From Gammaproteobacteria bacterium (GTDB taxonomy: Bacteria; Pseudomonadota; Gammaproteobacteria; Arenicellales; UBA868), in the NCBI GenBank assembly GCA_014239575.1, contig JAAZYQ010000007.1, positions 1 to 42,520 of the forward strand: DNA of 42,520 nucleotides. The letters are read 5' to 3'. This document shows, piece after piece, positions 1 through 42,520 of this stretch; within the stretch, counting starts at the first letter, position 1; each line of letters starts with the position of its first letter. Both the position numbers and the translations under genes were made by a program. A model generated the notes under the pieces. It saw nothing but the letters and a program-made list of their open reading frames with translations. It was not told the origin of the DNA and ran no database searches.

Positions 1-297
1 GGCAGTATCAATCCGCATACCAAGTTTGAGGCTGAGGTCTACATCCTGTCTAAGGAAGAGGGCGGCCGGCATACCCCTTTCTTCCAGGGTTACCGCCCAC
101 AGTTCTATTTCCGTACTACCGACGTCACCGGCCAGTGCGAACTGCCTGAGGGTATCGAGATGGTCATGCCCGGCGACAACGTCAAGTTGTCTGCCCAATT
201 GATCAACCCGATCGCAATGGAAGATGGCCTGCGCTTTGCCATTCGTGAAGGTGGTCGGACAGTCGGTGCCGGTGTGGTGTCGAAGATTATCGAATAG
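1..297 (+). CDS. tuf: Elongation factor Tu, C-terminal part (cut by window start)
   Basis: The reading frame is open from base 1 and ends in TAG, giving the last 98 residues of EF-Tu, the GTPase that delivers aminoacyl-tRNA to the ribosome. What is visible is domain 3: the HTPFF motif, [14 protein letters not shown], the MVMPGDN loop and the C-terminal [10 protein letters not shown] stretch, all near-identical to the E. coli protein. The GTPase domain lies outside the window. It stands 33 bases ahead of rpsJ, the usual fusA-tuf-S10 order of proteobacteria, so it probably co-transcribes with the S10 genes. Whether the genome has a second tuf copy cannot be seen here. Confidence 0.97.
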
Positions 298-330
298 CGT
301 AAACAAAGACTCTTAACGGATATTACCCAC

Positions 331-654
331 ATGGCAGCTAGCGTTAGCAACCAAAAAATCAGGATTCGACTGAAGGCCTACGATCACCGGATGATCGACA
401 GGTCGGCGATAGAGATCGTCGATACGGCTCGGCGAACGGGTGCAGTCGTGCGCGGACCAATTCCGTTGCCTACCCGAATAGAGCGTTTCACCCTTTTGCG
501 GTCCCCGCACAAATACAAGGATTCCCGAGATCAACTCGAGATTCGCGTCCACAAGCGTATTTTGGATATCGTGGAGCCGACCGAGAAAACTGTCGACGCG
601 TTGATGAAACTGGACCTCGCTGCCGGGGTTGATGTTGAGATTAAGCTGGGTTAG
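331..654 (+). CDS. rpsJ: 30S ribosomal protein S10
   Basis: S10 is a small-subunit head protein and also the NusE partner of NusB in antitermination. The 107-residue product contains [14 protein letters not shown] and the loop [16 protein letters not shown], both diagnostic. It has about four more residues at its N-terminus than the E. coli protein. The ATG has only a weak Shine-Dalgarno sequence upstream. It is the first gene of the S10 block. The gap to tuf is only 33 bases, so there is no room for an E. coli-type S10 leader with the L4-responsive attenuator between them. Confidence 0.97.
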
Positions 655-686
655 GCGACGCTGGAACCCGATAGGAGCAGGACACG

Positions 687-1337
687 ATGTCTTTAGGATT
701 GGTGGGAAAAAAAATTGGGATGACCCGTTTGTTTGATGACGACGGGGTATCAACACCGGTAACGGTTGTCGAAGTTGAGCCGAACCGGGTGACCCAGGTT
801 AAAAACGACCTAGCCGATGGCTATGTCGCGTTGCAGACAACTACCGGATCACGCCGGGCGACTCGGGTCACCAAGCCGCTTCGTGGACATTTTGCCAAAG
901 CCGGGACCGAGGCAGGGCGAGGGCTTTGGGAGTTTCGAGTCGATGTGGAGACGGCCGAAAAATACGTCGCTGGCGCCGAATTGACGGTCGCGCTTTTTGA
1001 GGTCGGACAAAAAGTCGATGTGCGCGGCACGACCATCGGTCGTGGATTTGCCGGCGTCATTCGTCGTCATAACTTTGGCGGCGGGCGGGCGACCCACGGA
1101 AACTCGAAGGCTCATCGCAAGGCAGGCTCAATTGGTCAGAACCAGGACCCCGGACGAGTGTTCAAAGGTAAAAAAATGGCGGGTCATATGGGCAACGTCA
1201 GCCGGGTTCAACAGAATTTAGAGGTGGTTCGAGTCGATACCGAGCGAAACCTGGTCCTGATTCGTGGATCAGTTCCCGGGCCCCGTGGTTTTGATCTGAT
1301 TATTCAACCCTCGGTTAAGGGTGCGAAAGTCGCATAG
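687..1337 (+). CDS. rplC: 50S ribosomal protein L3
   Basis: L3 is an early-assembling large-subunit protein whose loop reaches towards the peptidyl transferase centre. The 216-residue product starts with [16 protein letters not shown] and carries the loop [23 protein letters not shown], around residues 147-169. This includes the glutamine that PrmB methylates in E. coli. It is a few residues longer than the E. coli protein (209). The start is supported by the GGAGCAGGA ribosome binding site just upstream. It lies between rpsJ and rplD as expected for the S10 operon. Confidence 0.97.
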
Positions 1338-1400
1338 GTGCCCTCTACTGGGTAACCTAAGTTAAAGATCTCGCACCGAATACAAGAAAAGGAACATAAC

Positions 1401-2021
1401 GTGGAACACGCAGTCGTAAAATTAGATGGCTCAATCGAGCGTCAGATCAGCCTGGCGGATGCCGTGTTCAATGTCGATTTCAAGGAGCCTCTGGTGCATC
1501 AGGTGGTCTCGGCATATCTTGCCGGCGCCCGTGCTGGAACCAGCTCGCAAAAGAATCGCTCAGCCGTCAGTGGTGGCGGAGCCAAACCCTGGCGCCAAAA
1601 AGGCACCGGGCGCGCCCGAGCCGGCACCAGCCGTAGCCCGATATGGCGTGGCGGTGGCCAGACATTTGCCTCGACCCCTCGCAGTTATGGGCAGAAGGTT
1701 AACCGAAAGATGTATCGCGCCGCGATCCGATCGATTCTTTCAGAATTAATTCGGCAGGGACGCATTCGTCTATGTGATGAGATTCAATTAGATGAACCGA
1801 AAACGGCCCACATGGCTAAAGCGCTTGGGCAGATGGGTGTGATGGGCAGGACCTTGCTGGTCACTGCTGATTACAACTCAAACGTAACGCTTTCGACTCG
1901 TAATCTGGTGAGCGTTGAGGCATTGGAGGCCGCTCAATTGGATCCGGTGAGCCTGGTCGGGAGCGAAAACGTGGTATTCACCGTCGATGCGGTACGTAAA
2001 GTCGAGGAAGCATTGCAATGA
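1401..2021 (+). CDS. rplD: 50S ribosomal protein L4
   Basis: L4 binds 23S rRNA and its long loop lines the exit tunnel; in E. coli it also represses the S10 operon. The 206-residue product has the loop motif KPWRQKGTGRARAGTSRSPIWRGGG in its first half. Translation starts at GTG, supported by AAAAGGA a few bases upstream. A 63-base gap separates it from rplC, the longest gap in this part of the operon. Its last codons overlap the start of rplW in an ATGA arrangement, which suggests translational coupling. Confidence 0.96.
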   Translation: MEHAVVKLDGSIERQISLADAVFNVDFKEPLVHQVVSAYLAGARAGTSSQKNRSAVSGGGAKPWRQKGTGRARAGTSRSPIWRGGGQTFASTPRSYGQKVNRKMYRAAIRSILSELIRQGRIRLCDEIQLDEPKTAHMAKALGQMGVMGRTLLVTADYNSNVTLSTRNLVSVEALEAAQLDPVSLVGSENVVFTVDAVRKVEEALQ

Positions 2022-2317
2022 ACCCGGAACGAATTCACCAGGTGCTATTGTCGCCAATCATTTCCGAGAAGAGTACGTTCGCTTCTGATTCTGCGAACCA
2101 GGTCGTTTTTAAGGTCTTGGCGAATGCCACCAAGCCGGAAATTCGAGAGGCGGTAGAGCAACAGTTCAGCGTATCTGTTGAGGCCATTCAAGTCATAAAT
2201 GTACGTGGCAAAATGAAACGTTTTGGGCGCACCCCAGGCAAACAGAAGAACTGGAAGAAAGCTTATGTTCGTCTGGCGCAAGGCCACGATATTGATTTTT
2301 TGGGTAACAGCGCCTGA
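2018..2317 (+). CDS. rplW: 50S ribosomal protein L23
   Basis: L23 sits at the mouth of the polypeptide exit tunnel and docks trigger factor and the signal recognition particle. The 99-residue product matches the family in length and contains the segments VLLSPIISEKST near the N-terminus and GKMKRFGRTPGKQKNWKKAYV in the second half. The ATG overlaps the TGA of rplD by four bases. It is followed after 38 bases by rplB. The order rplD-rplW-rplB is the conserved S10 order. Confidence 0.96.
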   Translation: MNPERIHQVLLSPIISEKSTFASDSANQVVFKVLANATKPEIREAVEQQFSVSVEAIQVINVRGKMKRFGRTPGKQKNWKKAYVRLAQGHDIDFLGNSA

Positions 2318-2355
2318 GCCGGTTGGCCAGCTAGAGTGTTTACAGGATAACAAGC

Positions 2356-3180
2356 ATGGCAGTTATTAAGCAAAAACCGACTTCCCCCGGCCGCCGGGGT
2401 ATGGTTCGGGTAGTTTCGACCGAGTTACATAAAGGCAAGCCCATCGCCTCATTGGTCGAGGCTAAAAACTCGATCAGCGGGCGCAATAGTGCTGGCCGCA
2501 TCACCGTACGCCACCGCGGCGGTGGCCACAAGCGCCATTACCGCCTGATTGATTTCGTGCGCGCAAAGGACGGTATTCCGGCTCGTGTCGAGCGTCTCGA
2601 ATATGACCCCAACCGAAGTGCTCATATCGCTCTTTTATTATATTCGGATGGGGAACGCCGCTATATCATTGCGCCCAAAGGTTTAAGTGCTGGCGACTCC
2701 GTACTTTCCGGCGGCGACGCACCGATCCGTACCGGCAATACGCTTCCACTGAAAAACATTCCCGTGGGAACAGTCGTGCACTGCGTGGAACTAAAACCAG
2801 GCAAAGGTGCCCAGTTGGCCCGTTCTGCCGGGGCCTCTGTTCAGTTTTTAGGCCGTGAAGGCACGTACGCACTGATGCGTTTGCGATCTGGCGAGACGCG
2901 AAAAGTATTCATTGAGTGCCGTGCGACAATTGGCGAGGTAGGCAACTCTGAGAATTCTCTGCGCAAGCTCGGAAAGGCAGGAGCCAAGCGCTGGCGCGGA
3001 ATTCGCCCGACCGTTCGTGGGGTCGCGATGAACCCAGTCGACCACCCACATGGTGGCGGTGAAGGACGTACTTCGGGAGGCCGTCATCCAGTCAGTCCCT
3101 GGGGCGTACCGACTAAAGGGTTTCGCACCCGTCGTAACAAACGCACTAATTCAATGATTATCCGTAGACGGAAGAAATAA
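2356..3180 (+). CDS. rplB: 50S ribosomal protein L2
   Basis: L2 is one of the largest and most conserved large-subunit proteins and is needed for subunit association and peptidyl transferase function. The 274-residue product carries the family signatures [13 protein letters not shown] near residue 55 and, near the C-terminus, [16 protein letters not shown]. The latter contains the conserved histidine at the position of E. coli His229. The C-terminus ends in a lysine and arginine rich tail. Spacing to rpsS is two bases, consistent with coupled translation. Confidence 0.97.
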
Positions 3181-3182
3181 AT

Positions 3183-3455
3183 ATGCCTCGATCGGTAAAA
3201 AAAGGTCCTTTTGTGGATCACAGCCTCTGGTTGAAGATTTCTAAGGCCAAACAAGAAGGGTCACGCCGGCCAATTAAAACCTGGTCGCGTCGCTCGATGA
3301 TCATGCCTGAGTTTGTTGGCCTGACCATCGCCGTCCATAACGGTCGCCAGCATGTACCCGTGCTCGTTACCGAGAATATGGTCGGACACAAGCTCGGTGA
3401 GTTCTCTGTCACGCGGACATTCCGCGGCCACATCGCCGATCGCAAGGCCAAGTAG
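3183..3455 (+). CDS. rpsS: 30S ribosomal protein S19
   Basis: S19 forms a complex with S13 in the small-subunit head near the A-site tRNA. The 90-residue product begins [15 protein letters not shown] and includes the motif [23 protein letters not shown], both typical. The ATG follows the rplB stop by two bases. The length is close to the 92 residues of E. coli S19. rplV follows 21 bases downstream. Confidence 0.97.
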
Positions 3456-3476
3456 AAGGAAGGAAAGGAAAGCGTT

Positions 3477-3824
3477 ATGGAAGTAAAAGCTATCGCCAGG
3501 TTCGTACGCCTTTCGCCGCAGAAAGGACGTCTGGTGGCTGACCAAGTTCGTCAGATGCCGGTGGGTAAAGCACTGGAGTTGCTCGAGTTCAGCCCACGAA
3601 AGGCTGCGACTATTATCCGCAAGGTCCTTGAATCTGCGATAGCGAATGCAGAACATAATCAGGGCGCAGACATAGACGAGTTGAGAGTCAGCCAGATCAT
3701 GGTCGATGAGGGTCCGGTTGCCAAACGCTGGCGACCGCGGGCAAAAGGACGGGCCAACTCAATAATTAAGCGCACCAGTCATATCACAGTCAGCGTCAGT
3801 GATGGCGCCTCACGGAGTACTTAA
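3477..3824 (+). CDS. rplV: 50S ribosomal protein L22
   Basis: L22 contacts all domains of 23S rRNA, and its beta-hairpin lines the exit tunnel close to L4. The 115-residue product has the N-terminal [19 protein letters not shown] segment and the hairpin region with [18 protein letters not shown], where macrolide-resistance changes occur in other species. It is five residues longer than the E. coli protein. The upstream AAGGAAAGGAAAG is a strong ribosome binding site. The stop lies three bases ahead of rpsC. Confidence 0.96.
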
Positions 3825-3827
3825 CAG

Positions 3828-4511
3828 ATGGGCCAGAAGATTCATCCGAATGGGTTTCGCCTCGGAGTCATCCGGGACTGGGACGCAAAGTGGTTTGCTA
3901 CCGGTAAGGCCTACTCCCGAAACCTGGTCGCTGACCAGATGGTTCGAGGGTTCATTCGCAAACGGTTAGCCAACGCGGCTGTCAGCAAGATTGAGCTTGT
4001 CCGTGCTGGCGAGAACTTGAACGTGACCATCCACACCGGCCGACCCGGAATTGTCATTGGTAAGAAAGGCGAGGATATCGAAAGACTTCGTCGGGACGTT
4101 CTGAAATTGAACAACAATGTCCCCGTGCAGATTGCGGTCGAGGAGATACGCAAGCCCGAGTTGGATGCCCTTTTAGTCGCTGAGAACGTTTGTCAGCAAC
4201 TAGAAAAACGAATCATGTTTCGTCGCGCCATGAAACGTGCCGTACAAAACACAATGCGTCTTGGCGCCAAGGGAATCAAGGTCATGGTGGCCGGGCGCCT
4301 AAATGGAGCTGAAATAGCGCGCTCCGAATGGTACCGCGAAGGTCGTGTGCCGCTGCACACGTTGCGAGCTGATGTCGATTACGGCTTCGCCGAAGCCCAT
4401 ACCACCTACGGTGTGATCGGCGTCAAAGTTTGGGTTTTCAAAGGCGAGATTATGCCAGGGGCGGCAGAGACGGAAGTCTCTCAGACACCTCAGCCCAGGG
4501 CTTCGGCCTGA
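3828..4511 (+). CDS. rpsC: 30S ribosomal protein S3
   Basis: S3 sits at the mRNA entry channel and takes part in helicase activity with S4 and S5. The 227-residue product starts [13 protein letters not shown]. It contains the KH domain [18 protein letters not shown] near residues 65-82 and the C-terminal domain with [23 protein letters not shown]. The C-terminus ends in a short Pro/Ala tail. The start codon follows the rplV stop directly. Length and order match the gammaproteobacterial S10 operon. Confidence 0.97.
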
Positions 4512-4523
4512 GGATGAACTGTA

Positions 4524-4937
4524 ATGCTGCAACCTAAAAGAACTAAGTTCCGTAAACAGCAAAAAGGACGCAACCGCGGACTGGCCGTTCGCGGCAGCCG
4601 GGTCAGTTTTGGCGATTTTGGCTTGAAATGTGTTGGACGTGGGCGACTAACGGCGCGTCAGATTGAAGCCGCCAGGCGGGCGATTAACCGACACGTCAAG
4701 CGCGGTGGGCGGGTCTGGATTCGGGTATTTCCCGATAAGCCGGTTTCGAAAAAACCCCTGGAAGTGCGCATGGGCAAGGGTAAAGGCAATCCGGAGTTCT
4801 GGGTCGCACTCGTGCAACCGGGAACCATGCTGTACGAGATTCAGGGAGTTGAAGAGGATCTGGCACGGGAGGCTTTCCGGCTTGCCGGAGCCAAGTTGCC
4901 GGTGGCGACATCATTTGTGAAACGTCAGGCGGCCTGA
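4524..4937 (+). CDS. rplP: 50S ribosomal protein L16
   Basis: L16 lies near the A-site of the large subunit and is needed for late assembly and for tRNA binding. The 137-residue product starts [16 protein letters not shown] and carries [26 protein letters not shown]. This includes the arginine position hydroxylated by RoxA (YcfD) in E. coli. The length is one residue over E. coli. rpmC starts one base after its stop. Confidence 0.97.
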
Positions 4938-4938
4938 T

Positions 4939-5136
4939 ATGGCAGAAAAAAAAGCGACAGATATGGATTCGACAGAACTCAAAACTGAGTTACTTGAACT
5001 TCGTAAAGAGCAATTCAACCTGCGTATGCAGCGCGGAACAGGACAACTGACCAATTCCTCGCGTTTTAAGGTTGTGCGGCGTCAGATCGCGCGAATCAAG
5101 ACTCAAATGAGCGAGATCAACAGGATTACATCATGA
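4939..5136 (+). CDS. rpmC: 50S ribosomal protein L29
   Basis: L29 is a small alpha-helical protein beside L23 at the tunnel exit. The 65-residue product has the helical segments [18 protein letters not shown] and [14 protein letters not shown]. This two-helix pattern and length (63 in E. coli) leave little doubt. The start follows the rplP stop by a single base and the end overlaps rpsQ by an ATGA junction. Confidence 0.95.
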
Positions 5137-5420
5137 GTGACGACAAAGCAACACCTCCTGCAACGAAGGCCCGGAGTGTCCAGGGGAGTGTCGAGAGCGC
5201 GAAAATGGATAAAACCATCACGGTTCTAGTGGTGCGCCAATTGCAGCACCCTCTTTACAAAAAATACATCAGACGCTCGACCCGGTTGCACGCTCATGAC
5301 GATCAGAACGAGTGCCGAGAAGGAGACACGGTGGTCATCGAAGAGTGCCGACCAATCTCGAAGCTAAAAAGCTGGCGTCTGGTCCGTGTGCTTGGACGGG
5401 CAGAAAGCGGCGTTGAGTAA
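5133..5420 (+). CDS. rpsQ: 30S ribosomal protein S17
   Basis: S17 is a primary binder of 16S rRNA in the small-subunit body. The 95-residue product has an OB fold with [24 protein letters not shown] and the motif [21 protein letters not shown]. It carries roughly ten extra residues at the N-terminus compared with E. coli (84). The ATG overlaps the rpmC stop. It is the last gene of the S10 operon in the E. coli arrangement, and an 89-base non-coding gap follows. Confidence 0.96.
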
Positions 5421-5509
5421 ACTGCCACAGTAAGGCAACCAATCTCATGCCGTCGGATATGACACCCAACAACATAATTAAAAATTAAAAGTTAAAAGGC
5501 GAAAAAAAG
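5421..5509 (+). promoter_or_regulatory. S10/spc operon junction, possible internal promoter region
   Basis: This 89-base gap falls exactly where E. coli ends the S10 operon and starts the spc operon. Its second half is very A-rich, with a CATAAT hexamer at 5473-5478 that could act as a -10 element. No convincing -35 is visible and no U-tracted hairpin is present. The promoter role is inferred from position only. Confidence 0.35.
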
Positions 5510-5878
5510 ATGATTCAGATGCAGACCAACCTCTACGTTGCGGACAATAGCGGCGCGCGTAGGGTGCAGTGTATCAAGGTGCTGGGGGGTTCCAAGCGTC
5601 GTTATGCCGGCATTGGCGATATCATCAAAATCAGCATCAAAGAGGCAATACCCAATAGTCGTGTCAAAAAAGGCGAAGTCTTTGACGCCGTGGTTGTTCG
5701 TACGCGACATGGTGTGCGTCGCCCCGATGGCTCGCTGATTCGTTTCGATCGAAACGCCGCGGTACTGCTAAATGCCCAGTATCAACCCGTCGGCACCCGT
5801 ATATTTGGGCCGGTAACTCGCGAGTTACGCTCAGAGCGTTTTATGCGAATTATCTCGCTTGCACCGGAAGTGTTGTGA
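5510..5878 (+). CDS. rplN: 50S ribosomal protein L14
   Basis: L14 forms part of the subunit interface with L19 and contacts 16S rRNA. The 122-residue product has exactly the E. coli-like length and contains [26 protein letters not shown] in its N-terminal third and the C-terminal [11 protein letters not shown] motif. The ATG is preceded by a purine-rich GGCGAAAAAAAG stretch. It is the first gene of the spc block. Confidence 0.97.
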
Positions 5879-5888
5879 GGTTCTTTTT

Positions 5889-6209
5889 ATGAAAAAGTTT
5901 CGAAAAGGTGATGATGTTGTTGTGCTGACCGGGCGCGACAAGGGCAAACGGGGAACCATTCTGCGAATGCTGGATGACGAGCGGGTGTTGGTCGACAACG
6001 TAAACATTGTCAAAAAGCACGTACGCCCGAATCCGAATAAGGGAGAAACCGGCGGAATTATCGAGAAAGAATCACCGATCCGTATTTCTAACCTTGGTAT
6101 GTATAACCCCAATTCTAAAAAGGCTGACCGCGTCGGTATAAAACACCTTGAAGACGGCCGACGGGTTCGAATATTCAAATCTGACAGCGAGGTGGTCGAC
6201 GTCACTTGA
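5889..6209 (+). CDS. rplX: 50S ribosomal protein L24
   Basis: L24 is an assembly initiator protein of the large subunit with a KOW RNA-binding motif. The 106-residue product starts [22 protein letters not shown], the KOW segment. The frame is open ten codons further upstream to an ATG inside rplN. I choose the ATG at 5889 because it restores the family length, follows the rplN stop, and has a GTGAGG ribosome binding site overlapping that stop. Confidence 0.95.
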
Positions 6210-6229
6210 CGTTAGACAGGCAAGTAAAG

Positions 6230-6769
6230 ATGGCAAGACTTCACGAACATTATCAGAAGACTGTGGTTCCAGCATTGATGGAGAAGTTTGAATATTCCAG
6301 TGTCATGCAGGTCCCCCGGATCACTAAGATTACTCTTAATATGGGTGTAGGCGAGGCCGTCACTGACAAGAAGGTAATGCAAGCCGCGGTAGACGAAATG
6401 ACGCGAATTGCCGGACAGAAACCCGTCGTAACCAAGGCTCGAAAGTCAGTCGCCGCGTTTAAGATTCGCGAAGGTTGGCCTATTGGCTGTAAGGTGACAT
6501 TGCGCCGCAAGCAAATGTATGAATTTCTTGACAGACTGATCACGGTTGCCTTTCCTCGCGTCCGTGACTTTCGAGGAGTTTCCGCGCGAGCCTTTGACGG
6601 ACGCGGCAACTTCAGCGTCGGTCTTAAAGAACAAATTGTTTTTCCCGAAATAGATTACGACAAAGTAGACGCGATCAGAGGGATGGATATCACCATAACC
6701 ACAACGGCCAGCACCAATGAAGAGGGTGAGGCATTACTGCGCGGATTTAATTTCCCGCTTCGCAAATAG
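6230..6769 (+). CDS. rplE: 50S ribosomal protein L5
   Basis: L5 binds 5S rRNA and forms the central protuberance with L18 and L25. From the ATG at 6230 the product has 179 residues, the same as E. coli. It includes [11 protein letters not shown], the [24 protein letters not shown] region and the C-terminal [14 protein letters not shown]. An in-frame TTG at 6206 overlaps the rplX stop, but the resulting leader is not conserved, so the ATG start is preferred. Confidence 0.96.
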
Positions 6770-6779
6770 GATTCTGTGT

Positions 6780-7085
6780 ATGGCAAAAAAATCAATGATT
6801 GCCCGAGAGGTTAAACGTCGAAATTTGAACGCCCAATTTCGCACTCAACGTGAGCAACTGAAAAAACAGGTGATAGATGAATCATTCTCTTACGATGATC
6901 GATGGCAGGCAATGTTGGATTTGCAGAAATTGCCGCGGGACTCGGCTCGTACGAGACAGCGAAATCGTTGCGCCTTAACCGGCCGCCCGCGTGGCTATTA
7001 TCGACGTTTTGGTTTGGCCCGAAATGCCCTGCGTGAAGTGGTCATGCGTGGTGAGGCACCCGGCGTAGTCAAGGCCAGTTGGTAG
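6780..7085 (+). CDS. rpsN: 30S ribosomal protein S14 (zinc-free long form)
   Basis: S14 is a late-assembling protein of the small-subunit head. The 101-residue product starts MAKKSMIAREVKRRN and ends with the conserved RCALTGRPRGYYRRFGLARNALRE segment. It lacks the paired CxxC motifs of the short zinc-binding form, so it is the C-minus type usual in Gammaproteobacteria. The frame is open 21 codons upstream into rplE; the ATG at 6780 gives the family length. Confidence 0.96.
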   Translation: MAKKSMIAREVKRRNLNAQFRTQREQLKKQVIDESFSYDDRWQAMLDLQKLPRDSARTRQRNRCALTGRPRGYYRRFGLARNALREVVMRGEAPGVVKASW

Positions 7086-7102
7086 CACACAAGGAATAAA
7101 TT

Positions 7103-7498
7103 ATGAGTATGTCTGACCCTATAGCCGATATGTTGACCCGAATCCGTAACGGACTGGCGGCAAGGAAAAAAAGTGTGACGATGCCGTGCTCGCGCATGAA
7201 GCAGGCCATCGCCAAAGTTTTGAAGGACGAAGGCTATATCGACAAGGTGACCGTCGATACGGAAGGGGCTATCCAAAGCATGACGATCGCATTGCGTTAT
7301 GCCGCTGGAGAAAGTGCAATTGAAGAGATTCAGCGAATCAGCCGGCCGGGCCTCAGGGTTTACTGCAATGCGTCCAATATGCCCCAGGTCCGAGGTGGAC
7401 TGGGAATCGTCATGGTCTCGACATCCAAGGGTCTGATGACAGATCGCCAGGCGCGGTCCGCCGGAATTGGCGGCGAAGTGGTCTGCAAAGTCTTTTAA
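7103..7498 (+). CDS. rpsH: 30S ribosomal protein S8
   Basis: S8 is a primary 16S rRNA binder in the central domain and the translational repressor of the spc operon in E. coli. The 131-residue product has [13 protein letters not shown] at the N-terminus and the C-terminal [20 protein letters not shown]...GGEVVCKVF signature. A second in-frame ATG two codons downstream would give MSDPIADM, so the exact start is uncertain by two residues. Confidence 0.96.
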
Positions 7499-7527
7499 TC
7501 TGAATTCTGAGTTTTGGAGTATTTGTA

Positions 7528-8055
7528 ATGTCCCGTATAGCCAATAGCCCGATTAATGTCCCCAGCGGTGTCGAAGTCAAACTCGACGACGCGGCGGTGA
7601 GCGTTAAGGGGCCAAAAGGCCAGCTCGTCCTGGAACTGCACCCCACCGTTGGCGTGAAGCAGTCCGATGACGTCTTGCGAGTCAGCGCCGCGAACGACGC
7701 AGCGTGGCCTTTGGCCGGAACCTTTCGATCGTTGATCAACAACATGATTACCGGCGTCAGCGATGGCTTTGAAAAAAAGCTGGAGATTATCGGGGTCGGT
7801 TATCGTGCGCAAGCCCAGGGCTCTAAGTTAAATCTCAGTCTGGGTTTCTCTCACCCTGTGGTCTATAACCTGCCCGATGGAGTTTCAGTGGAAACACCCG
7901 TCCAGACCCAGATTGTAGTGACTGGCGCCGATAAACAGCAGGTTGGACAGGCGGCGGCTGAGATTCGAGCATTTCGTCCACCCGAACCTTACAAGGGTAA
8001 AGGTATTCGTTACGTCGGCGAGCACGTCGTTCGCAAGCAGGCGAAGAAGAAGTAA
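7528..8055 (+). CDS. rplF: 50S ribosomal protein L6
   Basis: L6 is located near the factor-binding site beneath L7/L12. The 175-residue product starts [17 protein letters not shown] and has the two repeated L6 domains. The second ends in the signature [24 protein letters not shown]. The ribosome binding site TTGGAG lies about nine bases ahead of the ATG. Its length is close to the 177 residues of E. coli. Confidence 0.97.
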
Positions 8056-8081
8056 TTGCACCAAGAACAGAGTTTATTAAA

Positions 8082-8438
8082 ATGAGCGAAAAAAAGACCG
8101 CCCGGCGCCGCCGAAGCGTAAAAACGCGAGCCAAAATTACCCGCGACCGCCAAAACCGGATGTGCGTATTCCGGACGCCGCGACATATTTATGTGCAGAT
8201 TATCGACCCCTCGGGCAGTAAGGTCCTGGCGAGTGCTTCCTCTTTGGAAGCCCAGGTCAAAGTTGAGGTGAAAAACGGAGGCAATGTTGCCGCCGCGAGC
8301 ATGGTCGGTAAGCGCATCGCCGACAAGGCGAAGGCGGCCGGTGTAGAGCGGGTTGCATTCGATCGCTCGGGATTCAAATATCATGGCAGGGTGAAGGCCC
8401 TGGCTGAGGCCGCCCGAGAAGGCGGCCTTCAGTTTTAA
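8082..8438 (+). CDS. rplR: 50S ribosomal protein L18
   Basis: L18 binds 5S rRNA together with L5. The 118-residue product has a basic N-terminal tail ([16 protein letters not shown]), the [12 protein letters not shown] strand and the C-terminal [26 protein letters not shown]. This C-terminal segment is typical of the family. The gene lies between rplF and rpsE as in all proteobacterial spc operons. Confidence 0.96.
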
Positions 8439-8463
8439 CTACTGAGAGGCACTGGACAGTCAT

Positions 8464-8976
8464 ATGGCCAATAGAGCAGACCAGCACAATTCTGACGGCG
8501 ACGGTTTCATCGAGCAGTTAATTAACGTGCGTCGAGTTGCCAAAGTTGTTAAGGGCGGGCGAATCTTCGGTTTTTCGGCACTGACCGTAGTCGGCGACGG
8601 CAAGGGTCGAGTCGGGATTGGTCGTGGGAAGGCGCGGGAAGTGCCGGTCGCCGTCCAAAAAGCGATGGATGAAGCGCGGCGGAACATGCGAAAAATTAAT
8701 TTGCGCAAAGGCACTTTGCATTACGCGACGGTTGGGCGCCACGGCGCCGCGCGCGTCGTGATGCGCCCCGCATCTGATGGTACAGGAATTATTGCCGGTG
8801 GCACTATGCGAGCCATATTCGAAGCAGCTGGAGTCAAGAACGTGCTGGCTAAGATTATTGGAACCACTAATCCGGTCAATGTGGCTAGAGCAACGATCGC
8901 TGGACTTGGTACGGTACGTAATGCACGAGAAGTTGCATCACGCCGTGGTAAGTCGATCGAGGAAATTACAGGATAG
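8464..8976 (+). CDS. rpsE: 30S ribosomal protein S5
   Basis: S5 works in translational accuracy and mRNA unwinding at the entry tunnel. The 170-residue product has the N-terminal double-stranded RNA binding domain with [28 protein letters not shown] and the C-terminal domain with [21 protein letters not shown]. The residues around VVKGGR are where spectinomycin resistance maps in E. coli; the sequence there looks wild type. Three residues longer than E. coli. Confidence 0.97.
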
Positions 8977-8987
8977 GAAACAGATAG

Positions 8988-9173
8988 ATGTCAGCGAAAC
9001 GTATCAAGGTGACTCTGGTAAAAAGTAAGTACGGCCGCGGTGCCCGACAACTTGCCTGTGTGCAAGGTTTGGGGTTGCGGCGTATCCATCACACGGTAGA
9101 ACTGGAAGATTCACCAATGGTTCGTGGAATGATCAACAAGGTGTCCCACCTGCTTCGGGTAGAGGAAAGTTGA
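8988..9173 (+). CDS. rpmD: 50S ribosomal protein L30
   Basis: L30 is a small large-subunit protein near 5S rRNA. The 61-residue product carries [13 protein letters not shown] and the helix [25 protein letters not shown], matching the family. It is two residues longer than E. coli L30. rplO starts one base past its stop. Confidence 0.95.
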
Positions 9174-9174
9174 A

Positions 9175-9609
9175 ATGCGGTTGAACGAATTAAAACCAGC
9201 CGAGGGCTCCCACCGCCCGGCTAAACGCGTTGGGCGCGGGCCGGGATCCGGCTTGGGAAAGACAGCGGGGCGCGGCATGAACGGGCAAAAATCGCGTTCT
9301 GGCGGCTATCATAAGATCGGCTTTGAAGGCGGGCAGATGCCATTGCAGAGACGCTTGCCGAAGCGGGGCTTTCGGTCGTTGGTGCGGCGGAAGGTGGCTG
9401 AGGTCCGACTACATGAGTTGCAAAAAATTGAGACTGGCGACGTCGATCTGGCGGCCCTCAAGGCAGCTGGCGTTGTGAAACATGACGCGATCCGAGCCAA
9501 AGTGATCGCCTCAGGCAGTATTGACCGCGCGGTGGTCCTACGTGGCGTCAGTACGACTCGCGGCGCGCGAGAGGCCATTGAGCAGGCTGGAGGAAAGGTC
9601 GAGGCCTGA
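9175..9609 (+). CDS. rplO: 50S ribosomal protein L15
   Basis: L15 is a late-assembling large-subunit protein. The 144-residue product has the glycine-rich extended N-terminus [18 protein letters not shown] followed by [18 protein letters not shown], both diagnostic, and a globular C-terminal half. Its length equals that of E. coli L15. The stop lies four bases ahead of the secY ATG. Confidence 0.97.
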
Positions 9610-9613
9610 CACC

Positions 9614-10945
9614 ATGGCAGTTTCCCCCCTTGCAGGTCTTGGAAAAATGACGGAGTTGCGCCAGCGTATTGTTTTCGTGCTGGGTGCGATGGTCATCTAT
9701 CGTTTGGGCTCCCATATACCCATTCCGGGTGTTGACCCTACGGCGGTAGCCGCGCTTTTTGAACAGACTCGCGGCTCGATTATTGATGTTTTTAATATGT
9801 TTTCCGGCGGCGCCCTGAAACGCCTGTCCCTGTTTGCTCTAGGCGTGATGCCCTACATTTCGGCATCCATCATTATCCAGATGATGACCTCAGTTATTCC
9901 CCACCTTGAACAGTTAAAGAAAGAGGGCGAATCCGGTCGACGGAAAATTACCCAGTACACGAGATACGGCACGGTGGCATTGGCCACCTTCCAAGGCCTT
10001 GGAATCGCTATCGCGATAGAGGGTCAGCAGGCGGGTGGCTCTCCTGTGGTATTAATCCCTGGAATTGGCTTTACCATCACCACGGTCGCTGCACTGGTGA
10101 CGGGGACGATGTTCCTGGTGTGGTTGGGCGAACAAATTACTGAGCGGGGTATAGGCAATGGAATCTCGCTGATCATTTTCGCGAGTATTGTTGCCGGCCT
10201 GCCGTCCGCGGTAGCGGGAACCTTGGAATTGGCGCGTACCGGTGCGTTTAGTCCACTGGGTGTGTTAGCACTATTTGTGGGCGCCATCGGTGTGACCGCG
10301 GTCGTGGTTTTTGTCGAGAAGGGGCAGCGGCGGATTACCGTCAATTACGCCAAACGGCAGCAAGGCCGACGTATGCTGGCAGGCCAGTCCAGTCATTTAC
10401 CGCTCAAGCTCAACATGGCAGGGGTGATTCCTCCCATTTTTGCATCCAGCATCATTTTATTTCCGGCTAGTCTGGGAAGCTGGTTCGGCCAGACCGAAGG
10501 CATGGGCTGGTTGCGAGATATCTCAACCACATTGTCACCCGGTCAGCCCATTTATACTCTGGTGTATGCCGGCATGATCGTATTTTTCTGCTTTTTCTAT
10601 ACCGCGTTGGTGTTTAACCCCAAAGAAATTGCGGACAACCTGAAAAAGTCGGGAGCCTTTGTGCCCGGAGTTCGACCGGGAGCTCAGACTGCTGGTTACA
10701 TCGATAAAGTGGTCTCCCGTCTTACGCTGGCGGGAGCGGTCTACCTCACCGTAGTTTGTCTAATCCCGGAATTTATGATTGTGAAGTGGAGCGTACCTTT
10801 TTATTTTGGTGGCACCTCACTATTGATCATCGTCGTGGTCATGATGGATATGATGTCTCAAATTCAGTCCTATCTGATGTCCAGACAATACGAAAGCCTG
10901 ATGAAGAAATCTTCGCTGGTCGGTGGCATGGGTATGCCCCGTTAG
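9614..10945 (+). CDS. secY: Protein translocase subunit SecY
   Basis: SecY is the channel of the Sec translocon in the inner membrane. The 443-residue product has the same length as E. coli SecY, ten hydrophobic segments, and the plug-region segment [13 protein letters not shown]. It also carries the conserved loop [19 protein letters not shown] and [22 protein letters not shown]. The frame is open 31 codons upstream inside rplO. The ATG at 9614 gives the canonical N-terminus ([18 protein letters not shown]) and is chosen. Confidence 0.97.
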
Positions 10946-10966
10946 GAAAATGCTAGGAGAGAGTCA

Positions 10967-11080
10967 ATGAAAGTACGCGCATCGGTTAAGAAAATGTGCC
11001 GCAACTGCAAGATCATTCGCAGGAACGGAAGTGTGCGGGTTATTTGTGTAGATCCTAGGCATAAGCAGCGCCAGGGTTAA
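10967..11080 (+). CDS. rpmJ: 50S ribosomal protein L36 (zinc-binding form)
   Basis: This 37-residue gene is short but clear: [15 protein letters not shown], then the motif [15 protein letters not shown] at the end. The zinc ribbon ligands Cys11, Cys14, Cys27 and His32 are all present, so this is the C-plus zinc form. It has a strong AGGAGAG ribosome binding site. It lies between secY and rpsM, its normal place at the end of the spc block in Gammaproteobacteria. Confidence 0.96.
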
Positions 11081-11126
11081 ACAAAGAATCTAACCGCTTG
11101 GGAATCAACATTAAGAGGCAAGAACA

Positions 11127-11483
11127 GTGGCACGTATAGCAGGAATTAATCTACCAGCCCACAAGCATGTCGCAATTGCTTTGACTTCGGTTTATGGAAT
11201 AGGCCGAATCACAGCGCAGAAGGTCTGCGATAACGCTGGTATTAGCCGGGACACCAAGGTGCACGACCTTTCAGAGGACGACGCAGATCGACTGCGCTCC
11301 CAGGTTGCCAGCATTCCTGTCGAGGGTGACTTGCGCCGGGAAGTGTCGATGAATATCAAAAGGCTGATGGATATGGGTTCTTACCGGGGGATGCGGCATC
11401 GCCGCGGTCTGCCAGTGCGGGGCCAACGGACATCAACTAACGCACGCACGCGCAAGGGCCCGAAACGGCCGATTCGAAAGTAA
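11127..11483 (+). CDS. rpsM: 30S ribosomal protein S13
   Basis: S13 is in the small-subunit head and contacts tRNA and the large subunit. The 118-residue product starts at GTG with [15 protein letters not shown] and ends in the basic tail with [22 protein letters not shown]. An AAGAGGCAAG ribosome binding site precedes it. It opens the alpha-operon block, 46 bases after rpmJ. Confidence 0.96.
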
Positions 11484-11499
11484 CACCAGGAACTGATTA

Positions 11500-11895
11500 A
11501 TGGCCAAGGCACAAACTAAGAAACGCACCAAGGCGAAGGTTCGAAAGAACGTGTTAGAGGGTGTAGCGCATATTCATGCCACATTCAATAACACGATCAT
11601 CACCATTACCGACCGGCATGGAAACGCCCTTGCATGGGCCACGTCGGGCGGCGCCGGCTTCAGGGGCTCACGCAAGAGTACACCTTTCGCAGCCCAGGTA
11701 GCTGCTGAAACAGCAGGTCGTAGCGCGCAGGAATTCGGCATGAAACAACTAGACGTCAAAATCAAGGGCCCAGGCCCGGGCCGAGACTCATCGGTCAGAG
11801 CACTTAATAACCTTGGTTTCGAGATCAACTCAATCACCGATGTGACGCCGGTTCCACACAATGGCTGTCGCCCACCCAAGCGTCGGCGCGTCTGA
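11500..11895 (+). CDS. rpsK: 30S ribosomal protein S11
   Basis: S11 lies on the platform of the small subunit near the mRNA exit site. The 131-residue product has [26 protein letters not shown]-like residues early and the C-terminal [17 protein letters not shown] signature. Length and order agree with the alpha operon (rpsM-rpsK-rpsD-rpoA-rplQ). Confidence 0.97.
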
Positions 11896-11910
11896 CAAAG
11901 AGATACTGAT

Positions 11911-12534
11911 ATGGCCAGATATAGAGGACCTACTTGTAAGCTTGCCCGCCGGGCCGGCACGGATTTATTTCTAAAAAGCCCAGTTCGATCGCTGGACTCC
12001 AAGTGCAAGTTTGATCGGCCGCCAGGCTTTAAGGCAGGCGCTCGTCGACCACGGATCACCGTGTACGGAACCCAGCTCCGCGAGAAGCAGAAGTTGCGTC
12101 ATATCTATGGGTTAATGGAAAAGCAGTTCCATAGTTATTACCTTGCAGCGGCACGCGCCCATGGATCTACCGGCGAAACATTACTCCAACTGCTGGAATC
12201 CCGACTCGATAGTGTTGTTTATCGGATGGGTTTTGGTATTACCCGAGCCGAAGCTCGGCAACTGGTTGGGCATAACGCCATCCTGGTAAATGGATCCAGG
12301 GTTAACATTTCGTCCTTTCAGGTTAAACCTGGTGACGAGCTCGCGATCCGGGAGAAAAGCCGTACCCAACTGCGAATCAAGTCTGCACTTGATATTGCTG
12401 AGCAATTGGGTTTTGTTCCTTGGGTTGATGTGGAAGCCAAGGGATTCAAGGGTGTTTTTAAGGCAGTGCCCGACCGTGCCGAATTATCGCAGGAGATAGA
12501 TGAGTCATTGGTTGTCGCGCTGTACTCCAAGTAG
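11911..12534 (+). CDS. rpsD: 30S ribosomal protein S4
   Basis: S4 is a primary 16S rRNA binder and the translational repressor of the alpha operon in E. coli. The 207-residue product starts [19 protein letters not shown] and has the S4 RNA-binding domain around [15 protein letters not shown] and [14 protein letters not shown]. It ends with the usual [11 protein letters not shown]-type segment. The length matches E. coli (206). A 96-base gap with a hairpin follows it. Confidence 0.97.
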
Positions 12535-12556
12535 ACCCGCTGTTTGATTTTTTTGC

Positions 12557-12581
12557 CGTCTGACTGTAAACCAGCCAGACG
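12557..12581 (+). promoter_or_regulatory. Hairpin in the rpsD-rpoA gap
   Basis: A ten-base-pair stem with one mismatch (12557-12566 with 12572-12581, loop TAAAC) sits in the 96-base gap ahead of rpoA. A short T run comes before it, not after it, so it does not look like a forward intrinsic terminator. It could be an RNA processing or stability element that sets RNA polymerase alpha against ribosomal protein output. The function is inferred. Confidence 0.4.
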
Positions 12582-12630
12582 AAATAGTTTTTGAAACTGA
12601 AGCACCCAACATTCCAGAGGTAAGCATTCT

Positions 12631-13632
12631 ATGCCCCAAGCCAGAGAAGAATTTCTCAAGCCGACAGTGATCAACGTTGATACGGTTGATGATACTCGCG
12701 CCCGTGTGACCCTAGAACCCCTGGAGAGAGGATTCGGCTATACGCTCGGACATGCGTTGCGCCGCATTCTGTTGTCCTCTATGCCCGGAGCGGCAGTCAC
12801 CGAAGTGCGCATTGACGGGATTAGCCACGAATACTCGGCAGTCCCGGGTGCGCAGGAAGATGTCATTGCTATTCTCCTGAACCTTAAGAACCTCGCGGTC
12901 CGCATGCACAACCGCGACGAAGCCGTGCTAAGAGTCTCGAAAAAAGGGCCGGGCGCTGTGACGGCGGGCGACATCCAACTCGACCATGATGTCGAAGTCG
13001 TTAATCCAGATCACTTGCTGGCTAATCTTTCGGCTGAAGGCGAGCTTAATATGGAGATTACCGTTAGCACAGGTCGAGGTTACCAGGTTGTCGAATCTGA
13101 CCCGGAAAATACGGAAACCCGCGGTGTAGGGATTCTGCGTCTAGACGCGTCTTACAGTCCGATTCGTCGAGTATCTTACACCGTCGAAAATGCCCGGGTC
13201 GAACAACGTACCGACCTTGACAAGTTGGTTATGGAAATCGAAACCAACGGCGCCATCGACGCCGAAGACGCGGTTCGCCGCGCTGCAACCATCCTGCACG
13301 AGCAGATTTCGGTTTTTGTTCGCCTCGAGGAATCCGCACAGTCGGATACCCAGATTCTGGAGGAGAAAATAGATCCGGTGCTGCTGCGCTCTGTGGATGA
13401 TCTCGAATTGACGGTCCGATCGGCGAACTGTCTTAAGGCAGAGAATATCTACTATATTGGTGACCTCATCCAACGCACCGAAGTGGAGTTGTTGAAAACC
13501 CCTAACTTGGGTAAAAAGTCCCTGACAGAAATCAAGGACGTGCTGGCCACACGTGGCCTGTCCTTAGGCGTTAAACTTGAGAACTGGCCGCCTGCGTCAC
13601 TGCAGCGGGAAAAATATGAAGGCCTACACTGA
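12631..13632 (+). CDS. rpoA: DNA-directed RNA polymerase subunit alpha
   Basis: RpoA dimerises to nucleate RNA polymerase assembly, and its C-terminal domain binds UP elements and activators. The 333-residue product has the N-terminal domain with [20 protein letters not shown] (residues about 29-48) and [13 protein letters not shown]. The C-terminal domain, from about residue 250, includes [20 protein letters not shown] and [17 protein letters not shown]. In that domain the Arg of VRSANC corresponds to E. coli Arg265. The ribosome binding site is CAGAGG. Confidence 0.97.
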
Positions 13633-13653
13633 ATAAAGTCCGGAGAGACGGCT

Positions 13654-14034
13654 ATGCGTCATCAGAAAACTGGCCGCCAACTCGGCCGTAATTCAAGTCA
13701 TCGTAAAGCTATGTTTGCGAACATGGCGGTGTCACTTTTCACCCACGAGCAGATTCGAACAACCTTGCCCAAGGCCAAGGAATTGCGACGGGTGACAGAG
13801 CCGCTGATTACATTGGCTAAGAAGCCCACGGTTGCAAACCGGCGGCTTGCCTATGCACGGCTGCGTGATCGTGACGCTGTCAGTAAGCTTTTCGATACGC
13901 TGGGGCCGCGTTTTCAGGACCGCCCCGGAGGTTACACTCGCATTCTTAAATGTGGCGCCCGAACCGGCGATAACGCACCAATGGCATTTGTGCAGTTGCT
14001 AGACCAGCCGGAATCCAGCGACGCGGCAGAATAA
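13654..14034 (+). CDS. rplQ: 50S ribosomal protein L17
   Basis: L17 is a large-subunit protein near the tunnel exit. The 126-residue product begins [20 protein letters not shown] and has the [22 protein letters not shown] helix, both family hallmarks. It is the last gene of the alpha operon and is followed about 20 bases later by a strong intrinsic terminator. Confidence 0.97.
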
Positions 14035-14054
14035 ATCCAACTTTGAATGACTTT

Positions 14055-14079
14055 AACCCCGCCGCCGGGCGGGGTTTTT
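14055..14079 (+). terminator. Intrinsic terminator after rplQ
   Basis: A GC-rich stem (CCCCGCC at 14057-14063 with GGCGGGG at 14068-14074, loop GCCG, extended by an A-T pair on each side) is followed by five T residues. It marks the end of the ribosomal protein block. Confidence 0.92.
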
Positions 14080-14269
14080 GTTGCCCCCCCGTCGCCCCCC
14101 TGCCAAGAGCTCAGTTTGGGCGGCCCTTTGCTATTGTTCAGCCAGTATCAAACGATGCCCAATGAGCGCTTGGTCAGCTGGAAATTGAAAACAGCCGCCG
14201 ACTGACACGAGCCTGATATATTCTTGAGTTCACTCCTGACTGTAACGCCAGTTTAAGTAAAGACAGCTG

Positions 14270-14836
14270 ATGAAAGATCGTGAGTTTGCCATTGATGGCC
14301 GGAGCGGGATTCTACATGGCGCAACAGTCCTTCTTTCGCCACATTGGGATAGGCGCCCAGCGGATATTGAGATTGACACGCTGGTGATCCACGCTGTCAG
14401 TCTGCCGCCGGGAGAGTTTGATACATCTGATGTGATCGACCTTTTTATGGGTCGTCTGAAACCAACCGCTCAGCCGGGATACGACGAGTTGGCGACGAGT
14501 CGGGTTTCAGCTCACTTTCTGGTGAGCCGGGAAGGGCAGATCTTCCAGTTTGTGTCGATCATGTCGCGTGCGTGGCATGCCGGCGTCTCGGAGTTTGAGG
14601 GTAGGGAAAAAGTCAACGATTTTTCGGTGGGGGTCGAACTGATTGGGAGCGATGGGTGCGCTTTTACCGATCATCAATACGGTAGTTTGCGCCACCTAAC
14701 CAAAGCAATCGTGTCGATCTGCCCGGGAATCACGGGCAACCGGGTCGTTGGACACTCTGATGTAGCCCCAGGGCGAAAGACTGACCCAGGGCCTCATTTC
14801 GACTGGAAACGATACCTCGCTTCAGTGGGGTTGTGA
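14270..14836 (+). CDS. ampD: AmpD-type 1,6-anhydro-N-acetylmuramyl-L-alanine amidase
   Basis: This 188-residue protein has the Amidase_2 fold and cleaves the amide bond between anhydro-muramic acid and the stem peptide during cytoplasmic peptidoglycan recycling. The zinc ligands expected from E. coli AmpD (His34, His154, Asp164) are seen as His41 (VIHAVSLPPGEF), His162 (VGHSDVAPGRKTDPG) and Asp172. The catalytic Glu and Lys match Glu123 and Lys170. There is no signal peptide, so it is the cytoplasmic AmpD rather than periplasmic AmiD. It stands alone between the ribosomal terminator and a convergent gene. In other species loss of ampD induces AmpC beta-lactamase; no ampC or ampR is visible here. 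Confidence 0.93.
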   Translation: MKDREFAIDGRSGILHGATVLLSPHWDRRPADIEIDTLVIHAVSLPPGEFDTSDVIDLFMGRLKPTAQPGYDELATSRVSAHFLVSREGQIFQFVSIMSRAWHAGVSEFEGREKVNDFSVGVELIGSDGCAFTDHQYGSLRHLTKAIVSICPGITGNRVVGHSDVAPGRKTDPGPHFDWKRYLASVGL

Positions 14837-14839
14837 TGG

Positions 14840-14859
14840 GGATTAGAGGTTGCTAATCC
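14840..14859. other. Short hairpin between convergent genes
   Basis: A perfect seven-base inverted repeat (GGATTAG and CTAATCC, loop of six) lies just past the ampD stop in the 56-base gap between two convergent genes. There is no T tract on either side, so a terminator role is only possible. Confidence 0.3.
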
Positions 14860-14892
14860 AAAAACCCAGTTAAGGGATTACCTGATTGGGCG

Positions 14893-15450
14893 CTATTTGG
14901 CTTGTGACTTGCTGTGTTGCCAGAGAATATCAGGTTGGCCGGCGAGTTGATTCAGGCTGCGTGCCATTACGAAAAGCAGATCTGACAGGCGGTTAATGTA
15001 TTGTCGGGAAATATCGGATATGGCATGACCATCTTCGACAGAAACAAGGGCCCGCTCGACCCGCCGACACGCGCTGCGTGCCACATGACAATGGGCGGCT
15101 GCACGTGTGCCACCCGGCAGTATGAACTCCTCCAGCGGGGCTAACGATTCGTTCAGACTATCCAGCATTTCCTCGATGGCGACAACTTGTTCCGGCTTGA
15201 CCAGAACATGTCCGGGCAGGCTAAGCTCGCCTCCCAGATCAAACAGCGTGTGCTGAACTAAAACAAGGAAACCAGCAATGTGATCGGGCAGGGGCTCAGT
15301 CATCATGAGCCCAATCAGGCTGTTTAGTTCATCAACCTGACCCATAGCTTCGACTCGAGCCGAAGTCTTTGGTACTCGGGAGCCATCACCCAGACCTGTT
15401 GTTCCATCATCTCCGGTTCTGGTGTAGATCTTGCTTAGTCGTTTTCCCAT
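14893..15450 (-). CDS. Cob(I)yrinic acid a,c-diamide adenosyltransferase, PduO type
   Basis: The protein transfers the adenosyl group from ATP to cob(I)alamin, making coenzyme B12 for mutases and dehydratases. From the ATG at 15450 it has 185 residues. The N-terminal ATP-binding segment IYTRTGDDGTTGLGDG (about 8-23) and VEAMGQVDELNSLIG are seen. So is the C-terminal LPGGTRAAAHCHVARSACRRVERAL helix, all hallmarks of the PduO/MMAB family. A longer open frame reaches 15480 but adds ten unconserved residues. It lies 49 bases downstream of the glycerate kinase on the same strand, so the two may be co-transcribed. No B12-dependent enzyme is visible in the window. Confidence 0.92.
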   Translation of the reverse strand: MGKRLSKIYTRTGDDGTTGLGDGSRVPKTSARVEAMGQVDELNSLIGLMMTEPLPDHIAGFLVLVQHTLFDLGGELSLPGHVLVKPEQVVAIEEMLDSLNESLAPLEEFILPGGTRAAAHCHVARSACRRVERALVSVEDGHAISDISRQYINRLSDLLFVMARSLNQLAGQPDILWQHSKSQAK

Positions 15451-15499
15451 ATAAAGCCTGTTACTTGGTTTTGCTGTCAATAGTAAATCAACCCGGGTC

Positions 15500-16774
15500 T
15501 CAAAAACAGACTATGGCGCGGAAATCATTAACGTTGGTGCGGGTTGGGCCCGTGACTACTGTGTCGCCGAGCGCTTCAAAAAAAGCGCCGGCATTGTTAT
15601 CAGCCAGGTAAGCTCGCGGATTCATGTCGAGCAACCTGGCCCGGCTTAGCGTATCGGGAGTAATGATGGCGCCGGCGACCTGGCTTGCGCCATCAATGCC
15701 ATCGGTATCACAGGCGATCGCGAAAATGTTATCCATACCATCGAGCTCAATCGCCAGAGCCAGCAGGTACTCTTGGTTGCGCCCACCGGTGCCTTGCCCC
15801 TTGACCACAACTGTGGTTTCTCCCCCGGATAGCATCACGGTTTTGGGCCCAGTTCCAGAAAATGGATCGGAATCGACAACCAGTCGGTAATGGACCCGCG
15901 CGAGCTCGTGGGCGATGCCCTCCTCGGCATCACCGCGGTTGATGACCGTCAGCCCTCGTTGCTGGGCATGCGCGGCCGCTGCAGCCAACGCGTCGGCGGG
16001 TGTGGCAATAATAGACAGCCTTGAGTGACTGAGATGGACGTGTCCTGGGGAGGGGCTTTCGGATGTCGGGGTCCGAAGTACAGTCTTTACCGCTTGGGGA
16101 ACCTTGATGACATACTTTTCGAGTATGGCCACAGCCTGGTCGATGGTCGTTAGATCGCCGGTAGTGGGACCAGAGGCAATGGTCGCAGGGTCATCACCGG
16201 GAACATCAGAGATGACCAGGGTCTCGGTTCGGGCTGGATAAGCTGCCCGAGCCAGGCGTCCTCCTTTGATGCTAGATAAGTGTTTGCGGACAGTATTGAT
16301 TTCGTGAATAGACGCACCGCAGATCAATAATTGACTTGTGATCGACTGTTTTTGTTTGAGGCTGACGCCCGGAAGCGGCAAGCTCAGCAGGGAACTGCCC
16401 CCACCCGATAATAGACACAGCAGGAGATCGTCCGGGCCAAGGCTGCAGGCAAGGTCAAAAATGCGTTGCGCACCCACCTGCCCAGCCGAGTCAGGAATAG
16501 GATGCCCGGCTTCAATGATCTCAATAAAATGGCAGTCAAGCCCATGCCCGTAAGGCACCAACACGATGCCTTCAAGCGGTCCGGGCCAGGATTTTTCCAA
16601 GGCCTGCGCCATTGATGCGCCCGCTTTTCCGGCGCCGACGACTACGACCTTTCCCAAGGGTGGCTCCGGCAGCAAGCCTGCCATATTTTCTGATGGATCG
16701 GCGCGCGCCACCGCATGGGAAAAAAGATCCAGCAACAGGTTGCGAGGGTCGGCATCAAAGAGGTTTTCATTCAT
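15500..16774 (-). CDS. Glycerate 2-kinase (GckA/TtuD, MOFRL family)
   Basis: This 424-residue protein belongs to the DUF4147/MOFRL glycerate kinases, which phosphorylate D-glycerate to 2-phosphoglycerate for tartrate, serine-cycle or glyoxylate-derived carbon. Visible motifs are VVVVGAGKAGASMA (43-56), LLSGGGSSLLSLP (121-133), NTVRKHLSSIKGGRLA (160-175) and SDVPGDDPATIASGPT (189-204). The C-terminal MOFRL region holds LSGGETTV, GGRNQEYLLALA and CDTDGIDG. The length is normal for the family. It is divergent from the agmatinase gene across a 211-base gap. The older label hydroxypyruvate reductase for TtuD homologues is known to be wrong for this family. Confidence 0.93.
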   Translation of the reverse strand: MNENLFDADPRNLLLDLFSHAVARADPSENMAGLLPEPPLGKVVVVGAGKAGASMAQALEKSWPGPLEGIVLVPYGHGLDCHFIEIIEAGHPIPDSAGQVGAQRIFDLACSLGPDDLLLCLLSGGGSSLLSLPLPGVSLKQKQSITSQLLICGASIHEINTVRKHLSSIKGGRLARAAYPARTETLVISDVPGDDPATIASGPTTGDLTTIDQAVAILEKYVIKVPQAVKTVLRTPTSESPSPGHVHLSHSRLSIIATPADALAAAAAHAQQRGLTVINRGDAEEGIAHELARVHYRLVVDSDPFSGTGPKTVMLSGGETTVVVKGQGTGGRNQEYLLALAIELDGMDNIFAIACDTDGIDGASQVAGAIITPDTLSRARLLDMNPRAYLADNNAGAFFEALGDTVVTGPTRTNVNDFRAIVCF

Positions 16775-16985
16775 TAGTTAGTTGTCGGTCGGTCGCATGA
16801 TTTTGAAAAAACGCTGACCATGTGACATTATGCATGATCGAGTTTCAGGTTGATTAGGTCTTGGCCGAACCCCCTAATCGCGAGCCGAGTCCAGTTAAGT
16901 ATTGCCATGGGGTTGCACAGTTACCATCAAAAAGGGCATTCTTGCGGGGTTGCTCAATTAAAAATATTTCCTGGAAGGAGGATTC

Positions 16986-17963
16986 ATGTATCAATACGAG
17001 GCCTACGAAGATCCGATGCAGCGCCCACGGTACACGGGCTTGGCTACCTTTATGCGTGCACCCTATCAGGAAACCTGGCAGGGGCAGGGGGTCGACATCG
17101 GTCTCATCGGGGTGCCCTTTGACGGCGGCGTGACCAACCGCCCCGGAGCTCGGCACGGCCCGCGTGAAATCCGCAACCAGTCGAGCCTTATGCGCCGACG
17201 TAACCAGTCCAGCGGCATAGCCCCTCATGACATATGCACTGTCGCCGATTTGGGGGACGCCTGGGTCCAATCGCCTTTTCACCTGGAAAAAAGCCTGGAC
17301 GAAATCCAGGCGTTCTTCGCTCGAGTTAATTCAGATGGCATCGTTCCGGTCTCCGCCGGAGGCGATCATTCGATCACTTTGCCCATCCTGCGGGCGATCG
17401 CGACAGATGCACCGGTAGGGTTGATACATTTCGACGCCCACTGCGATACTGGTGATGATTATTTAGGTTCGAAATTTCACCATGGAGCCCCTTTTCGCCG
17501 CGCCGTCGAGGAAGGCCTGGTAGACCCGAAACGCACCATCCAGATCGGCATCCGCGGTTCACTGAACGATCTTGATCAGTGGCAGTTCAGTCACGAAACG
17601 GGGATGCGGGTGATCTATATGGACGAATTCTACGAGATGGGCGTCAAGGCCGTAATCGAAGAGATTCACCGGGTAGTGGGTGAGGAGCCCTCGTACCTCA
17701 CCTTCGACGTAGATGGTCTGGATCCGGTTTATGCTTCAGGTACCGGCACGCCAGAAGTCGGCGGGTTTAGTTCGGTAGAGGCACAGTTGATGATTCGTGG
17801 GTGCCGGGGCCTGAATCTGATCGGCGGTGATCTGGTTGAGGTTGCGCCAGCGTTTGATCCCAGTGGTAATACTGCGTTGACGGGAGCGACCATGATGTTC
17901 GAGATTCTGTGTGTCGTAGCCGATGCTGTATCTTCCCGTAAGGCTCCTGAGAGTACAGTCTGA
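16986..17963 (+). CDS. Agmatinase-family ureohydrolase
   Basis: The product (325 residues) is a binuclear manganese ureohydrolase that releases urea from a guanidino compound. All six metal-ligand positions are present: His128 (GGDHS), Asp150, His152 and Asp154 (FDAHCD), and Asp241 and Asp243 (TFDVDGLDP). The segment NRPGARHGP near residue 51 and the PEVGGFSS loop near 256 are typical of agmatinase and guanidinobutyrase. Substrate is not decided by sequence: agmatine, 4-guanidinobutyrate, guanidinopropionate or guanidine are all possible. A strong AAGGAGG site precedes the ATG. It is followed after 70 bases by a NitT/TauT-type ABC transporter on the same strand, which may import its substrate. 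Confidence 0.88.
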   Translation: MYQYEAYEDPMQRPRYTGLATFMRAPYQETWQGQGVDIGLIGVPFDGGVTNRPGARHGPREIRNQSSLMRRRNQSSGIAPHDICTVADLGDAWVQSPFHLEKSLDEIQAFFARVNSDGIVPVSAGGDHSITLPILRAIATDAPVGLIHFDAHCDTGDDYLGSKFHHGAPFRRAVEEGLVDPKRTIQIGIRGSLNDLDQWQFSHETGMRVIYMDEFYEMGVKAVIEEIHRVVGEEPSYLTFDVDGLDPVYASGTGTPEVGGFSSVEAQLMIRGCRGLNLIGGDLVEVAPAFDPSGNTALTGATMMFEILCVVADAVSSRKAPESTV

Positions 17964-18033
17964 ATCGAAGGGCACGGGAGACCCGACCCTAGATCGGAAT
18001 TTTAATTGCGACAATTTCGGAGAAGGGATCACA

Positions 18034-19029
18034 ATGAATGCCAGAAATTTTATGCGACGACCTATTGTGCGGTTGGGTTGGCTGCTCTTCGGGTTACTTC
18101 TGCCCTCACAATTTGTTGGCGCGGGCGAGATTCGCCTTGGGGTTCTCAAGTTTGGCACTGTCAACTGGGAGCTCGATGCCATGGTGCATAATGGCTTTGC
18201 TGAGGCCGAAGGGGTCGATCTGACCATCGTAGCGTTGGCTAATAAACTTGCCACCAGTGTTGCTCTACAGTCTGGCGACGTCGACATGATCGTGACCGAC
18301 TGGATCTGGGTCTCACGCCAGCGGGCAGCCGGTGCAGATTTCACCTTTGCGCCGTATTCCGCGGCGGTGGGTGCGCTCATGGTGCCGCCGGACTCGACCA
18401 TCAAGAACCTTTCCGACCTCGCTGGTAAACGGGTTGGCATCGCTGGCGGACCGGTGGATAAGAGTTGGGTACTGTTTAAAGCGCTTGCGAAGGCCCGATA
18501 TGATCTGGATCTGGACCAGCAGGTAGAACGCGTATTTGGTGCGCCGCCCCTAATCAACCAGCAAGTATTATCCGGGGGGGTCGACGCTGCGGTTAATTTC
18601 TGGCATTACAACGCTCGGCTCAAGGCAGCAGGATTACGCGAAGTCGTTGCTGTAGCAGGTACCGCTGCAGCTTTGGGCATTGTTGATTCGGTGCCTATGC
18701 TTGGTTATGCGTTCAGCGCCAGTTGGGCCGAAGATCATCACGAGGACGTGATCGGTTTTCTCAAGGCGAGTCGTACCACCAAGGCTCTGTTGGCCCAATC
18801 AACAACACAATGGCAGCGGCTTCGACCTCGGATGAAGGCCGCGGAAGATGCGGTCTTTGAGGCGTTAATAGCTGGCTACCGTACCGGTATTCCGGCCCAC
18901 TGGGGTACTGAAGAGCGTAGGGCAGCCGCAAATCTTTTTGCAGTCATGGCTAAGGCGGGCGGCAAACGACTCGTCGGCGACTCACTCAGTCTTGCGCCTG
19001 GGACCTTCTGGGCCGATTGGTCTTTTTAA
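18034..19029 (+). CDS. NitT/TauT-type ABC transporter substrate-binding protein
   Basis: This is a periplasmic binding protein of the NMT1/SsuA/TauA fold, 331 residues from the ATG at 18034 (AGAAGGG ribosome binding site). A basic N-terminus and hydrophobic stretch form a signal peptide ending near FVGAGEIRLGV. The body has the typical pattern VLKFGTVNWELDAM, then ALQSGDVDMIVTDWIWVSRQ (a loop that reads out ligand in these proteins) and LAGKRVGIAGGPVDKSW. Substrates in the family include taurine, sulfonates, nitrate and thiamine precursors; none can be named here. Permease and ATPase genes follow immediately. The open frame extends upstream to 17923, but that part overlaps the ureohydrolase end and is not signal-like. 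Confidence 0.88.
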   Translation: MNARNFMRRPIVRLGWLLFGLLLPSQFVGAGEIRLGVLKFGTVNWELDAMVHNGFAEAEGVDLTIVALANKLATSVALQSGDVDMIVTDWIWVSRQRAAGADFTFAPYSAAVGALMVPPDSTIKNLSDLAGKRVGIAGGPVDKSWVLFKALAKARYDLDLDQQVERVFGAPPLINQQVLSGGVDAAVNFWHYNARLKAAGLREVVAVAGTAAALGIVDSVPMLGYAFSASWAEDHHEDVIGFLKASRTTKALLAQSTTQWQRLRPRMKAAEDAVFEALIAGYRTGIPAHWGTEERRAAANLFAVMAKAGGKRLVGDSLSLAPGTFWADWSF

Positions 19030-19036
19030 GACCCCT

Positions 19037-19786
19037 ATGCCGCCTCCGGCAAATCTGTGGTGGTCGTTGATATCGTTACTGGTGTTGCTAGGCCTTTGGC
19101 ATCTTGGGGCAAGTTTTGCGGACAGTCGGGTATTGCCAGGTCCGTTGGTGGTTCTCAGTGTCCTAATCGAGGGCATAGGCTCGGGTGAGATTCTCTATCA
19201 TCTCGCTGTGACCCTGGCTCGGGTCGCGGCGAGCTTCGTGTTGGCTATGTCCATCGGAGTAGCGGTTGGTATAGCGATGGGTCGGTTATTAGGCCTTAAC
19301 CGTTTTCTGGATAGTTGGCTGATTTTCTTTTTGAATCTCCCCGCGCTTGTTACCATCATCCTGTGTTACGTTTGGTTTGGTCTGATTGAAATTGCTGCGG
19401 TGCTGGCGGTAGCTATCAACAAGATTCCCAATGTCGTTGTCACGGTACGCGAAGGAGCACGTGCACTCGACCGCGACCTTGACGAAATGTGCCGCGTCTA
19501 TCGTCTTAATGGTATGGCGCGTTTACGTCATGTCATACTGCCTCAGCTTTCACCTTACTTGTTAGCGTCAGTGCGGTCGGGGCTTGCGCTGATATGGAAG
19601 ATCGTCCTGGTTGTGGAACTGCTGGGTAGAAGTAACGGAATTGGGTTTCAATTAAGTGTGTTTTTCCAAATGTTTGATGTGGCGAACATATTGGCCTACT
19701 CAATTGCCTTTATCGTGGTTGTTCAGATTATTGAATGGTTCGGCTTGCGGCCGCTTGAGATTACCTTAAACCGGTGGCGCCGATGA
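19037..19786 (+). CDS. NitT/TauT-type ABC transporter permease
   Basis: This inner-membrane permease of the SsuC/TauC type has 249 residues from the ATG at 19037, seven bases after the binding-protein stop. Five or six hydrophobic segments are seen. The coupling EAA-type loop appears as REGARALDRDLDEMCRVYRLNG (about residues 139-160) followed by the ILPQLSPYLLASVRSGLALIWK segment. That order is characteristic. Its end overlaps the ATPase start in an ATGA junction. The open frame also reaches back to 18938, inside the binding-protein gene, which is unlikely to be used. Confidence 0.88.
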   Translation: MPPPANLWWSLISLLVLLGLWHLGASFADSRVLPGPLVVLSVLIEGIGSGEILYHLAVTLARVAASFVLAMSIGVAVGIAMGRLLGLNRFLDSWLIFFLNLPALVTIILCYVWFGLIEIAAVLAVAINKIPNVVVTVREGARALDRDLDEMCRVYRLNGMARLRHVILPQLSPYLLASVRSGLALIWKIVLVVELLGRSNGIGFQLSVFFQMFDVANILAYSIAFIVVVQIIEWFGLRPLEITLNRWRR

Positions 19787-20508
19787 GTAGCCTACAGGTC
19801 AACTTGCGGGGAAAAACTTTTCCGGGGGTAGCACAAGCGCCGCCACACCATGCATTAGCTTCAATTAAACTCACAATTACGCACGGTCAGTTCGCGTGTA
19901 TTACCGGCCCGTCAGGCTGTGGCAAGACAACGTTGCTTAACGTACTAGCGGGCCTGGATCATGATTACGATGGCGAGATTCACCTACCGCTCATATCGGA
20001 ACACCAGCAACCGGTTATCGGCTACGTATTCCAGGCCCCCCGGCTGCTACCCTGGCGGACAGTAGAGCAGAACCTCACTCTTATCAAGGAGCGATCGGCC
20101 AGTACGGCCGATGTCGGTGAACTGCTTAGTCTGACCGGCCTGACGGATTTTTGCCACGCCTATCCTGAGCGCTTGTCTACCGGTATGCAGCGGCGCCTTG
20201 CTTTGGCGCGGGCTTTCGTAGTCGAGCCGGACTTACTGTTGCTTGATGAGCCATTCGCCTCGCTCGATGAGCCAACGGCTGCGCGACTGCGTTTGCTGCT
20301 GCTATCGATATGGCGCAGGCACTCCACAACAGTGATTTTTGTAACCCACGACTTGCGTGAGGCAATCCAGTTGGGGCAACGGATCATCCGGTTGACTGGC
20401 GCACCGGGTAAAGTCGATCTGGATATGCCAATTCCCCTTAACCCAACAGAGCGCTTGGATACACAGGTAATCGAGGCCTGGCGAACTCGAATTCTTCAAC
20501 CAGGGTAA
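19783..20508 (+). CDS. NitT/TauT-type ABC transporter ATP-binding protein
   Basis: The ATPase (241 residues) energises the importer. Walker A is GPSGCGKTTLLN near residue 46, the signature motif is LSTGMQRRLALARAF, and Walker B with its catalytic Glu is LLLLDEPFASLDEPTA. The switch histidine lies in FVTHDLREAIQLG. The ATG at 19783 overlaps the permease TGA. A GTG three codons upstream is an alternative start. Family neighbours are SsuB, TauB and ThiZ. It completes a three-gene importer. Confidence 0.92.
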   Translation: MSSLQVNLRGKTFPGVAQAPPHHALASIKLTITHGQFACITGPSGCGKTTLLNVLAGLDHDYDGEIHLPLISEHQQPVIGYVFQAPRLLPWRTVEQNLTLIKERSASTADVGELLSLTGLTDFCHAYPERLSTGMQRRLALARAFVVEPDLLLLDEPFASLDEPTAARLRLLLLSIWRRHSTTVIFVTHDLREAIQLGQRIIRLTGAPGKVDLDMPIPLNPTERLDTQVIEAWRTRILQPG

Positions 20509-20601
20509 TTATGTTCGATTTGGATCGAAGGGCGCTGGAGTTGCATCGCAACTAAAGCGAGCTAAAGGCCCTGATAGAACATCATTTGCGGAGACATAGA
20601 T

Positions 20602-21027
20602 ATGCGCATGCTCACCACCGTTGTTATTCTGATATCGGTAATGGCTGTCGGGGAAGTAGTCATGGCGGAGGGTAATCTGTCACGTCGCCCGGTTGCGTTA
20701 CCAGAGTTGGAGCTCGCCACACAAGACGGATTTGGTATTTCCCAGACCGAATACCAGATGGAGACCGGTAAGGCCTATAAACTGGAGATCAGATCCACCG
20801 GGATCGAGGAGTGCGCGTTCAGGGCAGACGAATTTTTTCGTAATATCTGGTTGCGCAAGGTTGAGGCTGGTGGTCTCGAAATCAAGGCGGCACAACTGAA
20901 TGAGCTTGAATTTGAGACTGAGGCCGAAGTCGAGATTTTTTTTGTTCCGATCAAACCTGGCCGCTATCCCTACGGGTGCAAGGGCCTTGAAGATCGTGGT
21001 TTGTCAGGGTTGTTTATCGTTCGTTGA
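20602..21027 (+). CDS. Secreted cupredoxin-like protein lacking copper ligands
   Basis: The 141-residue product starts with a signal peptide (MRMLTTVVILISVMAVGEVVMAEG) after a GGAGA site. The C-terminal part, FFVPIKPGRYPYGCKGLEDRG followed by LSGLFIV, resembles the end of a cupredoxin, where a Pro-Gly-Tyr turn leads to the Cys, His and Met copper ligands. Here Cys126 is present, but the His is missing and the Met position is Leu134. No upstream ligand His is evident either. A second Cys (71) could pair with Cys126. The middle is acidic (ELEFETEAEVE). It follows the ABC importer by 93 bases and converges on the quinoprotein-linked transporter genes. The function is unknown; the fold assignment is inferred from one region. 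Confidence 0.6.
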   Translation: MRMLTTVVILISVMAVGEVVMAEGNLSRRPVALPELELATQDGFGISQTEYQMETGKAYKLEIRSTGIEECAFRADEFFRNIWLRKVEAGGLEIKAAQLNELEFETEAEVEIFFVPIKPGRYPYGCKGLEDRGLSGLFIVR

Positions 21028-21044
21028 TATGCATAGAACTGGTG

Positions 21045-22244
21045 TTACATTCGACAGTTTGACTCGGCTGAATCGATTCCCAGTGTGTCTAGGTTATTGA
21101 ATCGGTGCAAGAATCCTGGTAGGGGTGCGCGCGTGACCACAGCGTTGTGCAGGTGTAGCAATAACGGCTGGCGCAATTGGTGATCCCACGGACGAAAATT
21201 GCCCGGTGCCCCCTTATAGGCATCAAATGTCATATCGTTTGACACCAGAAACCGTTTGATTTCTAAGGGCTCGATAGAACTGGTTCGGGTAATCGCTTCC
21301 ACAATGGTTTTTACCGCGGCCCAACCGGCATAGTCGGTGTCGGTCATGCGGCGTTTGGCAACGCGATCGAAGCGCTGATTCAACTGTGGTGCCCCATACC
21401 GTTCCCAGGTCCAGTGCCAGGCCCCCGCATGCAATCCTTCCGAACCAACAACCAGAGTAGGTTTCTGGGTTTGGTAAGGTACGTAGCGGCCAAACTCACC
21501 AACCGAGTCGGCGAGGAAGATTACATCAACGCGTGCCCCGCTGGTAATCAAGGCGACGTTGTTCTTCTCGCGAATGCGCGGGTCATTGCTCAGCACAAAT
21601 GAGCGCCGATCAACTTGTTTAAGGCGAAACTTAGCCGCCGCTTTGGCAAAGGCATCGGCCAGTAGTTGATCATTCGGCGCGTCTCCTTGGAGTATCAGAA
21701 CCCTTTTCCAGTTTTTACTTGAAAGAAATTGCGCCAGTGCGTCCATCAACATGGCATGGCTGGGCATAGTATGGAAAAGAGTTGGCGAGCATGCTGACCC
21801 ACGCAGTATGTCATCAGCATGTCGGGCATTGAGCACAATTACTGGTTGATCTTTCAACGACTGTCCAATTTCTAAAACCTCAGCTAGCGGCAGGTCGGCA
21901 ATAAAGACAGTGGCTCCGGTATCATTAAATGAAGTATGGATTGCATTGACTGCCGACTCGCCAGGGTTCAACGCCTGCTCGTTAAGGGTAAATCGAAGCC
22001 CCAATCGCCTACCTTTGACTCGGCTCTCGCGCAGGGCTGTTTTGACGCCCTGTAGGGGCCGTTGCTGGTTGCGTAGCACGACGCCGGTGTACGCCCGGTG
22101 CCTTTGATAAGTGCTGTCATCATCGCGATAAAGGTAGATAAACTGAAAGTCCTGTGTTGCAGTTGTAGCCGAAACTGCGCCGGCACCCAACCAGAGTGCA
22201 AGCATCGGCACCAGTACCATGTGCCAAGGTTTAATAGTCATCAA
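21045..22244 (-). CDS. PQQ-dependent catabolism-associated ABC substrate-binding protein (LutA-like)
   Basis: This periplasmic protein (399 residues) has a signal peptide (KPWHMVLVPMLALWLGAGAVSA) and a type I binding-protein body. Typical segments are FIYLYRDDDSTYQRHRAYTG, TVFIADLPLAEVLEIGQ, CSPTLFHTMPSHAMLMDALAQ and the C-terminal YKGAPGNFRPWDHQLRQPLLL. It matches what I know of the TIGRFAM family of PQQ-linked ABC binding proteins. The equivalent gene in Methylorubrum is lutA, in a cluster needed for lanthanide transport. It is the last gene of a four-gene minus-strand set and overlaps the beta-propeller gene by 14 bases. The ligand is unproven: a lanthanide complex is inferred from homologues. 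Confidence 0.85.
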   Translation of the reverse strand: MMTIKPWHMVLVPMLALWLGAGAVSATTATQDFQFIYLYRDDDSTYQRHRAYTGVVLRNQQRPLQGVKTALRESRVKGRRLGLRFTLNEQALNPGESAVNAIHTSFNDTGATVFIADLPLAEVLEIGQSLKDQPVIVLNARHADDILRGSACSPTLFHTMPSHAMLMDALAQFLSSKNWKRVLILQGDAPNDQLLADAFAKAAAKFRLKQVDRRSFVLSNDPRIREKNNVALITSGARVDVIFLADSVGEFGRYVPYQTQKPTLVVGSEGLHAGAWHWTWERYGAPQLNQRFDRVAKRRMTDTDYAGWAAVKTIVEAITRTSSIEPLEIKRFLVSNDMTFDAYKGAPGNFRPWDHQLRQPLLLHLHNAVVTRAPLPGFLHRFNNLDTLGIDSAESNCRM

Positions 22245-23223
22245 TCAGTATCCCATAGGGCACCCGGCCTACGGGGATAGATTTAATTACCTTAAGATTA
22301 GTTGTGTCGATAATCGATATATCATCGGACAGGCCGTTCGCCACATAGAGTTTTTTCTCGTCATGGGTCAGACTGAGCCCCCAGGCACGTCGGCCCACAA
22401 GTATGTACTCGATGACTTTTCGCGACGCCACATCCACTACTGCTACGTGGTTGGCCCTGCCAAGTGCAACGTAGGCGCGTGACCCATCTCGCGTAATCAA
22501 AAGGTCTACCGGGGTAACCTGTTCTTTACGAAAGCCGGTAGGTAGAAATGCAATATCTCCCGTGAGTTTGAGTAAAGTGACATCGATAATATTGACCATA
22601 CCCGCCAGTTCGGCAGATACCCAGAGCTCTTGTTCATCTGGTGTCAATGCGAAGCGTCGCGGACGCGTATCGACCAGAATGTCCTTGATTACGGTACCGG
22701 CGCTCACATCAATGACGTGTACCAGGTCAGCAGCTTCAGAAGCGACGAAAACCAGTTTCCCGTCCGAGGTAACCTGGACTCCTTCAGGTTCTTCGCCGGT
22801 CAAAAACTCGCCTAAAAACTGCCCAGTACCTATGTCATACACTGAGACTGCAGCGTCCTCTTCGTTGGAAACATATAGATGAATACCATTGGGGTGTAAG
22901 TCGAAGGTCTCGGGCGCGGCCACATTGCGTATTCGGCCTACAAGCGCTTGTGTTGCTATGTCATAGATTGCGATAACGTCATCGTCAGCACAACCAACCA
23001 AAAACGCCTCGCGGCTCGCGGTAAAGTGCATCCCACGGGGTCGGGCGCATGAAGGGAATGTTCGAATTATCTCGTCATTGCTGTCTAGCACTGTGATGGT
23101 ACTGCTCTTCTCGTTAGCCACGAAACGAAGCCCCGTATTTTTCGCAAGAACAAGGCCAGCGTTTGCAAGAAAAAGCACAGTGGCCAGGGTTGCGGCCGCA
23201 AACATGTGTGACTTTCGGCGCAT
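22231..23223 (-). CDS. Secreted YVTN beta-propeller protein of the PQQ-associated ABC system
   Basis: From the ATG at 23223, with a strong GAGAGGAGA site, the product has 330 residues. It begins with a signal peptide (MFAAATLATVLFLANAGLVLA). The rest is about seven beta-propeller blades with the repeated pattern of a PDG or DE turn, then LYVSN or VFVAS, then a VYDI or VIDV strand. Good examples are HLYVSNEEDAAVSVYDI and KLYVANGLSDDISIIDT. This is the PQQ_ABC_repeats type found beside quinoprotein dehydrogenases (LutB-like by position). The open frame reaches 23673 but that part overlaps the permease gene. It probably acts in the periplasm with the binding protein. Confidence 0.85.
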   Translation of the reverse strand: MRRKSHMFAAATLATVLFLANAGLVLAKNTGLRFVANEKSSTITVLDSNDEIIRTFPSCARPRGMHFTASREAFLVGCADDDVIAIYDIATQALVGRIRNVAAPETFDLHPNGIHLYVSNEEDAAVSVYDIGTGQFLGEFLTGEEPEGVQVTSDGKLVFVASEAADLVHVIDVSAGTVIKDILVDTRPRRFALTPDEQELWVSAELAGMVNIIDVTLLKLTGDIAFLPTGFRKEQVTPVDLLITRDGSRAYVALGRANHVAVVDVASRKVIEYILVGRRAWGLSLTHDEKKLYVANGLSDDISIIDTTNLKVIKSIPVGRVPYGILIDDY

Positions 23224-23285
23224 TGATTCTCCTCTCACGCTACGTTGGCCCCGTGCGCTGTGCCCTGGGTTAGAGTCGATATCCA

Positions 23286-24113
23286 TCAGTTTTTCTTGGA
23301 AATCCCCCTCGTTTTCTGGCGGGATGCTATCTGTGGTGCATTGTAGCGCCACGCAGCGAATGTGAAAATTAGCACCAGACAACTGGTTGTGATTATCAAT
23401 GCCTGTGTATCTAGCTTTAGGTAAAGCGCGTGGCGCAATAGCTCGACAGCGTAAGTGAATGGGTTGATCGTGCAGATCCAAAAAATAAACTCGTTCGACT
23501 CCCGCATACGCCACAGCGGGTATAGTGCTGATGACAGAAAAAACATCGGAAAAATAACAAAATTCATTATTCCTGCGAAGTTTTCCAACTGCCGAATCGT
23601 TGCGGACAAGGCCAGGCCAATAGCCCCGAGCATCAGTCCGCTCACGATCAATGCTGGAGCCAGCGCAAACCACCCTGCGGCCGGAATGTCGATTACTGTA
23701 AGTTCGGCTATCAGCAGGAAAGCGTATACCTGAAATATTGAGATCATAGTTCCAGCTGTCAGTTTAGCCAATAACAGGTAACTGCGGGGCAGGGGGCTCG
23801 TCAGCAGCAGGCGCATGCTGCCCATTTCCCGGTCATAAACCAGTGCCAGCGAGCTCTGCATACCATTGAACAGCTGGATCATGGCGATCAGACCGGGAAC
23901 GATGTAGGTTTCATAGGTGATGTAGGTTTCATAGGGAGGTGTAATCGATACACCAAGGATGCTGCGAAAGCCAGCGGCGAATACCAGAAGCCAGATCAGG
24001 GGCCGGACCAGGGCTGCGATAAATCGAGTCCGCTGGTGAATAAAGCGAAGCGACTCTCGCCAGATAATGGCTGCAAGCGCAACTGTATAAGGGTGTCGAG
24101 AATCCGTTATCAC
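23286..24113 (-). CDS. ABC-2 type permease of the PQQ-associated transporter (LutF-like)
   Basis: This 275-residue inner-membrane protein has six hydrophobic segments and the ABC-2 pattern: FIHQRTRFIAALVRPLIWLL near the N-terminus, YIVPGLIAMIQLFNGMQSSLALVYDREMG-type coupling region, and INPFTYAVELLRHALY near the C-terminus. ABC-2 permeases usually export, yet this one is paired with a periplasmic binding protein, the known peculiarity of the Lut/PedA1A2BC systems. Its start lies four bases after the ATPase stop. Bases 23901-23935 carry an 18-base direct repeat encoding a doubled YETY segment. A weakly covered 62-base gap separates it from the beta-propeller gene. Confidence 0.86.
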   Translation of the reverse strand: MITDSRHPYTVALAAIIWRESLRFIHQRTRFIAALVRPLIWLLVFAAGFRSILGVSITPPYETYITYETYIVPGLIAMIQLFNGMQSSLALVYDREMGSMRLLLTSPLPRSYLLLAKLTAGTMISIFQVYAFLLIAELTVIDIPAAGWFALAPALIVSGLMLGAIGLALSATIRQLENFAGIMNFVIFPMFFLSSALYPLWRMRESNEFIFWICTINPFTYAVELLRHALYLKLDTQALIITTSCLVLIFTFAAWRYNAPQIASRQKTRGISKKN

Positions 24114-24117
24114 GGCG

Positions 24118-24867
24118 CTAGTCAGCGAGACTCTGGTCGGTGCAAGTCAGCCGTTCGAACAGCGATAGCACAGTGGGGCAAGCATATTGTTGCAATAGTT
24201 GAGTTACTGGACCAGCGCTGCACACCTGTCCCTTGTTCAGTATTACCAGGTCATCCGTTTCGCGAATCTCATCAACGAGATGAGATGCCCACAGGACCGT
24301 AATGTTCTCACTAGTGGTCAGTTGGTGTACATGGGTAACGAGCTCGTTGCGCGTCCGTATGTCGAGCCCAACGGTGGGTTCATCTAGAATCAGGACCGCC
24401 GGCTGGTGAACCAGGGCTCGAGCGATCTCCAGGCGCCGACGGTGCCCACCATTGAGTTCGCGTACTTTGTCGCGACGCTGGTCAGTAATATTCATCAGTT
24501 CAAGTGCTTGATTTATTTTCCAGCGCGCGTCCTTTCCCCACCAGCCGCGCAGAGCTGCTCCGTAAACCATATTCTGTTCGAGAGTAAGGTCTAGATCCAA
24601 CGCGGATTGCTGGAAAACGATCCCGACCCGCCCCAAGGCCTGGCGTGGGTGTTTGTGTATGTCGATGCCGTCGATGGAAATTTCGCCCCTGCCCCGTCCC
24701 AAGAGCCCTGTCAGGAGGGATAGCAGCGTAGATTTACCTGCACCGTTGGGCCCAAGCAGCCCTGTGAACTTTCCGGCCCGGGCCTGGAAACTGGCGTCGG
24801 CGAGGGCGGGTTTGCCAGAGTAGCTAAAAGAAAGGTTTCTGACTTCGATTCCGTTCGATGAGTGCAT
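24118..24867 (-). CDS. ABC ATPase of the PQQ-associated transporter (LutE-like)
   Basis: The 249-residue ATPase has Walker A GLLGPNGAGKSTLLS near residue 36, the signature region RELNGGHRRRLEIARAL in which LSGGQ is replaced by LNGGH, Walker B VLILDEPTVGLDIRT and the switch segment VLWASHLVDE. The LNGGHRRR variant is what I expect for the PQQ-linked family of ATPases (TIGR03864 type; PedA1 in P. putida). It is first in the minus-strand four-gene set and is divergent from the alcohol dehydrogenase across a 339-base gap, so both are probably controlled together. Confidence 0.88.
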   Translation of the reverse strand: MHSSNGIEVRNLSFSYSGKPALADASFQARAGKFTGLLGPNGAGKSTLLSLLTGLLGRGRGEISIDGIDIHKHPRQALGRVGIVFQQSALDLDLTLEQNMVYGAALRGWWGKDARWKINQALELMNITDQRRDKVRELNGGHRRRLEIARALVHQPAVLILDEPTVGLDIRTRNELVTHVHQLTTSENITVLWASHLVDEIRETDDLVILNKGQVCSAGPVTQLLQQYACPTVLSLFERLTCTDQSLAD

Positions 24868-25206
24868 CTGCGTATATTAGATTATTGGAGCCAACGGTTT
24901 TGGCGCCCGTGTTTTTGCCCCCAACTAATCGATGCCACTACTAGATACTGCTGTATTAGTTTTGCATCAGGAGCACTCGTAAGTATGCGATAGATACGAC
25001 CGCGTAAATACATATTTTTGATATGGTATATACTTATTTCAACGCGCAGATTCATACGAGCCATCGCGGGGCGTTGCTTGCTCCGGACGACAGTTTGCGC
25101 TAAGGTGACAAGGAGAGAATTTGGTAAGAATTCAGGCGACCGTGGAAGGGCCTTTGCCCTTAGATTTAGCGCATCGCCAACAGCCGAAAAAGGGGGCTTT
25201 AAGAGT
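24868..25206. promoter_or_regulatory. Divergent control region between the transporter and the alcohol dehydrogenase
   Basis: This 339-base stretch separates two divergent genes and must hold both promoters. It has an AT-rich core around 25000-25035, including TTGATATGG and TATATACT at 25024-25031, but I cannot fit a convincing -35/-10 pair. The end nearest the dehydrogenase holds a strong ribosome binding site (25110-25115) that belongs to a possible leader peptide, listed separately. No riboswitch fold was recognised. Confidence 0.5.
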
Positions 25207-25210
25207 ATGA
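25121..25210 (+). CDS. Possible 29-residue leader peptide ahead of the alcohol dehydrogenase
   Basis: A TTG at 25121 lies five bases after an AAGGAG site, the best Shine-Dalgarno sequence in this region. The frame encodes 29 residues (begins [10 protein letters not shown], ends KKGALRV). It stops in TGA at 25208-25210, overlapping the ATG of the dehydrogenase as ATGA. This arrangement would couple translation of the two. There is no known relative and TTG starts are rare, so this could be chance. The sequence is shown directly; the role is inference. Confidence 0.3.
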
Positions 25211-26922
25211 GAGTGACAAATAACTATTTGCGCGGTGCTTCGTTTTTGAGCATTCTGGCACTGCTGACAATGGCGCCAATGATGGCCCGTTCTCAGGAGA
25301 CGGGATCCGGAACTTTATATGGCGATATGCATACCGTAACTCAGGACATGTTGAACCGCGCGGCAGGAGATGGGAACAACTTCCTGCACACCAACGGCAA
25401 TTACGAGCAGACTCGATATTATCCTGCTCGCCAGATCAATGCGTCTAATGTGGGGAATTTGCGGCCAGCGTGGATTTTTCAGACCGAAGTTGTCGAATCG
25501 ATGGAGACCAGCCCGATCATTGTCGATGGGGTGATGTATGTCACAACATCGTTTAACCATGTATACGCATTGAATGCTGAGACTGGTGAACAGATTTGGC
25601 ACTACAAGCATAAGATGGGACCGATTACGACGTATTGCTGCGGGCCAAATAACCGCGGTGTCGCGGTGTATGGCGACATGGTCTACATGGGCACGTTGGA
25701 CGCTAGGTTATTGGCATTGGATGCCAAAACCGGAAAACTTCTGTGGAATGTCGAGGTTGGTGATCCCGAACTGGGATACAGCGAAACGATGGCACCGACA
25801 GCGGTTAATGGCAAGATTCTGATCGGCACCAACGGTGGTGAATATGGTATCCGTGGTTTCGTCAAGGCCTACGACTGGAAGACCGGTGATCTGTTGTGGC
25901 ACTTTCACACAACGCCGGAAAACTCGGTTGGTGTTTGGGCGACCCACGACGCGACCGGTCGCGATATGCTGCGCGACATCGACGCAGAGAAGAATAATCT
26001 CAAGGCCCAGGGCGATCCGTACAAAACGCTCGGCGGTGGTGTCTGGCAGAACCCATCGATCGATCTTGTCAACAATCGGGCGTATTTCGTAGCTGGTAAC
26101 CCTTCGCCAGACCTCGATGGTTCTCTGAGACCGGGGGATAACCTCTACACGAACTCTCTAATCGCCGTGGATCTGGATACTGGTGAGTATATTTGCCACT
26201 TCCAGTACATCGCACATGATGTATGGGATCTTGATGCAGTTAGCCCAACAATTCTGACTGATGTCATGGATAACGATGGTAACAGCGTGCCTGGTGTGTT
26301 GCACGGCGGCAAGACCGGCCATGTCTATGTGCATCGGGCTGATGACTGCAGTCTGATCCGCCACTCGGAGGCAATGGTGCCGCAGGAGAATATGTGGGTC
26401 TTACCGACTGCCGAAGGGGAGCGAATGTTGCCTGGGGCGAATGGCGGGGTCGAATGGTCGCCTATGACTGTTGATCCAAACCTGCGTCTGACTTATGCCA
26501 TCAATCTGCACCAGCCAATGACTTACCACGTGGAAAGTTCACCGTATCCGGAAGGCAAGTTGTGGCTTGGTGGCGCGTTCAAAGTCATTGCCGACGAGGA
26601 GCAGTGGGGCAACGTAACGGCTGTTGATTACGACACGGGTAACATCCGTTGGAAAGTAAAGACTCAGCAGCCAATGATTGGTGGAATTATGGCAACTGCT
26701 GGCGGTGTGGTGTTTGCCGGAGAAGGCAACGGCCTGTTCAAGGCCTACGATTCGGAAACTGGCTCAGTGCTGTGGAAATTCCAGGCAGGCGCTGGCGTAA
26801 ATGCACCTCCCTCGTCCTATACCGTGAATGGAAAGCAGTACATCGTGGTTGCGGCCGGCGGTAACGTACAGTTGAACTTCAAGCGCGGCAACAACATTAT
26901 CGCTTTCGCGCTGCCCGATTAA
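25207..26922 (+). CDS. PQQ-dependent alcohol dehydrogenase, lanthanide-type signature
   Basis: This periplasmic quinoprotein (571 residues from the ATG at 25207) oxidises alcohols with PQQ and passes electrons to a cytochrome c. It has a signal peptide ending near MARSQETG. Eight propeller blades carry W-motifs such as [16 protein letters not shown]. The vicinal disulfide pair is Cys144-Cys145 (TTYCCGPNN). Metal-site residues expected from the family are Glu212 (GGEYGIRG) and Asn282 or nearby in GVWQNPSID. The catalytic Asp341 is in HDVWDLD and the residue two further on is Asp343. That second Asp marks lanthanide-dependent enzymes such as XoxF and ExaF/PedH; calcium enzymes have Ala or another small residue. 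The substrate cannot be read off, and it is not a close XoxF match (QNPSID replaces the XoxF segment). The frame stays open to 25018, but that part has no signal-like start. Confidence 0.92.
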
Positions 26923-26948
26923 GGCAAGCCGATAGTCGGTTACGCTGT

Positions 26949-26982
26949 AAAAGGGGCCGGCCCAGTGCCGGCCCCTTTTTTT
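26949..26982 (+). terminator. Intrinsic terminator between the dehydrogenase and the cytochrome
   Basis: A nine-base-pair GC stem (26953-26961 with 26967-26975, loop CCAGT), flanked by AAAA on the left and TTTTTTT on the right, lies 30 bases after the dehydrogenase stop. It should end most transcripts before the cytochrome gene. Confidence 0.9.
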
Positions 26983-27012
26983 GTCCGTCGACGATTCTCT
27001 AGGTGCTCGATT

Positions 27013-27579
27013 ATGGCGAGAAAAATTTTAACCGTCGCTTTGATGTTGCTAGGTATGCAGCTCTCTACCCAGGCTGTGGCGCAATCCGGTGTCAGCGCCG
27101 CGACCTGTATGGGCTGTCACGGCGCTCAGGGCTTCCCCTTGGGCCCTACCATACCCGTCATTCACGGGCAGCACTTTTACTACCTCTATGTGCAGCTAAA
27201 AGACTACAACTCCGGCCTTCGCGCCAACCCGATCATGTCTGCGATGGTTGCTGATCTCTCACGTGATGACATGAAAGTACTCTCCCAGATGTTTTCCGAG
27301 GCAGTTTGGCCGAATATGGGCTTCAGCGCATCTGAAGATCAGGTGTCAGCAGGTGAAAAAGCCCTGGTATCCGGGCAATGTGTCCAATGCCACCGGGGTG
27401 GGTTTGAAGGCGATAGCCGAGTGCCTCGGCTGGCGGGGCAGCAGGTGGAGTACCTGGAAAAAACGATGCAGGATTTCAAAAATAAGGTCCGGCTGAATTC
27501 GCCAGCGAAAAGTGCGCTACTGGGGGCGTATTCGGATGAAGAAATTCGGGCAATGGCAGAGTATCTTGCTGACCTGTAG
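27013..27579 (+). CDS. Diheme cytochrome c, c4-like
   Basis: From the ATG at 27013 (TAGGTG site) the 188-residue product has a signal peptide (ILTVALMLLGMQLSTQAVAQ). It also has two heme-binding motifs: CMGCH at 32-36 and CVQCH at 123-127. The two halves are similar, as in cytochrome c4. In the first half the axial Met region is NPIMSAM (72-78). In the second half the matching segment is NSPAKSALL (162-170) and lacks Met, so the second heme may have another ligand. It is the likely electron acceptor or relay for the dehydrogenase upstream, but a terminator stands between them. The frame reaches upstream to 26965 across the terminator; that start is rejected. Confidence 0.88.
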   Translation: MARKILTVALMLLGMQLSTQAVAQSGVSAATCMGCHGAQGFPLGPTIPVIHGQHFYYLYVQLKDYNSGLRANPIMSAMVADLSRDDMKVLSQMFSEAVWPNMGFSASEDQVSAGEKALVSGQCVQCHRGGFEGDSRVPRLAGQQVEYLEKTMQDFKNKVRLNSPAKSALLGAYSDEEIRAMAEYLADL

Positions 27580-27620
27580 AGAGTCATTTTAGGCGATGGA
27601 TGGGGATTCGGCCGTAAAAG

Positions 27621-27652
27621 ATGCTGCCTACAATAGATGCTACCTACAATAG
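27621..27652. repeat. Tandem 16-base duplication at the end of the ankyrin gene
   Basis: Bases 27621-27636 and 27637-27652 are direct copies differing at one position (ATGCTGCCTACAATAG and ATGCTACCTACAATAG). The upstream copy on the minus strand contains the stop codon of the ankyrin gene. It is probably a local slippage duplication. Confidence 0.8.
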
Positions 27653-28561
27653 TAGTTCTTTCAGTTCCGGATCGGTAGCAAGGTCCCAGGCAGTCTTGCC
27701 CTCATTATCAGTCATGGTCCGATCTGCTCCATGGCCCAGAAGAAGTTCAACAATGTGTTTGTGACCGCGCTGGCCAGCGATCATCAGCGCCGTCCGACCG
27801 CGATCATCTTGTGCGATTAGATCGGCGCCTCGCGCCAGTAACAGACTTACCGTTTTCGCGCCGTCGGACGGGGGCACTTCATTGGTGTGCCCGGACGCCC
27901 ACATTAAAGCAGTCAAAGAGTAGCCATAACGCGAGTCAACCGATTCCCCAGCATCCAGTAAAACCCCAACAATACGACTGAACCCCTTCGCCGCCGCATA
28001 AACCAAGGCGCCTTTGCCAGTGGCATCGATACCGCCAATGCTTGCACCAGCGTCAAGCAATGATTTCACAATTAGAAAGTTACCGTTGTAGGCAGCCGCG
28101 ATTAAGGGTGTTACTTTGCGCTTATTTATTGCGTTTGGATCAGCACTGTGCTGCAAAAGAAGGGTAATGGTTCGGCGGCGATTCTCTATAACAGCCTGAA
28201 GAAGTGGAGTACTGCCGCGGACGTTGGTCGGGTCTACTATGGCTCCCTGATCAAGCAAGAACTCGAGGAATTGTTTCTCCCCATGCTGGGCTGCCCGCGC
28301 AACAGCTGTATTTCCAAACTGGTCACGCGCCTTGATCGAGGCTCCACGGGAGAGCAGCTCTTTGGCAATGCTGATACAGCCGCGGTCTGCCGCATCGAAT
28401 AAAAAAAAATTAAGAGTGCGAGTGTTCAGTTGACTCTGCTTGATCTGGAACCGGGCGCGCACGTCGTTACACGCCAAAGGCTCACCGGCAACTGCGGCGG
28501 TTAATCCAGTGCTGAGGGCGAGTAGAAGCGTGGCGACCCCGACACGCCATTGCAGCGACAT
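27644..28561 (-). CDS. Secreted ankyrin-repeat protein
   Basis: From the ATG at 28561 the product has 305 residues. It starts with a signal peptide (VGVATLLLALSTGLTAAVAG), then about seven ankyrin repeats. Consensus blocks such as GSTPLLQAVIENRRRTITLLLQ, ALMIAGQRGHKHIVELLLGHGAD and GKTAWDLA are clear. The open frame extends 80 codons further upstream, but that part lacks a signal sequence and repeats, so the internal ATG is chosen. Ankyrin proteins with signal peptides bind partner proteins in the periplasm. It is convergent with the cytochrome, 64 bases away, and may serve the quinoprotein system, though this is only positional. Confidence 0.8.
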   Translation of the reverse strand: MSLQWRVGVATLLLALSTGLTAAVAGEPLACNDVRARFQIKQSQLNTRTLNFFLFDAADRGCISIAKELLSRGASIKARDQFGNTAVARAAQHGEKQFLEFLLDQGAIVDPTNVRGSTPLLQAVIENRRRTITLLLQHSADPNAINKRKVTPLIAAAYNGNFLIVKSLLDAGASIGGIDATGKGALVYAAAKGFSRIVGVLLDAGESVDSRYGYSLTALMWASGHTNEVPPSDGAKTVSLLLARGADLIAQDDRGRTALMIAGQRGHKHIVELLLGHGADRTMTDNEGKTAWDLATDPELKELLL

Positions 28562-29170
28562 CTTAGGGCGACCAGGGCCGCTAGCATTGGGCGAAAATCG
28601 CCGGCGGGAGTCTGTCCTGTCGATCACAGGAATCCCAACGCGTAACTTCGGATACTTTGGCATAACGAAAAAATAACCGATTCCATGCGGGAAGAGCAAG
28701 TCTTCCAAAATGGGAGCAATGCTCAGCGAGATGTGTCGACACCCAAGGCAGTAGTGGAAAAGGGCTATTCCTTTGCGGCTAGACGGGGAATCGGGCGACA
28801 AGTTTGAATCCTACGGGGCCGCTGGTCTTTGCCTGTGACGGCAATGGCCTGTTGTTAAAAGATAAGCTAAACACGTGAGCCCTCCAAGGGGTATGCTTGA
28901 TCTTCAGACAGAAACCAGGTTATCAGGGACTCCTTGGCGACCAATTAACCTGCACCTTTGTACGCGAACTGAAATGTTTGGGTAACCAGGACAATGGGCA
29001 GTCTTTCGCAGGGTATCCAGGAAGTCACTGATGGGTAGCGATTTTCCACCGGCTGACCTAGAAGTCGTCCTTTGTATCCGGAGTATTGCGCTGATGGGTG
29101 CGCCCGGACTTAGCAGTTGGAAAGGCAATTCTTGGTATAGCGACAACTTTTTAACGCTATGGGTTGGACG
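28562..29170. other. Gene-poor interval before the acyl-CoA dehydrogenase
   Basis: About 600 bases without a gene I can support. The part up to 28801 is open on the minus strand as an extension of the ankyrin frame. A minus frame at 28904-29146 and a plus frame at 29031-29200 have no recognisable sequence features. No tRNA or repeat was found. Confidence 0.5.
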
Positions 29171-29202
29171 GATTGATGTTTACGTAAACGTCAATCTATA
29201 AT
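29171..29202 (+). promoter_or_regulatory. Promoter with a 26-bp palindromic operator (LiuR-like) for the acyl-CoA dehydrogenase
   Basis: Bases 29171-29196 form an inverted repeat of 13 bases per arm with a single mismatch, centred on TTTACGTAAA. A perfect TATAAT -10 element follows at 29197-29202 and a TTGATG -35 lies at 29173-29178, with an 18-base spacer occupied by the palindrome. The ATG is 55 bases further down. An operator inside a slightly long spacer is the layout used by MerR-family regulators. The TTTACGTAAACG core resembles the published LiuR motif that controls branched-chain amino acid and fatty acid breakdown. The regulator identity is inference; the palindrome and -10 are directly visible. 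Confidence 0.8.
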
Positions 29203-29257
29203 TTCCCCTGAAAGCTCGACCAGTTTTGTACAGTTCTCGCTGACAAAGGAATCCCGT

Positions 29258-31054
29258 ATGTCTCAATACACTGCCCCATTAAAAGACTTGCGTTTTAACC
29301 TTAAACATCTGGCAAATCTCGATGAGATAGCATCCTGGCCGGACTGCGAGGACGCCACTACAGATCTTATCGACGCGGTGCTCGATGAGGCCGCTAAATT
29401 CGCGTCAAACGTGCTCGCTCCGCTCAATAGGGCTGGGGATCAATCCTGGCCAACAGTAACTGATGGTGAGGTCACAACCGTAAAAGGATGGAAAGAGGCC
29501 TACCGCCAATTCACCCAAGCCGGTTGGACAGGTCTGGCTCTGGATCCGGAGTACGGCGGCCAAGGGCTGCCACAGACGGTCGCTTGTGCGGTACAGGAGA
29601 TGTGGGATGCGGCAAATATGGCTTTTGGTCTTTGCCCGATGTTATCGCAGACTGCGGCCGAAGCCATTTTTCTAAAGGGGACTGAAGAGCAAAAGGCGCT
29701 ATTCCTTCCACGACTGGTGTCTGGAGAATGGACAGGCACCATGAATCTGACTGAGCCGCAGGCAGGGTCAGATCTCGCAGCGGTACGCACTCGTGCGGTG
29801 CTTGGTGATGACGGAGATTATCGACTGAGCGGACAGAAGATCTTTATCACCTACGGCGAGCATGACCTCAGTTCCAACATTATTCAGCTGGTATTGGCGC
29901 GGACTCCTGAAGCTCCAGAAGGGGTTAAGGGGATATCTTTGTTCATTGTGCCAAAGTTCATTTTGAACGACCAGGGCGAGCCAGGTGCCCGAAACGATGT
30001 CCATTGCGTTTCGTTGGAGCACAAGCTAGGCATCCATGGCAGTCCTACTGCGGTGCTGTCCTACGGCGACCAAGGTGGCGCAGTAGGCTATCTTGTTGGT
30101 GAGGAGAATCGGGGCCTGGAGTACATGTTCATTATGATGAATAGGGCCAGACACGCGGTGGGTATAGAGGGTTACGGGATCGCTGAGCGGGCTTACCAAC
30201 GGGCATTGAATTTTGCCCGTGAGCGGGTCCAGGGCCGAGTGGTCGGGAATGCCAGTAGCGAACGTTCGCCCATTATCCGTCACCCGGACGTACAACGAAT
30301 GCTGCTCGATATGCGAAGTCGTATCGAGGCTATGCGGGCGCTTTCACTGTATACAGCTGCCGCCGCCGATCGCGCGAGTCACCACCCCGACCCCACCGAG
30401 CGCGCTCGCGGGCAGGGCAGGGTTGATATGTTGATTCCAGTCGTCAAGGGATGGAGCTCGGAAGTGGGCAACGAAATTGCGGCTCTAGCCCTGCAGGTGC
30501 ATGGCGGAATGGGCTTTATCGAGGAAACCGGGGCCGCCCAGCATTACCGTGACGCACGAATTACCACGATATATGAGGGGACCACTGGGATCCAGGCGGC
30601 CGATCTTGTGGGTCGCAAACTGCTGCGAGATGGCGGTGAGACCGCGGCGGCTGTGATCGACACGATGCGTGCTGAACTCGTGCAGATTCGCAGGTCAAGC
30701 GCTATCGATGTCGTGGAAATCGCTGATGCGGTATCGGAACTGGTGGAAAGATTGAGCGAGGCCAGTAAGGTATTGCTCAATCGTGCTACACAGAATCCCA
30801 GAGCACCTTTTGCAGCTTCGTTCAGTTACCTGATGCTTTGGGGATTCACTGCCGGCGGCTGGCAGATGGCCCGCGCCGCTGAGGCCGCACAGCGCTGTCT
30901 TCGGGCTGGTGATGGAGATAACGAGTTTTATCGATCCAAGTTATTGAGTTGCCTTTACTACGCCCGCCAGGTTGTTCCCCATGGTGAAGCTCATGCCCGT
31001 GCGGTGCTGGCCCCTGAGATGTCGTCGCAGGAGATAGACGAACTTGTCGCCTGA
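29258..31054 (+). CDS. Acyl-CoA dehydrogenase, FadE/DmdC-like long form
   Basis: This FAD enzyme (598 residues) introduces the alpha-beta double bond in an acyl-CoA. The flavin-binding segment MNLTEPQAGSDL is at 162-173. The catalytic Glu is Glu440 in ITTIYEGTTGIQAADL. A C-terminal extension of about 150 residues marks the long form that includes 3-methylmercaptopropionyl-CoA dehydrogenase (DmdC) and several medium and long chain enzymes. The substrate is therefore open: fatty acyl-CoA or methylmercaptopropionyl-CoA. The upstream operator suggests control by a degradation regulator. It is monocistronic and its stop lies two bases from that of the convergent CsaA gene. Confidence 0.92.
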   Translation: MSQYTAPLKDLRFNLKHLANLDEIASWPDCEDATTDLIDAVLDEAAKFASNVLAPLNRAGDQSWPTVTDGEVTTVKGWKEAYRQFTQAGWTGLALDPEYGGQGLPQTVACAVQEMWDAANMAFGLCPMLSQTAAEAIFLKGTEEQKALFLPRLVSGEWTGTMNLTEPQAGSDLAAVRTRAVLGDDGDYRLSGQKIFITYGEHDLSSNIIQLVLARTPEAPEGVKGISLFIVPKFILNDQGEPGARNDVHCVSLEHKLGIHGSPTAVLSYGDQGGAVGYLVGEENRGLEYMFIMMNRARHAVGIEGYGIAERAYQRALNFARERVQGRVVGNASSERSPIIRHPDVQRMLLDMRSRIEAMRALSLYTAAAADRASHHPDPTERARGQGRVDMLIPVVKGWSSEVGNEIAALALQVHGGMGFIEETGAAQHYRDARITTIYEGTTGIQAADLVGRKLLRDGGETAAAVIDTMRAELVQIRRSSAIDVVEIADAVSELVERLSEASKVLLNRATQNPRAPFAASFSYLMLWGFTAGGWQMARAAEAAQRCLRAGDGDNEFYRSKLLSCLYYARQVVPHGEAHARAVLAPEMSSQEIDELVA

Positions 31055-31056
31055 CA

Positions 31057-31395
31057 TCAGGCGAGCTTGAGACCGTTGGCCACCGGTTGTTGCGGTTGCA
31101 CTAAAACCACGGATCCATCCGCTTGGGGGAAGCCCGTGACAAGACACTGCGAGCGGATTGGTCCGATCTGTTTTTCTGGAAAATTAATCACACCGATCAC
31201 CTGTTGACCCACCAGATTGTCGGGTTGGTACAAATCGGTGATCTGGGCACTGGATTTTCGTACACCGATTTTGGGTCCGAAATCCACGTGCAGAATGTAA
31301 GCCGGCTTGCGTGCCTCCTTGAATACTTCGGCCGAGATGATCGTCCCAACCCGAAGATCGACCTGCGTAAAATCTGCCCAGCTGATCGTATCCAT
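31057..31395 (-). CDS. csaA: CsaA-type tRNA-binding-domain protein
   Basis: CsaA is a small dimeric protein with the EMAP/ARC1-type tRNA-binding OB fold, described as an export-related chaperone in Bacillus. The 112-residue product has the family segments DLRVGTIISAEVFKEARKPAYILHVDFG-like and INFPEKQIGPIRSQCLVTGF. It also ends in the usual LVQPQQPVANGLKLA. An AAAAAGGAG site precedes the ATG. It lies 27 bases downstream of the AmgK-like kinase on the same strand. Its role in proteobacteria is unclear. Confidence 0.92.
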   Translation of the reverse strand: MDTISWADFTQVDLRVGTIISAEVFKEARKPAYILHVDFGPKIGVRKSSAQITDLYQPDNLVGQQVIGVINFPEKQIGPIRSQCLVTGFPQADGSVVLVQPQQPVANGLKLA

Positions 31396-31422
31396 AGTTG
31401 CTCCTTTTTGGGTTGACCCGGC

Positions 31423-32547
31423 TCAGGTGACCCGGGGTAGCGTGATGCCCAGTTTCTCTCGAAGGTCTTGAATTTCCCCAATTGGTTCAAGTGCATGACG
31501 CTGGGGAATGATTTCGTTGAGCCATTGAGCGAGAGGTGTCAGTAGTGGATCACCAAGATGCTGTTGCAGCAGGTTGATGACGCGAGGGAGGTGTCGAAGG
31601 TACGCGGGCTTATCATCGCGCAGCGCCAGTCGGCTGAAGATACCGGCGACTTTGCAGTGGCGTTGTACGCCTAGTACCCGGTACCAGGCATTGAAATTTT
31701 CCGTATCTTCGAGCGACATGACCTTCAGATAACGCCTTCGCATCGTGTTAACCAGTTCGGGGTTCAGATCGCGTCGTGCATCTTCCAGTAGGGAGACCAC
31801 GTCATAGGCTATTGGCCCGATCCGCGCATCCTGAAAATCCAGCAGGCCAATTTGCCCCTTGGGTGATTCCCCTGGAACCCGCATCAGATTGTCTACATGG
31901 AAATCGCGCAACACCAGAGTGGTGATCGGGGGTGTCAGTGCCTCGAATATGGCTTTCCAGATCTGCTGGTAACGCTGTCGATCAGTTTGGGCCACTTTGG
32001 CACCTGTAATCAATGGGACATACCAGTCCACCATCAATAAGGCTTCGTCCAGGAAAGCACCAAGATCATACGCGGGTAAGGCGAGATCGGCGGCTCTGGG
32101 TTGTTGGTGCAGCATGGTCAGTGCATCAATGGCATAACAGTAAAGAGTCTGCTCATCCTCGCCGGCATTCAGCAGTGCCGTAAAAGTGTCGTTGCCGAAA
32201 TCCTCTATCAGCGCAAAACCGTTAACGCTATCCACTTTGCCGATCTGTGGTGAGCGCAATCCCAGTGTCACCAGGTGTTTCGCTATGCGTACAAAGACAT
32301 CGACATTTTCATAATCCGGCGGCGCATCCATCAGAAGCCATTGCCCGTTAGAAGTGGCCAGGCGGAAATAACGGCGAAAAGAGGCATCCGGGCACAACGG
32401 CTGCAAGCCAGTCTCAGCGAGGCCCGCCTGGGACAGGAATGTCCGGCGCAGGGTGTCTCTGGTTGGGGTGTCAGTCAGCAAGGCTGGGAATAAAAGTGAA
32501 GTTGTGATTTGTCGGCATTGTCTTAGAAGATACCATGCAGATGCCAC
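31423..32547 (-). CDS. AmgK-like anomeric N-acetylmuramate/N-acetylglucosamine kinase
   Basis: The 374-residue product belongs to the aminoglycoside-phosphotransferase-like family of AmgK, which phosphorylates MurNAc or GlcNAc at C1 in peptidoglycan recycling. Motifs are PDASFRRYFRL and LLMDAPPDYENVDVFVRIA in the N-terminal lobe, LRDFHVDNLM (catalytic Asp215, Asn220 in GTG numbering) and LLDFQDARIGPIAYDVVSLLED. Normally murU follows amgK; here csaA follows. The GTG at 32547 overlaps the imuB end by 25 bases. A TTG at 32481 is an alternative start that removes 22 residues. The overlap couples it to the SOS cassette. Confidence 0.85.
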   Translation of the reverse strand: MASAWYLLRQCRQITTSLLFPALLTDTPTRDTLRRTFLSQAGLAETGLQPLCPDASFRRYFRLATSNGQWLLMDAPPDYENVDVFVRIAKHLVTLGLRSPQIGKVDSVNGFALIEDFGNDTFTALLNAGEDEQTLYCYAIDALTMLHQQPRAADLALPAYDLGAFLDEALLMVDWYVPLITGAKVAQTDRQRYQQIWKAIFEALTPPITTLVLRDFHVDNLMRVPGESPKGQIGLLDFQDARIGPIAYDVVSLLEDARRDLNPELVNTMRRRYLKVMSLEDTENFNAWYRVLGVQRHCKVAGIFSRLALRDDKPAYLRHLPRVINLLQQHLGDPLLTPLAQWLNEIIPQRHALEPIGEIQDLREKLGITLPRVT

Positions 32548-34043
32548 TGGCCGCTGTTCAGATCACGGAAAATCCACGTTTTTATGGCACTGGTTGTATC
32601 CTGATAGTAATCACGGCGCACCAGATAGTCATCCCACCAGCCGCTACAGATACGCTCCCGGCAGTCCAGTTGCTGCAGCAATCCCTGGCTTGCCTGGATA
32701 GGGCGTGGTGCTTCAAGCAGCCACAAGGGTCGCTGTGCGCCGCCAGACAGGAGTCCAGTTTCACCCGGCGTGCAATGGCGCCAGGCTTTTTCCGGTCTAT
32801 GGTCAGCCTGTATGCAAATACCATGCACGACTGCTGGCCCCAGCCGGCTCTGCAGGCGCTCTATCAGTGTGCTCCCATCGTCGGTATCACTTTGCATTTC
32901 CTGAAAAAGGCCGCCGCTGATTTGTGTTGCCCGAGTAAAGCGATGCACCTGTAATGTGATCTTTGTTATAGGACGAGTCGTTTGCGCAGTTTCAAATGCT
33001 AACTGTGAAAGAGATAATAAATGTTGAGTGTCTCGGCAAGGCCGAGTAAGTGGTACCGGGATCTTCATCAGCGGACCTTTGGTGTCGGCCAGGCACCAGT
33101 GAAGGTGTTCGACCAGAATGTGGTGTTGGCATAGATAACTTTCCAGGCACACCAGCAGGCGCTCGATAAAGGGAAGTAAAAGCGGAGTTTCGACTCCTTC
33201 TGCCGGCAAGGTAGCACTTCGGGTAAATTCTGGCGGGAGTGTAAAAAAGGCTTGTGGGTCCGGGGCCTGGCCCAATAGCTTATCCAGGCGACCCACTATG
33301 TCTGGACCCAGGCGCCGTGCCAGGCCATTGCGTGGCAGACGCTGTAGGTCGCCTATAGTCCTGATGCCGAGTTGCATTAGCAGTCGATGCTGTTTTGGCT
33401 GCGTTGCCAGCATCTGCGCTGGCAGAGCGCGCACGGCGGTATTCAGGTTGCTTTGACTGGTCACGCAAATTGATTTTCCCGCACGAGCGCACAGCAGTGC
33501 ACTGGCCGGTGTCGGCATCAGGGCGATACAAGGTAGCAGAGCTTTATCGGTAATCCAGGAGCGAATCTGCCCCAATAATGATCGGGTGCCGCCATAAAGT
33601 CGCAAACTGCCGGCTATATCGAGCAGTAAACTGTCTTCAAGCAGGGTAATGGCGGGTGTCCAGCACGCTGCTTTGATCGCCAATTGTGTTAGCTGCATCT
33701 TCTCTGCCGCGGTATCCCGGACTACCGCTTTAAGGGTAGGCGCCAGGGTTTGGGCTGCGGCTAATGTCATACCGGGGCATACACCGTTTTTCTGTGCCTG
33801 CTGGTTTGGAGTAACTATTTGTTGTATCTGCCCCTGTTGTTCATAAACGGCAATTGCCTGGCTATTATTGCCATGTCCAAGCGACTCCAGCGACAGGTAT
33901 GGCAGGTATATAGCGAGCCACAGGTGATCAGGGTGAGCGACTGGTTCGACCGGGGCATGAGTCGGCAGCAGGCTGCGTGCCAGGGATAGGCTGCTGCCAG
34001 CAACTTTCCTTCCAGAGGCATTTTTTTTCTGATCTACCCCCAC
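32523..34043 (-). CDS. imuB: ImuB-type inactive Y-family polymerase
   Basis: ImuB is the clamp-binding hub of the ImuA-ImuB-DnaE2 mutasome in SOS translesion synthesis. The 506-residue product (GTG at 34043, two bases after imuA) begins the polymerase-like part at LWLAIYLPYLSLESLG. In that segment the catalytic Asp of active Y-family enzymes is absent. The LLEDSLLLDIAGSLRLYGG region and helix-hairpin-helix segment LGIRTIGDLQRLPRNGLARRLG follow. The C-terminus has the family SGWWDDYLVRRDYY region and IFRDLNSGQWHLHGIF. A longer frame to 34124 overlaps imuA by 79 bases and is less likely. No dnaE2 lies downstream. Confidence 0.92.
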   Translation of the reverse strand: MGVDQKKNASGRKVAGSSLSLARSLLPTHAPVEPVAHPDHLWLAIYLPYLSLESLGHGNNSQAIAVYEQQGQIQQIVTPNQQAQKNGVCPGMTLAAAQTLAPTLKAVVRDTAAEKMQLTQLAIKAACWTPAITLLEDSLLLDIAGSLRLYGGTRSLLGQIRSWITDKALLPCIALMPTPASALLCARAGKSICVTSQSNLNTAVRALPAQMLATQPKQHRLLMQLGIRTIGDLQRLPRNGLARRLGPDIVGRLDKLLGQAPDPQAFFTLPPEFTRSATLPAEGVETPLLLPFIERLLVCLESYLCQHHILVEHLHWCLADTKGPLMKIPVPLTRPCRDTQHLLSLSQLAFETAQTTRPITKITLQVHRFTRATQISGGLFQEMQSDTDDGSTLIERLQSRLGPAVVHGICIQADHRPEKAWRHCTPGETGLLSGGAQRPLWLLEAPRPIQASQGLLQQLDCRERICSGWWDDYLVRRDYYQDTTSAIKTWIFRDLNSGQWHLHGIF

Positions 34044-34045
34044 TA

Positions 34046-34684
34046 TCAGGTCGACACGACCGATACAGCAGGTACCGTTCGGCGCTGTACCAGTAATCCT
34101 TGGCGCAATGGCCCGCCGCGACATTTAATAATGTCAATGTAAACGCCGTTCGCAGCGTGTCGGCAGTGCAGACGTAAAGCCGCCATGCTGTGAGAGGCTG
34201 CTCCATAGTGATTTTGAAAACAGATTCCCAGTGTCTGCCCCTGTTCGGCTGCAAGTTGTAGTCGTCGTGTGGCTGTGCGCTGTAGTTTGTTCGACCAGCA
34301 AAGCACAGCGCTGCAGGCTCGAGAGCGTAGCGATTGCTCTGTTGACCACAATACATCAGTGCTGCCGGTAGCACGTATGAGCAGTATTTTTGACAGGTCC
34401 AAGCCGTTCTGGTGTAGACCGGGTGCGTAAGGAGTCGCCGGTGGCGTGATCCAGGCCTGCCAGGGTCTTTGTGGTGCTAGTGTTGCCAGGGCCGGCAATA
34501 ACAGCCACAAGGGACTGTATGTGACATCCTCTACCAGGATCTCAGTCAGTGCGTCTACTGGCCAGCCACCATTTGGCAGGTGCTGATCCAGCACGGCAAA
34601 ACCGGTTGCGATGGTTCGTCCTGGCGCAGATATTTTCGAGCCCCGCCAGATATCCCGCCGCTGCAGGCAGGATTCCAAACTCAC
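34046..34684 (-). CDS. imuA: ImuA, SOS translesion synthesis protein
   Basis: ImuA is a RecA/SulA-like protein that works with ImuB in mutagenic repair. The 212-residue product shows IWRG near the N-terminus, then [24 protein letters not shown], the family hallmark. It starts at GTG within GTGA, overlapping the lexA stop, so translation of the two is coupled. Its C-terminal half has a RecA-like central region without clear Walker motifs, as is normal for ImuA. Confidence 0.9.
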
Positions 34685-35286
34685 GGCAGGGTATCGTTGC
34701 GTATGATACCTACTCCGATCCCCTCAATCACCAGAGACTGTTGTCGCAGGTCAATTCGTACAGCGGTGAAGTCGGGGTTTTTCGGCAGCAAGGTCACCAC
34801 GTTGCCGCGACGGCGGAACTGCTTAACGGTAACCTCGTCGTCCAGTCGAGCGACGACGATCTGACCATTGAGGGCCTCTTGGCTGCGGTGTACTGCCAGC
34901 AGGTCGCGGTTGAGAATGCCGGCATCACGCATGCTCATACCGCGTACCCGTAGCAGATAGTCGGCCTTGGGGCTGAATAACCTGGGTGGCAGGGGATAGT
35001 GATCCTCAATATGCTCAGTTGCCAGGATTGGATTGCCAGCGGCAACTTCGCCGATCACGGGTACCCCGGACGGCGCCAGCACTCGGATGCCGCGTGAAGT
35101 GCCCGATCGTAACTCGATAGCACCCTTACGGGCCAGCGCCCGCAGGTGTTCTTCGGCTGCGTTGGCTGAGCGAAAACCCAGTTGTTTCGCAATCTCGGCT
35201 CGGGTAGGGGGCATGCCTGTGGCATCGACAAAAGCCTGTATGCATTCAAGTACCTGCAACTGCCGGGCAGTGAGTGGCTGATTCAT
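34681..35286 (-). CDS. lexA: LexA repressor
   Basis: LexA represses the SOS genes and self-cleaves when RecA is activated. The 201-residue product has a winged-helix N-terminus ([34 protein letters not shown]). Its Ala83-Gly84 cleavage site lies in EVAAGNP, and the dyad is Ser118 (GMSMRD) and Lys155 (VTVKQF). Length and motifs match E. coli LexA closely. The ATG at 35286 is chosen over an open extension to 35481 that contains the SOS box. It is the first gene of lexA-imuA-imuB. The adjacent SOS box implies autoregulation. Confidence 0.95.
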
Positions 35287-35319
35287 AGCAGCCTCTGGCT
35301 TGGAAAGGGATTTCTCATA

Positions 35320-35339
35320 TACTGTAATTATATACAGGT
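35320..35339 (-). promoter_or_regulatory. SOS box (LexA operator) for lexA-imuA-imuB
   Basis: The pattern CTGT-N8-ACAG (CTGT at 35322-35325, ACAG at 35334-35337) with an AT-rich centre matches the gammaproteobacterial LexA consensus. On the minus strand it contains TATAAT (35327-35332), so the operator overlaps the likely -10 element. The lexA ATG is about 34 bases downstream. Confidence 0.93.
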
Positions 35340-35512
35340 ATTTTTTGAAATTGTCTAGCCTTATCCCGAGCGGTTTCCTGCTCAGATTGTAGTCTTTGCC
35401 AGGAGTGAAACCTCGATGGCGTTGGTGGTTGCCCGAAATCGGCTTTCTTGTTCCATGTTTTGGACCATTTTGGATTTGCATACTGATCCGATAAACTCAG
35501 TTGCCCCTCCTT

Positions 35513-35518
35513 TATAAT
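35513..35518 (+). promoter_or_regulatory. TATAAT -10 element just before the amidotransferase
   Basis: A perfect TATAAT ends seven bases before the GTG at 35526. Transcription would start at or next to the start codon, and no Shine-Dalgarno sequence is present, which suggests a leaderless mRNA. No good -35 is visible. Confidence 0.45.
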
Positions 35519-35525
35519 TTTAATT

Positions 35526-36263
35526 GTGTTGAATAAGATTCTCACTGTGGTTCACCAGCAGGCCTCGACCCCGGGTCTACTTGGCAAAGTACTAACAGCG
35601 CGCGGCTTTGATCTCGATCAGCGTTGCCCATGCGTTGGGGACCCCTTGCCCCAGGATCTTGCTGACTATGATGCAGTAGTTGTATTCGGTGGGCCACAAA
35701 GTGCGACAGATGATGGCGATCCGGGCATTCGGGCTGAGTTAGACTGGCTGGAGTCTGTGGTTATTCCCAGCGATGTCCCCACCCTGGGAATATGCCTTGG
35801 TGCTCAGGAGCTCGCCCGGGTTCTTGGAGCAAAAGTAGGTCCTCGTGGCGATGGGTTAGTCGAAATAGGATATTGGGAAGTGTCCCCGACCAAAGATGGA
35901 ACACCGTTTCTTTTAAGGCCAACCGTGTTTTACCAGTGGCATTCAGAGACTTTCGAGATACCCCCGGATGCGGTTCACCTGGCGAGAAATGATGCCTTTA
36001 ACGGGCAAGCATTCTCTTTTGGTGACCATGTATTTGGTATTGAGTTTCATCCGGAGATCACTCGGGAAATGGTCGACCGTTGGTGCACTTCCGAACGAGG
36101 TGAACCCAAACTCACCTTGCCCGGCGCTCAATCGCATATCGAACAATTGGCCCACCATGCGAGTCATGCAAAGGGTGCGCGTCAGTGGCTGGATCACTTC
36201 CTCGATCGGTACTTTCTGGTGGCCAAGCCTGGGACGACAGATTCGCCTGTATTAAACGTCTGA
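35526..36263 (+). CDS. Class I glutamine amidotransferase domain protein
   Basis: This cytoplasmic protein (245 residues) has the GATase fold of the GuaA N-terminal type, which releases ammonia from glutamine. The nucleophile is Cys90 in LGICLGAQ, and the dyad is His175 and Glu177 in EFHPE. The early VVVFGGPQSATDD segment is typical of the stand-alone COG0518 proteins. No synthase domain is attached, so the acceptor is unknown. Start codon choice is GTG at 35526 or TTG at 35529, both without a ribosome binding site. It is divergent from lexA. Confidence 0.85.
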   Translation: MLNKILTVVHQQASTPGLLGKVLTARGFDLDQRCPCVGDPLPQDLADYDAVVVFGGPQSATDDGDPGIRAELDWLESVVIPSDVPTLGICLGAQELARVLGAKVGPRGDGLVEIGYWEVSPTKDGTPFLLRPTVFYQWHSETFEIPPDAVHLARNDAFNGQAFSFGDHVFGIEFHPEITREMVDRWCTSERGEPKLTLPGAQSHIEQLAHHASHAKGARQWLDHFLDRYFLVAKPGTTDSPVLNV

Positions 36264-36307
36264 CCAATCAGTGTTTGGAGTTGGTCACCACATCTATATG
36301 TGAAGTG

Positions 36308-36326
36308 CTCAGGCGAACAGCCTGAG
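36308..36326. other. Hairpin between convergent genes
   Basis: A perfect seven-base stem (CTCAGGC and GCCTGAG, loop GAACA) stands in the 81-base gap between the amidotransferase and a convergent transporter gene. No T tract follows, so a terminator role is uncertain. Confidence 0.35.
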
Positions 36327-36344
36327 AGTGAGTGGAGGCAGTGG

Positions 36345-37253
36345 TCAAGACGCTTTTTCCAGTACCAGCAGCACGATCGCGCCGCTAAGCAGAACTACCC
36401 CGGTAAGTTCGGTGCGGCTGACTTTTTCCCGGAAGAATAATACTGAGACCAGGAAGGTAAATACCAGTTCGATTTGTCCCAGAGCTCGCACATAGGCGGC
36501 GTGTGCCAGGGTAAAGGCGATGAGCCAGCAGATTGAGGCAGCCCATCCGGCAAAACCGACACCAATGCAGATTCGCCAGTGCGCCAGTGCCAGAGTGATT
36601 TGCCCAGGCTGAAAGAGGCGCAGCCAAATCAGTAGTATCAGGCTCTGTATTGTAATTGCGACAGCCACGGTGTAAGCGGAGCGAATCAGCAGACCGCCTT
36701 CATCCAGGGAAAGCACGGCACCGCGAAACAAGACTGAAGATAATCCAAGCATGAGGCCGCAGGCGAGACCGACCAGCGTGACTTTTTGACCGAGACTGGC
36801 GAGTAGTTTTGAAAAAGAAAGTCGGGATTTTCCTAGCGTCATCACCATAATCCCGATAAAAGCGATAAGGATCGCAATCAGAGCGCGGCCGGAGATGCTT
36901 TCTTGCAGTAGCAGTGCTTCGAGCAACACCACTTGGACGACTTCGGATTTCGACAATGCTGTGCCGACGGTAAAATTTGATAATGAAAAAAGCCACATCA
37001 GCAAGAACGTAAAGATGATTTGAGTAATAGACCCGCCAACAACCCAACCAATGAATGCAGGACTTGCGGCGGGGGTGCTCATCTCGAATCCCCCGACCAA
37101 AAGGCCAAGCCAGAGAAAAGCAAAAGGGAGGGCGTAAAGAAAACGAACCGATGCCGCACCAAGATCGGTGAGTTCAGATTTTAAATGGCGCTGAACTGCA
37201 GAGCGCAGGTTCTGAAAAAACGCAGCGGCGATGGTAAATGGAATCCAAAGCAT
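36345..37253 (-). CDS. EamA/DMT family transporter
   Basis: This inner-membrane protein has 302 residues and ten hydrophobic segments in two five-helix halves, the pattern of the drug/metabolite transporter superfamily. Segments such as SKSEVVQVVLLEALLLQESISGRALIAILIAFIGIMVM and YVRALGQIELVFTFLVSVLFFREKVSRTELTGVVLL show the EamA motif with a Glu in the loop. The substrate is unknown. A second and third member lie downstream on the other strand. Confidence 0.88.
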   Translation of the reverse strand: MLWIPFTIAAAFFQNLRSAVQRHLKSELTDLGAASVRFLYALPFAFLWLGLLVGGFEMSTPAASPAFIGWVVGGSITQIIFTFLLMWLFSLSNFTVGTALSKSEVVQVVLLEALLLQESISGRALIAILIAFIGIMVMTLGKSRLSFSKLLASLGQKVTLVGLACGLMLGLSSVLFRGAVLSLDEGGLLIRSAYTVAVAITIQSLILLIWLRLFQPGQITLALAHWRICIGVGFAGWAASICWLIAFTLAHAAYVRALGQIELVFTFLVSVLFFREKVSRTELTGVVLLSGAIVLLVLEKAS

Positions 37254-37590
37254 GATGGGTATTAAACTGAGATCCTAGTGCCTGCCTACTGGGTCTGGGC
37301 AAGTTAACGGATAGTTAGGCGAAATGCGTGCAAAGTGCGCGGTCCAATGACTAAGGGTTAATATGCCTCGTTGACCCGTTATACTTAAATGTCGGTCCAG
37401 GCGATCAACCCGATAAAGCAGGCAATCTTAACCTTTCTCGGATCTGGCTCAAAAATTAATTGATGACCTTAATCGGGTGCCGAGGCGAGTGGTGTCTCCC
37501 AAGTGCCTGGCCCTTCAACCTTTTTTCAAACCCGGACTCTGATGCTGGCAGAATCCCTTCCTGTTTTGGAGATCAAGCTGACCCAGACCG
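37254..37590. other. Non-coding interval between two divergent EamA genes
   Basis: About 340 bases with no supported gene. It must hold both promoters. A TTGACC and a TATACT at about 37370-37386 are too close together to form a normal pair. Nothing else was recognised. Confidence 0.5.
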
Positions 37591-38487
37591 ATGATGAATA
37601 GACCAACTGCGTTGTCGCATGGTGCTATGTTGCTTTTTTCCGCCTTAGTGGCGGGGTCATTCAGTCTCGGCCACATGATCGCAAATGAGATTACGCCGGC
37701 CGCATTAACGGCGCTACGCTTTGTGATTGCCGCTGCGATTCTTGGGGTTCTGGTGTGGCGGACCTGCGGCGTCTCTCGTGATGATCTGGCTGCATTGTGG
37801 CGTTATTTACTATTGGGTGGACTGATGGGGGCTTATTTCATCCTGATGTTCGAAGGGTTGAAAACCGCCTCGGCAGTGTCAGCCTCGGCCGTATTTACGT
37901 TGACGCCAGCTTTGAGCGCTGTTTTTGGTTATATCCTGCTATCTCAGCTGATAACATCCCGGATTGTGGTGGCACTGGGTATCGGGGTAGCTGGGGCGCT
38001 ATGGGTTATTTTCCGTGCCGATTTTAATTTAATCTTAGCGCTAGATATTGGTCGCGGAGAGGGGATTTATTTCCTGGGTTGCATTGCGCATGCGATCTAC
38101 ACACCATTAGTCCGAAAGCTTAATCGGGGTCAGTCACCTGTTGTCTTAACTTTCGGTACGATCCTGGGAGGCCTGGTGTTGACACTTGCCTATGGGTTTG
38201 GCGATCTCATGGCCATGAATTATGAAGGTTTACGACCCATAGTCTGGGGGACATTAATCTATCTTGGGGTTTTTGCCAGTGCCATGTCCTTTTTGCTTAT
38301 CCAGTATTCCACGCTTCATTTGCCTTCCTCTAAGGTGATGGCTTACACCTATCTGACACCCAGTTGGGTGATACTCTGGGAATTGGCCTTAAGGCATCCT
38401 CTGCCCCCGCTCATGGTGTGGCTCGGGGTTGTGGCAACCATACTGGCCTTGTGCTTGTTGTTGCGCGATGAATCTTCGCGACAATAG
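37591..38487 (+). CDS. EamA/DMT family transporter
   Basis: The 298-residue product has ten hydrophobic segments. EamA-type stretches are ITPAALTALRFVIAAAILGVL in the first half, the repeat-end segment ASAVFTLTPALSAVFGYILL, and SKVMAYTYLTPSWVILWELAL in the second half. It probably exports a small metabolite or amino acid; the sequence does not say which. A second ATG (37594) could equally be the start. It is 277 bases ahead of the next member on the same strand. Confidence 0.88.
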   Translation: MMNRPTALSHGAMLLFSALVAGSFSLGHMIANEITPAALTALRFVIAAAILGVLVWRTCGVSRDDLAALWRYLLLGGLMGAYFILMFEGLKTASAVSASAVFTLTPALSAVFGYILLSQLITSRIVVALGIGVAGALWVIFRADFNLILALDIGRGEGIYFLGCIAHAIYTPLVRKLNRGQSPVVLTFGTILGGLVLTLAYGFGDLMAMNYEGLRPIVWGTLIYLGVFASAMSFLLIQYSTLHLPSSKVMAYTYLTPSWVILWELALRHPLPPLMVWLGVVATILALCLLLRDESSRQ

Positions 38488-38764
38488 AACCGCATTGGTT
38501 AATTCCTGAGAATCCGCTCGCGTCATGTGCGTACGGACGCTGCATTAGAGGGATTCAGGTGACGTGTGATTCGTGATCACTGTCGTGTTGCTGGCGTGAC
38601 CTTATCTTTATTAACCTTACAGGTCGCTTGAGCGCCCGGCGATGCAGCATTCAATAGACCACCAGAATTAATATGACCAAGTTACAAAATGCACCAGTTG
38701 TTTTGTCCGTGCCCGCTAGCGCAAGGATGTCATTATCTGGGCAAAAGAAAACCGGAGCCATCAT
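38488..38764. other. Intergenic region between two EamA genes
   Basis: No supported gene. A 35-residue frame (38673-38780) overlaps the next start but has no ribosome binding site. No terminator was found. Confidence 0.4.
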
Positions 38765-39700
38765 ATGTCGTTGCGTCTGATGCCTCAGCATCTCCTGCCG
38801 GCATGGGTGCCCATTGTGATATTGATATCGCTGGGCCTTTTATGGGGGGGAGTGACCAATGTTGCCCGTTTTGTGGGGCTCTTGGGAATCCCACCTCTGG
38901 CGTATGCGTTTTGGACCCTGACTATCGGTGCGGGTCTGCTGACCTTGGTAAATCTAGTTCGCCGCAAACGGCTCCCTTCGTCCCCGAGACATTTGCGGTA
39001 TTACCTGGTGGCAGGGGCGCTTAGCTCCGGGTTGCCCACGGCAAATATGTTTTGGTGCCTGAATTACATCAGTGTAGGCGTTATGTCGTTGGCGCTGACC
39101 ATGGTGCCTTTGATCACCTATCTTTTGGCAGTGGTATTCGGTCTGGAAAAGCCCCATATCAAACGGGCGTCTGGTATCGGCTTAGGTCTATTAGGGGCGC
39201 TACTGGTCATTCTGCCAGATAACGGGCTGCCGGCAGACCAGCCAGTCGGCTGGTTTATGATGGCCTTTTTCACTCCGGCCGCCTATGCCGCCGGGACCGT
39301 ATATACAGCCAAATATAGGCCGGCCGATGTGGAATCACTGGTTGGCGCCAACGGCATGATGCTTGGGTCTGCTTTGTTGTTGCTGTGCCTAACGCTAATT
39401 TCAGGCCAGTGGTATGTGCTGTGGGTAGATTTCACGCTAGTCAATGGACTGATAACCCTTCACGGAGTTGTATCGGCTATCGCGTTTACCTTGTTCTTTA
39501 CCCTGGTACGTATTGCTGGGCCAGTCTACTTCAGTCAGGTGGCATATCTGGTCACCGTTTTTGGAATCGCCATTGCGCTGGTCGTATTTGGCGAGCGTTA
39601 CAGTGTTTGGCATTGGCTTGCCTTGGGGGTAACCATTTATGGTGTGTGGCTTGTGAATAGCGCACAGCGCCAGGCGGGTCACGTTGCCTCCAAGGCCTGA
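38765..39700 (+). CDS. EamA/DMT family transporter
   Basis: The 311-residue product has ten hydrophobic segments. EamA features include LGLLWGGVTNVARFVGLLGIPPLAYAFW at the N-terminus, the mid-protein segment SLALTMVPLITYLLAVVFGLEK, and FSQVAYLVTVFGIAIALVVFGERYSVWHWLALG at the C-terminus. A GGAG site lies nine bases before the ATG. Function and substrate are unknown. It is the third EamA gene in about 3.4 kb. Confidence 0.88.
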   Translation: MSLRLMPQHLLPAWVPIVILISLGLLWGGVTNVARFVGLLGIPPLAYAFWTLTIGAGLLTLVNLVRRKRLPSSPRHLRYYLVAGALSSGLPTANMFWCLNYISVGVMSLALTMVPLITYLLAVVFGLEKPHIKRASGIGLGLLGALLVILPDNGLPADQPVGWFMMAFFTPAAYAAGTVYTAKYRPADVESLVGANGMMLGSALLLLCLTLISGQWYVLWVDFTLVNGLITLHGVVSAIAFTLFFTLVRIAGPVYFSQVAYLVTVFGIAIALVVFGERYSVWHWLALGVTIYGVWLVNSAQRQAGHVASKA

Positions 39701-39734
39701 TCGTCTAATCTCATTTTGAAGGATTTGCGAGGTC

Positions 39735-39771
39735 AAAAAAAACCCTGGCGCTACCAGTGTAGCGCCAGGGT
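39735..39771 (-). terminator. Intrinsic terminator of the binding-protein gene (minus strand)
   Basis: A perfect 12-base-pair stem (39742-39753 with 39760-39771, six-base loop) is followed on the minus strand by a run of T residues (A run at 39735-39741). It lies 29 bases after the stop of the minus-strand gene. Confidence 0.92.
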
Positions 39772-39799
39772 GATCTAGTTTAATTATGCGTACTTGCGA

Positions 39800-41413
39800 T
39801 CAGGCAAACCACCAGCGCTCAGCCGCTTTGCAACCGTCTAACTCCCAGTTGCCGGCGATCACTTCCGGATGGCGTACTTTGTCGTTGGTGGCAAAGATAT
39901 CCTGCAAGAAGAGCGGCAGGACTGTGCCACCATCACTATGCACGAGCTGCTGCATCTCGACGTAGATTCCTCGACGTTTACCTGGATTGGTTTCCACACG
40001 GCCCATCTTCAGCAGTTCGTTAAAGCGGGTGTTCTTCCAGTAGGTATCGTTCCAGGAGGCGTCTCCTGCATACACTGTTGAGAACATCATGTTCTCGGTA
40101 GGACGGCCCGACCAGTAACAAGCCGAAAACGGTTTTTTCATCCAGACATTCGACCAGTAGCCATCATCAGGTTCACGTACCACCTCGACATTGATGCCCG
40201 CAGGCCGCGCTGTCTCTGCCATTAGCTGTCCGGCATCGATAGAACCGCCAAATCCGGTTTCTGCTGCATGGAATTTAATATCCAAACTGTCCAGACCAGC
40301 TTTTTTCAGGTGGTATTTTGCCTTGTCTGGGTCATATCCGCGTTGCGGCAGTTCATCCGTAGTGGCGCGATAGACGTTAGCCGGGCCAATCGGATTATCG
40401 TTACCCAGCTCGCCGTAGCCACGCGCGACCACCTTGAGCCATTGCTCTCGGTCGACGATGTATTTTATCGCGGTACGGACATGGTTGTTATCGAACGGCG
40501 CAATATTAGTCAGCATCGGCAGCGTGATTTGCTTATTACCGCTGGTCGCACCCACAACAATGCCTGATTGTCGTTTGAGCAGATCTGCCGTTTTTGCAGA
40601 AACGTTGTTCATGGCATCGAGTTCACCGGTACGCAAAGCGTTTTCCCGGGCAGCCGAGTCAGCAATCTGCAGAGTTTCAATTTCGTCAAAGAAACGTCGA
40701 TTCGGTTTCCAATAGTTTGGGTTTGCCTTAGTCAGCGTACGTACGCCAGCGTTATTTTCGACGAGACTGAAGCCGCCGGTGCCAATGCCTGACTGCCAAT
40801 CAATAGTGCCATCGCCATTAGAGGGGCAGATCAGCAGATGATAATCAGTGAGGATAAACGGGAAGTCGGCATCCCCGCCGCTGAGTTCCACCACCACGCC
40901 GTGCTTGCCATCAGCCTTGACTGAGGCGACTGCATTTAACTGTCCCTTAGCGGCAGATTTAGACGCTTCTCCCAGGTGATGATTAAGCGAATCCACCACA
41001 TCTTCTGAAGTCAAAGATTTGCCACTGTGGAACTCGACACCCTGGCGAACCTTGAAGTTCCATGTCTTGGCCCCGTTACTTCCTTCCCAGCTTTCCGCCA
41101 GTTCAGGAACCAGATTGCCATCGGGGGCAACTTCGGTCAGATTGTTACGCAATTGGCCGAACTGTACGTTCAGCATGTAGTGGTCAAGGATTTGACCCGG
41201 GTCCAGCACGTCGCTGGTGGCGCCGCCGGTCACACCCTGGCGGAAGCGTCCGCCTTGTTTTGGTGCGGCCAGAGCACTTTGCATGTACAGTCCAGGCGCC
41301 ATGGCGCCCAGTCCCATCGCCGACATACGGGAGAGAAATTCCCGTCGGCTCAGCTTACCTTTGGCCACCCGGGCCTGCAGGTGATCAATTTCAGATTTTT
41401 GTCTGTCGTACAT
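39800..41413 (-). CDS. Family 5 (peptide/nickel-type) ABC substrate-binding protein with Tat signal
   Basis: The 537-residue product is a periplasmic solute-binding protein of the DppA/OppA type. It has an N-terminal twin-arginine signal (LSRREFLSRMSAMGLGAMAPG) and typical segments LVPELAESWEGS and VEFHSGKSLTSEDVVDSLNHHL. Other family stretches are PIGPANVYRATTDELPQRGYDPDKAKYHLKKAG and RGIYVEMQQLVHSDGGTVLPLFLQD. An AAGGAG site (41423-41428) directly abuts an upstream ATG and is nine bases from the one at 41413, so the latter is chosen. The Tat route suggests folding or cofactor loading before export. No permease or ATPase is seen in the window. It probably shares an expression unit with the hydrolase upstream. 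Confidence 0.9.
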   Translation of the reverse strand: MYDRQKSEIDHLQARVAKGKLSRREFLSRMSAMGLGAMAPGLYMQSALAAPKQGGRFRQGVTGGATSDVLDPGQILDHYMLNVQFGQLRNNLTEVAPDGNLVPELAESWEGSNGAKTWNFKVRQGVEFHSGKSLTSEDVVDSLNHHLGEASKSAAKGQLNAVASVKADGKHGVVVELSGGDADFPFILTDYHLLICPSNGDGTIDWQSGIGTGGFSLVENNAGVRTLTKANPNYWKPNRRFFDEIETLQIADSAARENALRTGELDAMNNVSAKTADLLKRQSGIVVGATSGNKQITLPMLTNIAPFDNNHVRTAIKYIVDREQWLKVVARGYGELGNDNPIGPANVYRATTDELPQRGYDPDKAKYHLKKAGLDSLDIKFHAAETGFGGSIDAGQLMAETARPAGINVEVVREPDDGYWSNVWMKKPFSACYWSGRPTENMMFSTVYAGDASWNDTYWKNTRFNELLKMGRVETNPGKRRGIYVEMQQLVHSDGGTVLPLFLQDIFATNDKVRHPEVIAGNWELDGCKAAERWWFA

Positions 41414-41657
41414 GTATCTCATCTCCTTAGGTGTATTTAGTATGTTTTCGATTGGCGACGTGTTTCAGTTACAGTGACGACGCTCTACGTTGACTATTTT
41501 CGCAACGATATCTAGAAGTTAATGCTGACTGGGACTGAAAGTCAATAATAAACATTGAATTAGCATCTTATTTTATACGAAATGATTGATTGTTCTGTTT
41601 TCATGGCAAAAGCGCATGCCAAGTTAATTGCCTGGGATTTGACCCAAATGACAGCTA

Positions 41658-42520
41658 TCACAGAAGGTCACGAGGGATAATTCTCTCCCATTCACGAGCG
41701 TGGACGACTGTACCACCTTCAAAAGCGGTGACCTTAGCCCAAATATAAAAATTAGCGAGGTCACACCGCATAGTGGTCTCGGTTTCGGTCCGAATAGACC
41801 AGTCATCGCGTGACATCCAACAGCAATATAGGGTTTTGGATGAAGCGCTTAGCGGGTCATCCGGGATAATTGACCAACAGTCTTCGTGTCGGTGGCGAAT
41901 ACGCATCCGGTGGCCTGGTATTTCGTCCTCGCCGGTATCGTCAATGACTTGGTGTTGGGTGGCGTTGTTAGCGCAGCCGTGTGTTACCCATCGGCGGTAT
42001 TCAGCCGGACGGTGCTGGATATACTCGGGTAGTGGATTCGGGTTATCGGGTTCAGGCATATCATAGATGTCATTGCCGTACCGTACTGGCAAATCAAGGC
42101 GAGTGTGCGGCCCGGTTTCGATGCAGGCTGTGACTTGATAAGGCCCCGGCATCACCATCGGCCAGTAGGCAGTCGATATGGCAAGACCGATGCGGTGTCC
42201 TGTTGGGAAACAGTACCCGGACTCGTCGAGCACTAAAGCCACATCCATCATCTGGCCAACCACCACGGGTTCAGGATCAGAATGACTATTGCGGTGGGTC
42301 AGATTAATGACGCCCCAACTGACTCGAAAAGAAGTTCCGTCTGGATGTATATCCAGCAAGCGCACCGCGAGATGGCCCACGGGTTGATCGATCGAAACCC
42401 GTAAGGCCATTGTGGGTTGTCCGAGGATCTGGACAGATTGGTCAAGTACCGCGGTTTGGAAAACGAGCGAGCCGGCGTTATCACCGGTCTGATCACCGGC
42501 AAGTTCCTCATCGGGTTTAA
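41658..42520 (-). CDS. CocE/NonD-family hydrolase, C-terminal part (cut by window end)
   Basis: The frame is open to the window edge and gives at least 286 residues of a C-terminal beta-sandwich. Segments such as SLVFQTAVLDQSVQILGQPT, LAVRLLDIHPDGTSFRVSWGVINLTHR and GHRIGLAIST are the X-Pro dipeptidyl-peptidase C-terminal domain of CocE/NonD serine hydrolases. The catalytic alpha/beta part lies outside. Substrates in the family are acyl esters and peptides. The gene lies 244 bases upstream of the binding protein on the same strand, a pairing that suggests a peptide-like or ester substrate. The tail of about 90 residues after the sandwich is unusual and unrecognised. Confidence 0.82.
   Translation of the reverse strand, partial: KPDEELAGDQTGDNAGSLVFQTAVLDQSVQILGQPTMALRVSIDQPVGHLAVRLLDIHPDGTSFRVSWGVINLTHRNSHSDPEPVVVGQMMDVALVLDESGYCFPTGHRIGLAISTAYWPMVMPGPYQVTACIETGPHTRLDLPVRYGNDIYDMPEPDNPNPLPEYIQHRPAEYRRWVTHGCANNATQHQVIDDTGEDEIPGHRMRIRHRHEDCWSIIPDDPLSASSKTLYCCWMSRDDWSIRTETETTMRCDLANFYIWAKVTAFEGGTVVHAREWERIIPRDLL

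Follow-up and report, generated by a model that had tools for sequence, protein, structure and literature searches.

Which compound is carried by the importer encoded next to an agmatinase-like gene in a gammaproteobacterium of the UBA868 lineage, and does this importer belong with the enzyme on one side or with the lanthanide-type genes on the other? In the window (the whole stretch of DNA analysed, 42,520 nucleotides), five plus-strand genes at 16986-21027 encode a ureohydrolase, a binding protein, a permease, an ATPase and a small secreted protein, just as an earlier note based on the letters of the DNA had described. These five genes exist but do not form one system. Quite probably, the run combines a core-genome ureohydrolase with the edge of a PQQ/lanthanide island, in which a PqqT-type PQQ importer and a LutC-type accessory serve a lanthanide dehydrogenase. 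The genes are as follows (evidence in brackets):

16986..17963, plus: ureohydrolase, agmatinase-like, a core-genome neighbour outside the system (PF00491, TIGR01230)
18034..19029, start ATG, plus: PqqT-type periplasmic binding protein with N-terminal signal peptide (phmmer, structure comparison)
about 19037..19786, plus: ABC importer permease; listed ORF from 18938, likely ATG 19037 (PF00528)
about 19783..20508, plus: ABC importer ATPase; GTG 19774 possible too (PF00005)
20602..21027, plus: small secreted protein, predicted cupredoxin fold, no copper ligands, LutC-like by position (AlphaFold2, Foldseek, gene order)
21045..22244, minus: LutA/PedA1-like binding protein of lanthanide importer (TIGR03863, E 2.7e-119, 398.3 bits, just below the cut-off of 413.6)
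22231..23223, minus: LutB/PedA2-like YVTN beta-propeller protein; listed ORF to 23673, start inferred (TIGR03866 over cut-off)
23286..24113, minus: LutF/PedC-like permease (TIGR03861 over cut-off)
24118..24867, minus: LutE/PedB-like ATPase (TIGR03864, 302.3 bits, cut-off 302.25)
25018..26922, plus: PQQ-dependent alcohol dehydrogenase with lanthanide-type Asp; true start probably within the ORF (PF01011, WDLD motif; TIGR03075 463.6 bits, below the cut-off of 480.05)
26965..27579, plus: secreted cytochrome c with two CxxCH motifs (PF00034, motifs)
27644..28801, minus: secreted ankyrin-repeat protein, a companion of the dehydrogenase (PF12796)

The tight spacing that had suggested an importer operon is real: 7 bp separate the binding-protein gene from the permease gene, and the permease and ATPase reading frames overlap by a few bases. 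The ureohydrolase gene is coupled less tightly, ending 70 bp before the binding-protein gene. At the other end, 93 bp lie between the ATPase gene and that of the small protein, which is 17 bp apart from the convergent lutA/pedA1-like gene. The label "lanthanide-type cluster" given to the genes beyond is justified as well, since the four minus-strand genes at 21045-24867 match all four Lut/PedA1A2BC components (binding protein, beta-propeller, permease and ATPase), and the dehydrogenase has the lanthanide-type Asp. This residue stands two positions after the catalytic Asp (WDLD), the place of the extra Asp in lanthanide-dependent dehydrogenases. The additional active-site Asp is present in all nine dehydrogenase ORFs picked by motif search; as the pattern picked only these nine, more distant dehydrogenases will have been missed. 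The cytochrome c is likely the electron acceptor of the dehydrogenase, and the ankyrin-repeat protein adjoins the same dehydrogenase and cytochrome at two other loci (L032 and L034).

By sequence comparison, the NitT/TauT-type binding protein is a member of the PqqT family. Its Pfam match is PF09084 (NMT1). In a phmmer search against PDB sequences the best match is 9b1u (E 3.3e-58), followed by one at E 3.9e-5, and fold comparison gives Z scores of 39.4, 38.3 and 37.9 for the three PqqT crystal structures (9b1u, 9b1v and 9ooz, with PQQ bound according to the structure titles) and 24.2 for the next fold; the folds ranked after PqqT are SsuA and Thi5. The protein is 38% identical to PqqT over 293 residues, and 25 of the 28 columns invariant across 50 aligned rows are identical in PqqT, including Lys142, presumably a contact residue for PQQ at the PQQ/metal site. 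This residue corresponds to K143 of the window protein, and all 50 rows have Lys there (alignment A4). In PqqT, G, L and F stand at the positions of R97, W90 and W92, which are (nearly) invariant among the relatives of the window protein. The ligand of the window protein is most likely PQQ; because of the level of identity and these three differences, a derivative or a complex of PQQ is conceivable.

The surroundings of the importer were compared at 80 loci, 79 of them outside the genus, and only the fetched flank was scored. The permease gene stands beside the binding-protein gene in 78 and the ATPase gene in 77 of the 80 loci. A Lut/Ped lanthanide-transport gene or a PQQ dehydrogenase lies in the fetched flank at 52 of the 79 loci outside the genus, and each of 20 non-module window genes, used as a control, at none of them. 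Neither is present in the fetched flank of the other 27 loci, 16 of which are among the 46 loci of at least 18 kb. S. meliloti 1021 carries both importer and small gene inside its lut row, next to xoxF; in Roseomonas marmotae, the importer adjoins pqqB/pqqC, with no lut genes in the stretch shown. At five loci lacking Lut/PQQ matches (L029, L051, L054, L071 and L092), 18 different neighbour proteins were scanned and had no common theme; several neighbour frames there have no match and may be no real genes. Among the neighbours at these five loci are ABC ATPases of the ECF and sugar types, an RND transporter and a propionyl-CoA carboxylase set.

The small secreted protein has no Pfam or NCBIfam match. 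Its AlphaFold2 model (pLDDT 75.3, input alignment of six rows) predicts a cupredoxin fold: the first Foldseek match has an E value of 6.3e-7, and the 50 matches listed comprise laccases, copper nitrite reductases, cupredoxins and similar proteins, all of cupredoxin-type fold. Among the 16 rows of its family, no conserved His or Cys column was found for the copper ligands His/Cys/His/Met, and in the window protein no His occurs beyond residue 25. A reading as a copper protein was rejected, as the ligands are absent, and the earlier description as a copper-less cupredoxin is apt for the predicted fold. Filamin matches of the family profile among PDB sequences (E 0.02-0.9) are weak and were taken as chance; no relatives on viral contigs were confirmed. 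We infer from gene order, not from comparison with the AM1 protein META1p1780, that the small protein is LutC-type. In lut clusters linked to lanM, the lutC gene stands between lutB and lutD/lutE, and relatives of the window protein occupy this position: the small gene lies between LutB- and LutE-like genes in all nine strong Beijerinckiaceae-family matches fetched. Five of these nine loci have the complete lutA-G order (lutA-B-small-80 aa-E-F-G), and a lanmodulin-like gene is present in four of the nine, all of them among these five. In the window itself, the small gene adjoins lutA and is not placed between lutB and lutE.

The ureohydrolase matches PF00491 over its full length (E 6.7e-89), passes the TIGR01230 agmatinase cut-off (184.7 versus 174.3 bits) and scores below that of PRK02190 (284.8 versus 302). 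All 20 genus genomes have a ureohydrolase match, most of them without the importer; the complete importer is present in 4 of the 20 and the lanthanide genes in 3, and G091 keeps the binding-protein gene as a fragment only. It had been proposed that the enzyme uses a guanidino compound (agmatine, guanidinobutyrate or guanidine) taken in by the importer, the five genes being one catabolic operon, and the common strand, the spacing in the window and the same gene order in G105 and G100 would suit this. However, the co-occurrence beyond one genus expected of such an operon is not seen: a ureohydrolase is found at a single one of the 80 importer loci, from the same genus, and at none of the 79 others. 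Moreover, the two lie on separate contigs in G107, and the closest relative of the binding protein is PqqT. We give the guanidino operon hardly any credence, and the agmatinase-like gene is most likely an unrelated chromosomal resident of the core genome. The earlier note had offered the converse as well, with importer and small protein belonging to the quinoprotein system, and here the neighbourhoods, the genus comparison and the PqqT structures agree with it; the neighbourhood check that it suggested for the binding protein thus came out in favour of the lanthanide/PQQ genes and not of the ureohydrolase.

Other cargoes may be envisaged for the importer. Instead of carrying free PQQ, it might be a second importer of lanthanide, or of a lanthanide-PQQ complex, in line with its recurrent placement beside Lut/Ped genes, its nesting in the S. 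meliloti lut row and the presence of both PQQ and Gd3+ in the PqqT structure 9b1v. This is unlikely, as the solved relatives bind PQQ according to their titles, the importer of R. marmotae adjoins pqqB/pqqC with lut genes absent from the stretch shown, and Lys142, which in PqqT was exchanged for Asp (K142D) to obtain tight La binding (PMC12828617), stays Lys throughout the alignment. The family name (NMT1 in Pfam) and the next folds, SsuA and Thi5, would point to another small ring compound or a sulfonate, such as a thiamin precursor or an aliphatic sulfonate; given the wide score gap (Z 39 for PqqT versus 24) and the recurrent neighbourhood with PQQ and lanthanide genes, we consider such a cargo very improbable.

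For PQQ import as the preferred function, the capacity for PQQ synthesis matters. PqqB and, over the cut-off, PqqE were found in none of the 20 genus genomes, nor PqqC in the four with the importer, whose completeness of 77-91% means that PQQ genes could be missed. The same searches detected PqqB in 24 of 31 other importer carriers and PqqC in 4 of 4 PqqB-positive carriers re-tested; the remaining 7 of this chosen sample, without PqqB over the cut-off, are all without PqqC too. As no PqqB, no PqqC and, over the cut-off, no PqqE was found in the importer genomes, the importer probably scavenges PQQ for the lanthanide-type dehydrogenase in bacteria unable to synthesise it. At E 1e-15, none of the 20 genus genomes has a match to a PqqU-type outer-membrane receptor; at E 1e-8, 5 of 15 genomes with a PqqT-type gene have a PqqU-like match (four of them strong), and the genus's four importer genomes have none.

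The island of ~11 kb (about 18.0-28.8 kb) would thus serve the oxidation of alcohols with lanthanide and PQQ as cofactors. The periplasmic binding protein would most likely capture PQQ synthesised by other bacteria and pass it to the permease/ATPase; the copper-free small protein would be an accessory to the convergently encoded Lut/Ped importer. With lanthanide provided by the latter, the dehydrogenase in the periplasm could be loaded with PQQ and metal. The transported PQQ would probably be used by this dehydrogenase; import across the inner membrane counts against this reading, as a periplasmic enzyme needs no PQQ in the cytoplasm. More tentatively, and with some doubt on our side, such islands may be cofactor-acquisition cassettes for PQQ non-producers, in which PqqT-type and Lut/Ped transporters travel with a dehydrogenase needing both cofactors, so that one island gives a complete lanthanide enzyme to a host without PQQ synthesis or a recognisable PqqU, the LutC-type protein being a formerly copper-binding cupredoxin fold re-used as a lanthanide or PQQ chaperone. 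A specific candidate ligand, PQQ, can thereby be named for an importer that databases label taurine/nitrate-like or NMT1-like and that is often found together with lanthanide-enzyme genes in proteobacteria. Where no PQQ synthesis was detected in a genome, a PqqT-type importer would have uptake, not recapture, as its role, and a predicted fold is now attached to the LutC position.

The earlier statement that no such system is described does not hold for the parts, as PqqT and Lut/PedA1A2BC are both known; for the whole set, a search of open-licence literature returned PqqT and lut papers, none of which names it. With the Lut cluster of M. extorquens AM1 and PedA1A2BC of Pseudomonas putida, the window shares LutA, LutB, LutE, LutF and the LutC-position protein; its gene list, read without a dedicated search, contains no LutD, LutG, LutH or LanM. 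In contrast to these clusters, it has an added PqqT-type importer and a split, convergent gene order. The ureohydrolase, a putative agmatinase, resembles the agmatinase/ureohydrolase family in its full-length match and its TIGR01230 score and is unlinked to the importer outside the genus. PqqT was reportedly described by Ho and Cotruvo in 2019 as a periplasmic PQQ-binding protein of Methylorubrum extorquens AM1; the window protein is like it in fold, in identity, in most invariant residues and in Lys142, and differs at R97, W90 and W92. A further difference is that PQQ is made by the host of PqqT, whose pqq genes are given in PMC7391723. Similar to the window is also the xoxF-lut region of S. 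meliloti pSymB, where a single row contains lutA and lutB, the small gene, the genes of the PqqT-type importer, and lutE and lutF; it has a XoxF methanol dehydrogenase in place of the window's dehydrogenase and, as a further difference, PQQ biosynthesis genes nearby, according to PMC12628762.

The PqqT-type importer and the LutC-type small protein of the window are better explained as belonging to an island for lanthanide/PQQ alcohol oxidation, and the ureohydrolase as a resident upstream of it. The five plus-strand genes listed in the earlier note are present on this contig (G000:C356, 42,520 bases, complete contig of a 378-contig assembly, 77% completeness), and the three importer genes are closely packed, as had been stated. 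The gaps are 70 bp from the ureohydrolase end to the importer, 93 bp from the importer end to the small gene, and 17 bp from the end of the small gene to a convergent gene.

16986-17963, plus strand, agmatinase-like ureohydrolase
18034-19029, plus strand, binding protein
19037-19786, plus strand, permease
19783-20508, plus strand, ATPase
20602-21027, plus strand, small secreted protein
21045-24867, minus strand, convergent Lut/Ped set (TIGR03863, just below the cut-off; TIGR03866; TIGR03861; TIGR03864)
next after the Lut/Ped set, PQQ dehydrogenase
after the dehydrogenase, cytochrome c with two CxxCH motifs, then an ankyrin-repeat protein

The dehydrogenase carries the motif WDLD, with an Asp two residues past the catalytic Asp, which we take to be the place of the additional active-site Asp. 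Such a residue is described as a predictor of lanthanide use (PMC12628762). The convergent set is a PedA1A2BC/LutAEF lanthanide importer. According to PMC6839425, when La is nanomolar, efficient La-dependent growth of Pseudomonas putida requires PedA1A2BC, and PMC7391723 describes La deposits in the periplasm of Methylorubrum extorquens AM1 lutA, lutE and lutF mutants. The secreted ankyrin-repeat protein (27644-28801) also recurs with a PQQ dehydrogenase of this type and cytochrome c in loci L032, L034 and L018 (Alloyangia pacifica).

Among solved structures, phmmer matched the binding protein to 9b1u/9b1v (E 3.3e-58) and 9ooz (E 1.1e-57), the next match being at 3.9e-5; the PDB titles of these entries are PqqT with PQQ, PqqT with PQQ and Gd3+, and PqqT Y161W with PQQ. 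An AlphaFold2 model (mean pLDDT 91.9), built from a 50-row alignment of the window protein and 49 of the best 80 of 582 loci, superimposed on the three PqqT structures with Z 39.4, 38.3 and 37.9 (2.0-2.2 Å across 295-298 residues), followed by SsuA with Z 24.2. The protein is 38% identical to PqqT over 293 residues, and of the 28 columns that show no variation across the 50 rows, 25, Lys142 among them, are identical in PqqT. Its membership in the PqqT family is therefore well supported. PqqT of M. extorquens is reported to have a Kd of 50 nM (PMC12828617, PMC12124388). PqqT differs at three invariant columns (V43, R97, G309) and has Leu and Phe in place of W90 and W92, which are each kept in 49 of 50 rows; these differences count against a simple transfer of the PqqT ligand, and PQQ is thus a putative ligand of the window protein. 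The nearest named relative among the matches listed, 92% identical, belongs to the MAG Gammaproteobacteria bacterium isolate bin89s.

The earlier note had proposed that the ureohydrolase might act on a guanidino compound brought in by the importer or, alternatively, that the importer and small protein belong to the quinoprotein system and the enzyme is unrelated. One genome-contig scan with the binding protein gave 582 confirmed loci, of which the best 80 were searched with 31 window proteins under the same tblastn limit, ABC ATPase matches below 37% identity being discarded. The permease was found in 78 and the ATPase in 77 of these 80. Leaving aside L025 from the same genus, the fetched flank held a Lut/Ped gene, a PQQ dehydrogenase or both in 52 of 79 loci, which speaks for the importer as a companion of the quinoprotein system, and neither in 27 (30 and 16 of the 46 loci of at least 18 kb). 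The ureohydrolase found no support as importer partner beyond the genus: tblastn matched each of the 20 window genes outside the module, one of them the ureohydrolase, in 0 of these 79 loci, and seven of the 20 in L025 alone. On a plasmid of Sinorhizobium meliloti 1021 the importer lies within the lut row adjoining xoxF; on a Roseomonas marmotae plasmid it adjoins pqqB/pqqC, and on plasmids of Azospirillum lipoferum, Rhizobium leguminosarum, Tateyamaria omphalii and Alloyangia pacifica it is close to PQQ dehydrogenases and lut genes.

In four Roseobacter-type loci (L018, L023, L082, L104; Alloyangia, two Tateyamaria and a Rhodobacteraceae MAG) the ATPase directly follows the binding protein and no permease match was found; perhaps one of the two works with a different permease. 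A SAR324-cluster MAG contig (L026) carries the same module, with a PQQ dehydrogenase 77% and a small-protein match 61% identical, which hints that transfer has occurred among distantly related marine lineages.

Within the genus, the ureohydrolase was matched in all 20 genomes (best place 83-100% identical), at or near full length in 18, including G098 with an in-frame stop; contig ends cut it in G106 (271 residues) and G092 (197). The binding protein, with permease and ATPase, is present in four genomes (G000, G105, G100, G107), LutA in three, and a PQQ dehydrogenase of at least 88% identity in three, G098 having an extra distant match (40%). In 13 of the 18 ureohydrolase loci fetched from the 19 other genomes (G092 left out), an acyl-CoA dehydrogenase follows 0.4-2.9 kb after the ureohydrolase; the same gene sits past the island in the window. 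The importer comes after the ureohydrolase in G105 and G100, where the G100 contig stops directly past the ATPase; contigs of G094 and G106 end before any acyl-CoA dehydrogenase, and G107 has island and ureohydrolase on separate contigs, an M24 peptidase following the latter. G091 (region L140:5412-8187), one of the 13, retains ~88 codons of the binding-protein gene (an 88-residue piece), with the ureohydrolase on one side and, on the other, the gene that comes next where the island is absent, a scar as expected after island loss. This comparison, the G091 fragment included, marks the ureohydrolase as a core neighbour and the island as a part that comes and goes. Beside the G107 island lies a second, distant PQQ dehydrogenase (L141:1822-3336, 36% identical). 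A translesion-repair cassette beside lexA, with ImuA-type (34046-34684) and DNA polymerase IV-like (ImuB-like; 32523-34124) genes, is kept in the genus.

PqqB was found in none of the 20 genus genomes and PqqC in none of the four importer genomes, which its search covered; PqqE was above the cut-off in none of the 20, in a search run without positive control, with weak matches in 19 and likewise in all 14 control genomes. At a completeness of 77-91% for the importer genomes, one absence is weak evidence, but gaps can hardly account for all four together. As a control, PqqB was above the cut-off in 24 of 31 chosen other PqqT carriers; PqqC was present in four of four re-tested PqqB-positive carriers and in none of the seven PqqB-negative ones. 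Two of the latter, the single-contig genomes G047 and G048 of the same order, are candidates for work on PQQ uptake. Escherichia coli PqqU as query matched none of the 20 genus genomes and gave strong matches in four of 15 genomes with a PqqT-type gene, among them G030, a carrier in which neither PqqB nor PqqC was found.

The small protein had been called a copper-less cupredoxin, and this description agrees with our data: its modest model (six rows, pLDDT 75.3) matches cupredoxin-fold proteins, no His or Cys is conserved in a 16-row alignment, and the window protein has no His beyond residue 25. An iterated profile search recovered 17 ORFs from 16 of 108 sources; tblastn found 168 plasmid records, near the 176 carrying the binding protein. 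In a sample of 149 genomes of the family to which a Microvirga carrier belongs, ten had a match (nine strong), and in all nine fetched stretches it lies between LutB-like and LutE-like genes. Five of these have the row lutA, lutB, small gene, 80-residue gene, lutE, lutF, lutG-like, four of them with a gene for three lanmodulin-type loops. This order matches AM1 lutA-lutG, given as META1p1778-1784 in PMC7391723 (lutD, META1p1781; PMC9260416), and the small gene thus occupies the lutC position; its designation as LutC rests on gene order. As a kind, the set is ordinary and better explained than was assumed; what makes it interesting is the probable import of PQQ by bacteria that do not make it and the part that a copper-free cupredoxin fold may play in the handling of lanthanides. 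In AM1, lutC loss is described as causing a 9-h lag and growth at 0.11 versus 0.16 per hour with La (PMC7391723).
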